Shown piece by piece: positions 1 through 64,000 of a stretch of DNA of 64,000 nucleotides; position 1 is the first letter of the stretch, and the number at the start of each line of letters is the position of its first letter. The notes under the pieces are model-generated. The model saw only the letters and a list, made by a program, of their open reading frames with translations. It had not been told where the DNA came from and made no database searches. Origin of the DNA: Eutreptiella sp. 'Long Island Sound 2002' (lineage: Eukaryota > Euglenozoa > Euglenophyceae > Eutreptiales > Eutreptiaceae); assembly GCA_964036045.1 (NCBI GenBank), contig OZ038386.1, positions 14,481,433-14,545,432 on the forward strand, written 5' to 3'. The translations under genes and the position numbers were made by a program.

Positions 1-400
1 CGCGCCCTACGTGTGGGGTGCTCAGTCATATTCTCTCTGCTGCCTCGGACGCTCCAGTCCGTGGCACCGAGTTTACCCCCGGACGGTCCAGTCCTGGGGG
101 TAGTGCCGTGCTTCTTTCCGCCCCGGATGCTCCAATCCGGGGCGTCTTTTTATCGTACTCTCTCCGTTGCCTCGGACGCTCCAGTCCGTGGCACAGGGTT
201 CACCCCCGGACGATCCAGTCCGGGGGCTAGCGCCGTGCTTCATTCCTCCCCGGATGCTCCAATCCGGGGGGTCTTTTTGTCGTACTCTCTCTGCCGCAGG
301 CTGCACTGTCGCCGTCCTCGTCCCCGCTTCGCTTTCCCCGCTTCTTGCTCCGCCCTACGACTCTGCGTGCCCAGTCCTGGACGCTCCAGTCCATGCGACA
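1..400 (-). repeat. 3' untranslated stem-loop array of LINE A
   Basis: Seven hairpins lie at 46-61, 76-100, 121-142, 173-188, 203-226, 248-269 and 378-393. All have a six-base loop. Read as element RNA, the loop is UGGAGC five times, UGGACC once and UGGAUC once. Stems vary while pairing is kept: GGAC/GTCC in five, GGAT/ATCC in two. The first six hairpins form two copies of a 127-bp tandem unit (46 to 173, 76 to 203, 121 to 248). A conserved loop on compensated stems suggests a recognition element for the element's own protein, as 3' structures are in several LINE families; that role is inferred. Confidence 0.75.
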
Positions 401-479
401 GGCGCTTCTGCTGTCCCTTTCCCTCCGGTCCCCTTCCTGACGTCCCCCTGCGCGGTGAAACCGTACACCCGTCGTGCCC

Positions 480-2897
480 TCATATCTGCCGGATTCTCTT
501 TCGTCTGCGTGCCATCAGGCGGTCCCTCTGCTCGTCTCCCTCTCTGTCCTCCATTCCCGTCTCTCCCCCTGGCCACCTTGGCCGCCAATCTGGCCGCCTC
601 CGTACTTCCATCTCCGTGATTTTTGGGTTGTACCTGATCAACGCCATCTCCACCCGCTTGGTGACTGGATCACGCATGTCGTCCGCCCGCGCCTCCATCT
701 GCGTCTCTCTGCACACCATGCGTTCCTGGAGATGTTCCACCATACGCCGCAACAGCCTGTGCGCCATGGCCTCCGGTGCCACTGTATGCTCCTGGAGTGC
801 CCGCCACAGCGGTTTCACTATCACCATGTGCCACAGTCCCTTGCGGTGCCCTTCTTTCCCTAGCTCTCTCTCCACTGCGCTTCTGCCTCTCGCTCCCTTC
901 TTGAGCAACGGGACGTCCTGATCCCGAACCAGTGGTTCCTCGATCCCCTTATACTGCGCACACCGCATGAAGTGCTCGTAGGTTTCTTGCCCTTGGCCAC
1001 AGTGGCATCTCATGTACTCCTCCGGGAGGTCCATACCCTTATGTGTGTACCACCTCATGATTGTTTCCCGCACCGGCACCTGCCCCGTGATTGCCTGCAG
1101 CCTTCTGGTCTGCAGTCTTTTGGGCAGCGATTCCGGCCTCAGCACAGTGGGGTAGTGGACCCGCTGTCCCACCTTGCCCTCCAAGTACTCGTTCAGCTCT
1201 ACCACCTCCGGCCCCCCTGGTACTTGAGCTAGCATGTGCACCGGCTGTGGATACACCCTTAGTTCCTGCTTGCCTCTGTCCTCCTCCACCACCCACCTGG
1301 CCTTCTCCTCTTCCCCGACCCTTGGAGGTATATGCACCAAGTGGAGGTGCTCCTTGCTCTCTGGCACCCTCCACTCTGGTTCCTGCTCCTTATCCACTGC
1401 TTGCGCCGCCCCATCCGCCTCATGATTCCCCACTCCCGCCCTGTGTGACTCCTGTTTCACCAGGTGTATGACCAGGGGCACTTTCTTCATCTCCAGCCCG
1501 TGCCATATCGCGTACACCTGTGACGACAGTCCCGTGCCCAGGGCCTCATGCAGTGGCCTGCTGGTCAGTCTCCTGAGGGACGCCATGTCCGCCTCCGCGT
1601 CCACCACCATCCACACCTCCCGTACGTCCTCCCCTATCTCCCCAACCACGTCCGCCACCGCCTGCACCTCTCCATGGGACGCTGCTCCGTACATCATCTT
1701 TTCCACCACACTTTCCGTCACCTGTCCCACCCCCTTGACCTTTACCGCCGCTGCCCCTGCCATGGGCGGCTGTCCTTTCACCCCGGACCCGTCCAGAAAT
1801 AGCACCACCCTCTCCTCCATGGGCTCCGGTATGCGCACCACCTCCCTCGGGTAGTGGCAGTACACTTTGTGCCTCCCTATGCCATACTCTTGTACCCCAT
1901 CCCCGATGCTTAGCTCTCTCACCCCTCTGTACACCGCCCACTTATTTTCCGTCCTGGCCTTCCATCCCTTTGTCACCACCACTCCGTGACACCATGCCCT
2001 GTCCCCTTTCGCCCTGCCCTGCTCCAGGTATGCCTGTACCAGAACCAAGTACCATACCGTGTCTGCTGGCAACCCGTGTACCGTCAGCCTGATCCTCCTC
2101 GCACTCTCTCCACACTTGTGGCCCACGGGCACTATGGGCGCCTCCTCGTCGGGCCTCCCCATGTCTGTCATCCGGAAACTCACCGCGACTCCATCATCCT
2201 CTTCTTGTAGTCTCCGCACTGTGTCCCATCCCAACTGGACCCCTGTTCTTTTCCCCTCCTTTTCCTCTCCCCACCAGACCTCCCCTTCCCCCTGGGCCTC
2301 CTCATCCTCCCGCACCTCCTTGGGCAGCCGCAGCACCGGCCCCCACCACTGCCCCCTGGTGTCCGTAGTGCGCATGGTCGCGTTCGGGAACGCCCACGCC
2401 GTAATTCGTAGGACGGGCCACGGGATTTGCCCCGCCTCCTTGGTGCACCTCCAGCACTGGTCCCCCTGTCCTGCCCCTTCCGGGATGTTGTCTTTCCGGA
2501 ACATATCTGCATGGACATCATACCACTGCCTGGACGCACTCTGTACCTTCCCCCTCGGTCCTTTGAGTCCCAGCGGCGCACACAACAGTATGCCCGGTCT
2601 GGCCTTGTCCCTCTCCCCCCTGTCCAGCACCACTCTCTCTTGCTGCGCCCCCTCTCCCCTCCCGCATCTTGGCTTCCTCTGCTGGATCCCCCACAGCGCT
2701 ACCCAATCGTTCCACATCGCGCACATCCTCCTGCTCCACCTCGTGCGGTCCTCTTGTCCTCGTGCTCTCCTCATCATCCACCTGTATACACCCCATTCCA
2801 GCACCCTGGTGTCCCGATAGAACTCCGCATGGTGCAGCCCCGCCTTCTTGTATTCCTTCATATCCTTCCTGCGCACGTGCAGCACCTCCATGCTCAC
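480..2897 (-). CDS. LINE A second frame: RNase H and zinc-finger protein
   Basis: 805 residues. An RNase H domain begins near residue 365 (VVLFLDGSG with the first acidic residue, SHGEVQAV, VWMVVDAEAD, then HLVKQESHRAGVGNHEADGAA). A cysteine/histidine cluster CHCGQGQETYEHFMRC near residue 620 matches the finger usually found at the C-terminus of LINE polyproteins. The start codon (GTG, or ATG two codons later) overlaps or just follows the TGA of the upstream frame. Either reinitiation, a frameshift, or one indel in an originally continuous frame could explain the split. In most LINEs the RNase H lies in the same frame as the reverse transcriptase. Stop is TGA. Confidence 0.8.
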   Translation of the reverse strand: MSMEVLHVRRKDMKEYKKAGLHHAEFYRDTRVLEWGVYRWMMRRARGQEDRTRWSRRMCAMWNDWVALWGIQQRKPRCGRGEGAQQERVVLDRGERDKARPGILLCAPLGLKGPRGKVQSASRQWYDVHADMFRKDNIPEGAGQGDQCWRCTKEAGQIPWPVLRITAWAFPNATMRTTDTRGQWWGPVLRLPKEVREDEEAQGEGEVWWGEEKEGKRTGVQLGWDTVRRLQEEDDGVAVSFRMTDMGRPDEEAPIVPVGHKCGESARRIRLTVHGLPADTVWYLVLVQAYLEQGRAKGDRAWCHGVVVTKGWKARTENKWAVYRGVRELSIGDGVQEYGIGRHKVYCHYPREVVRIPEPMEERVVLFLDGSGVKGQPPMAGAAAVKVKGVGQVTESVVEKMMYGAASHGEVQAVADVVGEIGEDVREVWMVVDAEADMASLRRLTSRPLHEALGTGLSSQVYAIWHGLEMKKVPLVIHLVKQESHRAGVGNHEADGAAQAVDKEQEPEWRVPESKEHLHLVHIPPRVGEEEKARWVVEEDRGKQELRVYPQPVHMLAQVPGGPEVVELNEYLEGKVGQRVHYPTVLRPESLPKRLQTRRLQAITGQVPVRETIMRWYTHKGMDLPEEYMRCHCGQGQETYEHFMRCAQYKGIEEPLVRDQDVPLLKKGARGRSAVERELGKEGHRKGLWHMVIVKPLWRALQEHTVAPEAMAHRLLRRMVEHLQERMVCRETQMEARADDMRDPVTKRVEMALIRYNPKITEMEVRRRPDWRPRWPGGETGMEDREGDEQRDRLMARRRKRIRQI

Positions 2898-5800
2898 CCC
2901 TTCCTTCCTGATCCACCGTACTGTCCCATGTGCCGCCCCCCCAAGTCCGTGTCCAGGACCAGGATTGGTCCCCTTCTACCGCACGTCCTGTTGGTTGCCA
3001 GCATGTGTTCTTCCCCCGGCAACACTGCCTGTAGAGCGCGCCACATGCGCTCCTTCTTCCCCGCCGCCAACCGTTCTCGCCGGTGCCACACATAGCGCGG
3101 GCACATATTCTCCTCCTTCTGAACCTCTGCGACCGCGTGATAGCACACCCGTCTCACCACCTCTTCCTGATTGTGGCACATCCTGCTCAGCATCCTCGCC
3201 GTGTGTGCCCTGTACGCCTCCCCCGCCGTTGGCATCCCTTCTCCATAGTAGGCCGTAGGCGACCGCAACACGCACCACGGCACCTCTGTGGGTATCCCCT
3301 CATACCCTCTGATGAGCCTCCGCGCTTCTCCCTCCACCTCCTCCAGCTGCTCCCTCCAGTACGGGAGGTGCATCCCCTGGTACCCTACCGCCGCATTGAG
3401 CACCGCCCGCAGGTAGTAGAGGGTCGTCTGCACTGACGGGGGGTGATGCCGCAGGACCACCAGCATCGCCCTGAACCCCCTGACTAATTTGTCAGGTAGC
3501 CTGACCCCCCTCGCCTCCATGGCCTGCACATGTCCAAGCACCACCGCTTCCTCTGCCCTCTCCAGCCATGCCACTCCGTCTCCTACATCCAGCGCCATGC
3601 CTTCCTCTCCACCCCTCCTCAGAACCGCCGACTTCTCCGCGCTCCAGACAAGATGGTTATCCCTCCCGTACCTCTGCATCAGGTCCTGTACCACCTGTTG
3701 GGCCTTTTCATCCCGCGCCATGGGCACTGCATCATCCACATACGCCTGCGCCGGCGACATGTGTGGCGCCCTCGCCAGTTGTGGATATTCCCGTGCTATC
3801 CAACTCATCAGGGGGAGCATGGCCAGCAAGTACAGGAATGGGCCTTCCACCCCGCCTTGTGGCACCCCGCTGCCTGGGGTTACCCACTCGGTACACCCCT
3901 TCCCTGTGGCGACCGTGTACCTCCTTGTGCGCAGGTACTTTTCCACGAAGTCACCATATGGGAGTCCTAGCTGTCGCCACACCTCCTCTATGAGCCTATG
4001 CGGCGTGTTGGGGAACGCCCCCTTCACGTCCACAGATGCCATGAACGCCTCTAGGTCCTCATCATCGAGGTACATATCGTACAGGAAGCTTGCTTCCTGT
4101 GTGGACCTACCCGGCACTGACCCCCACATGTTGTCCGGTATGACCCCTGCTGCATACAGCCGCCGCTGTATCCTCCCGAAGATCACCATCCAGACCAGCT
4201 TGGCCTCCGTGACGGCACAGCATATTGGTCTCCAGTTCCCCGGCCTGAGGTGATCCCCCTTCTTGTACAGGGGCCGCACCTTGCCCCCCCATTCCACTGG
4301 GGGCTCGCCTGTGCGCAACACCTCCGTGACCCTCCCCGCTAGACCATCCAGCCCCGGCGCCTCTAGGTGCTGGTACGCCTCCGCCACCAGCTGGTCCACT
4401 CCCGGGCTCTTTTTCCCCTTGAGAGCCTTCACTGCCTCCTTAATTTCCCCTAGCGTCATCCTGCTGCGGTGTATGTCCTCGCTCTGCTCCGCTGTGAACA
4501 CCCGCGGTAACGCCCTTACCATTCTCCTTGTGATCCCGCGGAGCTCCTGCTGCCCCTGGTTGTGCTGCCTCCTGAAACTCTGCGCCACCTCCTCAAGCAC
4601 TTCCTTTTTGTTGCCAGTGACCCTGCCACACTGCAGGCGTACCGCCCTGATTTCCTTTGGTTTTCCAGCCTCAGCGAGCTCTCTGATGTACCGTAGCGAC
4701 TTGTACGGTACGGCCCTTTCAATGTACCGCTCATGCTCTGCCCCCACTTTCTGGTATATCCTCTCGTGTTCCTCCTCCACAGCCCTCCTCGCTGTTCGCA
4801 CCCTCTTTTTTGCCTGTGTCACCTCCGTTTGCCACTCCGTCCCCTCTTCCCGCGCCCTTGCCTCGACCTCCTCGTGCTGCCGTTTCCTCAGGGTGGCCAC
4901 CAGCCTTTGCAGCTTGGGCTGTGCCTGCGACTCCCCCCCTTGCTTGGTAAACCCGCATATCTGCGCTGCCCTCCTCATGGCTTGATGCACGTGTTTCCCC
5001 TGCTTCATTTCGGCGTGTACCCGCTGCCCCCACTGTTGCCACCTCTCGCCCCCCTCATCCGGCCACTTCACCATTGGCGGCAGGCTGACACCTTCCTCGT
5101 CCGACCCCTGCTCATCCTCCTGTTCGTCCCCGGGCTCCCCCACCTTCACGTCCACGGTCACCATCATGGGGCAATGCCCCTTCCTGTCCTGCATTTCTTC
5201 CGGCCCCACCATGTATCCCGCCGTCACCCCCTTGACCCAGCTGGGGTCCGCGTACACCGTGTCTATCCGCGACGGCGCGCTGCCTTCCGGTGCCGGGTAG
5301 TGTGAGGGGCCCGGCGCTCCACTGTACGACACATCCTGCAGCCTCATTTCCTCCACAAACTTCCGCACCTCGCGGTCCACCTCCGTCTCCGCGCCCCTCC
5401 TCCAGGGATCGTAGTTGAAGTGTCCAACCACGATGACTGGCCCCCTCTCCAGCGCCCTGACGTACTCCATCCTCAGCTGCGCCACATACTCCTTGACCCT
5501 CCTCCCATGTGGGACATGGCAGTTGATGATGACTACCTGTCCATGCTCCGTCGCCACATCATACACCGCCCTTCGTCCCCCCGCTCCCATCTTCTTGTCC
5601 TGCACAACGCTGAGCCCTCTGCGCACCAACAGCGGCACCCCCTGCGCCCACTCCCGCTGGTACTCCCTCCCCTCCTTGTCATACATCTGCGCGCACACGA
5701 CGTTGTCCTTCCCCTGCAACCCCATCTCCTGGGACGCCACCACGTCGGGGTCCACCTCATGCAGCTTCATCTGCTGCCACGCTGCCTTGTCCGCCCGATA

Positions 5801-5968
5801 CAGTGCCGCGGGGTCATTATGGGTGTACAACTTCATGCGTTGCCACCTGCCCTCCCCATCCACTCGCAGATCCCCATTGTCCGTCGTGCCTTTTCCTTTC
5901 CCGTTGCTCCTTTCCCCCTGTCTTCGTCTGGCTTCTTTCTTCTTCTTCCCCGCGGCCCCTTGCTTCAT
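2894..5968 (-). CDS. LINE A endonuclease-reverse transcriptase
   Basis: 1024 residues with a lysine-rich start. An AP-endonuclease-like domain spans roughly residues 45-270: ASQEMG, INCHVPHG, VVGHFNYDP, SRIDTVYAD and GHCPMMV follow the family order. Two usually acidic positions are changed: GDFN is GHFN, and the SDH-like motif is KGHCP. Reverse transcriptase follows at about 510-780: LKGKKSPGVDQL, NWRPICC, SVDVKGAFPNT, GVPQGGVEGPFLY and the catalytic AYVDD. The protein would nick the target and prime reverse transcription on it. The frame ends in a TGA four bases into the next frame. Confidence 0.9.
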   Translation of the reverse strand: MKQGAAGKKKKEARRRQGERSNGKGKGTTDNGDLRVDGEGRWQRMKLYTHNDPAALYRADKAAWQQMKLHEVDPDVVASQEMGLQGKDNVVCAQMYDKEGREYQREWAQGVPLLVRRGLSVVQDKKMGAGGRRAVYDVATEHGQVVIINCHVPHGRRVKEYVAQLRMEYVRALERGPVIVVGHFNYDPWRRGAETEVDREVRKFVEEMRLQDVSYSGAPGPSHYPAPEGSAPSRIDTVYADPSWVKGVTAGYMVGPEEMQDRKGHCPMMVTVDVKVGEPGDEQEDEQGSDEEGVSLPPMVKWPDEGGERWQQWGQRVHAEMKQGKHVHQAMRRAAQICGFTKQGGESQAQPKLQRLVATLRKRQHEEVEARAREEGTEWQTEVTQAKKRVRTARRAVEEEHERIYQKVGAEHERYIERAVPYKSLRYIRELAEAGKPKEIRAVRLQCGRVTGNKKEVLEEVAQSFRRQHNQGQQELRGITRRMVRALPRVFTAEQSEDIHRSRMTLGEIKEAVKALKGKKSPGVDQLVAEAYQHLEAPGLDGLAGRVTEVLRTGEPPVEWGGKVRPLYKKGDHLRPGNWRPICCAVTEAKLVWMVIFGRIQRRLYAAGVIPDNMWGSVPGRSTQEASFLYDMYLDDEDLEAFMASVDVKGAFPNTPHRLIEEVWRQLGLPYGDFVEKYLRTRRYTVATGKGCTEWVTPGSGVPQGGVEGPFLYLLAMLPLMSWIAREYPQLARAPHMSPAQAYVDDAVPMARDEKAQQVVQDLMQRYGRDNHLVWSAEKSAVLRRGGEEGMALDVGDGVAWLERAEEAVVLGHVQAMEARGVRLPDKLVRGFRAMLVVLRHHPPSVQTTLYYLRAVLNAAVGYQGMHLPYWREQLEEVEGEARRLIRGYEGIPTEVPWCVLRSPTAYYGEGMPTAGEAYRAHTARMLSRMCHNQEEVVRRVCYHAVAEVQKEENMCPRYVWHRRERLAAGKKERMWRALQAVLPGEEHMLATNRTCGRRGPILVLDTDLGGRHMGQYGGSGRKG

Positions 5969-6601
5969 TAATTGTCACTTCCTCTTCTTGTTCTTCCCCC
6001 CCATCGACACCTCTTCTCCTTCCAATTCTCTCGCCTCCTGCTCCGGAACCAGCTGTCCGTGTATTTCCATCTCCCTACCTTGCGGGCATACCTGCAACCT
6101 TTCCACCGGGTACGGCAGAGTGCCATGGACCTTTGGATGGTTCTCAAGGTTATATCATGATCATTGGTGAGTTCTCAACCTCCAGCAAGGACGACAGCGC
6201 TGCCCACATCCTGCAGATTACGAAGTGGTCAAGTTGGAAGTCAAAAATATGAAGATTTCAGAAAAAAAAATTCATGGTATGGGCCAAGAAGATTGGTGAC
6301 CAGAATTGTAATCATAATAACTATGGGCCATGAGAAATGGTCTTATTGGTTATTTCTGTATTATATTATCTGATCAGTGGATGATTTTACAAACTGTGAA
6401 TTTTTCTGATTTGCTTTGTGTTGTCTTTGGTTTTAGGGTCAGGACATCTCAGAAGTGCATTTTTGTATTTTTTGTTTGTTCACTTTTTTTTTTCACTATT
6501 TGTGTTTGGAGAAAAACACATATTTCTCCGGGTTCTGTTGGGAGAATCAGCCCCAGACCCACCCAATTTCTGGCTGGGTGTGTCTGAGCTTGGGAGGGGA
6601 G

Positions 6602-6634
6602 TGTTAACCCGGTAGAACTATGTGGTGGTTAACA
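6602..6634 (+). repeat. 33-bp direct repeat, left copy
   Basis: Matches 8861-8893 at 31 of 33 positions by eye. This copy begins TGTTAACC and ends GGTTAACA, so it carries an inverted repeat, and it follows a polypurine run GGGAGGGGAG. That arrangement resembles a polypurine tract followed by the start of an LTR. Confidence 0.6.
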
Positions 6635-8860
6635 CCCGACCCAAATGCTTTGCATTTTTCCCACCCATTTTTTTGTTGCACTACACCTTCTTCGTGCTTT
6701 TCAGCCTGAGATGTGTCTCAGGACTTGGGAGGGGAGTGTAAGGTTTTCGTGCAACCTATATTTTTGCTTTTTTTCAGTGTATTTTCCTGATATATTGGTA
6801 CAAACTGAAATCGGCTATCTCAGCACTGTTTTGGACAGTGTTGGTATCAGTCAATCAGGAATTTCTGTAGTTTTACACTGATGGTGTTTTCACCACTTTC
6901 TGTACTACAAAACTGAGTTTGGGTCGGCGACGGCCAGCCCTGAGATCGCGCGTGCCGATCCAGAAAATCTTGATTTCTGACGATTTTTAAGAGATTTCAA
7001 TCAGTTTTATTGTTTAGATTATTTGTATATCAGTTTTAGATATAAGCGAATGTTACGGCACTATCGCGGTGCCGTTCCGTGCTAGTTTTTTTGGCGCAAG
7101 TATGCCATGTTCACGATTTTTTATAAAATCGTAGGTAGCTCAGATTCTGAAGTTACATGCACCAAATGACAGCCCATCAGTTGGGCTTTGCATGCATATG
7201 TTGATTCGGTTTCCAAATGCGTCGGTGCACCGGCACCACGCGTTGGGGGGAGACCCGTGTTCATAGTGCATTTATGCATTGTTTCGCTTATATCTCAATG
7301 TTATATGGCCCCCGTTGTTCATATCTTCTTAGGACATAAAAGGGACCGTTTCGAAATCACTCTCGTGATTTCGTCGAATGCGTAGTATGTTTCTGTCGCC
7401 TTTTGTGGTTGCATTTGGGGTGTATTTTTGGGTTATTTGAAGGAAAACTTGGACAAGTCTCAAGGAAACCAAGTTCAAAGTTGTTCAATACCAAAAATGA
7501 AAAGACAGGTTCGAATGACTCAAGTACATTAACAAGCATACCCAAACAAGTCTAAATACCCAAGGTAGACACCTTGCAGTGAATGAGGGTCAAAAAACAA
7601 GGGAATATGACCCAAAGAACCCAACAAACCAAGTCTATCGCATATTGGGTTTACAGGGCTCCAACCAGGTCTATACAGAGCCTTGAAAGCCACCCTGTCA
7701 TATGGTCACTTTACAGGCTAACAGTTAAAAACCTATGAGGAGTTAGACCTTGGGGTCTTCTTCTATGTTTCAATGGTGCTCTCTACTTTACGTTGAGCAT
7801 TTACTTGAAGCTTACTGGTACATAGGTTCACTATTTTGAATTTTACCAGGAATTTTGTCAAGAATTCCTAATTTCATGAGGTCACTTCAGGTCCATGGCA
7901 AAGCCAGGCCACAGGTCAGTTTTGGGCCAGCTTTTTGTGCATGGCCTACCAACAGTATCTATGGGTCATATTTGGGTCATTGGACTCTTGGTCTATCCTT
8001 GAAGGATCGGTCCAAGTCCATATGTCACTTCAATTTTGACTTGAATCCTGTGGGTAAAACATGCTCATGGAACCTTTTTGAGGTTAGTAAAAATGACCTC
8101 AGAAAGTGCGTCTTGGAGATTGCTGCTTTGCTCCAAAGCCAGGGAGAGGTAGGGTCAGCCCTTATGGGACAATCAACTCCTCTCCAGATCCTTGGTGCAT
8201 GCACTTTACCGGACCTTAGGCTATCAGTATGTTGGATTCATTCGCATTCTTTTCTCCCTTGTTTTTCACTGTTGGGGACCTTCACCAAAGTGCGCAGCGC
8301 ATCAGACTAGATACAGTGTCCTGGTATCGTTGAGATAGACCATGATATTTTGGGATCATGTTGGTGGACTGTTGCCCTTTGGATGCTTCCACACGGATTT
8401 CTTTGAAAGCCCCCTACCGTGGCGAGGGAGCACTTGAATGTCAGTGACCTCTGATTTCTGGTTTTTCCTGCTTGTGTGCCCTGATGCCTGCAGTAAATCT
8501 CAGGGCCCACATTGAGTTGTATCCTGCCCCCCTATGTGTGTCAGGGTGAGGGTCCTGGGTTCCCATAACTACCCTTGTTTTCGTATGGGACCCTGTCCAA
8601 TTGCTCTGACTCCCTTTGTGCCATTTTGTCTTGTGTACATACTGCTTTTGTTGTTGCATGATGTATCTCCTTTCGTCCTTTTAGGTACGAACGGGCTACT
8701 TTTGTGATCGCTGCGCTCACTCTGAGTTTTAGCAAGGTTCAGACTTCTTGTCCAGTGCTGTGCCTTCGCTTGTGACTCGCTCGGCTCAGGGAAACGCGCC
8801 CGTACCGGCCCCGCTTACACACCAGTGGGTAAAATAGCACCGGGAGTACTATCACAAAAG

Positions 8861-8893
8861 TGTGAACCCGGTAGAACTATGTGGTGATTAACA
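8861..8893 (+). repeat. 33-bp direct repeat, right copy
   Basis: Second copy of the 33-bp repeat at 6602-6634, about 90 bases left of the gypsy element. It begins TGTGAACC and ends GATTAACA. The pair frames 2.2 kb of AT-rich DNA. Confidence 0.6.
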
Positions 8894-8984
8894 ATGAGCC
8901 CATTGTGAGGGATTTTGGCCTGTCTAAAGTCACAAAATGCCTTGAAGGTGATGTTATTTTCCCCACCAGCCCGGTCCCAATATT

Positions 8985-9693
8985 AGAAAGATGTCCCTGA
9001 TTAGTGCCCCAGATATTTTGATGAAATCCTGCAGGTTTTGAAGTTGAAAACCCAAACCAAAGCAGCAAGTAGAGCAAGAACAGGATGTGGTTCGAATCAA
9101 TGAATAGTTTTGAAATCCAGTGTAACACAGAAGGGCTGCAGATAGACAAAGCAGGTATAAACACAAAGATTCAATCACAAATGGATGATACAAAAAATTT
9201 TTTATGAAAACTGGACTGACTCTAGCCTCCAAGATAGCATCAAGCACTTCATGTGCACTCTTTTAGGTGAAATGGTGCTGGTTAGGAATGTGGGGCATAG
9301 GTGTCAGGCCAGCACAGAAAATAACTTGGCCAAGCAACTGAATTCAGAAACAGTTAAAAAGTAGAACCACAATAAGTGGTAGAAACAATTGAGTATAGGG
9401 GTCTTGGGGTGGGAGACCACTAGGCTTAACCTCCAAGGCCTAAAGCATGAAATGCCTATTTTACTTCGGTATATCCTCCATGAAGCAAGGTACCTCCGCT
9501 CAGTTGAGTGGTAGGGGTGAACTTCATGGGGGGCTAGGGTTACAACCCTAGTTACTTTGAGAAAGTGTACTTTAGGCTTCAAAAGAGAGATAAAAATACT
9601 TAAGTTAGTCTTAGCATCAACAAAAGGGTTTTAAGGGGGGCTTGGCCTGGATCAAGCCCTCCAAGAAAGACATGGCAGTGACTTTTTCTTACT
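8985..9693 (-). repeat. 3' LTR of gypsy element
   Basis: 709 bp, collinear with 28541-29249 with about 20 mismatches by eye. Read in element orientation it begins AGTAAGA and ends TCTTTCT, an imperfect inverted pair, not the common TG...CA. The 5 bases outside (ATATT, 8980-8984) equal those outside the other LTR. Confidence 0.9.
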
Positions 9694-12403
9694 CCTCCCT
9701 GGAGTACTAGTTAGCTAAGCTAGTAGGACCAGGGAAAAAGGCTCAAATATCCCCAAAATTACCTCAGAAAATGCATCAAACTTACCAAAAACATCCTCAT
9801 CAGTTCATAGAAGCCTATCACACTGTAGGTACCCTCAAAAAACAGTGTAATGTACCGTGAATGATGTCCCTTCGATGGGGCATTCCTCAAAAGTTGCCAG
9901 CGTGCGACGAAAACCTTTGGTAAAAATTTGGGGGTAGTGGGGTTTGAACCCAGGACTCCCTCCCTAGAGCACATATGCTTGCCCACTAGGGTACAGTCGA
10001 ACGCTGTAATGCGGACGGCGATCGCTGTATAAACAGCGTTTTAGTAAACGTCCTGACCAAGGGCCAGGGCAGAGCAATACTCCCAATGGAGGACACAAAT
10101 CTCCAGGAGCTGAAAAAAATAGAAAATGTAACCAACAGGGAGTGATTCCTGCGGTTTAGCGAAAGGGGTAGCGATTTAACAAGTCAAATCGCTAAAAATT
10201 GACGAAATCACGCGAGAAATTTTCACTTGAACACCAAAACTCAAAGTCGCAAACAAGCGCAACGGAAGCGGACTTCAAAAACAAGGTTGCGCAAGCGTAA
10301 ACAGCTTTTGAAAAAGAAGGTATGAGCCGTAGTTTTTAAAGTTTTAAAGGAAATTTTTGCACAGTTGCATCAAAATTTTTATAAACTTTAGGGAAAAGTA
10401 TTCAAACTCAGCCCACACCACAGAGCAGGTGGACAACCCACCTCTCAGGTATGCCAGTGTCATCTCACACGCATGCATTGCGTTCGTGTTGGTTGCTTCG
10501 TTAGAATGTTAGGGTTGTCAACGCTGTGTTCGTTGGGGGTTCGGGTGCTCCTCTCTCTTGCTCTGCACAGGTCAAAACAGGAATGAAAGGTATGCGATGC
10601 GAATGGAGCGTGCAGTGCCCACGTAGGGTTAGAATATGCGCTGTGCTCGCGATGCATGTGCCTAATTGAGGCATTCACACGCTGAGGCGCTTTCCCTGTA
10701 CCCCAATTCATCCTTGTTCCCTCTTCACAGGTAAGTAAAGAAAGTGCTTGCTCGTGTGTAGCCGTAGCGTTAAAGTAGGGTTGCTTAAAACGCTTAGGCT
10801 TGTTTATAACTCGCAATAGGGTTGTTTTGTGTTCGCTTCACTTCGGCATTCACAGGATGCATGGTGAGCCCAGGAGGAGCTCACCTCCTGGTTGAGTCAG
10901 TGTGGTTGTGTTCTCGCCTCCCTTCCCTGCATGCGTGCACACGATGCATTAAAGGGATTTGACAGTAAGCCACGCGCTGTGCACGCGGTATGAACCCTTG
11001 CCAGGTTACCCAGGGCTTCGCCCTATGTTCCATAAGGGAACGGGCGAAGTCCTTAAGCTTGCTTGCTTGCAACTGGGTTCAGGAACAGTGTATTATAGGG
11101 CGCACTAAGAAGCGTATAATACGTGGAGTGTGTCTTGGTTCCTCAGTCTTGAACCCAGTCCATTGGCCTCTGTTGTACAGGTGGGAGAGTTTCAGGGTGA
11201 TTGGTGCACGCAGCAGCTGCCTTCGGCGGCTATCCCATTTTTCTGCCCCAGCTAAACAGGGGCGCTGATCACACAATCAATTGACTGCGCCTCAGCCAGG
11301 AGTGGCGAGGGCAGTTCGACTCCATCGACATCCGCGCTGTGCACGCAACAAGAGCACCCCTTCCCTCCAAGCCCTAGCAGGGAAATGTGTTGTGACGTCC
11401 CTGTTAGGCTACAGTTGCTTAGCAGTGCTGTGTTCTCTTGTCTTCTTCACAGGAGGGTCAATAGGACCCGAGACCTCATTGACAGCAACATCAAGTAGCG
11501 TGTGTAGGGGTTAGGGTCAGCAGGCCTGGCAGGAGTTGAGTGCAGGTGATGAGTGCTCACCCTGCCTTCGAAGGCCGGTGCTGGCGTTAGTGAGTGTAGT
11601 GTAGTGGTGTCTCCTGTCCCGCGCGCTTTTCCTCGTGGGCAGGGGAGTGCGTTAGCTTTTGGCCTTTAGCAAAAATGGGCGTTTTGTATGCCCTTAGCAC
11701 ACTTGGCCACCCCTCCCCTGTAGTAGGTAGGGCTTTTGCCGTCTTCCGCCAAGGATAGGCGCCAGCACAGAAATTGGGCGCCATAGGAGTGGTACTGAAC
11801 TGACTAAAACCTTCGGTCCGACATCAGCGAGGCCCATTGAGTTGGGAGCCACGCCGGGGAGAGAAGTGAGACACACACAGACATACGTAGCACACATAGG
11901 GGTATGGTAAACCCTGTAAGGAAGGGTAGAACCCCATGGGTCTGGACCAGTCAGGGGTCCTAACTGTGGGCTCGCTTGTCCCCAAGGAGGGAAGACACAC
12001 CTTGCCTCATAACACCTTGCTTGTCATTCCCCCATGGTGTAGTAAGCCACCGTTCTTCGTTGGCTCCCGAAGGTCATTACATCAGGGCAGTCCCCATGCA
12101 ACACATGGTCAACAAGGCATACACTCGCTGGGTGGCTGCAAACCTGATACGCGGCCACCTGGTCCACGCTGGAAACCATAGGCATGGGTCTGCAGGGCAC
12201 AGACAGGGTCAGTGCAGTGCTCAGTAAGCAGTAGTCTGTGAAAAACCAATGGCCTTCGGCCAGGGAGTGGTTGTCACGGGGGGCTAACGGTCCTGTCCTG
12301 CGATGCAATGCGGGGCAACTGTGACAACTGCTCTTACACCCATACACAGGCACGTCTGCAGAAGAGTGCTCACTGCACCTGTCAGTAGACTGACACAGGG
12401 AAA
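9694..12403 (-). other. Long 3' non-coding region of the gypsy element
   Basis: 2.7 kb between the chromodomain frame and the 3' LTR with no supported gene. Next to the LTR the element strand reads CCAGGGAGG, a short purine run that could be the polypurine tract. A near-palindrome (TACTAG...CTAGTA) lies at about 9705-9726. A tRNA-like B-box segment is described separately. Confidence 0.6.
9928..9998 (-). other. tRNA-like segment with B box
   Basis: On the minus strand the segment contains CTAGTGGGCAAGCA (A-box-like) followed about 35 bases later by GGGTTCAAACCCC, a good B-box/T-arm. The acceptor stem does not pair convincingly. It is more likely a tRNA relic or SINE head inside the gypsy 3' region than a working tRNA gene. 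Confidence 0.4.
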
Positions 12404-13267
12404 TTAGTTTCGCTTTTTACGCTGGGACATAGTCTCAGCACGGGTTAGGAGCTGCCCCTCGTTGTTCTCAACGAGGTAGGTGCGGAAGATGGGGTTGATA
12501 CTCCCCTCTGGTTGTATGAAGGCTGACATAGGTTCCCAAGTCGCCTCAGATAACCCATAGCCATCCCACAGGGTTAGGAACTTCCGGCCCTGTTTATACT
12601 CGTGGCGAGCAATACCTGCAACCACGTGGTAACCATCGACTGCCATCTCATCGGCAGTCATCTCTTCGAGTTCGTCTGCCTCCTCTGGACTGGCAGCGTT
12701 GTCTAGGTCTATACGCTCGACCTCACTGTCGCTGAGGCGCCACTCACCCCAAGACAAATCGTCAGGGGAGTGATAGTGCCTCAACTGTTTAGGTGCACAC
12801 AGCAGTTCACCACCTAGGCGTGCACTGCACCTGACATGGATCCTGGATCCATCTATCCTGGTGATACGATAGGGTCCAAAATAAGGGTCCTGTAGGCAGT
12901 TACGTGGCCAGGAGGGTAGGCGTGAATGGTGAACCAAAACAAGGTCACCAACCTTGAAGCTGGCAGGTTGCCGTAGGCGGTTCTGTCGGCTCAGTTCACG
13001 GTCACGGATGTGTCTCAGGTTAGTCCCAGCCTGGTTAGCCAGAGACTGCTTGTGTTCCAGCCAATGTCCCACAGGGCTCTTGAAGTCCTCAGGAAAGGAT
13101 GTTTTGAAGAACCAAGCAGGTCGTCCTCCATGGAACAGTTTGTGGGGGGTGAAACCCGTAGAAGAGCTCCGCTGTGAGTTCATGGTCAGCACTGCCCAGG
13201 GCACTAGGCGTACCCAGTCCTTGGTACGCTCCTGTTTCATCAGGATTCCTAAGTTTTGCTCCACCAC
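12404..13267 (-). CDS. Gypsy integrase C-terminus and chromodomain
   Basis: 287 residues in the same frame as the preceding integrase frame, separated only by a TAG. It starts with the end of the integrase catalytic core (VVEQNLGILMKQ, then GFTPHKLFHG), continues through the integrase C-terminal domain (FKVGDLVLVHHSRLP, GPYRITRI) and ends in a chromodomain: YHVVAGIARHEYKQGRKF, LTLWDGYGLSEATWEPMSAF, then INPIFRTYLVE. Chromodomains of chromoviruses direct integration to particular chromatin by binding modified histones. Stop is TAA. Confidence 0.85.
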   Translation of the reverse strand: MVEQNLGILMKQERTKDWVRLVPWAVLTMNSQRSSSTGFTPHKLFHGGRPAWFFKTSFPEDFKSPVGHWLEHKQSLANQAGTNLRHIRDRELSRQNRLRQPASFKVGDLVLVHHSRLPSWPRNCLQDPYFGPYRITRIDGSRIHVRCSARLGGELLCAPKQLRHYHSPDDLSWGEWRLSDSEVERIDLDNAASPEEADELEEMTADEMAVDGYHVVAGIARHEYKQGRKFLTLWDGYGLSEATWEPMSAFIQPEGSINPIFRTYLVENNEGQLLTRAETMSQRKKRN

Positions 13268-13273
13268 ACGGTT

Positions 13274-14851
13274 CTATCTCTCACAGAGAGGGTTAGACGT
13301 GTGGGTATAGGGCACACCTGTGGTTACCTCCACGTTGAGGGCATTTAGCACTCGTTTGTACCACCCAGTGTCACTGCGGATGCGTACATCCTCATCAGAG
13401 TGCACCTTCTTAGGTGCCCCATAGGGTTCGAACCATTGTTCGACCAACAGTTTCACAGTCTGCTCACCTGTGATTTTCTTATTGCAAGGGAACACACGGG
13501 TGAAGCGAGATAGGCCACAGGTGACCACTAGGTAACTATCATAGCCGCCGAAGCGTGGTAGGCCGTGGATGAAATCCACGTAGAGAAGAGAGTTAGCACA
13601 ATAGGGTGTGGGTAAGCTGGAGATCAGGCCCCTATCCCTACTGTCGCTCTGCTTGCTGGCATGACAGCAACAAGCATCCACAATGGTCTGCATACGCGAC
13701 CTCAGTTCAGTCAGGGTTAGACTAGAGTAGAAACACTCACGGAAGAAGTCCACTGAGCGATTAGCGCCAGTCTGACCAGAACTGAGATGGGACCACTGTA
13801 GGCACCCATCCAGTCGTGCCTCAGGCACCACGATTCGGTCCTCGTAGAAGGGGTACTGATTGTTTTTATACCACTGGTACCCGTCAATGACACGGGGTTG
13901 GAGACCAGTGCTGAGGGTTCGGAGAATTTCTTTATACTCTGACTGATAGTCGGTTAGACTCCAACCTTCCAGGATTCCAGCAATGCGCATGGACAGGTCA
14001 AGCTGGACATCCATACGCTGGAAAGCCTCTCTGGCGAGCGCCTCAGAGCTCTCACCTATAAGCGCATCGAAGTTGTTGCGCGATATATAGTCAGACGATT
14101 CATTCTTTATTCCGGGGATATGATGCACTGTCAGCCTGAACTGGCTCAGGTAAGTCCACCACCGCTTTAGCTTTGCTTTCTCTGGTGGTGGGCCCTTCTG
14201 AAAAGACTTCAAAGGTTCCTGGTCACAGAGCCAGACAATAGGGTTAGATCCCAGGAGTCGGGATTGTGACGAAAGCACCATCATACCGGCCAGGAGTTCC
14301 TGGTCATAGGTGCTGTAATTGGAACGCGCTTGGTTCCATTTCCAATTCCAATGTCCCAGTGGCACCAGTCGCCACTCACTGGTAGGATAGTCATGTTTCA
14401 ACGAACCATCACGGTTCAGTCCACTAGTACGATAATGGCAGTGGGTTAGTTCAGTGGGGTTAAGCTCCTGCCATTGGTAGATCGTACCAGCCACCCCTAC
14501 ACCACTGGCATCAGTGATCAGGACTATCTCGCCCTTAGGGCGGGGTAATCCCAGGCAGTTGGAGGAGGCAATCTTCTTCTTCAACTCCTGAAAACACTCT
14601 TCCTCCCTGGCGGTCCACCTCCAGGGAGTAGTTTTCTTGATTAGGTCAGTGAGGGGGGCAGAGGAGTAAGTAAAATTGTGGATGTGACGCCGATAGAAAT
14701 TACAGGCGCCCACAAAACTCCTCACGTCGTGTAGACCCTTCTTCGGGTCATCGGGAATCTGCATGTCCTGTAGGGGCTGCATCTTAGACGCGGCTGGTTT
14801 CCACCAACCATACCCCACGTCGAAACCCAAATATTCCATCTCCTTTTTCAT
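13274..14851 (-). CDS. Gypsy reverse transcriptase end, RNase H and integrase core
   Basis: 525 residues. The start (MEYLGFDVG, SFVGACNFYRRHI) is the last part of a gypsy reverse transcriptase. RNase H follows: IVLITDASGVGVAG, STYDQELLAG, VWLCDQEPL and HHIPGIKNESSDYISR. Integrase has the first two catalytic aspartates (LLYVDFIHGLP and VHSDEDVR), but the frame ends in TAG right after NPLCER, where the catalytic glutamate is expected (this E or one close by). The N-terminal zinc-binding motif looks degenerate: the second histidine is not evident. An in-frame TAG at 14852-14854 separates this from the upstream frame; in both places the neighbouring sequence suggests a glutamine codon (CAG) mutated to TAG. 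Confidence 0.85.
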   Translation of the reverse strand: MKKEMEYLGFDVGYGWWKPAASKMQPLQDMQIPDDPKKGLHDVRSFVGACNFYRRHIHNFTYSSAPLTDLIKKTTPWRWTAREEECFQELKKKIASSNCLGLPRPKGEIVLITDASGVGVAGTIYQWQELNPTELTHCHYRTSGLNRDGSLKHDYPTSEWRLVPLGHWNWKWNQARSNYSTYDQELLAGMMVLSSQSRLLGSNPIVWLCDQEPLKSFQKGPPPEKAKLKRWWTYLSQFRLTVHHIPGIKNESSDYISRNNFDALIGESSEALAREAFQRMDVQLDLSMRIAGILEGWSLTDYQSEYKEILRTLSTGLQPRVIDGYQWYKNNQYPFYEDRIVVPEARLDGCLQWSHLSSGQTGANRSVDFFRECFYSSLTLTELRSRMQTIVDACCCHASKQSDSRDRGLISSLPTPYCANSLLYVDFIHGLPRFGGYDSYLVVTCGLSRFTRVFPCNKKITGEQTVKLLVEQWFEPYGAPKKVHSDEDVRIRSDTGWYKRVLNALNVEVTTGVPYTHTSNPLCER

Positions 14852-14854
14852 AAA

Positions 14855-16690
14855 CTAACATTCTTCGAGTTTGATTCGGAGATGGTTTTCTTGACACACA
14901 ATGAAAAATTCATGGAGGAGAAGGACATGGTCCTCTTGGATATTAGTACCCAAACTCAGATCGTCGATGTGGGCCTCCATTTCTGCACCCCGAGAAATCA
15001 ACTCCTGTACTAGAGGCCTGCACCTCAGTATGTACAAAATTCTGTTCATTAGCTCCTGGAAGAGCGCCGGGGCATTAGCCACCCCGAAAGGCATAACCTT
15101 CCACTTAAAGACACGGCCCTTAGGGGTTATAAAAGCCAGCAGCTCCTGAGCTGCGGCGGTTAGGTCCACCTGCCAGAAACCAGAGCGTTTGTCCATTTTG
15201 GTCTTGTGCCTGCATTTGGCAATACGCTCCAGGGTATTTTCCATGTTAGGAATACTCCCTGAGTGGTTCTGGGTTTTCTTGTTGACCTCACCATAGTCTA
15301 CAACCAGTCGTAGGGCAGTCGACCCTGGTTTGGCAACCAGGAAACAGGGACTGCAGTGATGGGGGTAGTCTTCTTTCTTATATTCTTCAACGAGGCCAGC
15401 ATCTATACATTCCTGGATCTGGCGCTCGATTTCTTCAACCTGTTCCTGTGGAGTGGGATAGGGACGAGGCCTCACTCGTGTCTTTTCAAATTCAGGTTTC
15501 AGTTTCAGGTCCATCTGCACCAGTTTTTTACAAGAGAGGGGAGGCGGCAAGGCGCCGAACACCTCCTCATAGGTTATCAGCAGTTTCCTCAGTCGGGGGT
15601 CAAGGTTAAGACTCTCCAGTTTCTGCAGGAAATCCTCCTCAGCATGGAGGTTGCTCTTTCCATGTTCTTTTTTTTTCTGCCGATCAGCAGTTTCGGCAGG
15701 CAAAGAACCATCGTCCCACTCAGGGGGGCATTGCTGCCCATAGTGCAGAGAATACACTAGCGGTATCTCAGGATCAGGCAGCATATAGGAATCATCGTCC
15801 TCCTCAGACCAGATGGAGGATTTCCAGGTCTGTCTGAGGTATTGCAGCCGCTCTTGGCGCTCAATACCTTCGGCCTTCAGGTACAACAGCCGCTGGAGTT
15901 CCTGAGTGTCATGCTCAGACAATGGCATGTTATTGGCAGCAGGCCGCGCCAGAGCATCAGCAATCCGGGCCACGGGTTCACCTGTGTGCATAGGCTGCAT
16001 GTGTAGCACTGGCTTCCCAACAGGGGAAGCGGGCTCAGAGGTTGACTCTAGATCTACCTCCTCCAGCAACAGCTGGGCTAGGAAGGCACTGTGTTTTAGG
16101 TCAACACAGCTGGGATCAACAGGAGGAATAGTGCTGGCGATCTCAGACAGTTGGTCGTCAGCATCCTCCTTTACAGCTGCAGGTTCCAGATAGCCATCGG
16201 GAGACTCACACCCTGTAAGTGTGGCAGATAGGTGCTCAGGAGATCGATTTTTGAGATCAGAAAGGGTCAGGCCACGATTTTCGGCCATGACCTCTTTCAG
16301 TAGCACCTGGTCTAGGTCACACAGGGGTACAGGATTGAGAGATCCATCAACGATGAACAGGAAACTGGCCCACTCAGGGGCCTGCATAGCTGTGTCTGAG
16401 TCCTCAGGCACATAGATGGGGCCGTCGGGGAGTTGCACTCTTCCCACGGTCATTCGATCTAGCATACGACGCCAGTAAGCATGTTCACCAGAGCAGCCCC
16501 AGTCAGGGGTGCACATGACAACCCTTCCTCCCTCATAAGCGATTTTGGTTAGAACCTTCGCGAGCAGGGAGAAGGGAGGGTTAGCATACGCTAGGCCCAT
16601 TGCTTTCCAGAAGAAACGGAAAGCATTGTTCAATTGTTTCGAGCGGTACAACTGCATGATGTGCTGTTGTTGGCTCGCAAACAATTCCAC
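14855..16690 (-). CDS. Gypsy methyltransferase-like segment and reverse transcriptase
   Basis: 611 residues, in the -1 frame relative to the protease frame and open through the overlap, so -1 frameshifting is one possible expression route. Residues 1-130 contain ELFAS, ANPPFSLLAKVLTKI (NPPF at 37-40), VVMCTPDWG and LPDGPIYVPE, resembling the Dam-like adenine methyltransferase region of some retroelements. Reverse transcriptase occupies about 350-611: LRLVVDYGEVN, KMDKRSGFWQVDL, FKWKVMPFGVANAPALFQ, and AHIDDLSLG as the catalytic box with His instead of Tyr/Phe before I-D-D. The chosen start is a GTG; an upstream start in the same frame cannot be excluded. Confidence 0.82.
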   Translation of the reverse strand: MELFASQQQHIMQLYRSKQLNNAFRFFWKAMGLAYANPPFSLLAKVLTKIAYEGGRVVMCTPDWGCSGEHAYWRRMLDRMTVGRVQLPDGPIYVPEDSDTAMQAPEWASFLFIVDGSLNPVPLCDLDQVLLKEVMAENRGLTLSDLKNRSPEHLSATLTGCESPDGYLEPAAVKEDADDQLSEIASTIPPVDPSCVDLKHSAFLAQLLLEEVDLESTSEPASPVGKPVLHMQPMHTGEPVARIADALARPAANNMPLSEHDTQELQRLLYLKAEGIERQERLQYLRQTWKSSIWSEEDDDSYMLPDPEIPLVYSLHYGQQCPPEWDDGSLPAETADRQKKKEHGKSNLHAEEDFLQKLESLNLDPRLRKLLITYEEVFGALPPPLSCKKLVQMDLKLKPEFEKTRVRPRPYPTPQEQVEEIERQIQECIDAGLVEEYKKEDYPHHCSPCFLVAKPGSTALRLVVDYGEVNKKTQNHSGSIPNMENTLERIAKCRHKTKMDKRSGFWQVDLTAAAQELLAFITPKGRVFKWKVMPFGVANAPALFQELMNRILYILRCRPLVQELISRGAEMEAHIDDLSLGTNIQEDHVLLLHEFFIVCQENHLRIKLEEC

Positions 16691-16707
16691 CTGGATCTCA
16701 TCCAGGT

Positions 16708-17181
16708 TTACCTGAAGGGCCGGCAGTCCATTTCAAGAACGTGACGGGCCAATTGGTAGTTTTCAGTACGATAGTTAGTCTTGGATGCGTAGCGCAGCCC
16801 AGACTCTTTTCGTCCTGACAGCTCCAAAGGTACGGAGAACAGCCCACTGCCAAAGTCGCAGTGCAAAGAATAGGGGCGCTGGAGAGACAGCATTTTTACC
16901 TCGGGGTTTCTTCGTAGGAAGTCTGTACCAATGACGATGTCAAAGGCGTCGGTGTCCAGCACTCTGCAGTGTTGGGTCACCGTTTCGTCGCCCAGGCATA
17001 TAGTCACATCAACCCCCCCCAAGGAATGGATGGTACGCCCATCCCCTACTCTTATGGCCACGGTCTTAGTTTTCTTGAAAGTCTTTAGCAGGCGCCGGGC
17101 CACTATGGAAAGTGTTGCACCGGTGTCAAGCACCGCTCGAAAAACTTGATCCCCGATTTTCACGAGGATCCAGAAAGCCAA
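16708..17181 (-). CDS. Gypsy aspartic protease
   Basis: 157 residues with a retropepsin-like core: FRAVLDTGATLSIV (active-site DTG at about 19-21), a flap-like VGDGRTIHSLGG region and FDIVIGTDFLRR. It would process Gag-Pol. It follows Gag in the same frame after a TAG (17206-17208), with short acidic codons between, so readthrough is conceivable. It runs into TAA just where the reverse transcriptase frame takes over in -1. Confidence 0.85.
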   Translation of the reverse strand: MAFWILVKIGDQVFRAVLDTGATLSIVARRLLKTFKKTKTVAIRVGDGRTIHSLGGVDVTICLGDETVTQHCRVLDTDAFDIVIGTDFLRRNPEVKMLSLQRPYSLHCDFGSGLFSVPLELSGRKESGLRYASKTNYRTENYQLARHVLEMDCRPFR

Positions 17182-17205
17182 GTCCTCCTCTTCGGAGCCG
17201 CCCCC

Positions 17206-17628
17206 CTACTCCTCATCAGGGAACTTGACATCCACCCCTGCAGCTATGAGGGACCTGGCCATCCAGGCCAATCGCCTCTTCTTGGAGTTATTCCCCTCAG
17301 GGGTAGCGTTATCCCCCTGTGGGCGCTTCTTGGGATCACCTGCGGCAGGAGGGGGTGTAGCAGCAGGGGGGTGTGTAGCAACGGGCGCTGATGAGCGTCT
17401 CTGGGGGTTAGGGGGTCCATTTTTGCCACCCCCCTTGCCACCTCCTTTACCACCTTTATCCCCATTCTGAGAGTTTTTGGTGGGTGTTTGGGTCTTCTGG
17501 CGTTCGGCCTCCTGACGCTTGAGTTTATCACTCTCGCGTTTCTTTATGTGACATTCGTCTTCGTAGTGACGACGTTTGCCACAATAGCCACAGGTGATGG
17601 TACACCTGAAATGATCCTGATGGGTCAC
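17206..17628 (-). pseudogene. Gypsy Gag C-terminal fragment (zinc knuckle), cut off by LINE B
   Basis: About 140 residues. A CCHC zinc knuckle (CGYCGKRRHYEDEC, spacing C-2-C-4-H-4-C) lies just inside the cut, followed by a basic stretch (KKRESDKLKRQEAERQK) and a Gly/Lys/Pro-rich tail, as expected for a nucleocapsid. It is the continuation of the Gag frame at 26662-27930; the two halves are separated by LINE B, and they would be in frame if the insert and one target copy were absent. Ends in TAG. Confidence 0.85.
17616..17628. repeat. Target-site duplication of LINE B, left copy
   Basis: CCTGATGGGTCAC, identical to 26667-26679. The 13 bp lie within the gypsy gag gene. Confidence 0.93.
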
Positions 17629-20544
17629 CGGGACGGCCTATCCCCCCCCACGCGGGGGGCGGCGTACCACCCGCCAGCAGCCCTCATGTACATCCTCCGC
17701 GACGTACTCGCGGAAAGCGAGCACCAAGAGCCTAACGCGGAGGTGGCGTGGCCAGAGCCCTTGCGCCCCCGGCCCCACGCGCCAACGCCGTTGTGGTTGG
17801 TGACCACGGACGACCAATGCACCCAAGCGACGGGGCAAGCGCAGCTCCGGGCCGAGTGGGTAATAGTGCAAGTGGGGGCAGGCCAGCCCGAACCCCGTGG
17901 GCTCCGCCGTGGCACAGCCCTACTGGTGGCTACGGGGGTGCCGCACGACCCACACATGGCGGTACACGCGCTGGAGGACCAGCCGGAGGACACGGGACAC
18001 CTGGTGGTGCACCAGCGCGGGGGCCCGGCGTGGCTCAAGGAACATGTGACGGCGCTACGTTCCTGGGCAAGCACGGTCGCCGGAGCGGAGATCCGGCTGC
18101 ACGACCACCCGGCGATCAGCCCAGGCGACACCAGGGCGCTGAGCGTGGACCAACTGACCCCCAGCCACCCCGACGTCCGGTGGCACTCCGCCGACCTCAA
18201 CGCGGGGTGGCTCAGCCCCACCGGATACTACTGGATCCCGGAGGCCTGGGGACACACGTCCTCTGACGCGTCCGGGGGCGGACCCTGCAAACACGCCACC
18301 AGCGTCGCTCTCGCCGCCGACCTCACCCGCACGTGGGCGGTGGCCATCTCGGGCACGGTGCCCGACGGGGAGGGGCCAGCCGCCTGCCCCCCCCTACAAT
18401 ACGGTGCCCACAGACCATGGGTCCACACGGTGGACGCCGAAGTCATCCTCCACCTCCTGCGGCACGCAGATCGAGAACGAACCACGGGGGTCCCCGCGGG
18501 CGCAGCGAAGGTGGTCAACCAGATGCCCCTGAGGTGGCTCCGGGACGGCCTGTGCGCGCGAGGGCAACACGCCGGGCACCCGTTCTGGTACGTCCGAGCC
18601 ACCTCGCACCACAGTGACGCCCTACTGCACAAGGCGGACTGGGTGGCGTCCCAGGACACCGTCCTGCAGAACACGCCCGCGGACCCTGGCCACGCCCAAC
18701 TCATTGTCGCCGGCCGTGACGGCGATCTCGATCTACGGCCCCCCACGATGCGGGTGCTCGGCGAGGTCGCGCAACGGGCGCAGACGGACCATGCGCTGAC
18801 GCACCGGGGACACACAACTTTGGGCGCGGCCCACGCCACGGCCTACGTCCACGCCCGGGACCTCACCGCAGCGGCCACCAACCGCCGGGCGCTGCGGGCC
18901 CGAGACGGCCACACGCCGGTGCAGCGCAGGCTCCGCGTCTGGAAGGAGCGGCTCTCCGGCGTCGCCATCGTCCCACAACCGTGCCTTCTCTGCGGCGGCC
19001 CGGAGGAGACCCCGGTGCACATCCACGTGGGGTGCGCCCACTCACGGCTCCTCTGGCCCCACTACCGCCAGGCGGTACACGAGTCGGCCCGCCACCTCCC
19101 ACCCGGGGACAAAGCCCTGTGGGTGGCCTCGTGGCGCTCCGCAGGCGCCACGTGGACGGAGGTGTTCTGCTCCGGACTGGTGCCCGAGGACGCAGAGGCG
19201 CAGCTCCGCGCCATAACCCGATACGACCCGCCGGGAGGGACCTCGGTGGACGATTTCCTCCACCACATGCTCCGGCTCGGGGACTTCGCGTGGGAGCTTC
19301 GCAACCACCGGCTGGAGCAACTCCTCCGCGAGCCCCAGAGCGCGGCGGCCCGGGCGCACCGGTGGCTCACTGCGGCGGAGGGCGACCAACCTCCCCCTCC
19401 CCCGCGCCCTGACAAGGACTTCGTAGCCTCCCTCCGTGTCGTGAATGGCACTCTGGAGTGCCCGCCCCAAGAGAGCCCCCACCCGTACCAGGACCTGCCG
19501 GGGGGGTTCTCCAGGCACCTACAAGACGCCCTCTTCCCACCGTGGATCATCGGGCGCGGCTCCATGACCGCTTTGGAGGCGCGCATTGTGGGGGAGGAGT
19601 GGGCGCGTGAGTGGAGCCGGTGGTGCGCCGCCACGCGCGCCCCGGAGACCCCTGCGCAAAGATACGCCGCCATCCCGCTCCAGTGGTGGGGGCCGGACAC
19701 CCGGCCGAGACCCACCATGATCCGCGGGGCGGGGCCTGACCACCCGTGGGACGCGGCGACGGGGGAATGGCTGCAGGCGGCCCCGGGGCCGCAAACGGGA
19801 TGGACTGGGGACGTGTCCTCACTCGTCAGGACACCCGTCCCGCCCCGCATCGTCCTTCACGCCGCCAACGTGCTCCGGGCTACGGAGATACGCACGTGGG
19901 GACACGCTGCGGCCACCGTCCGGTGGCACCCCCCAGAGGACGGGGCCACCCAACTCACCGTGGCGCACTTCAAAGCTGGGGGGCCGGTATACGACGACGC
20001 CCTGTCCCGGTTGGGCCACACCCAGGGGCCCTTGCTCCTCATGCTCCCCACCGGCATTGCAGCCGCGCTGCGCCAGGAGCTAGACAGCTGCGAAGGGCTG
20101 CGAGTGGGGTGGGAGGCAGTCGCGGACGGCACCCTGCTGGCCCTCCTCCACAGAGACACCGCGAACGGGTGCCAATGGGATGCGCTGACGCCCCACCTCA
20201 CCGGGCGCCACGTGTACATGGCGAGCCCCCCCCAGGGGCACCCTCGCCCGGCGTGGGACGACCTCATCGCCGCCTTCCACGACCACGGGATCCTCCCCGA
20301 CGACACGTGGCAGGAGGTCCAGCGGAAGACACTTGGCAAGGACTACCGGCGCCGCGTCCGCGCCCGCCTGCTGGAGATCAGGGACCCCTCCGACAGAGGT
20401 GGGACGACCTCTGGCTCCGCCATCTCGACCCTTGGTCGCCGCCCTCCCACCTCCCACACGCCTGCCGACTCTGCGGAGAATGTGACACGGTGTCCTCCGC
20501 AGCGTCGACAGGCGCCAACAGGTGCGCGCGGTGCGCCCAGGTAG
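17629..20544 (+). CDS. LINE B polyprotein C-terminal part (RNase H-like, zinc finger, unknown extension), 5'-truncated
   Basis: About 970 residues from the insertion junction; the frame is open upstream in gypsy sequence only by chance. An RNase H-like region is suggested by TWAVAISGTVPDG, VHTVDAEVI and a C-terminal SHHSDALLHKADWVAS. A CCHC-type cluster CLLCGGPEETPVHIHVGC is the typical LINE C-terminal finger. It is followed by about 500 residues with no domain I recognise (for example TVAHFKAGGPVYDD and TLGKDYRRRVRARLL near the end). No reverse transcriptase or endonuclease motif remains. Assignment to a LINE rests on the finger, the target duplication and the tail. Confidence 0.75.
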   Translation, partial: RDGLSPPTRGAAYHPPAALMYILRDVLAESEHQEPNAEVAWPEPLRPRPHAPTPLWLVTTDDQCTQATGQAQLRAEWVIVQVGAGQPEPRGLRRGTALLVATGVPHDPHMAVHALEDQPEDTGHLVVHQRGGPAWLKEHVTALRSWASTVAGAEIRLHDHPAISPGDTRALSVDQLTPSHPDVRWHSADLNAGWLSPTGYYWIPEAWGHTSSDASGGGPCKHATSVALAADLTRTWAVAISGTVPDGEGPAACPPLQYGAHRPWVHTVDAEVILHLLRHADRERTTGVPAGAAKVVNQMPLRWLRDGLCARGQHAGHPFWYVRATSHHSDALLHKADWVASQDTVLQNTPADPGHAQLIVAGRDGDLDLRPPTMRVLGEVAQRAQTDHALTHRGHTTLGAAHATAYVHARDLTAAATNRRALRARDGHTPVQRRLRVWKERLSGVAIVPQPCLLCGGPEETPVHIHVGCAHSRLLWPHYRQAVHESARHLPPGDKALWVASWRSAGATWTEVFCSGLVPEDAEAQLRAITRYDPPGGTSVDDFLHHMLRLGDFAWELRNHRLEQLLREPQSAAARAHRWLTAAEGDQPPPPPRPDKDFVASLRVVNGTLECPPQESPHPYQDLPGGFSRHLQDALFPPWIIGRGSMTALEARIVGEEWAREWSRWCAATRAPETPAQRYAAIPLQWWGPDTRPRPTMIRGAGPDHPWDAATGEWLQAAPGPQTGWTGDVSSLVRTPVPPRIVLHAANVLRATEIRTWGHAAATVRWHPPEDGATQLTVAHFKAGGPVYDDALSRLGHTQGPLLLMLPTGIAAALRQELDSCEGLRVGWEAVADGTLLALLHRDTANGCQWDALTPHLTGRHVYMASPPQGHPRPAWDDLIAAFHDHGILPDDTWQEVQRKTLGKDYRRRVRARLLEIRDPSDRGGTTSGSAISTLGRRPPTSHTPADSAENVTRCPPQRRQAPTGARGAPR

Positions 20545-20780
20545 CCGCGTGCCCCTGACCTGAACCTCCCGCAGGCCCGCGCAGGCGCACAGAGGAGGAG
20601 GCCTTGCGCCGGCGCATCGAGGGGGCACACACCCCCTCGCACGAGCAAGCGGGCCCCGCGGGCGCTGCCCTTCTATGGATCCACGTGCACCTGCGGGACC
20701 CCACGTCCGTTGCGCACCTGTCGCACGTGTTCGCCCCCTAACCCCCACCCACCGCCACCCTTTGCAGAGCCCGCAGCACC

Positions 20781-22013
20781 ATGCCACGCCGACGGGGGGA
20801 TGGGCCGGGGCACACCAGGGCCCGCCGCAGGGCGCAGGAGGCGGCCGTCCGGGGCCTGGTGGCGGACGCGGTAGCGGAGGCACACGAAGCGCACGCTGCC
20901 GCACGGTGTGACCTGGAGGGCAGTGCGAGGGCTTTCCTCAACGAGACCGCCCTCCCGGCCGTCCGCGCCCTGAACGGAGCGGGGGCCCCTACGCTGCTCC
21001 CGGGAATGCACCGGATCGTGAACGCCGTCCAGCCGGGGCTCATCAGCCCGGGGGCGGCCCTCTACGGGCACTGGATGGAGTGGCGCGAGTCCAATCGGTC
21101 GGGCCGGCCCCTGTCCATGGGGGACACCCTGCGGCTGACGGGAGCAGGGTCTGCCATGTCCCTCCGCAGTAGCGCCCCAGCCCTGCTGCACGCCCTCAGG
21201 ACGCGCTACCCCGGGGACGCGGCCCCATACGTGAAACAGGCGCGGGCCACGTACCCGGGAGGAGTGTCCGAGCTGGATGCGGCGCTCCACCTTCTACACC
21301 CGCCGGACGAGGACCTGGAGGTGGGCGAGGTCACGGTGTTCGTGGAAGGCGCGGACGAGGCGTCCGCCCGCCCCCGGCCGACCAACCCGGTGTACGACGG
21401 CACCAGGCCTACCCCCCCGTACGCCGTCGTCTACGAGGCGTTCCCCAGGGAGCCCACTTGGTGCCCCGCCCTCCCGCCGGCGACGCACGCGCCCCGCGGC
21501 TGGGCTAACCCAGACCTGTCCCCCCCCCTCTCCAGAACCAGGGGTGCCCACCACAGGGGGGAGGTCCTCTGGCAGGAGTGCCCTGGCACCCCCCTGCTCC
21601 TCCTCGTCGTCGCGACCCGCGGGGACCCGGGGCGGATCCTGGGGATCACCCCCACCCACCTCTATGGGGCAACACCCGTACCCCGCCCCCCCCTCCCGGC
21701 GCCCGCGGCGCGGGACGGAGTACACACCTTCCTGCGAACACAGGAGGTCACCGCCGTTACGGGGGTCCACCTGGTGCGGCTGCCCCCGACACCGCTCGAC
21801 GACCCCCGGGGGCCCAGGGCCCTGGGCCCCGTCCCAGACTGGGAGCTGTGGCGCGACGCGTGGGCCGCGTGGCTCCCCCGCCTCCCCTCCCAATGCCGGT
21901 GGATGGCCGCAGGCCCCCGGCCGTGCGGGGCTGACGCCACAGCCGGCCCCCCACCCCCTCCCCCCCTCCCCCCCGCAGAGCACCACACGGCACTGCCCAC
22001 GGCACGGCACTGA
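20781..22013 (+). CDS. LINE B downstream frame 1, unknown protein
   Basis: 410 residues, ATG to TGA, 236 bases after the RNase H/finger frame. It begins with a basic stretch (MPRRRGDGPGHTRARRRAQE), has an alpha-helical-looking region (AVRGLVADAVAEAHEAH) and ends Pro-rich. I do not recognise a domain. Its length in very GC-rich DNA is weak evidence, because stops are rare there; in favour are an ATG start, its position between two other sense frames and a mixed, protein-like composition over residues 20-200. Confidence 0.5.
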   Translation: MPRRRGDGPGHTRARRRAQEAAVRGLVADAVAEAHEAHAAARCDLEGSARAFLNETALPAVRALNGAGAPTLLPGMHRIVNAVQPGLISPGAALYGHWMEWRESNRSGRPLSMGDTLRLTGAGSAMSLRSSAPALLHALRTRYPGDAAPYVKQARATYPGGVSELDAALHLLHPPDEDLEVGEVTVFVEGADEASARPRPTNPVYDGTRPTPPYAVVYEAFPREPTWCPALPPATHAPRGWANPDLSPPLSRTRGAHHRGEVLWQECPGTPLLLLVVATRGDPGRILGITPTHLYGATPVPRPPLPAPAARDGVHTFLRTQEVTAVTGVHLVRLPPTPLDDPRGPRALGPVPDWELWRDAWAAWLPRLPSQCRWMAAGPRPCGADATAGPPPPPPLPPAEHHTALPTARH

Positions 22014-22332
22014 TGCATGAGGAGGTAGTGGGAAGGGCGCGCCTGCCACCACGCGTGCCTACCAGGGTAACAGTGATGGCAGACTCCGATGGGTCCCCCC
22101 AGCGGGACGACCGCCACCACCGCCGGTCCCGCTCCCGCTCCCCCGTCTCCTCCCCGGAGTGGACGGGGGAGACCCTCGCGGAGCGCAAGGAGCGGAGGCT
22201 GGCGGAGGCGGCGGTGCTGGTCGGGCCGCCGCCGCCGGCCCGGGAGCCTGGGCCAGCTGAGATGACCGCCCCCGCCGCCCAAGCAGCCAGCCCCGCCGCC
22301 CCCCCCCGAGAGGGGGCCCAGACACGCAGGAA

Positions 22333-24291
22333 GTGGAGACCGCAGCCCCAGCGAGCCACGCCGCGGCCCCGACCGCGGCCCCCGGCACGCCGCCGACACG
22401 GGGGGCAGCCCCGGCCCAGGAACCGGGCGCATCGCCGAGGGCTGCCGCAGCCGCAGAGGACAGCAAGAAGGCCGACCACGCCGCGGCCCCCGGCACGCCG
22501 CGGAAGCGGGGGGCAGACCCCGCACGGGCCATGGGCGCCTTGTCGGCGGCCGCCACGGCAGCGAAGGAGAGCGGGGAGGGCGCGCGAGGGGCTGCGGCCG
22601 CGACCCCGGCGGGCCGCGACACCACCTCGGCCGACCATGCGGCGACCCCCAGCACGCCGCGAAAGCGGGGGGCGGACCCCGCACGGGCCATTGGCGCCTC
22701 GCTGGCGGCCGCTGCGGCAGCAGAGGAGAACGAGGAGGACGCGCGAGGGGTTGCGACCGCGGCCCCGGCGGGCCGCACCATCGCCCCGGCCGACCACGCC
22801 GCGGCCCCCAGCACGCCGCGAAAGCGGGGGGCGGACCCCGCACGAGCCACGGGCGCCTCGTCGGCGGCCGCCACGGCAGCGAAGGAGAGCGAGGAGGGCG
22901 CGCGAGGGGCTGCGGCCGCGACCCCGGCGGGCCGCGACACCGCCTCGGCCGGCCACGCCGCGACCCCCAGCACGCCGCGCAAGCCGGGGAAGAACCCCGC
23001 ACGGGCCACGGACGCCTCGCCGGCGGCCGCCGCAGCAGCAGCAGTGGGCAGGGAGAGCACGAAGTACCGCGCCCACGCCAACCCCACCCACACCGGCACC
23101 AGCCCCCCCAAGCCGTTCCCCCCCAAGCCCTTTTCCCCGGGGCGGGAGCGGCACGTCCGCCCCCCGACGCGCGAGCGCTCGCCGCCGGGCGTCACGCTGC
23201 CGCAGCTGCAAAGGCAGCGGGACGCCCGGCGAGTGGTCCAGGAAGGGCGCAGCAGCGGGGGGGAGCAGAGCGCAGGCAGCGGACGGCGCAACTCGGGGCA
23301 GGGGGCCGGGAAGGGGCCAGGGCACGGGAAGGGCGCGCAGGGGCGCGGGCAGGAAGCCCAGGTGCAGGGGGCAGGGCGAGGGGAGGTGGGAGAGCGAGCG
23401 GGCCAGGGCGTGGGGGACGGGAGGCGGGACCCGCGGCACAAGCAGGGGGCTGGAAAGGGGCCCAAGGGCAAGGGCAAGGGCGCCGCAGGCCCCAAGGGAC
23501 AGGCGGGACGGGGCATGGGAGCCCAGGGGGGAGGACGGGACGAAGGGAGGGGGGCAGAGGGCGGGGCGCCCCCGCAGCCGGACGTGCAGCCGTTGAGGTG
23601 CATCCCCCCCGGCATCCAACAGATGCCGGCACACCACAGCCACCACCACCACCACCACCACCACCACCACCTCTACAACATCGACCCTGACGCCGGCGAG
23701 CTCGTCCCCCCCCAACCCCCACGACACCAGCACCATCAAGCCCCCCCCGCGCCGAGGGCGGAGCCGGCGCGGATGGCCTCGGCGGAGGGGGGACGGGGCG
23801 CGGCATCGGCGCCGCAGGCACAGGGGCAGCGAGGGGGGCCGGCACGGGGGGCGGAGGAGGGCCGGCCATGGGACCGGGACTGGGGCGCGGTCCCGGACCC
23901 TCTGGGGGAGGAGACCCTCCCCCTGGTGGGGGAGGTGTACGGGTGGTTGTGCTGGGCCAACCAGGGGACCTCCAGGAGGTCGAGGAACCGGCCCTTCGAT
24001 GCCGTGCTCCTCCGGAGGGACGGAGGAAACCGAGAGGTACCCCCGGGGGGGTGGGCAGCCCCAGAGGACCATGAGAGGGTCCTCAGGTCAGTGATCCGGG
24101 CGGCGTGGCCCGACAGGGAGCCGACGTGGCCGGCCTTCCTGGAAGGGGGAGCGGTGCTCCGCATCACGGATGCGGACGCCAACAACTGGCTCCCCCGGGC
24201 TTTGCGCAGCGCCCTCGCCCACTGGCGCTACCGCCGGCACAACCCGCCGCCGCCGCAGCCCCAGCCCCCACACAAGCGGCGGCGCAGGTGA
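22333..24291 (+). CDS. LINE B downstream frame 2, repeat-rich basic protein
   Basis: 652 residues from a GTG. The first 230 residues are a 53-residue repeat (core TPRKRGADPARA) in four to five copies. Then come Gly/Lys-rich stretches (GAGKGPKGKGKG), a run of ten histidines near 23640-23670, and a less repetitive C-terminus (VYGWLCWANQGTSRRSRNRP, FLEGGAVLRITDADANNWL) ending in Lys/Arg. Such a basic, low-complexity protein could bind nucleic acid like an ORF1 product; this is inference. A plausible true start is the ATG at 22076 in another frame (MADSDGSPQRDDRHHRRSRS, SR-like); an indel in the nine-C run near 22303 would join the two frames. Confidence 0.5.
   Translation: METAAPASHAAAPTAAPGTPPTRGAAPAQEPGASPRAAAAAEDSKKADHAAAPGTPRKRGADPARAMGALSAAATAAKESGEGARGAAAATPAGRDTTSADHAATPSTPRKRGADPARAIGASLAAAAAAEENEEDARGVATAAPAGRTIAPADHAAAPSTPRKRGADPARATGASSAAATAAKESEEGARGAAAATPAGRDTASAGHAATPSTPRKPGKNPARATDASPAAAAAAAVGRESTKYRAHANPTHTGTSPPKPFPPKPFSPGRERHVRPPTRERSPPGVTLPQLQRQRDARRVVQEGRSSGGEQSAGSGRRNSGQGAGKGPGHGKGAQGRGQEAQVQGAGRGEVGERAGQGVGDGRRDPRHKQGAGKGPKGKGKGAAGPKGQAGRGMGAQGGGRDEGRGAEGGAPPQPDVQPLRCIPPGIQQMPAHHSHHHHHHHHHHLYNIDPDAGELVPPQPPRHQHHQAPPAPRAEPARMASAEGGRGAASAPQAQGQRGGPARGAEEGRPWDRDWGAVPDPLGEETLPLVGEVYGWLCWANQGTSRRSRNRPFDAVLLRRDGGNREVPPGGWAAPEDHERVLRSVIRAAWPDREPTWPAFLEGGAVLRITDADANNWLPRALRSALAHWRYRRHNPPPPQPQPPHKRRRR
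22370..23010 (+). repeat. 159-bp minisatellite inside LINE B frame 2
   Basis: The string GCACGCCGCGAAAGCGG or a close variant recurs at about 22490, 22649, 22808 and 22967, a period of 159 bp (53 codons), so the frame is kept. A partial, more diverged unit lies upstream near 22384. Confidence 0.8.
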
Positions 24292-26648
24292 AGGCCCAGA
24301 CGGCGGGTACGGGAGTTTTGGGGGGGGGGGCTGGGCCCCCCGACCCACGCCCCCCCTACGGTACGGCACGACGCAAGAGGGCGTGCCACCTCCCGCGGGA
24401 GGGAGTGCGGAGACAACGAGCGCGGGGGGGAACCTGCTGCCCCGCAGCCCGCTAACCACTGACCGCTAACCCTCACGGCCACCCCCGGCCGGCCAGCGCC
24501 GCGCGACAACGGCCGGGGGATGAGGGGCCCCGGCGAGGGCCTGCGCGAGAATCCGGCTCTCGGTAGAGGGGGGCGGGGGAAGGGCGCGACCCCCCAGCCG
24601 ATGGCTGGCCCCCGGGGCCAGGACTGCCATGCCGCCCCCCCCCCCCCCCGGCCGACAGGAGGCATCGCCAGGGGACCAAAGGGCCCCCCCCACTCCCCCC
24701 CCCCCCTCCCACACAGGCCCGAGAGCGGGCGGGGGGGCGGCCCCCCCACCCCCCCCCCCCCGCACCCACCTCAGCTGGGGAGCCACAGGCGCGGCCCTCC
24801 GCCCCCCCAGGGCCGGGGGGGCGCCCCCCCCCCAGGAGGAACGGCGACGCGGTAAGGGCAACGGCGGCTGGACCTGCTCCCGCGAACCCACACCGGCGTG
24901 CCGGAGCAACGCGCACAATGGAACAGGAAGGAGGCCGCGCCCCACATGACCCTCCCGTAACCACAGCCCACTCCGAGGTGACAGAGGGGGGGTTCAGGTC
25001 AGCTGGGGCCCCCGGGGGAGCGGTCCACGGGCCGCCCCTCACCCCCCCCCACCCCGGGGCGGCACTTCAGCCCCGACCGCACGCGCGCGCCGGAAGGGAG
25101 CGCGCCGGCGACACGGAGAGGGCTAGGAAGGAGTACCGCAGGCCGCCGCCCGGAACGAGAGCAGGGAGGCCGCGGCGCGACACCCCCCCCCCCCCCCCCC
25201 GCCCCCCCACCAGCCCGCCAGCCGCGGGGGCCCCGGCCCCCACCCCCCGAGGCAGAGGGGATGGTCCCCCCCCGCCCGAGAGGGGAGCCGGAGTGTGACC
25301 CGCCCCCCCGCCCCAGCCGCCGGCTCACATGGGGGCCGCGAAGAACAAGCGGGCCCACGCCTGCGCACCGGGACGCCGCACAGATCGTACCCAGAGAAGC
25401 CGGGTGAGCACGAACCGGAGTGGTATGGGGGGCCACGTCCCCCATGGACAGCACAACGCCAGTGACGCCCGCTTTGTTGCCTGCCCAGGGAAGGCAGAGG
25501 GACGGAAAGAGGCAGAGCGACACCCCGCCCTACAGGCCCCGCCCCGGCCGCACAGCCGGGGGGAACGGCGCACGCCCCCCCCCCCCCCCAGCCCGCCCCC
25601 CAGCATAAGAACGCCATGGACCCGCCCCGCGGCGCGCAGCCCCCACAGGGACAGAGCAGGGCCCCCACACCCGCACGCCCGCGCCCACAACGCGGACCCC
25701 GACAGCCCACCCAGCGGGCGGGCAGTCGGGGGAGGAGGAGCGCAAGACCCTAGACGCCCCACGCAACGGTCGAAGGCACCCCCCCGGGGACGCCCTGCCG
25801 CCGCCCCCACAACCCCAAGCCATGTAGGGGGGAACCGGGACCGGACCGCCCCCCCCCAAAGCACGCCAAACGGAGCAAGGGACCGGGGCAGGACACGCGG
25901 AGGGGCACGGACCACGTGGAACGGCCCTACCAGCGCCCGGTGCCGGGACCACGCGAGATGCGCGCGCCACACCACCCAGCGGGGGGGGGAGCGGACACCG
26001 CGAGAGCGCGAGCGCACACACACGAAAGGGACACGCGGGGACTACCGGAAGGGCAACCGGACCGAGCGCGCGGAACGCACAGACCGCATGGAATGGCGTA
26101 CCAGCAAGCGAGGGTAAGGGAGACCCGGACGGGACGGCCCGCCACACGCAGCGCCGAACACGCGGGGCGGGGAGGGGGAAACGAAAGAGACACGACGCCA
26201 GGTACGGGCCCGAACCCCCCCGAACCGGCCGCGAGCGCCGCGCACACACAGACGGGGCACTGCGCCCGCCAAGGCAGTAGTGGCGCACAGCGCCACGCCC
26301 GAACCCCTAGGCTAGGCAGCCTCCGCGCCAGCCCAAGGGGGTCCCACTGGCGACAAGCCAGTAGCACGGGCCCGGCGGCGCCGGCGCCCCGGGCGACCAC
26401 GCATTAGGGGGGCGACGCAGTGGGTAAGCGCCCGCAGCCACGGCTGCGAATTGATGCACTGACCGGGGAGTGGCGAAACGGGGACGCCGGGGAAGGACGG
26501 GGCTCCGAGCTCTGTGAACCCGGGGGACTCCGCCACCAGGCAGGAGGTGCGTCTTGGAGGGCCCCCCACTAGGACCCGGTGGGGAGGATATCACCTGGCC
26601 CGACCAGGTGGCCCCCCGGGGCCGAAAGGCGTCTAGTACCCGCAAAAT
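24292..26648 (+). other. LINE B 3' untranslated region
   Basis: 2.36 kb with no convincing frame. It is dominated by C and G homopolymers (many runs of 8-13). Near the 3' end lies a clean hairpin, CACCTGG-CCCGA-CCAGGTG at about 26593-26611, shortly before the tail. A segment at 26410-26445 (GACGCAGTGGGTAAGCGCC followed by CGCAGCCACGGCTGCG) is faintly like a tRNA A box plus stem, but no B box follows. Confidence 0.6.
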
Positions 26649-26669
26649 CAAACCTCAAACCTCAAACCT
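26647..26669 (+). repeat. 3' heptamer tail of LINE B
   Basis: Three near-perfect units of TCAAACC end the element and abut the right target copy at 26667-26679, sharing its first CC. Short tandem repeats in place of poly(A) are known in several LINE groups. Confidence 0.85.
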
Positions 26670-27930
26670 GATGGGTCACAGGTTTCCCATCCTTGGTATG
26701 CTGCTGTCGTTTCATCTGCAGCATACAGCTACTGCGTTGATTGCAGTCAGGGGCATGACAAGGCCCCCCCTTGTCATTGACAGGTTTGCAGTAGAACAAA
26801 GGGGGTGTACCTGCCTCAGGTTTAACCTCATTCATGGCACGTAGGTTACCCCTTCCTTTACCACCTCCCTGGTTGGCGTTAGTGGGATTTTTAGGCCCTT
26901 TCCCTTCGCCACATTCGGGGGTAGGGTTACCCCCTCGACCCAAGTGCTTCTTGAGGAATTTCTCCATGTGGGAGTCATTCTCCCTCTCAAGAGCTAGCTC
27001 AATCAGGAGGTCCACCAGTTCATCGTACGAGTGGGTCCGACTCTTCCACTCAGAGGTAGAGCGGCAATCATCCCACGTACGTTGGGGGATATTACTCATG
27101 AGCCACAGCTGGGGCTCAGTGGCTCCGTAGGAGCCCACGTTCATCCGCGAAAACAGATACTCCAAGTCGCACACATATTCAGAGATTCGCGCAGCGGAAG
27201 GAAACTCAGGGAGCATAGGTAGCTCCTCTATCTGTGTGCGCACACTGAGGTCAGTCTCATAGACTGGGAACGTTTTCTCCAACCTCTGGAGTACCTCTGC
27301 CCAGGTGGAACAGGTTTTCACAATCTGTTTCACCTGTTTTTGCAAAAATTTCTTTTTGCATGAGCGTTTCAGCAGTGCGCATTTGGTGGCCACATCCACA
27401 TGGGATTGGCCAGTCAGCAAAAGAAACTCAGCAAATTCTTCTGCCCATTCGGGCAGATTTTTGGGGTCGAACTCCGGCAGTTCCAGCTGGATGTTCGCCT
27501 GGGCAATAAGTCTGCCCGTCTTCCCACCCCCCGGAGTTAGGGCAGAAGGTGATACACCGGCAAGAGGTGCCAGGGCTGACAGCCCTCTTTTCTCAGTCTC
27601 TGTCACAGGCACGTCCTGTAGTTCAGCGATAGGGACTGTCCTGGCGCGAGGATGAAAAGGGCTGGGGCAAGTGACCTTGGGTAGCAACCTGGACACCCTT
27701 GATCTTTTGAGATCATCAGCCAATGTGCTCAGTCCGGGTGAGGGTGAGGCCAGTACTGGCCGGGGTAAGGGTTCAGTGATACCCAATTTAGCTTTGACAG
27801 CCTCAGAAAGGGCTGTCACATCAGGGTCTTCGGACCCAGACAGTAATTTGGCCAGTAACTCGGCCGTACGGTCCAGGGCCCCATGAGTTGGCTCTGGTAG
27901 ATGGGGAGCTTTCACATATGCGGAGCACAC
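26662..27930 (-). pseudogene. Gypsy Gag core (capsid), cut off by LINE B
   Basis: 422 residues in frame with the preceding fragment, separated only by a TAA at 27931-27933. The middle (ELPEFDPKNLPEWAEEFAEF, TKCALLKRSCKKKFLQKQV, TWAEVLQRLEKTFPVYE, ISEYVCDLEYLFSRM) has the pattern of a retrotransposon capsid. A Cys-rich stretch (GGPCHAPDCNQRSSC) precedes the cut. Translation runs into the LINE B tail and stops at once. Its missing end is at 17206-17628. Confidence 0.85.
26667..26679. repeat. Target-site duplication of LINE B, right copy
   Basis: CCTGATGGGTCAC, identical to 17616-17628. Confidence 0.93.
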
Positions 27931-28468
27931 TTAAGGGCTCCTGCTAGTGATTGGCAGCTCCGGACGCCATACTGGCCCTCGAGGTCGCCTGGGTAGAGAC
28001 ACTGTGTCGGCCAGGTCTGTAGGTGGGCCGGAGTAAGGGTAGGAAGCCATGTCCGTGTACGGTGGGGATCCCAAGGCGTCTAGTGGTTCCTCTCCATCTT
28101 CGCCTGTGACGGACTTGTAGTACTTGTCGTGGAGAATATATTCGTTGATCTTCCTTCTGAATTCACCTTCTTCCTCAGGTTCTCGAGCGGGGGTAGCCGT
28201 TGAAGAAGAAGCTGGGCATATGGATCTGGAGATCGACAGCAACCCTTCGGCGGAGGTGCTGAAGGCTATCACCACGGGCCGCTAAGGCCTCTGTGGTTAA
28301 TCTGGGCGCATCTTGTTCCGCCTTTCTGTGTACTGGATCTTCTTGAGACCCAGATGCGGCTCTGAGTTTGGGCTCACTCATTGAGGTGGGCCCACTGTTG
28401 CCAAGTTGAACTTGTACACTTCGAATTGGCCAGGTCCTGGCAGACATCAGTACTGATGGCGTGGACAT
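27931..28468 (-). pseudogene. Gypsy Gag N-terminal region, frameshifted
   Basis: The first ATG after the primer-binding site is at 28468 and opens a 97-residue frame (MSTPSVLMSARTWPIRSV...) ending at 28175. A second frame, 28275-27931, overlaps it and carries the more protein-like continuation (EEEGEFRRKINEYILHDKYY) up to an in-frame TAA, after which the capsid frame continues. The simplest reading is one Gag start with a frameshift in the 28175-28275 overlap and a nonsense change at 27931. Confidence 0.65.
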
Positions 28469-28529
28469 TTTGTTTCTGGTTTTGGCTTGTGTTCTTCTCA
28501 GAGTCGGTTCGAAAGGTTCTCAAGGGTTG

Positions 28530-28541
28530 CCTCTGCTACCG
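28530..28541 (-). promoter_or_regulatory. Primer-binding site, initiator tRNA-Met type
   Basis: Immediately inside the 5' LTR the element strand reads GGTAGCAGAGG, complementary to the CCTCTGCTACC-A 3' end typical of many eukaryotic initiator methionine tRNAs. The position pairing with the terminal A is C in the 5' LTR but T in the 3' LTR, consistent with a later mutation. Confidence 0.8.
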
Positions 28542-29249
28542 GAAAGATATCCTTGATTAGTGTCCTAGATACTTTGATGAAATCCTGCAGGTTTTGAAGT
28601 TGAAAACCCCAACCAAAGCAGCAAGTAGAGCAAGAACAAGATGTGGATCGAATCAATGAATAGTTTTGAAATCCAGTGTAACACAGAAGGGGTGCAGATA
28701 GACAAAGCAGGTATAAACACAAAGATTCAATCACAAATGAATAATACAAAAGATTTTTTATGAAAACTGGACTGACTCTAGCCTCCAAGATAGCATCAAG
28801 CACTTCATGTGCACTCTTTTGGGTGAAATGGTGCTGGTTAGGAATGTGGGGCACAGGTGTCAGGCCAACACAGAAAATGACTTGGCCAAGCAACTGAATT
28901 CAGAAACAGTTAAAAGGTAGAACCACAATAAGTGGTAGAAACAATTGAGTATAGGGGTCTTGGGGTGGGAGACCACTAGGCTTAACCTCCAAGGCCTAAA
29001 GCATGAAATGCCTATTTTACTTCGGTATATCCTCCATGAAGGAAGGTACCTCCGCTCAGTTGAGTGGTAGGGGTGAACTTCATGGGGGGCTAGGGTTACA
29101 ACCCTAGTTACTTTGAGAAAGTGTACTTTAGGCTTCAAAAGAGAGATAAAAATACTTAAGTTAGTCCTAGCATCAACAAAAGGGTTTTAAGGGGGTCTTG
29201 GCCTGGATCAAGCCCTCCAAGAAAGACATGGCAGTGACTTTTTCTTACT
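28541..29249 (-). repeat. 5' LTR of gypsy element
   Basis: 709 bp, partner of 8985-9693. It should contain the element promoter and polyadenylation signals; I could not place them. It is followed outside by ATATT (29250-29254), the target duplication. Confidence 0.9.
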
Positions 29250-29254
29250 ATATT

Positions 29255-32200
29255 CAGTCCTGGTCAAGGTTAGGGAAGTGTGGTTGAAGTATAATGGCAT
29301 GTGCCAAGGTCTACAAAGCCGCCACTTGTAAAGGTAATGCCGTAAATGTTTAGCTCAAAAGAGTGTGAATGGAATGTGTTAATTGTTGGTAGGCTTGGTT
29401 GCTGAAATAGAAAATTGCAAAAGCACAAGTGTATGTCCCTTGGCCCCTCATTAAAACAAAACACAAACGGTATGAGGAAGAGGTTTTGTTCTCCTTTGGC
29501 TCTTTGCATGATTTTATTCACTGAGTTGCTCATGAGGAAAATTGGGCTGGAATATGCAACCAAAGCACTCTTGTGAGAATGCTTATTGGTCCTGGTGTGC
29601 CCCGATTGGTCCTCTTCCATTTAACCTACCACAATCGTTCGGTTCCAATGTAAAATGGCCCAATCTTTTAGCAAGTGTCTTTTGCTGAAAATTGCAATCA
29701 TTGATGTCAACTTTAAAGTAAATTTGTGGAACAAATGTCCGCGACAAAATGTATACTATTTGATAAAATGGTTTGAAAGCCTAGTTGGAAGGTTTTAGCG
29801 CAAATGTTTTGTTTTAAAGTATCAAAAGTTTGAATGATAAATTCGAAAGACATCAATTTGATGTATGTTGATGTATGTCTCTTTCTCTACCTCTGTGCGT
29901 ACGTCTGTGTGTTTGTGTATTTGTGTGTTTGTGTGTTTGTGTGTTTGTGTGTTTGTATGTTTATGTGTGTTTAGAGAAGAAAAGAGAAAGAAGCAGTGCG
30001 TGTGTTGATTGCAAAAGGCGAAAGTTGATTTGGACACACACGCACACATACACACACATACATGCATGCGCACCAACAAATGATAAAAGCTTGGCAGAAT
30101 GGTAGTAAGTATTTGAGATAATGATAGATTGAACAATCAAAGCCCGAAAATATTCAACCATCTTTGCTTAAAACATATGTGCAAAGGTGACGTTGTGCAA
30201 CCCTAATTTTTGCTGCCATTGCAACGCCTACTTTGGTAGTGACTTTTCTCTACACGTGCAGTTCCACTGTTAAACAAATGTTGAAATTTGCACGTCATGT
30301 TCTTTTCGGCTTGTATGCTAATGGTGAGCATGCGGCATTATCGATGCCATTTAGCTAATGGCCATGATAATAGTCATCAGCCAATGGGCAATGGCCAATG
30401 GACAAACCAACTTCAGTTAAAGATAATCGCCATATGTTGAGGCTTCTACGGAGCATGGTAGCACAATGTTTAGAAAGTTACATATTCTAAACTATGGCCG
30501 CCAGAACAACCAATCAACCAAGGTTCATAAGCCTTTAGTGTTTTCTATACATAAACACGGCAGGGCACAATAGTAACCACCCAAGGGGCAGTCAATGACA
30601 CATCATATGCATGAGATACATTGATCAACTTTTGTTCACTATTTCTTTCGTAACAACATCTAGGCCATTACAATTTTTCATTCGTGTAGCTTTGTATGCT
30701 ATTGATTGAGCAAAAGTATATAGACAGCGTCAAAAAAGGACCAGCCAGAAAACTCATAAATTCGGCTTGCCCTGTCCGTTTTTGATGAACCAAAAGCAAA
30801 TTTTGGATTACATTTTTGATATATTTCGTGATCTTGCGCTCAAAATGCAGCATCAATCACAAAGTGTTAAGAAATGAAAGTCCAGAAAACAAACTGAAGC
30901 ACTGTTGTTTCGTACGTATGTAGTGTGTTGTGTTTTTCTTTTTCGTCGTTTGCTTGTGTTGCTTGCCGTAGCTCTTTGTTTTCCTCATGGGCTGGTGAAT
31001 TCTCATTTGCTATTTTTTGATTAATTGTCTCTTCTTTGTAATTGAAGTCTAATGTGTTTGGTCGGCGCTGCATTGATTGGCTGTCTGCTTGTTGCTCGTA
31101 TGGCTGTTTGTATCATTGTTGTGTTAGCTCGGTCTAGTTGTGCTCATGATGGTCTGTGTATTTTGTTGTGTCCGGGCTAAATGGCATGTAGCTACCGGAC
31201 TTGTCACTTTGTTGGTGTTGTTGTCTTTCGTGTTGTTTGTTGTTTGTATGCATATGTATGCGTTGTGTAAGTCGACACTGAGCTGCATGTTGTCTGTTTT
31301 GCTTTGCTGTGGGTGCAGCGCCTTGACTTTTCTATTATTGTTGGGCACTTGTGAGGCATCATTTACCATTTGTCAAATAGGTCTTTCGTAGCCACTAGCT
31401 GTTTTTTTATTTGGACAGGCCTTTTGAACAGCGCGCCAACATCAAACTCGATGTGCTTGCTTAGTGATTGGCATAGTTGAAAACTTTGGCTCATTCCTTC
31501 TTCAAGTTAGGATGGTGAAAACAAGTAAAATCTTGAATCTTGGGCAAGCTTAGAAACTGCCGAGCTTGCTTGTTCCTTCAAAGTCATCGCTACAAACTCC
31601 CAAAACGGTCCTCTTCAATTGTCGCTGTTTTTGCGGTTTGGAAATCATGACACATTCGGGATTGACATTTATATTGGTGATGTATTTCATCTCAGCTTTG
31701 GGCTTAAGCTTACTCAAGTAACCTTGCATTGTTGGTCATCAGCATTTCATTCTTTATGGAAAGCAGAACGAGAAAATGCTTCAACTCGTCCTTTAACCTG
31801 TGGCGAGCAAAATGTGCTCTAGAAGAATAAGATTATCACCACTAGCTCTAGGCAATTATGAAGCAGCTCGGAATTCCCTTGCTAAGTATTGTGTTGTTCA
31901 TTTGCTTCTAACCCCTGCAATCTCTTCTAACCCTAGAGCGCGGACCGTTGTTGAGATACTTGGTGGGTTGTTAAGGTTTGCTAAGGGTATTGTGGGGGTG
32001 TCCAACATTGTTTAAGATGCATGATGGCTGAATGACTCAATGGCGGCCAATGAAGAATGTTGACAACTGTTGACTATGTGTTGAGGAATGCTGAACTTTG
32101 GGAATTGATACTTTCTATGCCTTCATTTTTCTGCTTTTTATTTATTATCTCAGCCACGTGCCATTTACTATGATGAGCCTGACGTGCCCAACGGGAGGAG

Positions 32201-33600
32201 GGGGTGCAACTGAGCGGGGGTATTTTTTAAAAAAAAAAAAAGCTGCACATGCTCTCGATAACATTTTGCGCATGCGTCGGTTTTTGTAAAAAGCTGCAAA
32301 AGCAATGCAAACATCGCCAGAGGATCTGTGGATCTGTGCAGCCTTTTGTTTTTTGGTGAGCTGACAAGCTTTTGTTGGCATCGCGTTTCTGTTATTCTAA
32401 AAGCAGAACATTTGTGATGAAGAGGGAAAGAGGGAAAGCAAACAAAAAAAAACATGTGGCATACACAGATTGTTGGCAAAGCCTAGGTTTCTAAGTTTCT
32501 GTGCAAACTTTGTCCATGTTCAATGAATGCCCCCAAAGCTCCTTGGAAAAGCCAAAATTGTGGAGGTAATGCATGACTGGGCATTTTTGTCATGCCGCCT
32601 CCTGAAGCATCACTTTTAATCCTGGCACACACGGACGGCTATCAAACTCCAAAGACTAATTTATCAGCAGCTCTGGCAACATGAAAATCTCTCTCTGCCC
32701 GTTTCATTCCTCTGGCACACCAAATTACCCCTCACTTGTTCAACCCCGTGCTAATGCAGGACAGGCTTGCAGCATCGATTTCAACCACCACCCAAGAATT
32801 CACCCATTTGTGCAACTTCGGTCACCTACTCACTGTGATACAACTCGGTGTGAAACCCTTGATGTACCAATAAGACAATGCCTACACAATGGGGTTACGC
32901 ATGAAAACATGCATAAGCCCCTACAGTACGGCAGAGCATGCCAAAACAAACAAAAAGAGCAGCTGAATCACTCGATACAAGTAAAAGTATGCTTTCCCAG
33001 ACCAGATCCCAGACCAAAAACACGGTCCCCAGACTAAGCTGTAGGTTGCAGGCGGTTGGTGCCTCCACTGATCTTATGTGGCTCAAACAGAGTGTGTCTG
33101 TGTGCACTATTACCGAAGGCACGGGCCTATTAAGATCTTGGACAGTCAGAGGGTTAGCAGGCTAGGGCTGGCTTGGCGCCTGCTCCTTCCCACCCCTTTC
33201 CACCCCGTGCTTTCCTGTGGGATGGAAGGACTGTGCCAACCCTCCTTCACAGAAATGTCCAGGACCTTAAAAAGCCAACACTACTACTGAGGGCACACGT
33301 CTTTTAATGTCCAAGAGGGAGACCCAGGTGCAGGGCTGACAGGTTGTATTCGTTCAGCCATACATGACAGAAATGCATTATACAAGTATCAGCGCCCTGC
33401 TTTCTGATCCTCGGCCTGTCATCTGGTCAAATTACTTCAGTAGATGTACGCCCATGGCCCTCTCCATGTCCGCAAAGCCCTGTGGCAGAGACGCTGGCGG
33501 AGACGAGGTGTGCAGAGATTGTGTACCCCCCCCCCTTGCAATAGCTACGCAAAAGTCCCAAATTAATACGGCCCCTAAGCCTACTGTAGCTTGGACAAGG
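29255..33600. other. AT-rich intergenic stretch
   Basis: No frame with a recognisable domain and no convincing exon. It contains a TTTGTGTG-type microsatellite at about 29905-29970 and a short CACACA tract near 30035-30060. The base composition matches 6150-8979, the other side of the gypsy insertion. Confidence 0.5.
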
Positions 33601-33639
33601 GCGTAGCTATTACAAGGGGTGGTAATCTGGGTAATCTGT

Positions 33640-34082
33640 GTGTTTGTGTGTGTGTGTGTGCGCGCGCGTGCGTGCGTGGGGTACTACCGTTTTTACCAGG
33701 TCTTCCCGGTTGGACCTGTATGGCCACACTGGCGTCCTTGGGTCAGGTCGCTCCCCATTGGTGAGGCCCACCCCAGGACCACCCTGGAAGTGGGGTGGTA
33801 GCTCTGTGGCTTCCGCCAGACCAGCTCCACAGTATTGGTTCAACGAGCCCGTCATTGCCATGTTGCCCCGTGTGTTGTGTGTGTATTGGGGCTTTCACGG
33901 CTGCTGGTGCTCGCGGCAGCGAGGCGGCCTCCACGGTGTACTCAATTTGGCGATTTCCCCAGAATGGATGCCCTTGACGCACGGCTGCCACCGCCCGCCT
34001 CCAGACATGCCTGATCCCGGGATCGATCCCCCAACCTTTCGGTTGCGAGACCTACGCTTAGCCCGGTTGAGTTAGCCTGTCC
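33640..34082 (-). mobile_element. tRNA-derived SINE-like repeat
   Basis: Read on the minus strand the unit opens with a tRNA-like head at 34078-34010: GCTAACTCAACCGGGCTAAGCG (A box), a small hairpin AACC-GAAA-GGTT like a long variable arm, and GGGGGATCGATCCC at the B-box position. A body of about 350 bp follows and ends in a CA-rich microsatellite (33640-33675). Head, body and simple-repeat tail are the usual SINE plan. A second B-box-like string (GGTTCAACGAGCC) occurs inside on the plus strand near 33836. No target duplication was identified. Confidence 0.55.
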
Positions 34083-34900
34083 TGTGTGTGTGCGTGCGTG
34101 CGTGCATGTGTGCCTGGGTGCCTGCGTGTGCACATGTGTGTGTAGTTGTAAGGGGAAGCATCATCTGGAGGAGGCCAGTCGTCCTTCTGTTCAGACAGCG
34201 AATTACACTGTGTGATCATTGCACGTTGCAAACAGCAGTATTGCGGGGGAAGACGATGTCTCTTGCGCCCTGTGCTCAACCTATTTGCATTGCCGCCTCT
34301 TCTTTCATCGCCTGACATTATCTCCACATGCAGAACCGACTCCTGCATTTGGCTACTGCGGTCAACTTGTCCACCGTGACTCTCTTGTTCCACCTTGCTA
34401 ACCCCTAATTTCTACCTGTCTGCCATTTTTAGTTGCTGTAGCTCTTCCTAACAGTGCAACTTCACATCTACTTGTACTTGTGCTCGTGCAAAAGCCGCTT
34501 GTACATCCATCGTCTCCTTCATTACACTTGTAGCCACTCTCATGTTCCCTTGGTTAGTTTGTGGACAGTGCACACAACGGTTCAAAATGCAAGGTGAGTG
34601 TAAGCAGACACGTAAATGTGTGTGTGGGTGGGGGGGCGGATGCAGGGGCTATATTGAAAGAGGGAGCTGCACTCCCAGTGCCCAATGCAGCAGATGATGC
34701 CAGTTCCAACGCTCTCAGACTTGGCGCAGGGCAGCTGGTGATGAGCTTCAGCAAGGGGCGCTCTTGAGGGACCCTGAGGCGATCCAGAGGTCGCACTTCT
34801 GCTGCAAAGGCACCGCTTTGGGCGACTGCTTGTGATCCTGGGCGCAGCAGGGCAAGTCAGCTGCCCAGCTGCAACCAGACCATTCCAGGTCTCCACCACG
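34083..34900. other. Non-coding stretch right of the SINE
   Basis: Begins with a TG/CG-rich microsatellite (34083-34145). A minus-strand frame at 34554-34796 (RPLDRLRVPQERPLLKLI) looks mildly protein-like but has no partner exon or domain I can name. Confidence 0.35.
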
Positions 34901-35110
34901 AGAGAGAGAGAGAGAGAGAGAGTGAGTGAGTGAGTGAGTGAGTGAGTGAGTGAGTGAGTGAGTGAGTGAGTGAGTGAGTGAGTGAGTGAGTGAGTGAGTG
35001 AGTGAGTGAGTGAGTGAGTGAGTGAGTGAGTGAGTGAGTGAGTGAGTGAGTGAGTGAGGGAGTCAGTGAGTGAGTGAGTGAGTGAGTGAGTGAGCGAGTG
35101 AGTGAGTGAG
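34901..35110 (+). repeat. GA and GTGA simple-repeat array
   Basis: About 22 bp of GA repeats followed by about 188 bp of near-perfect GTGA tetramers, with a few interruptions after 35055. It stops 86 bases before the assembly gap. Confidence 0.97.
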
Positions 35111-35196
35111 ACCGTCCCAGCTGCACTGGCGGCAGCTCACAACTCTCATAATTCGGTCTATTCGAGGCGCTCTACGCAGGACGTGGAAAACAAAAG

Positions 35197-35396
35197 NNNN
35201 NNNNNNNNNNNNNNNNNNNNNNNNNNNNNNNNNNNNNNNNNNNNNNNNNNNNNNNNNNNNNNNNNNNNNNNNNNNNNNNNNNNNNNNNNNNNNNNNNNNN
35301 NNNNNNNNNNNNNNNNNNNNNNNNNNNNNNNNNNNNNNNNNNNNNNNNNNNNNNNNNNNNNNNNNNNNNNNNNNNNNNNNNNNNNNNNNNNNNNNN
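35197..35396. other. Assembly gap
   Basis: Exactly 200 N, probably a fixed-size placeholder. True size and content are unknown. Confidence 0.99.
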
Positions 35397-35443
35397 GGCA
35401 ACACCAACGGGGCAGAGGATAGCCCCGTTTGCCCCCCCCCGCC

Positions 35444-36010
35444 CCCTGTGTGACATTCCGTCGGGTTGTTGCTCCTTTACGGGGCCCTGGACCAGTCGCC
35501 CGCTCTTCACTTCGCATGTTGTGTCGGATCGCTGCGTTCTATCGGCCGCTGCGGCCGGTCCCACACACCCAATACCCAAATAGGGTGAAGACACGTAAAT
35601 ACAGCCTGAAACATGCTTTGGGTAGCTTGGATGGTCATTTTGAGTGATGACAATATCAAAAAAATGAGTTGCAAAAACTTCTATTTTTGAGGTGTCCAGA
35701 GTGAAAAAATGCATAAGGAGGTTGTCTACCAAACCCTTGCGAACCCCCCCCCCCCCCGCCCCGTGCGGCCAATACCAAAATAGGGTGAAAAACATTTCCG
35801 CGTTTGCGGAGCCCAGTAGTTGGCATGTTGGGGCTGTGTTGAATGTGGCATGGTGTGCCGTTTGCGCGTCAGCGGCGCCCAATAATTGGCGTATTGAGGA
35901 TGTGCTGGTTGTTGCTGGGGTCGTTTGACTGTGTTTGCTGTCCACACACCTCCGTCCACAGGCCGTCCATAGCCTGCCTCGCTGTGTTTCTGGGCGGCCC
36001 AGGTGCCCTG
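35444..36010 (+). repeat. Dispersed GC-rich repeat, copy 1
   Basis: Starts CCCTGTGTGACATTCCGTC and shares long stretches with 49008-49270 and 49287-49430, including GCTGCGGCCGGT, GTGCTGGTTGTTGC and TGCCTCGCTGTG. Poorly aligned insertions make this copy longer. Confidence 0.7.
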
Positions 36011-37610
36011 TTCCTCCACGCGCTGTCCGGGCCGTCCACCACATGTCCTTTTCCCCCTCACGGTTGGTCTGCCCCTGATGGGCTCCCCCCCCCCTCCACT
36101 TTGCCCGATGTCCCGGATCAGTACTGCCCATACACCTCCTGTTCTTGGTTTGCTGCGGCGCCACGTGAGGGGCAAGCGTGTCACAAGGGCAACCCTCGAC
36201 CGGCGCACGCAGGCAGTAGCCTCCAAAAAGGGCACAGCCCATGCTCTGTACCCACCGGATAGCGTGCGCGTGAGGCTCGTCCACCTACGCGCAAGTCCGT
36301 GGGGACCGGAATGAGGCGGTTGCCCCGAGGCGCCGGGTGTCCTCCCGCAAGTGGCATTCAGCGTCGTCCCCCGCTTGCTACGGGCCCTATGGCCCTCTGG
36401 GGACGGGCTGTGGGGGGGCGGGCCTGGGGGGGCGGGGGGGCGGGCCTGGGGTGGGGCGAGGGTCGGGCGGTCCCGGATTTGCATGGGCATTTGGCACTCA
36501 GGCTCCGATAAAGCGCTTTGTTTTGGAATACGCTGTCAGCCCAATCGTCCCGGGGGGTGCCCCAGGCCCGTGAGAGCCGTTCCCCGTTTTGGACTGCACA
36601 ATTTGTGGGTTACTTGAAGATAACTGATTGGCCGTGTGCACTTTGGGGCGTGTTCAGCGGTTTGTGGCCATTTCTGTTCGGCACTGGCCGGATGCCGCGC
36701 GCGCTGCTGCTGCCGCTGCCGCACCGGCGTTCCAGCCGTTCCGGCCCATGTCCAGTGCTGTTTCGTCATTCCGTCATCGGGTTGCACCACCACCGAAGTC
36801 ATGAGGTCAATGGCACGCCCATCCCTGGCTCGGACCTGAGACCCCGGCTTCTCGCTGGGCTCACAATCAACGCGGCCCGTGTACCGCCCCTGGGACAAGC
36901 CGTGCCATCCACACAGCGCGGGTGAGTAGCCGTTGGAGGACATGGAGGCATGAGGCAAACCCCTTGAGACAGCGATCTGTGCGACCGGTACGGCAGCGAC
37001 ATCCACGCGTCGTGTCGACTCCTTCCCCTGAACCCCGAACTTCTGCCGATTGGGGCACTGATTGCAGCGATGCGTCATGAAGCCAACAAAACGCTGCACA
37101 CAGCCCTCTCTACGAAAGAAGCTGCGCAAACCCCTGGGGCCTCCGCCGGGCCCGGTCCGTGGACGGCGCCCCCACCTCCACACATGAAGAGAATGCCGAA
37201 ACAGCAAAAAAAATTGTTCGACCCCCCCCCCCTTATTCATATGCATACATATGCCCATGCATATGTATATGACATATGCATCTCAAAATTATCCGTGTTG
37301 TGACCCCCACTTCCATTGCCCAACAATTGGCGGGTGTTTCGCAGTGGAACCGGTCCGGACCCCCCACCCCTCCCGGGGCTGCAAACAGAGATCTGGAATT
37401 TTTGGATTGCACTGGAGTGTGTTTGCATTCCCCCGATACCAGTGATCCCCCTGGAGCGAAGCTGCGGGCAGAGGCAGAGGGCATTGGCGACAGGGCGTAA
37501 GGTAAGACGGGCAAACGGGGGCGGGGGGTGCCTCGTAAAGTGGGCGCTAAGAATGCAGCCAGGGCACATGAATTGTGGAAAAAAAAAGTAAGATATCGAT
37601 GGTGAGGCTA

Positions 37611-37715
37611 GCATCAGCAGCAGGAGCAGCAGGATTTCAGCCTCAGGAACAAGACTTAGATGATTCAATGGTTTTCCATGGTTTTCCTTGGGGTTTAGAT
37701 GAAGGTCGTAAGGCA
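37611..37715 (+). repeat. CAG-rich dispersed repeat, copy 1
   Basis: GCAGCAGGAGCAGCAGGATTTCAGC, then TTCAATGGTTTTCC and GGGTTTAGATGAAGGTCGT, align in order with 39355-39460. Confidence 0.6.
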
Positions 37716-39354
37716 TTGCTCGCGTTGTGGGGCATGCGGCGTTGTGCTGCCGAAGAGGGGGGGGGGAGGGGCACCACAAGTAGAGGGCCACATACAGATC
37801 ACCGGCACCAATTTTTGTGATTGGGGTGAGAGAGGGCGCAAAACGACGGTCTGGTCGCTCTAAAACATTACCCCGAGGCAGACTGCACAGAAACACGAAG
37901 GCGGAGGGAACGGGGCTGCGGTCCCTGGCTCACCGTTGACGCTCCCGCACACCGACTCCCGCAGGCCAAACGCCCTGCAATACCGACACCCCATTGATCG
38001 CCGGGGGCCGTGGCCTACTGATCGCAGTCCGCGGGAGAAGACACTTCTGCGAGTGCTCCGTCCCGGAACAAAGGGGGCAGCAGTCCGAAGACGCCGTTTC
38101 TGAGACAAAGGGCCCATCGGGGCATCGAGGAACGCCTGCATTTTTGTTTTGGGGGGGGGTCGTGACGAACGTTCGAGCCCTTGTTCTGGACCTCCCCACG
38201 CCTTCAAAAGGGTCTCCCTTGATAGAGCCCCAGGACCATCCGGGGGAGGGGGCGGAAGGGGGGTCGGATGGGTAGGCGGGGGGTCCGGGTGCCACGACAT
38301 ATATGCGTCAGGATGATGCCCATGACGCGCTGATCCCTTTGAGATATGTATGTGGGGGGGGGGGGGGGGCAGAGTTCCACTTAGCAGCTCAGCACCAGTG
38401 GGGGGCGGAGGGGGGGGGGGAAGGGTCCCAGACCCTCCCCACAACCCCCCCCCCAACCCTCGCGAAACATTTTTACTCTGCGCCATGAAAAGGGAGCTTT
38501 TTGTGGCCCCGAGGGGGGGAGCCTTTCGGATAGGCCCCACAATGCTAAAACGCTTTCGAACAGCACATGCAGACCTCCCAAGGGGAAGTCATCCCCCTAC
38601 ACCCACCAGGAAATGTTCAGCACACCACCAGAGCTTGAAGAGATACAGATCCGGGCCACAGTTCACAAATACTAGAGGTGCACATTGCCTCGTTTCCAAA
38701 GGTGCAGGAACAAGGCCAATTTTGGAAACGATGTGAAAGATCTGGGAACTGCAGATTAACAACTTACACACGCCATCCACATTACACGACGGAGGTTGCT
38801 CGTGAAGCAACCTTCTGCAAGAAAGAGTGCACGTTTTCAGTCATGGTGCCTGCAAAAAGTGCATTCCACAGATACCACACACCAACAGGAAGGCGGGGCC
38901 ACAAACAAGCAATAGACAAGCAGGACACAAAAAACCATGAAGAACCTGTAGGAAACGATGTCCAAATTTTGGGAATACTCTAAAAACGATGTCCCGCTGT
39001 ATTAGGAAAACCTCTAACAAATACGTGCCTGGAGGCATAGTAGGCTTTATTCCAACAGGGGACAGGCATGAGGGGGTGAACAAGAAGTTAAATGAATAAA
39101 TAGATGAGTCCAATGCCTTCAAACAGCTTTTAGCAGTTTTCAATGTGCAATGGTTCGAAGAAGTGTCAAACAATGCCACAACTGTGACAAACCTTTTTAA
39201 GTCAGATGGCAGACTGCTTGGAATTAGGCCACCCTGGGCTCTCTAAGCAGGCCGGATGCGAGGGCTGCTGGGTAATGCTTCATGGCATCCGCGTGCACCC
39301 AGTCCGATCTGCCTCGAACTGACCTGTTCTACTTCGCGTCTGATACAACTGAGG

Positions 39355-39460
39355 GCAGCAGGAGCAGCAGCAGCAACAGCAGCACTTCAGCATCAGCAAC
39401 ACGAATTATACGGGTTCCCAATGGTTTTCCTCGGGATTTATATGGAGATCGTGAGACGTC
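39355..39460 (+). repeat. CAG-rich dispersed repeat, copy 2
   Basis: Same order of blocks as 37611-37715: GGCAGCAGGAGCAGCAG, CCCAATGGTTTTCCTCGGG and TTATATGGAGATCGTGAGACG. It lies just downstream of the Smr gene stop codon, possibly within its 3' untranslated region or beyond it. Confidence 0.6.
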
Positions 39461-39672
39461 ACGTGTGTTGCATAAAACAGGTCCACTGCGCTGGGGTGCC
39501 AAAACGTACCATTGCAGGAGATCGCACCGCATCAAAACAACAAAACATTGAAGACATGAAGCGGGAACAGTGCACTCCTCGGGAGTGTGCATCAGCCCCT
39601 ACAACAATTACGCGAAACACGAAGAGCGAGAGGATGAGGGTCGTCACACAGAATACCGGCACACAATGTGCT

Positions 39673-39834
39673 TTAAAGTGGTTGAGGCCGCACTTCAATG
39701 GTGCCCACTTTGCCGGACTTGAAACTGTACCCTTCACTGAGGAGGTACGCCTGGACAGCGTTGGGAATACAGGGCTGTCCGCCAGAACTATGGATCCCTC
39801 GACCCACAATCACAGTGAGCGTTGCAAGCTCCCC
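39673..39834 (-). CDS. Smr gene exon 9: second half of Smr domain and stop
   Basis: Acceptor TTTTTTTGTTCTGTGCAG, TAA stop. LTVIVGRGIHSSGG is the Smr catalytic-loop motif (GRG.HS), followed by IPNAVQAYLLSEGY and VGTIEVRPQ, the usual final helix and strand. The 3.1 kb intron before it carries a MITE-like element. Confidence 0.92.
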   Translation of the reverse strand, partial: GELATLTVIVGRGIHSSGGQPCIPNAVQAYLLSEGYSFKSGKVGTIEVRPQPL

Positions 39835-42800
39835 CTGCACAGAACAAAAAAACGCAATCAATGCACGGGCACATGGATTGGGTGTCAGCAGCCCCTCCCG
39901 ACCGTTCCCTGCTGCAGCTCCTATTGCCTGCGCCCCTGGTGCAGCTCCTGTGCCCTGCTGCCTGTGCCCGTGTCCATGCCATGAGCAGTATCAACCAGAA
40001 CCCATGCACAAACACAAAACGACTTGTGACGTGATCCCCGGATAGAAACGCCGCGAAGCCCACACCGTGCACAGACCACACACGATGCCATTCACGTGGC
40101 ACGACACACCGGTGCAGCCCTGTGGACATCAGCAACACCATGTGAATGCTGGTGACCACAACACGGAATCCCACACTCCCATGACCCCAAAACACCACTG
40201 GTACCCCCTCGCACATCCCATCACTTTGAGGCCTGGCCCTCCCTCACGCGCTGCCTTCACGCAGGATGTGACAATAGGCAGCCCCCGTCCCCAAGCCCTT
40301 GTCACACAACCACAGAGACCACTTCGAGGCTACCAAAATCGAACACTTTCATGAGATAAAGGGGGGTTTTCTGCACAACGCCAAATAGTAATTCAACTTT
40401 CCCATGCCCACCCTGAAATTCACCCACCTCTGGGGAAGCATACATGCATATGGCAAAAACAGCAAAAGTCCTCATGGGATCCCAGCCAAATGTCACGCAC
40501 AACCCTCCGAGACCAAAGGCGGGCAAACAAATGTTCCACCGTGCTCTACAGGGGGGGGGGATTTCGTGTGGGGACTATTTCGCAGCGGGAAATTTCGCAA
40601 CGGGAATTTCGCGGAGGTCACTGAAAAACACGCAGGAAATTTCGCGGACCATCTCCAGTGCAATGCAGTGTATGGCTTGGGGGACCCCAAAACACATGGT
40701 TTAATTTGCCAATTAAACCAAAAAAGAGTCGAGCCAGCCCAGGTGCCACTCACTCTGCAGGGGTTTTCGAACCAAGAAGCGTTCCATGGAGAGGGGGCTA
40801 AACAAAGCGTACACACGTGCCAGGACTAGCACGTACTGGGCTGACGGAACTTCTGACCTACAAAGAAACACAGTGTCTATTGACACTGTGCCACTTTCTT
40901 TGGAAGGCTACAGGGAATGGCAACAGGAGGCACTGACAAGCATACAACCCTCTATTAGTGCAGCCCCCCCCCCTCCCCACCTGCAACCAACATTCCTTAT
41001 GGGAAAAAAGTAAAACTGGGGTAAAGGAACACAGAGGCGCCAAAGGCGCCGAGGAAAATTTTGTGGCACCTACAACAAGTGTGGGAAATTTCGCGGAGAC
41101 CCCAAAATTTGTGTGGTAAATTTCGCGGTCAATTTGAAACACGAAATTTCCCACGCGAAATAAACCCCCCACAAAATTCCCCCCACGAAATCCCCCCCCC
41201 CCTGTGTAATACCCATGAATACCATTATAGGTCTTTTGCCGGACAGTCAATGTCTTGTGGCTGATGAAAAACTTGTGGGAACACAATCTTCCCTTTTGCA
41301 CCTTATGTGTGTGCCCACCTCAAACACCATGAAACATCCTTTGGTACATTGTGGCCCATACTTGTCCCATATCTTAACATCGGCAATCATACCAGGTAAG
41401 GCCGGGCATACCCACACAATGTCTTGTGGGTGGAAAGCCCATGACCGGCTCTCCCCCGTAACATGTTTCAATGTTTCCTTTCCCATACAGGCACCATGCC
41501 CAGGGTTTTCTCTATGCTGCCAACCGATCAGCAGCACGAAGCAATCTCCTTGGCCGAGGCTAGGAACATGCTTTGCATTTTAGGGCAACCTTTTCACCGA
41601 ATCCTCCTCTACAATCTACCCCATTAAGCCTTGAACATTGACATCAAGCTTGCGCCCCTTGCTAGATAGTACCATGTACATCAAGCCGCACCCTGGGTTG
41701 TATAGCCTAGTCAGAGCCTGTACATCCTGCCTCCTGCAGGACCACACCCCTGAACACGCCCAGCCATTGCTCCGAGAGCAGTTTGAAAATTGGTGGCGGT
41801 GGCTTGCGCACCTATCGCCTAGCGGCGGGTGTTGCTCCATGCCCAGCCGATTTTGTGGACTTTGCAGATGTGCGCGCACTCAACTTCCGTGGCTTGATGG
41901 ACTTGCTTGCAGGGACACAGCACGTTAAGCATGTGTTGTTGCACATGTCTGCCCTACGCTTGTCTACATTACATGGGGCGCCCAGCACGAGGGCCGCACA
42001 CTCGCATGCCCCAAGCTGACCTACAGCCAGAAGGAAAGTGCCAAGGTCAGCCGAAGCTTCAATGCCCCCCCCAAAATTTGGTAGAATGCGCTCTCCTAGC
42101 GCGAAAAAAGCAGGAACCTACTGCGGGGTGAGGCGTGCATGCCCATGTGCGCCACACTAACAACCAAAGCTATGCTTCTAGGGACCAGTCAGACAGCCGC
42201 ACCTCTCCCTCCTAGAAACATGTCCTGCAAGCAAGTGCCCTCATCGAGGATGCACACATGATGCACCGAATGAAGAGAGCGATGTTGTCAACAAATCAAC
42301 GTGCATGGAACTTCTTTGTTCTCTGGGTTGTTTCCTTGGTATTGTACACCAAAAGCTAATGACCTTTATTTTGCAATGAATGCGGCGCGCCTGCGGCGTG
42401 ACGAAAGCACACCCTTCGTCATTCCCGTCATCCCTCTGTCCCAGTCTCAGCAAGCATGTGCAAGGACACGAAGCGACAGCCCAGCGATGCCCCATCAATG
42501 GCAGGTGCAAGACCAGAAGACTAGAAGACAGTGACTGAAGCATGGCCCTAACGCCGTCTGCCTGTGCACGCCGTGCCAGGGCTATAACAGACGTAGGGGC
42601 CAAGAAGCCGCAACTGAAGGCCACAGAAAGCCTGCAAATACGGAGACACCAGAGGGAGTGTCGTAAGAGTTGGCAGGTCGCCGCACGAGGAAGCCACAGA
42701 ACAGCGGCAACCTTGCACTGAGTAACAGGCAGTGTATAATATGAAATCCAAACGGCAGCCACCCGGACAATGCCTCGGCAAGCGAATTGAGCACCGCACA

Positions 42801-45800
42801 TCGCGCTTTGCTGCAATTCCAACTCCACCACCAAAACCAACCTCCTCTGTCCGCCCCCCCCTCCTCCCTCCCTCTCTTCGTCCTTCCTTCAATCCATCCC
42901 TCGCCGCCACCGGGGACATCTAATCCACATACCTTGACCGGAGGTATCTTCTGTACTGCGAGCAATCGCCGTTCCAAAGCCGCCAAAGCCTCCTCCACGT
43001 GCAATCCGTGCAGATCCAGTTGCCATTGGGTGCCTTGAAGAGGGTTCTTCTTCTTTGCTTTGGCCCCTGGAGACCAAAGTGCGGGGGTGGCAGTGCTTGT
43101 GGCTGCGGCTGCGTGTTGCCGTGGCTTCAATTGCGAAAGATGTGCTCCAGTCACCGCCAGTAAGCACAGGCAGCAGACACTTAAGCCGCTCGAGGCACTT
43201 GGGACACTTGGACTGGTCACATAATTGATTGGGGGTGTGAAATATTTGGGATGGAGAACGACATTAGCGATCGAGAGTCCGTGTTATGTCTGGCACCTGA
43301 ATGCAGAGCAATGCCCATGTTCGCCTGTGTATCGAGCCCAGGGGGGGGGGCGACATGCAAGTTTTGCACATGGGGGTGTTAACAAATTTTTCAGCCCCCT
43401 CGAAAAAAGGGGTAGTTTGGGGGGTTTTTGCACATTTCAAACCTGCCCGCTGAAAAAAGGGACAGTTTTTGTATTGAACAAAAACCAAGGCAAAAAAGCA
43501 CCGCGTGACCCTCACTGGAATGTATAATTTCTAGACTGATGCTTGGCACAGGTCCCAGGGCCACAATTTCTGCACCCTGCAGCCCCTGTTGTCATACCAG
43601 GATTTTTCAATTTTTAGTCTGATGCTTACCACAGGTCTCAGAGTCCCAATTTCTGCTCCCTGCAGCCCCTACTGTCGTACCAAGAATGTTTAATTTTTAG
43701 TCTGATGTGTGGCTGTTGCTCACAAAGTTCTCTTGTGGCGTCACTCCACGGTTAATCCGGGCACGTGCCTGGACCTTGTGACCCGAGCTGGGGTGTTCCC
43801 GCCATGCAACAGGGCTTGAGTCATGCAACAAAGTACTTCGGGGACGGATTTTTTTGCGGTAGGTCAGCCTCACCATTTTTGGTACATCGGCGGGAATGTA
43901 CGCCTTCACTGCCTTATGTCTTGCGCTGCTTGGCCGCAACACTTGGTTTGCATAAGCCTTGTCGGCAAATGAGCCCCTTGCAAAGGATATCACCGAGTTG
44001 GATGCTCAACACCTCCGAAGAATGTTGTTGTGTCATGAGGAAAACCGAGGACATGTTGCGAAGAGACCCTAGGTGCTCACTTTTGACATAAAAATAGTTA
44101 AAGGTTGGTGAAAACTAGTTCAAGTACCATGTTTCACTCCTACTTTCCCTGCACACTTGCAAGTTACAAAATCAGAGGCTTTTAGGTGCCTACGTGCCAT
44201 TTACATTGCACCGGTCCTGCCATGCTGTTGCAAAAACCCATTTGAGGTTTCTCCATTTGCAACCCCCTCCCTTGCATTGACATTTAAGGAGTTGCCTTAG
44301 ATGTGATGCCATCCAAAGTTCAAGTACCACCTTTCACCACTGGCTATTAAGCCCAGATTTGAGACACTGATGGTTTTGGTGCACCCAGCCTCAGGCCCCC
44401 CCCCCAAAAAAAGACCCCACAACACTAGCCATTTCATGGGACCAGAAAAACCTGTTGGTTCACTGGGAATCGAAGGGTTTGTTGATTGTCCACCAAACTG
44501 TACTACTCTGGCCCTGTGGTTCAAGTACCTATTTGAAAGTGGTTCAAGTACCATGTTGAACTAGTTCAAGTGGTTAAACATACAATGCAGTTCTACTGGT
44601 TCTGTCCACTGAAATTGAGGCCTGTGATGGATGTTTTTGTGCTCCCTGTGTCCCTTCAGCAGCAAGGCAGTCCTACATGCAGACATTAATGCAATCCAAT
44701 ACACTGTAATACCCATGGGGCGTCCCTGCAAGTCTGAGAAGCAGTCCAGATGCACGACAGTGCCCAAAGAGTCACTGTCGGCTGAGGCAACCCACCACAT
44801 GAGGTTGTGCAGGGTTGCTGGAGGAGTGGGAGGATGCTGGGACGTCTAAATGGTCGACTGGTCTAAAAACACCATGCAGACACATGTGGATCCCCAACCA
44901 GACTGCCAGCGCTGTCTGTACATTATAGCACTTTCACCACTCTCACCGGTGAAAGTACCAGCTTGAACTGGGGAAACCGGGCCCCCATCGGTGAAACGAG
45001 GTCCATATTGTATAAGCCCATCAGGCAGGAAACCCGAGGGCGCTCAATGTCTGCTTTTGCAGGCGCGTCAAACGGCGCCACGCAACAGCAGAAAAATATA
45101 TGAGTGAAATGCGGTCGCCATGCCATGGCAACGGGCAATGAAGACAGTGAGAGTTGAAAATCACCCCTCTCCTTGGGTCCACCGCAACGCCGTGCACCGG
45201 CTGCCCTTCATGGAAGGTGCACACTGGTGCTGGCTGGTGGCCACTGGAGATGATCCCCTGACTGAAAAATTCCCCACCGCTAAAATCGCCAAAACACACG
45301 ATCGCAGACAAAGTCGACTCATCATTCTTGTGGGTGTGAGGGAGCATGGGGTCTGTACCTTTACCCCGTCTAATTACCTGGATGCATGTCCAATGTACAC
45401 TGGGAAACAGGCGCCCACCTAAGGCATGGAGGCAGCGTGTTAAGTCACTGTGGGTCTCTGTCTCGCACGCAATGGATGGTTGACTGTATGCTGCAAAGCC
45501 CCGCAGGGCACCTAAGTACAAACTCTGCACAGCTGCATTATGCTTAACAATGTGCCGCCAGTTACCGCTGCTGCGGATGAGTTCCTCTGCCGCCTGTGCC
45601 ACACCTTCACCGTCGAATTCTGACATAACCTTGCCCGCGTCGCGCCATCAAGCATCTTGCTCAATTTTGACTTTCACCTCGTCCTTGACAGCAGCGGTGC
45701 TGGGGCATGCATCGATTTCAGCGTTCTCGTCGGTCTCATGGGGTTCACCATCATCTGGGGCATCTGGGGAACCACCACCTCTCCCATACCATCATACTCC

Positions 45801-48800
45801 GGCAATGTGGCTCTCACTTGCAATGGAGCTTTGCGGGACGATGTTCATGGTCGTTGCGGACTGGGTGCTCACGGGCCGATCAACACGAGCGTGCAATGCG
45901 TGCGCATCTTGAGACAAAGTAATGCCCGGTGAAGGCGGCAAACCACTGAACCGGAGGTACACGCTGACATTCCCTTCCTGATCAGAATCCGCGGTGATAT
46001 CAACGTGACCACCGGAACCAAATCTGTATCGGGTGACCATTCTTTGTTGTTGATCAATGACTGCACAACGTGTAGGAGCGGTCATGGGCACACAATACGA
46101 CCGTACAACACCTTTGTGGTCATGTGCTATGTTCCGCATGTGGGTGTTCATGAATCGATTGGAACCCAAGCTAGTTTGACCCGTCCAATCCTAGTGTGTG
46201 CGGCTCCGCAAGCGTTTTCCCCAATTCAAGACGCTAGGTGCCAGTTAACTTGGGAAGCGCTTCAAATGCTTGTGTTTGTGCCTAATTCATCCATTTCCCA
46301 GCATCGCAACTCAAACTACATCAGCCCACATATTATTTTCAAGGTTCAACTCGGTACTTTCACTGCGTGCGCTATTCTGCGGCACCGCGCGCGTCGCCGC
46401 GGCGATGCACTGTATGCTGCAAATTGCATGAACTAGTGAAAGTACCAGGTTTTAACCATATGAGACGTGTTTCTACGTAGCTGAATGGGTACTTTCACCA
46501 TTTCCTGCGGTGAAAGGTGGTTAAAGCACCACCTTTCACCAAAACGTGTGGTGAAAGGTGGTGAAAGGTGGTGAAAGGAAGTAGTGTTCAAAGTGAGCAC
46601 CTAGGGCGACGAAGACAATGGACATAAGCAAAGACAGAAATTGGGACCCTGCGACCTGTGGCAAGAATCAGACTAAAAATCAAAAATTTGATGGTGTGAC
46701 AGTGCGGGCCGCGGGGTGCAGAAATTGGGACCTTGGGACCTTTGGCAAGCATCAGACTAAAAATTAAAAATTCCTGGTATGACAGCAGGGGCTGTAGGGT
46801 GCAAAAATTGGGACTCTGGGACCTCTGGCAAGCATCAGACTAAAAATTAAAAATTGCTGGTGTGACAGCAGGGGCTGCAGGGTGCAAGAATTGGGACTCT
46901 GAGACCTCTGGCAAGCATCAGACTAAAAATTAAAAATTGCTGGTGTGACAGCAGGGGCTGCGGGGTGCAGAAATTGGGACCAGGGGACCGGTGGCAAGCG
47001 GGGAGAAATCAACAAAACTCAAATGTGCGAAACGGGTGTTAACCAAATTTTTCAGCCCCTTCGAAAAAACGGGGTAGTTTGGCCAAACTATACCCTCTGT
47101 CGAGAATTAGCATGTCGCCCCCCCCCTGATCGAGCCTGTGCCCATTTCCAAAGACGGGTACATGCCAGGGCAGTCGTTAGTGATTGTTGTTGTTATTGTG
47201 TTTACGAAGCACCGCGCCCCAGGAACGCCCTCTCGGCCGGCGGTTAATGGCCAGATTTTGTCCAAAGAAGCACCGACTGCGGGTGAAGGTTCGCCCATAT
47301 GTCTTCTCTTAACTCCTGACAGATTGGGAGCTTTGCTGATGGTAGCGCCTGGTTGCCTTCTCCGTGGTGGTGTGCGCATTCGTTGGGTCAAGTGTACATT
47401 CACGCACGCCTTTTTGCCCAAGCACCGCCCTGGAACAGGCGTCCGCCCGCCAGTCAGTGCAGGCACGGACCCCACGGCCCGACGGCCGTTGCATCTTTGG
47501 AGAGGCATTTCATGGGCGGTCCCTGTCCATTGCCGGAGGGCCTGTGCAGTGCACTGGTCTGCGTGGTCCCCATGTCACGGGATGACTGGGGCGGTCAGGA
47601 GGTGCACCCCCTGTTTCCTCAACGTTCTTCCTGCGCAGGCGGGCCCACAAACACATTGACGCAGACGTGTGCTGAGGCTGGGAACGGGGCGGGATGCGTC
47701 CTCCCGTTGTGTACTTGCAACGAGTCCTCTTGTTTGGCCGCGGCTTCGTGGTCTCGGGCGCAGGATCTTGTGGGCGGACCATCGCGGGTGGGGGCTTTGG
47801 TGAAGAGGAGAAGCGGGATGGCCCGATGGTGTGACACGGCAGAATCGCCAGGACTGTCCCCAGGGGAAACAAAAGAGGTCCTGTCTCATTGCCTTGCGGT
47901 CCAAAACCCGGCAGCTGACGATCGGCGGTTGGCGGTTCGCCGGCAGCGGTCCCGGACTTTCGGTATGAAACAGGGAACACAGCCAAAACCGTCTCTTAAG
48001 GAACGCCTTCATGATTGCGGATGCCAATTGCTCGTGGTTGATCTCTTGGCCTCAACGCTTTTGCCAACCCAAACCGTGCCTCCGGAATATATTCCGGTGC
48101 TTCCGGAATACATTCCGGTGGGTCATTTCCACTGCCCCCCATTACATTCGGCACCGGGTGAGTCGAGGCTGACATAGCATTCTGTCATCCCCTCTCTCGT
48201 CAACCTCCTGCAGGCGGACGAGCTGTGTGGTCTGGGTACTGGCCAGGGAGGGGGCCGACCCGAGGCCCTTTGTCGATCCAAAGAAACCTCACACTAATCT
48301 CCTCAAGTCAGGGGCTCAAGTCCAGATCCGCCTCCGTGGCCTCAAGGCCCCCTCCCATGGGCGCATGGGTGTCACCTGCGGGCGCGCTATTCAATTCCTT
48401 CTCGATCCTCTCGGCCGCTGCTGCGTGCAGCTCCAAGGCTTCTGCACGCAGGGCCCGGGCCTCGGTCGCCAGTTGATGGGCGGTCGCGCCATCTCCCTCA
48501 CTGTACGCCGCCGCAGCCCTTCGCACACGGCGCTGCGCGGCCTTGTCGAGCCGCACCGCCTCCTGACAACGACCAAGCGTGCCCAGGGCATGCCCAGCAA
48601 TGCGTACCCCCCGCCCCGCGGCTGCGGTGCCTTGGCCGCGCCCATGCCGCTCCTTCCGAGGAGGTTGGGAGGGAGGGAGTTGGCATGGAAATGGGAACGG
48701 TGGACTTTCTGCAGAGCGTTTGTCATGTCCCGGGACCCGGGCTGTCAATGGTATGGCACGGGATGCCATGGGCCCCGCATTTGCCCAATCTCTCAAATTT

Positions 48801-51800
48801 TCGAAAATATTCAGCTGACGCATGCCACCCTGAAAACGGCCAAGTCCTCATCGGCAAGGGCCCATGGGGGCCGACTCGGGGTACTGGGGGAGTTCGGATC
48901 CGAGACCCCCACCATTGGTTAGGGGGTCCATGTACAAGAATAAACTTCTTCAGGACCAGGGTCTACATCGACGCCCAGCGGCCACAATACGCAAAACAGT
49001 CTTGACCCCCCTGTGTGACATTCCATCGGGTTGCTATTTCTTTACAGGCCCTGGACAGTCACCCGTTCTTCCCTTCGCATGTTGCGTCGGGTCAATGCTT
49101 TCTGACGGCGGCTGCGGCCGGTGTTCCTGCTGGTGTTGTTTTCGCGTTAGCCGAGCCCAGTGGTTGGCGAACTGGGGTTGTGCTGGTTGTTGCGGGGGTC
49201 GTTTTTCGGTCTTTGCTGCCATTTCCCTCAGCATCCTGGTCGTCCACCACCTGCCTCGCTGTGGTTCCGTGGGCATGAGCATCCCCCCCTGTGTGACATT
49301 CCGTCGGGTTGTTGCTCCTTTACGGGGCCCTGGACGGTCACCCGTTCTTCCCTTCGCATGTTGCGTCGGGTCGCTGCTTTCTGTCGACCGCTGCGGCCGG
49401 TGCTCTTGCTGGTGTCGTTTCCGCGTTCGTTTCCCCCCCCACCCACCCAGTGCGCGATGGTGCAGAGTCTGCCGAGCCTTCCGGACGGACGCAGGGTGAG
49501 CGGTGGGGGGGTGCGCAGACTTCAGATCATCGCTTGGGATGCCCCACAACGCCAACGGGGGCCGGCCGTACCGGCAGCGGGTGGAGGCCAGGGAACGTGT
49601 GCGACCAGCCCGAGAGCGCGGCGCAGGCGCCTCGATCACAACGGGCCGACTTACGCAGACACTTATTGCAATCAAACGCCGGTGCATGGGGCCTTCGGAC
49701 AGGGCAGGACTGCCGTTTTCGTTTCTCGCAGATCCGATTCGGCGCATCATGAGTCCAGTGGATGCAGCAGTGGCATGTGTTTAGTGGTGGCATAGCGGAG
49801 GGGGGGCGTGAGGCGTGGGACCGCATTTTACGAAGGAGGTGCATGTTGGGCAATGGTGGGGCTTGAGAGGGACTTTATCTTATCAGGAGCGGTCCGGCGG
49901 ATAACATGTCAGTACTGTTGTCGACACCTGATCTCCGTTCATGCCTATCAATCTGCTCGTTGCACGTATCGATTTTTGGACGGCACGGCTTTGAGCCGAT
50001 GCTGTACTTTTCATCATTCTCAGTGTCCTCGGGCCCTCTGGGCCTCTTCTTAGCGCTCATCAAACCGCTGAGGTGGGGGCGCTTTCCATCATCACCACGC
50101 ATCCCTCAGAAGACATCCCCATTCACGTGATCGTGCCCCTGAGCTACGGGGAACTATGACGTCGCACCACAGCGGCCAGGCCACGTCACACATCAAGTCC
50201 AGACCTTGCGGTGCTTCCAATACACATCGTGCCGATCTTTCGGACAGCCAACATGGCAATCGCCTTCGTTTGCGCACGCCGACCCATCGCCCGGCTGCTT
50301 GTCATCGCCCGTAGGTGCGTGGGGCGGCTCCCCACCGGGAATGTCCTCTGTAGACAGATAACGTCCTGCATCAGCGCTGGACACAAATCTCATGAGGCGT
50401 GCAATTCCCCCTCAAAAAAAACCCGGAAATTTGCAACAAACTGGTGCAACAATCTGGTTCTTCTTTCTCGGCCGTTTCAGTAGAGGGTCTGCAGGAGGGA
50501 CACCCTACCCCTACCCTTGGTAGAATGACGACTGTGCGCAGCGAACAGAATTGTGCATCTGTCGGCAATTCAGGATGGCGTTGCGGCAGAAAGTATAATA
50601 TCGTTGACTGCCTGCAGGCCCTTAGCAATCACATGCAATACAGGCATCCATGAAGCTGAAAAGGGCCTGTCGACACAAGAAGAAACACACGTTAACACTA
50701 TGAACACTGCTTTGCAGACTGGGTCCGAAATAGCCAACATATCGGGGCACAAACTCGGGGCGAATCGGGCCCTAATGGGGCGTGTGCCATCAAGGCTCAG
50801 TGAGTACGCCGGTTGGTACTTCCGGGTGTACGGACTTGTTCACTCTTTGAGGGGGACATCCTCCGCGGGGCGAACCGCAATGGGCCTAATGGGCCCTAAT
50901 GGGGGGGGCTGGCATTCTACGAAGGCCTGAAAGTCTGAAACCTGCAGCTTTTCAGCGATCGGAATCAATCAATCACTGCATGATTACGCATCTTCTGCAT
51001 TAGACAAGTGGATACACTGCCGCCGCTGTCGCACCCTTTCTGCATTTCTGACATTTCTGTGCGCTCTGAACAGGTTTGAACAGGTTTGCAAAATGCACAT
51101 ACTTATGCCCACGCTGTTACAGCCCTGCACCAGGACTTAGGGTGCAAAGCAGGAGAGCACTAGCTGCAGTAAAGGATGCTCTGTGACAAATCCAATACAT
51201 GCACGGCCATGCTAATAGAGCAGCCTTTTGCAATTTTTTGGGCCCAGAAGATGGTTGACTCTGCAACTTGCAGTATCCAATACGGCATAAATCCTGGGAT
51301 GGAACGCGCCACAGTTCTTTATCTGCACCTGCAACAGTACCGCATCAGGCGCCAGAAACCTAGGATAACGGGAATATGCGACAATGTGTGGTCACATCTC
51401 TTGCGCATCTGAGAGTCAGCCAAGCCCAGTGCAAAAAAATGCACTGCCTCAAATCCCGGTCCACAGGGCACTACCTGCCCCTCCGTTTGCAAGCACACAC
51501 CTGCAGCATCCATGTGCATGTCACTCAGCCAAGCCTGGGCCAAATCCACGTCGTATTCACATGCCTTCAGGATGGTTCTCACCAATTCAGTGCCAGCCCA
51601 TCCCCATCGCTGCAGCAGAATTTGCACCTGCAGATCTTCCGTACAGTCTTCGTCTGCATACAAAAGGAGAGCTGACCGAGAAAGCCACTCCACCATAGGC
51701 CATCAATTCCATTTGTAGGAGGACAGAGTACGACAGCCGAACTGAGCTCCTGTAGTGCCGTGAACGCCCCGGCACCCAGCGGCTCACGGACCTGATGAGT

Positions 51801-53765
51801 GCTGGCGGGGCGTAGGATATACGCCCACGCCCTTGGGCTTTTTCATGGCTCACCCCACCCCCAGAGTGACAGAGCAACGCCAGTCAACGCCCCAAAGAAC
51901 AGTATCGGCAACGCCGCCTCGGCCCCCTGCGCAGCACAAAAGGCCACACGAGTGGCTTCAGCAAAGCAGGAGAGCACTAGCTGCAGTAAAGGATGCTCTG
52001 TGACAAATCCAATACATGCACGGCCATGCTAATAGAGCAGCCTTTTGCAATTTTTTGGGCCCAGAAGATGGTTGACTCTGCAACTTGCAGTATCCAATAC
52101 GGCATAAATCCTGGGATGGAACGCGCCACAGTTCCGGGATGTGTCGACACTACGCGCTTCCCCACACCCTCAGACTCAGAACTACACACAATCCGCAGGC
52201 CCTTTGCCCCGGCAACGACGACGCAGGGTGGGTGCCGCCACCGTCGCGGGCACCCATGCCCCCCCCGCGCGCCGAGGCCTGGACCGCAGAGCGCCGCTGC
52301 CGTCGCCATCGCTCCCACGGAAGCTGCGGCGACCTCCTGCCTGGCCCCCTGCTCAATGGGACCCAGACCACGCACGCCTGGGGCCCGCGGAGGGCCACGC
52401 GGTGCCTCCGAAGGCAGCGGGCACGCCTCCGCAAAAAAACAACCAAATGTGTTGCACCGGAAGTAGCAACCGGGAAAACAACACCACCTCTTTATCCGCC
52501 CTATCCTGGAGGCCAACATCCCGCCAGGTCGCCAACGCCCTGCCGTACGGGGGAGGGTTGGGGCAGGCTGCGGCCATCAGGAGCTATTTGCAATGGGGGG
52601 AGGCGTCTGGGTGGGAGCATGGGTGGCCGGCACCCCCCCCTCCCGCGCGGTTGTGGCCGCAGGGCCCGCTGTCATGCCACTTGAAGCTTTGCTTCAAGGT
52701 TTTGCAAATGGAGTGTGTCTCGGGAAGTGAGGGAAGCCCCTTGGGCTCCCTCTGGAGCGGCAGAAGTCTGGAGGCCCTGAACCGATACTGGCCATTCCCG
52801 GACCCCCCGACAAGACCACACGTGCACAGGCGGGGCAAGACCTGATCGCGTATCTGCGGCCTGGCCCTGGGCCTGGGGCACTGTGGCACTGACTGACGCT
52901 GGGGCACTCACTGAGGGCTCGGGTCGCGGCTGCGGACCGTTTGCGGAACTCAGAGCACCGTATTTCCGCTGGGCCACGACGTATCGCGCCCCTTCTGGTT
53001 TCTCTGCTTTGGAATTGCCTGACCCAACACAAATGCGGCAAATGCGTGAGCGGGCTTGCGCTTGGTGGGGGCGGGGGCGGTGGTGGGGGCGGGGGGGGGG
53101 GGGGGGCACACCCCTCGTTCGGGTGACAGTCAGCCCCTGCCAACCGCTGCTGTTCGCCCCAAACCGCCCTTCGAGCGCTTGGTACCCGCCAGATATCGCC
53201 TCCAAGCTGCCTTTCCAACCGCCGGTAACCGCCTTTGTTGAAGCCCCACTTCAGCCCCTTTCCCCCGGTCGGCATTGGGGAGAGCAGCTCGTCTGAATGC
53301 GCGAAAAGCGCAACGCGCAGGAAGGGCACTGCATTCCGTCGCGTGTGTCGTGAGGGTCCACAGGGTCCACACAACAGCATCCGATGCAACGGAAAACATG
53401 GATGCCGACCGATAACAACCAGGCACTCGTTGCAGTGGACGTGTTGTGCGCACTGTCCCAGTGCTTGGCATCTGGCTCCTGTTGCCAACATTTCTAAAGC
53501 GAAAGGCGTCGAACACACACACGGGGCAGGTCACATGTGGGACATATCGTAATGCCCCTGCCCCTTAACATGGGGGAGCAGACTCTTGATGATTGATTGC
53601 ATAATCGGCGGGCCTTTGTCTGTCTGTGCGCCAGCACACGGCTGATCCAAAAGCATGGCGTTGCCAAATGTAAGGATGGGCGTGGCTGAGCCCAGCAGTC
53701 AGACTCCGGGGACAGCAATGGGCAGGGCCCTTTCGATCAAACAACGAGCAAAACAACGAACTGTT

Positions 53766-53804
<39 letters not shown>

Positions 53805-56742
53805 CATGCGCCTTCCAGGTCAATGGCTGCTAGAAGCCAACAGATGGGTCTCAAGGCGAGGTTTGCTTTCGTTTTCGGCTCCAGCTTCAGTGCCACGTCA
53901 GCTACGTCATATTAGATATTGAGGGCGGGTTGGGGCCGTTGTCGCTGCGTTGGGATCGTGTTACGGCGCCCCTCCGTTTTACGTCGGTTGCATCGGTTGT
54001 TTGGAAGGTTTGGGCCTTTCTGGAGTTTGTGTGAAGCGTGACTACGCCTCACAGATGACGCACATTACTTCCGAAAGGCAGCGCCAGCTCCTTACCTCCC
54101 CCTCTTTGTCTTGGTGGCGTAGTGCATGCCGCTCCTCCGCCCACGACCCCAGCCCCAAAATAACGCAACAGCAATTTGGTGGCGCTCGGTGAGCGGCACA
54201 CGATCTGGACACACACAATGTCAGCCAAATGCACGCGCAGCAGACGAAATATTCCGGAACTCGGCAAAAAGAAAAAGCACGGCACACCGGTACACTTGTT
54301 GGCGTAGCTGGTGTGCACTTGCTCCGCCAGGGCACTTGTTGCAGGGCCTTGAGCACTGCAGCGTCTGTTTACACAAACATAGAAGATGGGACTCTGCAAA
54401 ATTGCTGTCTGTCGGGCCAGCCAGCCGTTCCCCTCACACCCATCACCCGCCCCTGAGCCCACCCCTATCCCTTTTTTTGGGGGGGAGGGGGTGACTTCCT
54501 AAAGAGACACCCAGTCCTTCAAAGGCACCGATCTTGGTGGACGGGTTCGTGAAAAACGTCGGTCTTCCGGAGGTTCCGTTGACACTGTTTGTCTGCCGGC
54601 CGGACGTGCGCAGCTTGACTTGAAGGTGCTTGTAGTTGTACCGGGTGCATTTCCCGTGCCTATCCAAGCACGAGCGGGTACGAGCAGGTACGAGGTGGCA
54701 ACAGATCTCCCGCTTCCAGACCCTGCTACTCGCCCTTCCGATACAAAGTCTGCGCGCGTTCCGGACCGCAGAAGTTCTATGCAACAGGGCACAGTTTATG
54801 GGGAGCTTCACCATTGTCTGGCGTTCAGCTTCTGTATGTGCCTCTTTTCTTTCTCTTCCTCAGAGCTTCCCGAAGGGGGAGAACCCATTTAACGACAACG
54901 AGATCCACATACATCACGTGCAAACATGGGTGCCACACATGGGGCATCGTTGTCACACAAGCCGGGAGCATGAGCAAGGCAAATGTGAGCGCCATCTGTT
55001 GGATCGCTCTCTCGCTCGCTCTCTCTCCCCCGTCTCTGTCAATCCGGCATTAGGAGAATGACAAGTGTGACTGCCACCTGTGCCCCTCATAGGCCAACAA
55101 CTCTTGCCCAGCCACCGACAGGGCTCAGCAAGGGGCGGCTATAACAATGGAGCAGGTTTGACAGGCCGCCACGGAGGCCCATTTTCCTAACCCCCTGCCC
55201 TCCTACACTTCGCGGCCTCGGCCCCAGAGTTTTCCTTAAAGGGGGGGGGGGGATGGGGGGGTCCAAGGGGGGGGGGGGGGGCTGTGGGGAGACCCCCCCC
55301 CCCCAGGAGGCCGTGAGTTGTTAGAGGCGCCGAAGGCGCCGAAGAAATTTTTTGGCCTAAACTGACTTGCGCCGAAGGCTCCAGAGAAAATTTTTGATTG
55401 GCTGAAGACCCTGAGAAAAATTTGCCCATTCACTTGGGGGGGGGGGGTCCGAGGGGGGGAGGGGGTGTCAGACCCCCCCCCAGGAGATGCTGAGTTGTTC
55501 AGCAAAACTCTGCTCCGCCACCCCCTTGGGGATCAATTTTCTTGTCGGCTACTGTCAGGGCATGCCATGGAATGTCATGAAGATTTGCCTGGGGTGTCCT
55601 TGTGACCGGCTTGGGCACCACAACAAAAACCAACCAAAAAAAATTGGTGCCCCCCGTCGAAACGTGTGCTCGCCAGTCTGGCTGAATGACTCCACCAAAC
55701 GCTCCTGGGACCCCAGAGCCTGTTGAAAGTGGCAAATCAAACCCCGTCCCCATCCAGTCATGTATGCCAAACCACGCAAATCCAAAGTCAAACAGGTCAC
55801 AGACCGTTTCAATGGGGGAAAATAACATCTGGCCTTGCCTGGTTCCAACCCCCCCCCCCCCCCCCGCGCCTTATTCTGACCGGCTCGAACCCCACACCGC
55901 ACCCCCTGCTGACCCGTAACCCCCTGACCCTGTGTTCCGTTTCCCACATCAGTGGTGGTGGGCACCCTCAGAATGGGACAGACTTCGTGTGACCCATGCC
56001 GCTGCCGGCGCGGGAAGGACGCCAGAGGGCTGAAGCAGCGCCTGTGAGCAGAGGGACAACGGTCCCACTCTCGCCTACCAACAGTACGGTTTCCCACCGT
56101 CTGTGTACAAGCAATGTACACAATTTCCTGCGGAAAGCCCAAACCTGTGCGTACCGGACGGCACATTTATGGAGCATTTATGGCAACCCCCCCGCCCTTC
56201 GGGACAATGGACCAAAGATCCAGTCGTTTCTACTTCCAGTAACATCCGGGCAATATGCGACAACCACTACTGCAGCTGTTGCACACGTATTTACACACGA
56301 TGCCCTTTTTTGTGTCTCGCCAGGTGCTGAGGTGTTGGGAACTGATCTAGAGGCACCGGATGGGCCATGGGCCATGGTTGTGGTGCGAGGGGTGCCAGTG
56401 GGCTGAAGTCAGAAAGGTGGTCACATAATGGGGGTGTTCCCAGCCACGGGTAGCTGGCAGGGTGCTTATGACCCCTGCCTCCCCGCCCCCCTCCCCCCCC
56501 ATGGCTGGCCGCAGCTGGCTGGATATGGCTCGATATGGCCGGCTGGGAAACCGCTGGAAACCGCCGGCCGGACTGGGCCAAATCCAGCCACGGCGGCTGG
56601 CTGGGTGGCTGGCCCGGCGAGAGCCCCTTTCCCGTTGTGACGACAGCACCTCAAATGCGGTATTTGCGGATTGCCCAGCCACTCAAGTAAGCGTGAGCAG
56701 CTCTGTAAGGAGCTTTGTAAATGAGGTAGTATCCCACTCAGC

Positions 56743-56773
<31 letters not shown>

Positions 56774-59700
56774 GCAGGCTGTAAGGGAGAGGGCCCAGAC
56801 AAAAGCACCTTCGAGCACTGCATCCGGGTTTTTCGAAAGACGGCTCTGCGGAGGGGGACGTTCGACCACATGAGCCGGCAAGTGCTGGGAACTGCACGGC
56901 CTTTTCGACGTTGGCACCTGAACGAAGCGACATACGCATCATCTGCGGGCTGGCAGGCCCAAAGCTTCATTTGCCACGCCCTCTCCACGGCTGTTCGGGG
57001 ACGGAGCAGGACGGCCCCTCGGTCCGAGACACAAATCCCCTGGCAGTGGAGCCAAGGGAGGGGGGTCGGGTCTGGGACCCGAGCGGTCGTCCCGGCAAAC
57101 AATGACATGGGTCAGAAATGACAAGCTGAAAGACAATACGGCCCGGAGCCTGCCCTCGCAATCCAATGTGCACAGGCGTAACGCGCGGGATGAATTCATG
57201 GGCATAACAGCATAACATGGCCTGACCACTGTCACAAAAAGACCGGGACACCCAAAACACGCTCATCATGCTCATATCGTGCATTGGCAGCAGCAGACCT
57301 CCACCCGAGACTGGGCTTTGAGGGTTTCGGTCGACGCATGCAATATCACCGGACTGCCCTCCATGCCTCTTTACCTCAGGCGCTCTCATGAACTCTGGGA
57401 GGCATTTGATGTCGCTTGTTGACCCTCCATCGCTTTTTGACGCAGCTTTCCCGAAAGCAGCCCATCGGAGCCCAACGGGGTCAAACATTGGACAACAAAA
57501 AATATACAATTTCCCCGGACAAACAGCAAGCAAACGGCATACAGCAGGTATCGCGTTTGGGCAAAATACAGCATGATACAGTACACAGTCGACAGTACAC
57601 TCTACAGCACAAAGCATACAAACACTAAAGGGTCTACTCAGCAAATGATATAGTATCTGTACCGCATACAGGGGGGGATATTGCACGGGGACTATTTGGG
57701 CGCGGACAATTTCGGGGGGGGGAGGGGTGGATTTCGCCACCCTTGGGAACCCCCAAGCTCCAACTGCCGCATGCACACCCTAACATGCAAGTCAATGCTG
57801 TACCCGGTGGGGCATGGTGCACGGGCAGTCCCTAGCGCAGGCCGCGCCCCCGGCCGGCGGCGGCGTAGCGCAGCACCGACCGCCCTCCCACCCAAGCAGC
57901 ACTCGAGCAGGGCCCAAGGCCATGGGCGTATGAACGCCCCCCACTCTCCCCAGGCTGCCCTGGGCGGGCAGGCCGGCCGGCCACCGGGCATGCATCCCAG
58001 CGCCGCCCGACACCCCCAAATTTCGCCACGGGAAAATTTCGCCACCTTCGAATAGTTTTCGAATTGATTCGTACGATGTCCTTTCCCGGACTAGTTTCCG
58101 CCGGATGATGACCGGGTGCTCGAAATCTTTTCACTTGCGTTCTCACGCTGATTTTCCGGCATCCTTTGCTTCCCGATCGCCATGTCCCGGGTCAAGTACT
58201 TCACTCGGTCGGCAAAGTCCTTTGCCGGTGATTGTTGCACGGCGCGTCCCCGATCAGTTCCCCGGGCATCGCTCCGGGTCCAGCGGCATCCTTTCGGATT
58301 ATGGTCGATGTTGGAGTCGGTATACTTTGCACAGGTCGGTGGTCGCCCGCCACTGCTTGGGCGCGGGCGAGCACCGGGCTGTGCGCCCTCCTTCATGGCG
58401 GATCCGATATATACCTCTGCTGGGGCCTGACCAGGCCCCCGGAATTGGTTTCGATTTCCGCCATACATTCGTGCCGTTGTGCCCCGCTGAACGTCCCACA
58501 CGACCTTCTGTACGGTTCTCGAGGTCACGTCCGGATTTTTATATTTGTCCTCATCGGCAGCTTCTGTGGTGTGCACCCAGACATATCTTCGCTGTGGCTG
58601 CGGTGCCCTTTGCATTCCTCGCTGTTTGGGCCACCATCCAGGATGTTTATACCACGGGCGGGTCCCCCATGGTTCACGACGGTTCGATCTATACTGCGGC
58701 ATGCGCTATTGCACTGTGCGGGGGGTGGGCCAGGCCATTTCTCACCCTTTCCACATTAGTGTGTACCACGACTGCTTTGAGCCTGTTGTCCCCATCGGGC
58801 TTTTGTGTTATTTACAGCAATCTGTACAGGTTGGGTACCCCTTGCTTCCGCGGGTAAACGCATCCGGCCCTGTTGCCGGCATGTATTCATGATGAATTGA
58901 ACGCCAAAACTCTGTTGTGGCCCCTGAGTGGAAGTTCCCTTGCCGTAGCTCCTCCGGGTGCAGCGGGTGTTGAGGCCGGGACTTGGTCCCCTTCGCTTGC
59001 TCCTCTGCGGATGATGGGCAAGGCCTTCCTTAAAGACGAATTTTTCCCACTAAATTGTCCCCACACATAGTCCCCCCCCCCGCTGTAAAAATAATCCATT
59101 GCCAAATACTGTGACACAGGGGCAGCCATTTTCAAACGCCATGTGCATGTCCAACAACTGGACAACTGGCATCCAGCGATCCCCAGCCCTTCCCCCAGTC
59201 ACTGAGTGCCGTCCCGACCACAGGACCTGAAGGACGACGGGCTGCATTGCGCAACCCTCTGCCACCTGCTACAACCCCCATCCTTGTCAACGCTTCTGAA
59301 ATTCACCAATACCATGGCACCGGCAGCGCACTACTGTGCGCCGGGGGAGAGCACTGGCACCAGTGCTTGGTAAGCCTTGCCTCAGTGGAGGGTTGTCGAA
59401 GGGCTTACGAGGAGTGGAGAGAGCCACGCGACGACAACGGGATGGTGCAGAATGGGAGACGTACATGTTCTCCATGCAACGCAGCAGCGACCGCTTCACG
59501 TGTTGCGAATGTGATCCGGAAGAGGATACAGCAGATCAGGCAACCAACACATAAATGACTAATAAACCAGTGGAGATTCTTTGGGCAAGCGGCTCACTGC
59601 AACGTTCTGGGAGCCCACAGTTGCACGAAGAGGATTGTTTTGGGTCGATGAAAATTGGGAGAGTGCAGATGAATGACCATGTATTAGTAGCCGCCGGCTA

Positions 59701-62700
59701 AAGACCGCCGGAAGGGCCATCTACCGACGTGCAGGAGATGCTTCAAAGTGATACACAGTACCTTTTGCATAATTGCCCCAGCCCTGCTTTTTAGTCGGCT
59801 TGTTTCGAGGGCATTTGCTTGGGCTGCTTGGCGCATCATCCAACAGCGCAGCAATGGCGGCCTGCACGTTGCCATCATGTTGCCGCAGGATCTTGCGAAG
59901 GTGGTCATCTCCATGTCCAGACCCCTGCAACACTTGTTTGAGAGTCTGGAATTTTGTCTGTGCGAGCGCAGCAAAAAATCAAAAAGGGATATGGAACAGC
60001 CCTGGGACCGGGCGCATGCGAAGGGTGAAGGGCAACAGTGACGTGGATCCAGTCGACCCCCTCAAACGTGCACACATATGCCGCTTGTCGTCAAAACGCT
60101 ACCATCAAGCAGCTGCCCGAAGGAGTGAGTGAGGCACAGCATTGTGATAAATCTGCGGCAAGAGTTTCTTTGGCCGAAGGTATCTCTGCCATTCCAGAGA
60201 TTATCGATAGATCTGGTGTGGCAAGCCGCCCCGAGGACTTGCCTGGTGCAGGGGACGTGGTTTCATTGCTCGGGGTCAGGAAGCGTTGAGTTGTCGTTGC
60301 CTGAGTTGTGTTAGAGCTATCCCTGTGTTTGCTCGTTTTGCCCCGTACTGGCGTGGCATGTTGACCTTAAATTGCTCCTGGCGAGCATGGCACAACCATG
60401 GGTTTGGGTTTGGCTCGGCACTGCGGTGCTGTCCTTGTCCAGCGGTTTCCCACAATGGACGCCCTACGGCTTTACCGATCAAAGTGACAACAATACCTTC
60501 ACAACCTTGCCGGTGCATCCAATCCGCACGTGGCGTGCGTTCCCCGGCCTCACCACCCTCCGGCCGTCATTTACAGTGCCCTCCACATCAGTCATCCTTC
60601 CCTCCCCCTGTGGGCCCGGACAGCGAGGGTTTGATACAGAACTACAAACGTGCGTATCGGGTTGACTTTTGTGCCTCCACCCCCCCAGAGCGAACTTGTG
60701 GATAACAAATTACGGGTGAAACTAAAGTTCGGAATCCTGATGCGATCAACCTTCCGAACAAAAAAGAATCAAAGGAGAGGGCATTCGACGTACTTATACA
60801 AAACAGGGTTTCTAAAGATCCTCCCGTGGACCGCAACTTTTTTGAGTTGGGTGGGTGGGTGGGAAAGCAATTAGCAAAGTACACGACCCGCGGCGCAAGT
60901 GCCGGCGAAAGGGGGGTCCTGTGCGACTGAAACCCTGATGATTTGATGCGAGTTGTGGGGCTGGTGTGGTCCGTGCTGCACGAAAGCCATTTCGGCTGTG
61001 GCCATCAGGTTCACTGACCTCGAATCTCGCAGTATGTCATACACCTTCCAACTTCCAATTGCCTTTGCTGGTGTTTTACACAGTGCTCTGACGGTGACTG
61101 TGGAGATGTATTGCGTTCGAAAATGCTCGTTTGTGCGAAGACGTCCAAATTGAGACTAGGGATGTCCGTGGCCCAAGCAGACAATCTCCAACCCGGAACA
61201 TCAGGAATGGCTGTAGAATTACCTCTTCTCCCAGGAGAAATGTCACTGCTGCATGTGCCGAGCCATAGTCCCGCAAAGCAGCCTTCAACACTGCGTCAGA
61301 GTGGTTGGGCAGGACTTGGCGCAGGCTCTCCAAAGGAGCAAGCTTCTTGCGTGGAATCGCTGCAGGCGATGAGTTGGAGGGCACCTCTGCAGCACATGTG
61401 AACAAATCAAGGCCTCACGGATACCACCCGTGCGTTCAAACCTTTCCCTAATCCCCAGCACATGCATGGGCACCCTGCAGTCCAAGTGGGACACAATTTG
61501 TGGACGATACAATCCAGTCTACGACAATACAATGCAATGAACCCCACTGCAAATCAATCAAACCCATTGTGCGCCCTTTTGTGCAATACAGTATATTACA
61601 TCTGTCTCCTGGACTGTATTGTAGCGGACTGGATTGAGATCACTCGGATCCATGGTGTCTTTGCCCATCACTGTTTCCCAGGTGCAAACCGAGGCCTTCA
61701 TGTGTGATCGTTGACCAATCCAGTCGGCAAAACAATGTATTCCACAGCAATACAATCCAGTACACTGCAACACAATCCAGTCTACCTGCGCCAGCAGTGG
61801 AAGAACGTCAATCACCCGTTACAAGGTGATGCATCCTTTTGCCTCGTTATGGAAAATAGCCCAGACAGCACCATCACAGCATTTCACTTCACCCCCCAAT
61901 GTCTGATAATGCATTTATCAGCATTGCTTGATGCACATTGGCTAAAAACCTGCTCCTGGGCACAGCATTGGCAGGCGAATCTTTGCGAAAATTGAAAGCG
62001 TGGGCGGGAGGGGGGTGGCTTGAACCTCTTGCAACAACCCCCTCCTCTTCAAGGCTGCAAGGGCTGGCCCCTCCCAAAGGCCCCATGCGTGTGCCCCCTT
62101 GCACGGAGGGCTCCAAGACTGCCGTATTAGTGCTCCCTGGATGTGCTGCATCCTCACACTTGCAGTCCTTGTCAATATTCGGGCTGCTTGCTTGAGTCAG
62201 GGGGGGGGGTCCGTCCTAGAGCCGCCCCCCGCAGACACACACAACCACATATATAATTGCCCTGATTGTTTCAGAAAGAAGGAACTCCTCGCACCGCACG
62301 TTCGTGGATCTCATGTTTGGCAAAAATGCTTCTCTGGCACCAATATGCTCACAGCCTTTGCATGCTACCTGCAAAAACGACCTACTACCCCCCCCCCTTG
62401 CCAATGCCCCCCCCCATGCCAATGCCCCCCCCCCCCGGAATGAAGAATCATGACCCCCCTTGTCAATGGGCCCCCTTTCGGGAACGAAGAATCTTGGCCC
62501 CCTGAAAAAAATTTTGTTGAAGAATCCCATGTTTTGGCTTGTTTTGTGGCTGCAAAGTGTTGCCAGTTGGACATACAAGATCATTTTGGTGATGAAGGGG
62601 AAGTTTATCATGGATGGAAGTCTTTGTGATCTTTGTTTGAACAATATTGCATATTGCATGTTGCCCATGTAGGAGCTGCCTGGGCCTGGGGACTCCCAAA

Positions 62701-63425
62701 CCCTAGAGAGCTGACGTGTCTCTTGCCCATACAGGAGCTGCCTTGGGATGCTGATAACTAGAGAGTGCTTTGTGTGCATGACAGGTGAGTAGCCAAAAAA
62801 TGGAAGGAAGTGAGACCTACAACCATTCAAAAGATGTGTGCCCGAGACGGGATGCATCCAAATAATGCCTCAACAAGAGGCACGGGCGAGAAAATGCTCA
62901 CACACCGGTTTTTTGGAAAATTTTTGAGAAAACTCACAGCCAATGGCCCCCCCTTATACATGCCAATGCCCCCCGGAAAGAAGAATCATCCCCTCCCCCC
63001 CGCTGTCAATGGCCCCCCTTTCAGGAAAGAAGAATCTTGGCCCAGCCATTGGCAAGGGGGGGAGGGGGATGGTATCCTCCCCCGCACCCTTTAGGGTGGG
63101 TTCCAAGGGCTTCCCCACACACAATTTCGATTTTCGAACAAGAAAAACGTACCGAGCTCAGTGACCACAATAATCGGATTCCCCTGGTGAAGAGAACCAG
63201 CAACTGTGTACAACATTATGTTGAACACGGACAGGGCCCTTTGTATTGTACACCAATACAGCAGCGCTCGGGAACCAATGTCGTGCAAAGAAAAGCAAAG
63301 AAACGAGAAAGAAAGCAAATTTTAATCCAACATGACTTTGTGGGATGTGGGTTGGGGTGTGCCCACCTCCCCACATCTTGTGCACCTCTGCATATGTATG
63401 CTGTTTGTGTGTGCGTTGTGTATGC

Positions 63426-63462
<37 letters not shown>

Positions 63463-63831
63463 TGTCTGTCTGGGTGTGTATTAGCAGGCAATAATAAGTG
63501 TCATAGGTCGAGGTCCTGCAATGCATCCTTGCCATGGAGCAAACTACACCTGCAGTACCAGAGGAGCTTGTCGGGCAACAATCACTGCCTTTCGCATCAT
63601 TTGTGCGGATGGCTTCAACGATGTTGGCCTTTGTGTCAGTGCTAGAAACGGGATCGGAGTTAAGCTGCACGATCTCCTTGTCACTGATGGACGTTGCAGA
63701 GGTCCCATTCGCTGTCTGCATACTCGCCATGCTGGAAGGAGGCGTGCTGTGGATTGCCGCAGCGGTACTGGCTGTGCCGTTGACTGTCAAGCTTGTGTCA
63801 ACAATGGGATCTGCTCTCGGAGACGCGCGTT
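39673..63831 (-). CDS. Host gene: CUE-CUE-CUE-DUF1771-Smr domain protein (nine exons, 5' end outside window)
   Basis: Proposed exons, 5' to 3': 63831-63550, 61386-61223, 60300-60103, 59957-59762, 51653-51501, 50365-50205, 48562-48376, 43066-42933, 39834-39673. Junction phases (1,0,0,1,1,0,1,0) agree throughout, all introns are GT-AG, and the frame ends in TAA; 544 codons are visible. The protein has three CUE/UBA-like ubiquitin-binding helices, DUF1771 and Smr. That domain set is known in eukaryotic Smr proteins such as N4BP2-like and plant CUE-Smr proteins; Smr domains are nucleases or nucleic-acid binders. The start codon and perhaps more exons lie right of the window. Introns reach 8.1 kb and hold transposons. 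The exon chain is my reconstruction; exon 3 and exon 1 are least certain. Confidence 0.82.
40549..41204. mobile_element. MITE-like element with CAGGGGG termini
   Basis: 656 bp. The left end reads CAGGGGGGGGGGATTTCGTG and the right end, reversed, reads CAG, a longer G run, then GATTTCGTG, so the termini are inverted repeats. Inside, AAATTTCGCGG-type strings recur in both orientations. There is no coding frame and no clear target duplication (flanks GTGCTCTA and TGTAATAC differ). It lies in the last intron of the Smr gene. A string GAGGCGCCAAAGGCGCCGAGG inside (about 41030) recurs in altered form near 55325. Confidence 0.7.
42933..43066 (-). CDS. Smr gene exon 8: first half of Smr domain
   Basis: Acceptor CTTTGGTCTCCAG, donor GTCAAG|GTATGT. 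WQLDLHGLHVEEALAALERR is the Smr signature (LDLHG followed by the EA helix), preceded by a lysine-rich stretch (KAKKKN). Phase 1 in, 0 out. The preceding intron contains the oxygenase transposon, whose left end is 270 bases away. Confidence 0.9.
43331..43338. repeat. 8-bp target-site duplication, left
   Basis: ATCGAGCC directly before the transposon terminus; identical to 47129-47136. Confidence 0.92.
43533..43710 (-). repeat. Left subterminal 83-bp repeat array
   Basis: Two full units and part of a third (starts at 43533, 43616 and about 43697). They are the reverse complement of the units at 46641-46990. Core: TTTTTAGTCTGATGCTT and CTGCAGCCCCTGTTGTC. Confidence 0.88.
45021..45626 (-). CDS. 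TET/JBP-like 2-oxoglutarate/Fe(II) oxygenase, transposon cargo
   Basis: 201 residues, ATG to TGA, single exon. The C-terminal 110 residues have the double-stranded beta-helix pattern: LPHTHKNDESTLSAIVCFGD, SGGEFF, then GVIFNSHCLHCPLPWHGDR, ISLIYFS. The distal histidine (LH) and the arginine that would hold 2-oxoglutarate (GDR.SL) are in place. The first metal site, normally H-x-D, reads H-T-H by my alignment on the following FGD.SGGE, so activity is uncertain. TET/JBP enzymes oxidise 5-methyl pyrimidines in DNA or RNA, and relatives are known as cargo of fungal KDZ transposons. A general prolyl-hydroxylase-like enzyme is the alternative. Confidence 0.65.
   Translation of the reverse strand: MSEFDGEGVAQAAEELIRSSGNWRHIVKHNAAVQSLYLGALRGFAAYSQPSIACETETHSDLTRCLHALGGRLFPSVHWTCIQVIRRGKGTDPMLPHTHKNDESTLSAIVCFGDFSGGEFFSQGIISSGHQPAPVCTFHEGQPVHGVAVDPRRGVIFNSHCLHCPLPWHGDRISLIYFSAVAWRRLTRLQKQTLSALGFPA
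46641..46990 (+). repeat. Right subterminal 83-bp repeat array
   Basis: Units start at 46641, 46725, 46808, 46891 and 46974 (the last partial), a period of 83-84 bp. Core: TTGGGAC..., GGCAAGCATCAGACTAAAAA and GACAGCAGGGGCTGC. It is in inverted orientation to 43533-43710. Confidence 0.92.
47129..47136. repeat. 8-bp target-site duplication, right
   Basis: ATCGAGCC directly after the transposon terminus CCCCTG. Confidence 0.92.
48376..48562 (-). CDS. Smr gene exon 7: DUF1771 body
   Basis: Acceptor GTCGTTGTCAG, donor CCGCAG|GTGACA. AAAAYSEGDGATAHQLATEA and LHAAAAERIEKELN match the DUF1771 pattern (A..AY..GD...A..L..., A...I...N). DUF1771 nearly always sits just before Smr and is thought to help nucleic-acid binding. 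Phase 0 in, 1 out. Confidence 0.82.
49008..49430 (+). repeat. Dispersed GC-rich repeat, copies 2 and 3 in tandem
   Basis: Two units starting at 49008 and 49287 (279 bp apart), each opening CCCTGTGTGACATTCC. They share TCACCCGTTCTTCCCTTCGC and CTGCGGCCGGTG, and correspond to 35444-36010. They lie in the Smr intron between exons 6 and 7. Confidence 0.75.
50205..50365 (-). CDS. Smr gene exon 6: start of DUF1771
   Basis: Acceptor GCGCTGATGCAG, donor CGCAAG|GTCTGG. An acidic, Gly-rich stretch leads into DRHDVYWKHRK, which joins in phase 0 to EAVRLDKAAQ of the next exon. The join reproduces the usual DUF1771 start (aromatic, then R..EA). A slightly upstream acceptor exists but would break the phase. 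Confidence 0.68.
51144..51317 (+). repeat. 174-bp perfect direct repeat, copy 1
   Basis: From GCAAAGCAGGAGAGCACTAG to CGCGCCACAGTTC; identical to 51961-52134 by eye. No coding frame or inverted ends. Confidence 0.93.
51501..51653 (-). CDS. Smr gene exon 5: third CUE/UBA-like domain
   Basis: Acceptor CTTTTGTATGCAG, donor GCTGCAG|GTGTGT. It encodes LLQRWGWAGTELVRTILKAC and YDVDLAQAWLSDM, a UBA/CUE-like three-helix pattern more diverged than the other two. Phase 1 in and out. The exon lies between the two copies of a perfect 174-bp repeat. Confidence 0.72.
51961..52134 (+). repeat. 174-bp perfect direct repeat, copy 2
   Basis: Second copy, 817 bp to the right of the first. Smr exon 5 (51501-51653) lies between the two. 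Confidence 0.93.
53766..53803 (+). repeat. AATC microsatellite
   Basis: Nine perfect AATC units in the large Smr intron. Confidence 0.98.
55241..55502 (+). repeat. 190-bp tandem duplication with G and C tracts
   Basis: G-run, GGGGTCC(A/G)AGGGG, C-run, CCAGGAG(G/A), TGAGTTGTT appears twice, about 190 bp apart. The spacer carries GAGGCGCCGAAGGCGCCGAAG, like the string near 41030 in the 40549 element. Confidence 0.65.
56742..56773 (+). repeat. CA microsatellite
   Basis: About 16 CA units with one CG interruption. Confidence 0.97.
57669..59085. mobile_element. Possible TIR element with CAGGGGGG termini
   Basis: The left end reads CAGGGGGGGATATTGCACGG followed by GGACTATTTGGG and GGACAATTTC. 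The right end, reversed, reads CAGC, a G run, GGACTATGTGTGGGGACAATT. The blocks GGACTAT and GGACAATTT occur in the same order, so these look like diverged inverted termini. GGGGACTATTT is shared with the 40549 element. Only TA flanks both ends as a possible duplication. A shorter element ending near 58045 is the alternative. It lies in Smr intron 4. Confidence 0.5.
58091..58702 (-). CDS. Unknown frame inside the 57669 element
   Basis: 203 residues, basic and low in hydrophobics (RRYVWVHTTEAADEDKYKN, TARMYGGNRNQFRGP, SPAKDFADRVKYLTRDM). I recognise no domain. The composition is more protein-like than the overlapping frames, and it lies wholly within the inverted termini, but there is no further support. 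Confidence 0.3.
   Translation of the reverse strand: MPQYRSNRREPWGTRPWYKHPGWWPKQRGMQRAPQPQRRYVWVHTTEAADEDKYKNPDVTSRTVQKVVWDVQRGTTARMYGGNRNQFRGPGQAPAEVYIGSAMKEGAQPGARPRPSSGGRPPTCAKYTDSNIDHNPKGCRWTRSDARGTDRGRAVQQSPAKDFADRVKYLTRDMAIGKQRMPENQRENASEKISSTRSSSGGN
59762..59957 (-). CDS. Smr gene exon 4: second CUE domain
   Basis: Acceptor GCGCTCGCACAG, donor GCAAAAG|GTACTG. It encodes TLKQVLQGSGHGDDHL and ILRQHDGNVQAAIAALLDD, a good CUE pattern (hydrophobic-rich first helix, then GNV..AI..LL), followed by a basic tail (CPRNKPTKKQGWGNYAK). Phase 0 in, 1 out. Confidence 0.82.
60103..60300 (-). CDS. Smr gene exon 3, candidate linker exon
   Basis: 66 codons, phase 0 to 0, acceptor AACACAACTCAG and donor TTGATG|GTAGCG. 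Ser/Thr/Pro-rich (ETTSPAPGKSSGRLATPDL), as linkers between ubiquitin-binding modules often are. It could be skipped without changing frame, and no domain supports it. Confidence 0.45.
61223..61386 (-). CDS. Smr gene exon 2: first CUE domain
   Basis: Acceptor TGTGCTGCAG, donor GAAGAG|GTAATT. It encodes a CUE-like helix set: LESLRQVLPNHSDAVLKAAL, then GSAHAAVTFLLGEE. The leucine-proline start, the middle acidic helix and the final di-leucine fit the fold. Phase 1 in, phase 0 out. Confidence 0.8.
62398..62502 (+). repeat. Dispersed C-rich repeat, copy 1
   Basis: TGCCAATGCCCCC, GGAATGAAGAATCATGACCCC, TGTCAATGG and GAAGAATCTTGGCCC occur in the same order as at 62940-63043. Confidence 0.75.
62661..62766 (+). 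repeat. Tandem duplication of about 66 bp
   Basis: TTGCCCAT(G/A)..AGGAGCTGCC(T) to CTAGAGAG is present twice (about 62661 and 62723). Confidence 0.65.
62940..63043 (+). repeat. Dispersed C-rich repeat, copy 2
   Basis: Direct copy of 62398-62502, 540 bp away, both in the first visible Smr intron. Confidence 0.75.
63429..63460 (+). repeat. GT microsatellite
   Basis: Sixteen perfect TG units followed by TCTG repeats. Confidence 0.98.
63550..63831 (-). CDS. Smr gene exon 1 (visible)
   Basis: Acceptor CTTCTCTGCAG, donor CTGCAG|GTGTAG. It encodes about 94 Ser/Thr/Ala-rich residues without a domain (STPPSSMASMQTANGTSA, SDKEIVQLNSDPVSS). It is joined to the gene on phase (ends in 1, next exon starts in 1) and orientation only, so it is less secure than the domain exons. 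Confidence 0.55.
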
Positions 63832-64000
63832 CTGCAGAGAAGACGGATGCAAACGAGCGACCACAGGCTAAGCCCCAACAAATGACTTGTGAGACGACCT
63901 GTTTGTTTGTCGAGGTCAGTTGAGCAGGAGGAGGGGAGGACGAGAGGGCGGGGCCCTGCCAGCGAGAACAATCACAAGCACGATGTCACAGTGGCATCAT

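Follow-up and report, generated by a model that had tools for sequence, protein, structure and literature searches.

Does the open reading frame that lies between the ends of a DNA transposon at this Eutreptiella locus belong to that transposon, and what kind of protein does it encode? An earlier note on this window (the whole 64-kb stretch of DNA analysed; coordinates are on the plus strand unless minus is stated) had described positions 43339-47128 as one transposon whose one gene is a TET/JBP-like oxygenase. It was found instead that the interval consists of two nested DNA transposons, an inner one inserted in an outer one, and that the inner element carries the gene.

A transposon within a transposon

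The outer element occupies 43339-44067 and 46608-47128, has CAGGG...CCCTG ends, is non-autonomous and measures 1.25 kb here when the inner insert is left aside. It is flanked by the 8-bp target-site duplication ATCGAGCC, of which the left (43331-43338) and right (47129-47136) copies are identical, as the earlier note had read them. The inverted ends match as well, but the terminus described there as a perfect 19 bp is 20 nt long on the 5' side (CAG(10)CGACATGC, with 10 G) and 19 nt on the 3' side (GCATGTCGC(9)TG, with 9 G), with CA plus 17 nt in agreement; the length of the G run also differs among genomic copies. This terminus has 2 matches in the 64 kb at up to 3 mismatches, compared with 0.08 expected. 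The 83-bp subterminal repeat was recovered too, with ~2.3 copies on the left (two inverted repeats at 43517-43707) and ~4.3 on the right (46638-46999), the two sets being inverted relative to each other. Exact 8-bp duplications are legible in 10 of 16 fetched solo copies (as ends printed by script), plus L086 and L090 in the same output, and the features of hAT elements, an 8-bp target-site duplication and short terminal inverted repeats with CA..TG ends, are found in the window and in these 10 of 16 copies, which bears out the description of the termini as hAT-like.

In a DNA search of the organism's own genome (best 40 of 2229 candidates scored), the matches listed comprised 2 loci with the whole composite, 19 solo outer copies and inner-family matches that start at the inner boundary. 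The left and right outer parts adjoin, with neither insert nor oxygenase-like gene, in all 16 solo copies fetched from the 19 listed, and those with both ends found span just 1.0-1.2 kb. The inner element (44068-46607, 2540 bp) has the ends CCTAGGTGCTCAC ... GTGAGCACCTAGGGC, which form a 22-nt inverted repeat at 91% identity, and is bordered by GAC, a 3-bp target duplication at 44065-44067 and 46608-46610 that is also obtained from the empty-site junction printed for four solo copies. This duplication is clear in the window copy only; it is ambiguous in L101 and L098, and at L096 no more than TT is seen. According to the earlier note, copies lacking the gene would mark it as a chance host sequence: such copies are what the outer element provides, and because all 16 fetched solo copies lack the gene it is not the outer element's own, but neither is it a chance host sequence, since it belongs to a nested transposon family whose full-length copies have it too. 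A gene can lie between clean termini without being part of the element that they delimit.

The inner element and its full-length relatives

Inverted termini, the GAC duplication, 16 empty sites and full-length relatives with a putative transposase place the inner element among the DNA transposons with terminal inverted repeats. It matches L096, a ~7.7-kb full-length copy with both ends, at 211-1928 and 7183-7924, L098 at 205-1933 and 7067-7835, and L101 at 209-1900 and 7071-7833, so it is evidently an internal-deletion derivative of a ~7.7-kb transposon, with a deletion junction near 45809/45810; the deletion removed the transposase-like region but spared the oxygenase-like gene.

In the full-length relatives a transposase-like protein is followed downstream, on one strand, by the oxygenase-like protein. 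For the transposase-like group at 35-36% identity, most members of which have open 506-codon frames, an oxygenase-like match lies 3.5-5.0 kb downstream in 29 of the 68 loci listed (0.09 expected), on the same strand in 29 of 29. Both these loci and the oxygenase-like relatives are the matches listed (for the relatives, the best 150 of 3685 first-look candidates were scored), and the 29 are mostly near-identical copies, so they represent one arrangement of one subfamily and not 29 independent events. The sequences clearly indicate linkage of the two genes. As full-length relatives have the gene too, next to a transposase-like gene and behind a conserved stop codon, what had seemed odd appears to be a regular component of a large family of transposons. 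The transposase-like frames gave no convincing Pfam family match and, among close relatives, seem to evolve nearly neutrally; the KDZ transposase profile PF18758 matched neither these frames nor any other part of the genome, but it gave no match in control genomes either, which makes this a weak negative.

Upstream of the oxygenase-like domain, the full-length copies encode another protein, ORF1. Its remnant in the window copy, an acidic linker at 45651-45809 (minus), was recognized by a by-eye comparison with ORF1 of L096 and L100, and has been cut by the internal deletion and frameshifted. ORF1 of L116 has no significant match to that of L096 (E 1.8), the two being alike by eye. A 389-codon frame with two TGA codons was considered as one broken gene and set aside, the second TGA (45792-45794) lying near the deletion junction and the frame being shifted relative to ORF1 of L096 and L100. 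The decay of inner copies is CpG-biased, an observation compatible with methylation of the element that does not show methylation.

Selection on the oxygenase-like gene

The 201-residue frame of the earlier note is real (45021-45626, minus; first ATG at 45624-45626) and forms part of a stretch of 208 codons that follows a UGA (45021-45647, minus) and has homologues in the same genome. Its motif residues, all on the minus strand, are H104 (45336-45338), H106 (45330-45332), GGE (45270-45278), H170 (45138-45140) and R179 (45111-45113). Length alone is not significant: when the element was simulated as 1000 first-order Markov sequences, 130 contained an open frame of 208 codons or more. The frame is conserved in other copies, and selection is seen in the intact ones: with broken-frame copies left out, dN/dS is 0.18-0.44 for the window frame against seven other intact copies, and pooled pN/pS is 0.46 over 8 intact copies, values that clearly indicate that intact copies are under purifying selection. 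Compared within one set of five copies, the oxygenase-like gene is more constrained than the transposase-like region (p 0.035 and 3e-5, from pairs that are not independent), so selection on the gene is directly addressable. Constraint on ORF1 and on the transposase-like region was not significantly different (p 0.16). Rfam and tRNA searches returned nothing of use.

A conserved UGA before the domain

An in-frame UGA (45648-45650, minus) directly precedes the oxygenase-like domain. A TGA is present at this position in 17 of the 20 alignable inner-family copies (21 examined), and in five representatives of four divergent subfamilies, those with upstream sequence at hand, so its conservation is evident from the alignments. 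Third codon positions show an excess of changes right up to the UGA on either side, and also between the UGA and the ATG; a conserved stop flanked in a single frame by conserved coding sequence is the pattern expected of readthrough. The conservation of the UGA across copies and subfamilies therefore suggests stop-codon readthrough. Use of TGA as a general sense codon was considered and rejected, since all five Trp codons of the window frame are TGG and the window contains frames of 831 and 1026 codons that are open with the standard code.

It is also quite possible, if somewhat short of an even prospect, that the UGA is not read through, with ORF1 and the oxygenase-like frame being separate proteins or a short intron removing the UGA. 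This would account for the ATG found 8 codons after the UGA in most inner-family copies. It fits less well with the third-position excess on both sides of the UGA and from the UGA to the ATG, or with the five divergent representatives, which have no ATG before the conserved Trp of the domain. In two subfamilies, moreover, the UGA is followed by CUAG, as it is in four mammalian genes with readthrough (Loughran et al., 2014; PMC4132726); the window's own family has UGA-UGG. Readthrough at the UGA is retained as the suggested reading.

Is the domain a 2-oxoglutarate oxygenase?

The assignment to TET/JBP was not supported. The profile check proposed for the 201-residue protein gave no Tet_JBP (PF12851) match; searched genome-wide, with 9 candidates scored, this profile matched at six places, all of them outside the window frame and the other oxygenase-like loci scored. 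A Pfam scan of 15 family members produced nothing but a single unrelated hit (E 0.21), and the metal-binding motif reads HxH where a TET/JBP enzyme has HxD/E. The second histidine is present in 15 of 15 aligned members and the first in 14 of 15; that HxD had decayed to HxH in the window copy only was rejected, as HxH is common to 14 of these 15.

As for the wider 2-oxoglutarate (2OG)/Fe(II) fold that the earlier note had proposed, an in-register alignment speaks for it, although no 2OG family matched significantly. Across the core, the family profile could be aligned to ten 2OG oxygenases of phages, placing HTH on HTD, GGE on GGE and GDR on GTR; the hhalign probability was 4.3%, and of 100 profiles with shuffled columns 1 reached an equal score. 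A PHROG 2OG family was matched at E 0.15-0.47, and a family named for DNA endonuclease V did equally well on the same stretch (E 0.15-0.48). NCBIfam gave no match, the best match in a PDB profile search was the unrelated Dmd protein (E 0.039), and a single-sequence structure model was too poor to use (pLDDT 39.8), its fold search finding nothing. A phage search, and viral-contig searches with the protein and with the family alignment (A1), led nowhere, and the same was true of viral contigs searched for the patterns GDFSGGE (48 loci, three of which resemble 2OG proteins, two of these checked with Pfam) and HxDKNNxGxS (3 loci); a search of viral contigs with L039 recovered only L039 itself. In hhalign, A1 scored 51.6% with L039 and 11.7% with L001, values that were not counted because the GDFSGGE motif had served to select both partners.

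Kinship with 2OG oxygenases in a broader sense is plausible but weakly supported, and because the acidic iron ligand is replaced by a histidine, oxygenase activity is doubtful. There is a real, if minority, chance that the domain is another HxH fold (e.g., cupin-like or nuclease-like) or a catalytically dead oxygenase-fold module that binds DNA or protein. The want of a significant 2OG profile match, the equal score of the endonuclease V family, HxH in place of HxD in all subfamilies aligned and an arginine after GD/GE that is not universal are all in keeping with this. Against it stands the alignment of the 2OG profile, which keeps its register along the entire core and includes the GGE, distal histidine and GxR motifs. 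The 2OG-oxygenase-like reading is used below.

Probable movement of the composite

A second composite locus is 97% identical to that of the window, and the alignment stops at the termini on both sides, with unrelated flanks beyond. It is bordered by GTGAAAT and GTGAAAAT, a 7-mer and an 8-mer that are alike except for a single base within a run of A. Because of the unrelated flanks and the near-matching duplication, it is probable that the composite has transposed as a whole, by means of the outer ends, at least once; that a transposon with hAT-like ends physically carries the oxygenase-like gene was a sound part of the earlier note. Descent of both composites from a common ancestor by segmental duplication appears improbable: only two are found among the matches listed, they are 97% identical and the second has an imperfect duplication, but similarity ends at the termini, the flanks are unrelated and the bordering oligomers are nearly the same. 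That one hAT-like transposon itself encodes a TET/JBP demethylase, as originally proposed, can be dismissed as very improbable, for although the gene lies between hAT-like termini with their duplication and the whole unit exists in a second copy, the 16 fetched solo copies have no gene, the gene-bearing insert has its own ends, 3-bp duplication and genome-wide family, and the domain has HxH instead of HxD and no TET/JBP match.

A model and its implications

The nested pair, deletion derivative, composite movement and proposed ORF1-oxygenase readthrough fusion, taken together, make up the explanation that we consider likely. A second element inserted into a non-autonomous hAT-like outer element; it derives by deletion from a ~7.7-kb transposon in which a transposase-like gene is followed on the same strand by ORF1, the UGA and the 2OG-oxygenase-like domain. 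The composite then probably moved at least once by means of its outer ends. In full-length members, most ribosomes would make ORF1 alone and a minority would read through the UGA to produce an ORF1-oxygenase fusion. This fusion may act as a modifying enzyme on DNA, chromatin or protein at the element and thereby keep the element mobile; we infer both the enzymatic activity and the anti-silencing role.

A bolder proposal, which at present seems unlikely, is that these elements belong to a large undescribed group of eukaryotic DNA transposons in which a leaky UGA yields a little ORF1-oxygenase fusion, whose HxH iron site would define a new catalytic type of modifying enzyme dosed by translation, kept by deletion derivatives without transposase and carried as cargo by other transposons. 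Transposons carrying 2OG dioxygenases are already documented in fungi (PMC12730594); here an abundant family in a 2.28-Gb genome couples a divergent oxygenase-like gene with a transposase-like gene over deep divergence. The conserved UGA makes translational dosing simple to test, and the HxH motif does the same for the biochemical capability of such an enzyme.

Comparison with known systems

The relationship of Ds to Ac is that of an internal-deletion derivative to its parent. As in Ds, the inner element keeps both ends and the interior with the transposase-like region is gone; unlike Ds, it keeps an accessory open reading frame.

Like the mammalian readthrough genes (PMC4132726), the family has UGA-CUAG in two subfamilies and coding conservation past the stop; unlike them, the candidate is a transposon gene, and the window's family has a different context. 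In the main text of the report on fungal TET+ transposons, 'readthrough' occurs in a reference title only and 'stop codon' is absent (PMC12730594).

Zisupton and Dileera have 8-bp duplications, as the outer element does, and Zisupton/KDZ elements are associated with TET/JBP genes (PMC12730594). KDZ elements are recognized by a 7- or 8-bp target-site duplication, and the gene-bearing inner element has one of 3 bp at the window locus.

Another close comparison is with the fungal TET+ DNA transposons, which belong to several superfamilies including hAT7 and KDZ, carry 2OG-type dioxygenase and transposase genes, and include very divergent PE-type enzymes (HHpred E 1.4 to CMD1) (Kojima, 2025; PMC12730594). 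As described there, the fungal enzymes have HxD or HxE where the inner-family domain has HxH, their transposases are classifiable whereas the transposase-like protein here has no convincing Pfam match, and the 3-bp duplication of the gene-bearing element is unlike theirs. What the two systems have in common is the coupling of a dioxygenase-type gene with a transposase-type gene (PMC12730594).

Nested organization of the 43339-47128 interval

Although the earlier note described 43339-47128 as one transposon carrying an oxygenase gene, a search of the chromosome-scale genome (2.28 Gb) with the whole interval resolved it into two elements. The best 40 of 2229 candidates scored include at least two loci with the complete unit, at least 19 solo copies of the outer element, and a separate family whose matches start at the inner boundary. 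None of the 16 solo copies fetched (of the 19 listed) has an insert between its left and right parts, and four solo copies have the empty-site junction AGAGAC-GAAG where the window reads AGAGAC-[insert]-GAC-GAAG, so the inner element spans 44068-46607 with a 3-bp duplication, GAC, and the outer element comprises 43339-44067 and 46608-47128.

The boundaries described earlier are real: ATCGAGCC flanks 43339-47128 on both sides as an exact 8-bp duplication and the 83-bp repeat is present subterminally (~2.3 copies on the left, ~4.3 inverted on the right). The left end is CAG(10)CGACATGC and the right end is its inverse but with nine G, so the proposed 'perfect' 19-bp inverted terminus is slightly overstated: CA and 17 further bases match, and the difference is one G. 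When up to 3 mismatches are allowed, the window holds two matches to this terminus, where 0.08 would be expected. There is also a direct, not inverted, repeat of ~49 bp within both outer ends (43374-43420 and 47034-47082; 94% identity).

Ten of the 16 solo copies show exact 8-bp duplications in their script-printed ends, and the same output shows them at loci L086 and L090; the remaining four gave no clear reading. Two of the ten (L081 and L095) have an identical 8-mer and may represent one event that was copied. The other complete copy (L053/L060) matches the window unit at 97% identity along its full length; the similarity breaks off at the termini, and the flanks are unrelated. We read its borders, GTGAAAT and GTGAAAAT, as an 8-bp duplication minus one A, and on this reading outer plus inner element probably moved as a unit; that the two composites are related by segmental duplication is less likely.

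A deletion derivative of a ~7.7-kb transposon family

A full-length relative of the inner element (locus L096) extends from CCCTAGGTGCCCAC at 210 to its inverse near 7926, ~7.7 kb, and two other loci (L098 and L101) can be aligned to it over almost the entire length. The window's inner element keeps 1.74 kb from the left and 0.79 kb from the right of the full-length form, and the ~5.25 kb absent between them is where the transposase-like frames fall. With this interior gone and both ends kept, the inner element is thus an internal-deletion derivative that retains the oxygenase-like gene.

A genome search with the oxygenase-like protein (best 150 of 3685 first-look candidates scored) recovered a close family of at least about two dozen loci at roughly 53-100% identity, plus subfamilies at 31-40% identity, with many frames intact. 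Three matches on one contig (G000:C10:25543275, 25545905 and 25548535) are spaced by exactly 2630 bp, which suggests a tandem array inside or beside one element. Among the best 102 of 7470 candidates scored for the transposase-like protein, relatives at 35-36% identity have mostly open 506-codon frames, and at least 29 of the 68 listed loci of this group are followed at 3.5-5.0 kb by a downstream oxygenase-like match, with both genes on the same strand in all 29 (0.09 expected by chance). This count drew on 146 of 150 oxygenase rows, after removal of four second fragments, and on 68 of 105 transposase rows, after removal of three small fragments and of 34 rows with higher identity. The 29 loci represent one arrangement, not 29 independent ones, because they are mostly near-identical copies. 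Gene order and strand agree in L096 and L100, members of the close family, so a transposase-like gene with a downstream oxygenase-like gene is common to two subfamilies that are only ~35% identical. The name 'transposase-like' reflects position, copy number, a TIR-bounded context and acidic motifs recognized by eye (GDG, GGDS, VES); the only Pfam match among these ORFs is unrelated and weak (E 0.11).

Nature of the oxygenase-like domain

The proposed TET/JBP identity was not borne out. No Pfam family matches the window ORF (45021-45647, minus strand; 201 residues from the first ATG), Pfam analysis of 15 family members gave one unrelated match only (E 0.21), and a genome-wide PF12851 search with nine candidates scored gave six matches, of which one is strong, two have E 0.001 and three are weaker; all six lie outside the window ORF and the other scored oxygenase-like loci. 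The strong one, a clear Tet_JBP match at G000:C2034:19243-19665 (E 6.6e-18), may belong to the host or reflect contamination.

The 15 aligned members have in common HxHxx[DN][DE], a G-x-x-G-G turn, RxGV and HxP..W.G[DE]R, with single positions broken in some. The family profile was compared with ten phage 2OG oxygenases, reached by searches starting from locus L001, which was chosen by its GDFSGGE motif; the ten were not themselves chosen by it. The cores align in register (HTH on HTD, GGE on GGE, GDR on GTR) with a score of 23.3, exceeded by 1 of 100 column-shuffled profiles, and the reversed profile scores 12.4. This alignment is compatible with the suggested 2OG-oxygenase fold, but the hhalign probability is only 4.3%, and while a PHROG 2OG family matches 2 of the 15 members (best E 0.19), one named DNA endonuclease V also matches 2 of the 15 over the same stretch (best E 0.4); another PHROG comparison gave a similar picture. 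It is therefore likely, but unproven, that the domain is 2OG-oxygenase-like with His in place of the acidic ligand, and any enzymatic activity may be changed or lost.

A conserved UGA before the domain

An in-frame TGA lies directly upstream of the domain in 17 of 20 alignable inner-family copies, with TGG, TGC or TCA in the other three; the stretch is absent from L076, one of 21 copies examined. Many near-identical search matches with one TGA are recent copies and were not counted as independent, and TGA also occupies this place in five representatives of four divergent subfamilies (TGA-CTA-G in three, from two subfamilies; TGA-CTC and TGA-TGG in one each). Four mammalian readthrough genes are reported to share UGA followed by CUAG as their motif (PMC4132726).

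Inner-family copies have a third-position substitution excess before the TGA (0.222 vs 0.119 and 0.095), between the TGA and the first ATG (0.132 vs 0.073 and 0.059), and after this ATG (0.207 vs 0.080 and 0.092). The five divergent representatives have no ATG ahead of the conserved Trp of the domain. Programmed readthrough of the UGA is the predicted and preferred reading; translation of the domain from a separate start, or an intron that removes the UGA, is less preferred. The frame upstream of the UGA (ORF1) in locus L116 and that in L096 (1781-2485), from two different subfamilies, look alike by eye, each with a small basic/aliphatic region then an acidic linker; BLAST does not detect this similarity.

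Constraint and decay

The earlier note's one substantial gene is a real minus-strand ORF, but its length is unremarkable: of 1000 sequences generated from the element under a first-order Markov model, 130 contain one as long or longer. Using intact frames only, with broken-frame copies excluded, dN/dS is 0.18-0.44 between the window copy and seven others, and pooled pN/pS is 0.46 over all 28 pairs of these eight, with individual pairs close to 1 or higher, as decaying copies should show. Five full-length copies have a third-position excess in the oxygenase region, whereas their transposase-like region evolves almost neutrally (p 0.035 and 3e-5; the pairs are not independent); for ORF1 versus the transposase-like region in these copies, p is 0.16. 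Transitions affect 8.5% of CpG sites versus 2.4% of other C/G sites in inner copies (n=10), with no such difference in outer copies (1.7% vs 1.8%; n=16). This pattern fits methylation-driven decay of an older inner family and says nothing about the role of the protein.

Other features of the window

Two long adjacent minus-strand ORFs at 480-5974 (831 and 1026 aa) resemble, by eye, the endonuclease, reverse transcriptase and RNase H of a non-LTR retrotransposon. The minus-strand ORFs at 12404-16732 likewise resemble a Ty3/gypsy retrotransposon, in which a chromodomain-like end accompanies reverse transcriptase, RNase H and integrase. Long ORFs overlap in several frames at 18001-26000 (G+C 72-78%), which contains a 159-bp tandem repeat (22470-23039), and a run of 200 N (35197-35396) lies beside a (GAGT)n array (34900-35110).

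Relationship to known systems

Our search of open-licence papers found no description of such elements. A recent study reports eleven fungal DNA transposon lineages with TET/JBP genes, among them a hAT lineage that makes 7-bp duplications and KDZ lineages whose duplications are 7 or 8 bp (Kojima, 2025; PMC12730594), so a transposon with a dioxygenase gene is already a known kind. Compared with the fungal elements as described there, those described here differ in having a non-standard HxH site, a UGA ahead of the domain, and a transposase-like partner without a recognizable Pfam family. They also include a deletion derivative in which the accessory gene survives, and one transposon carried as cargo within another.
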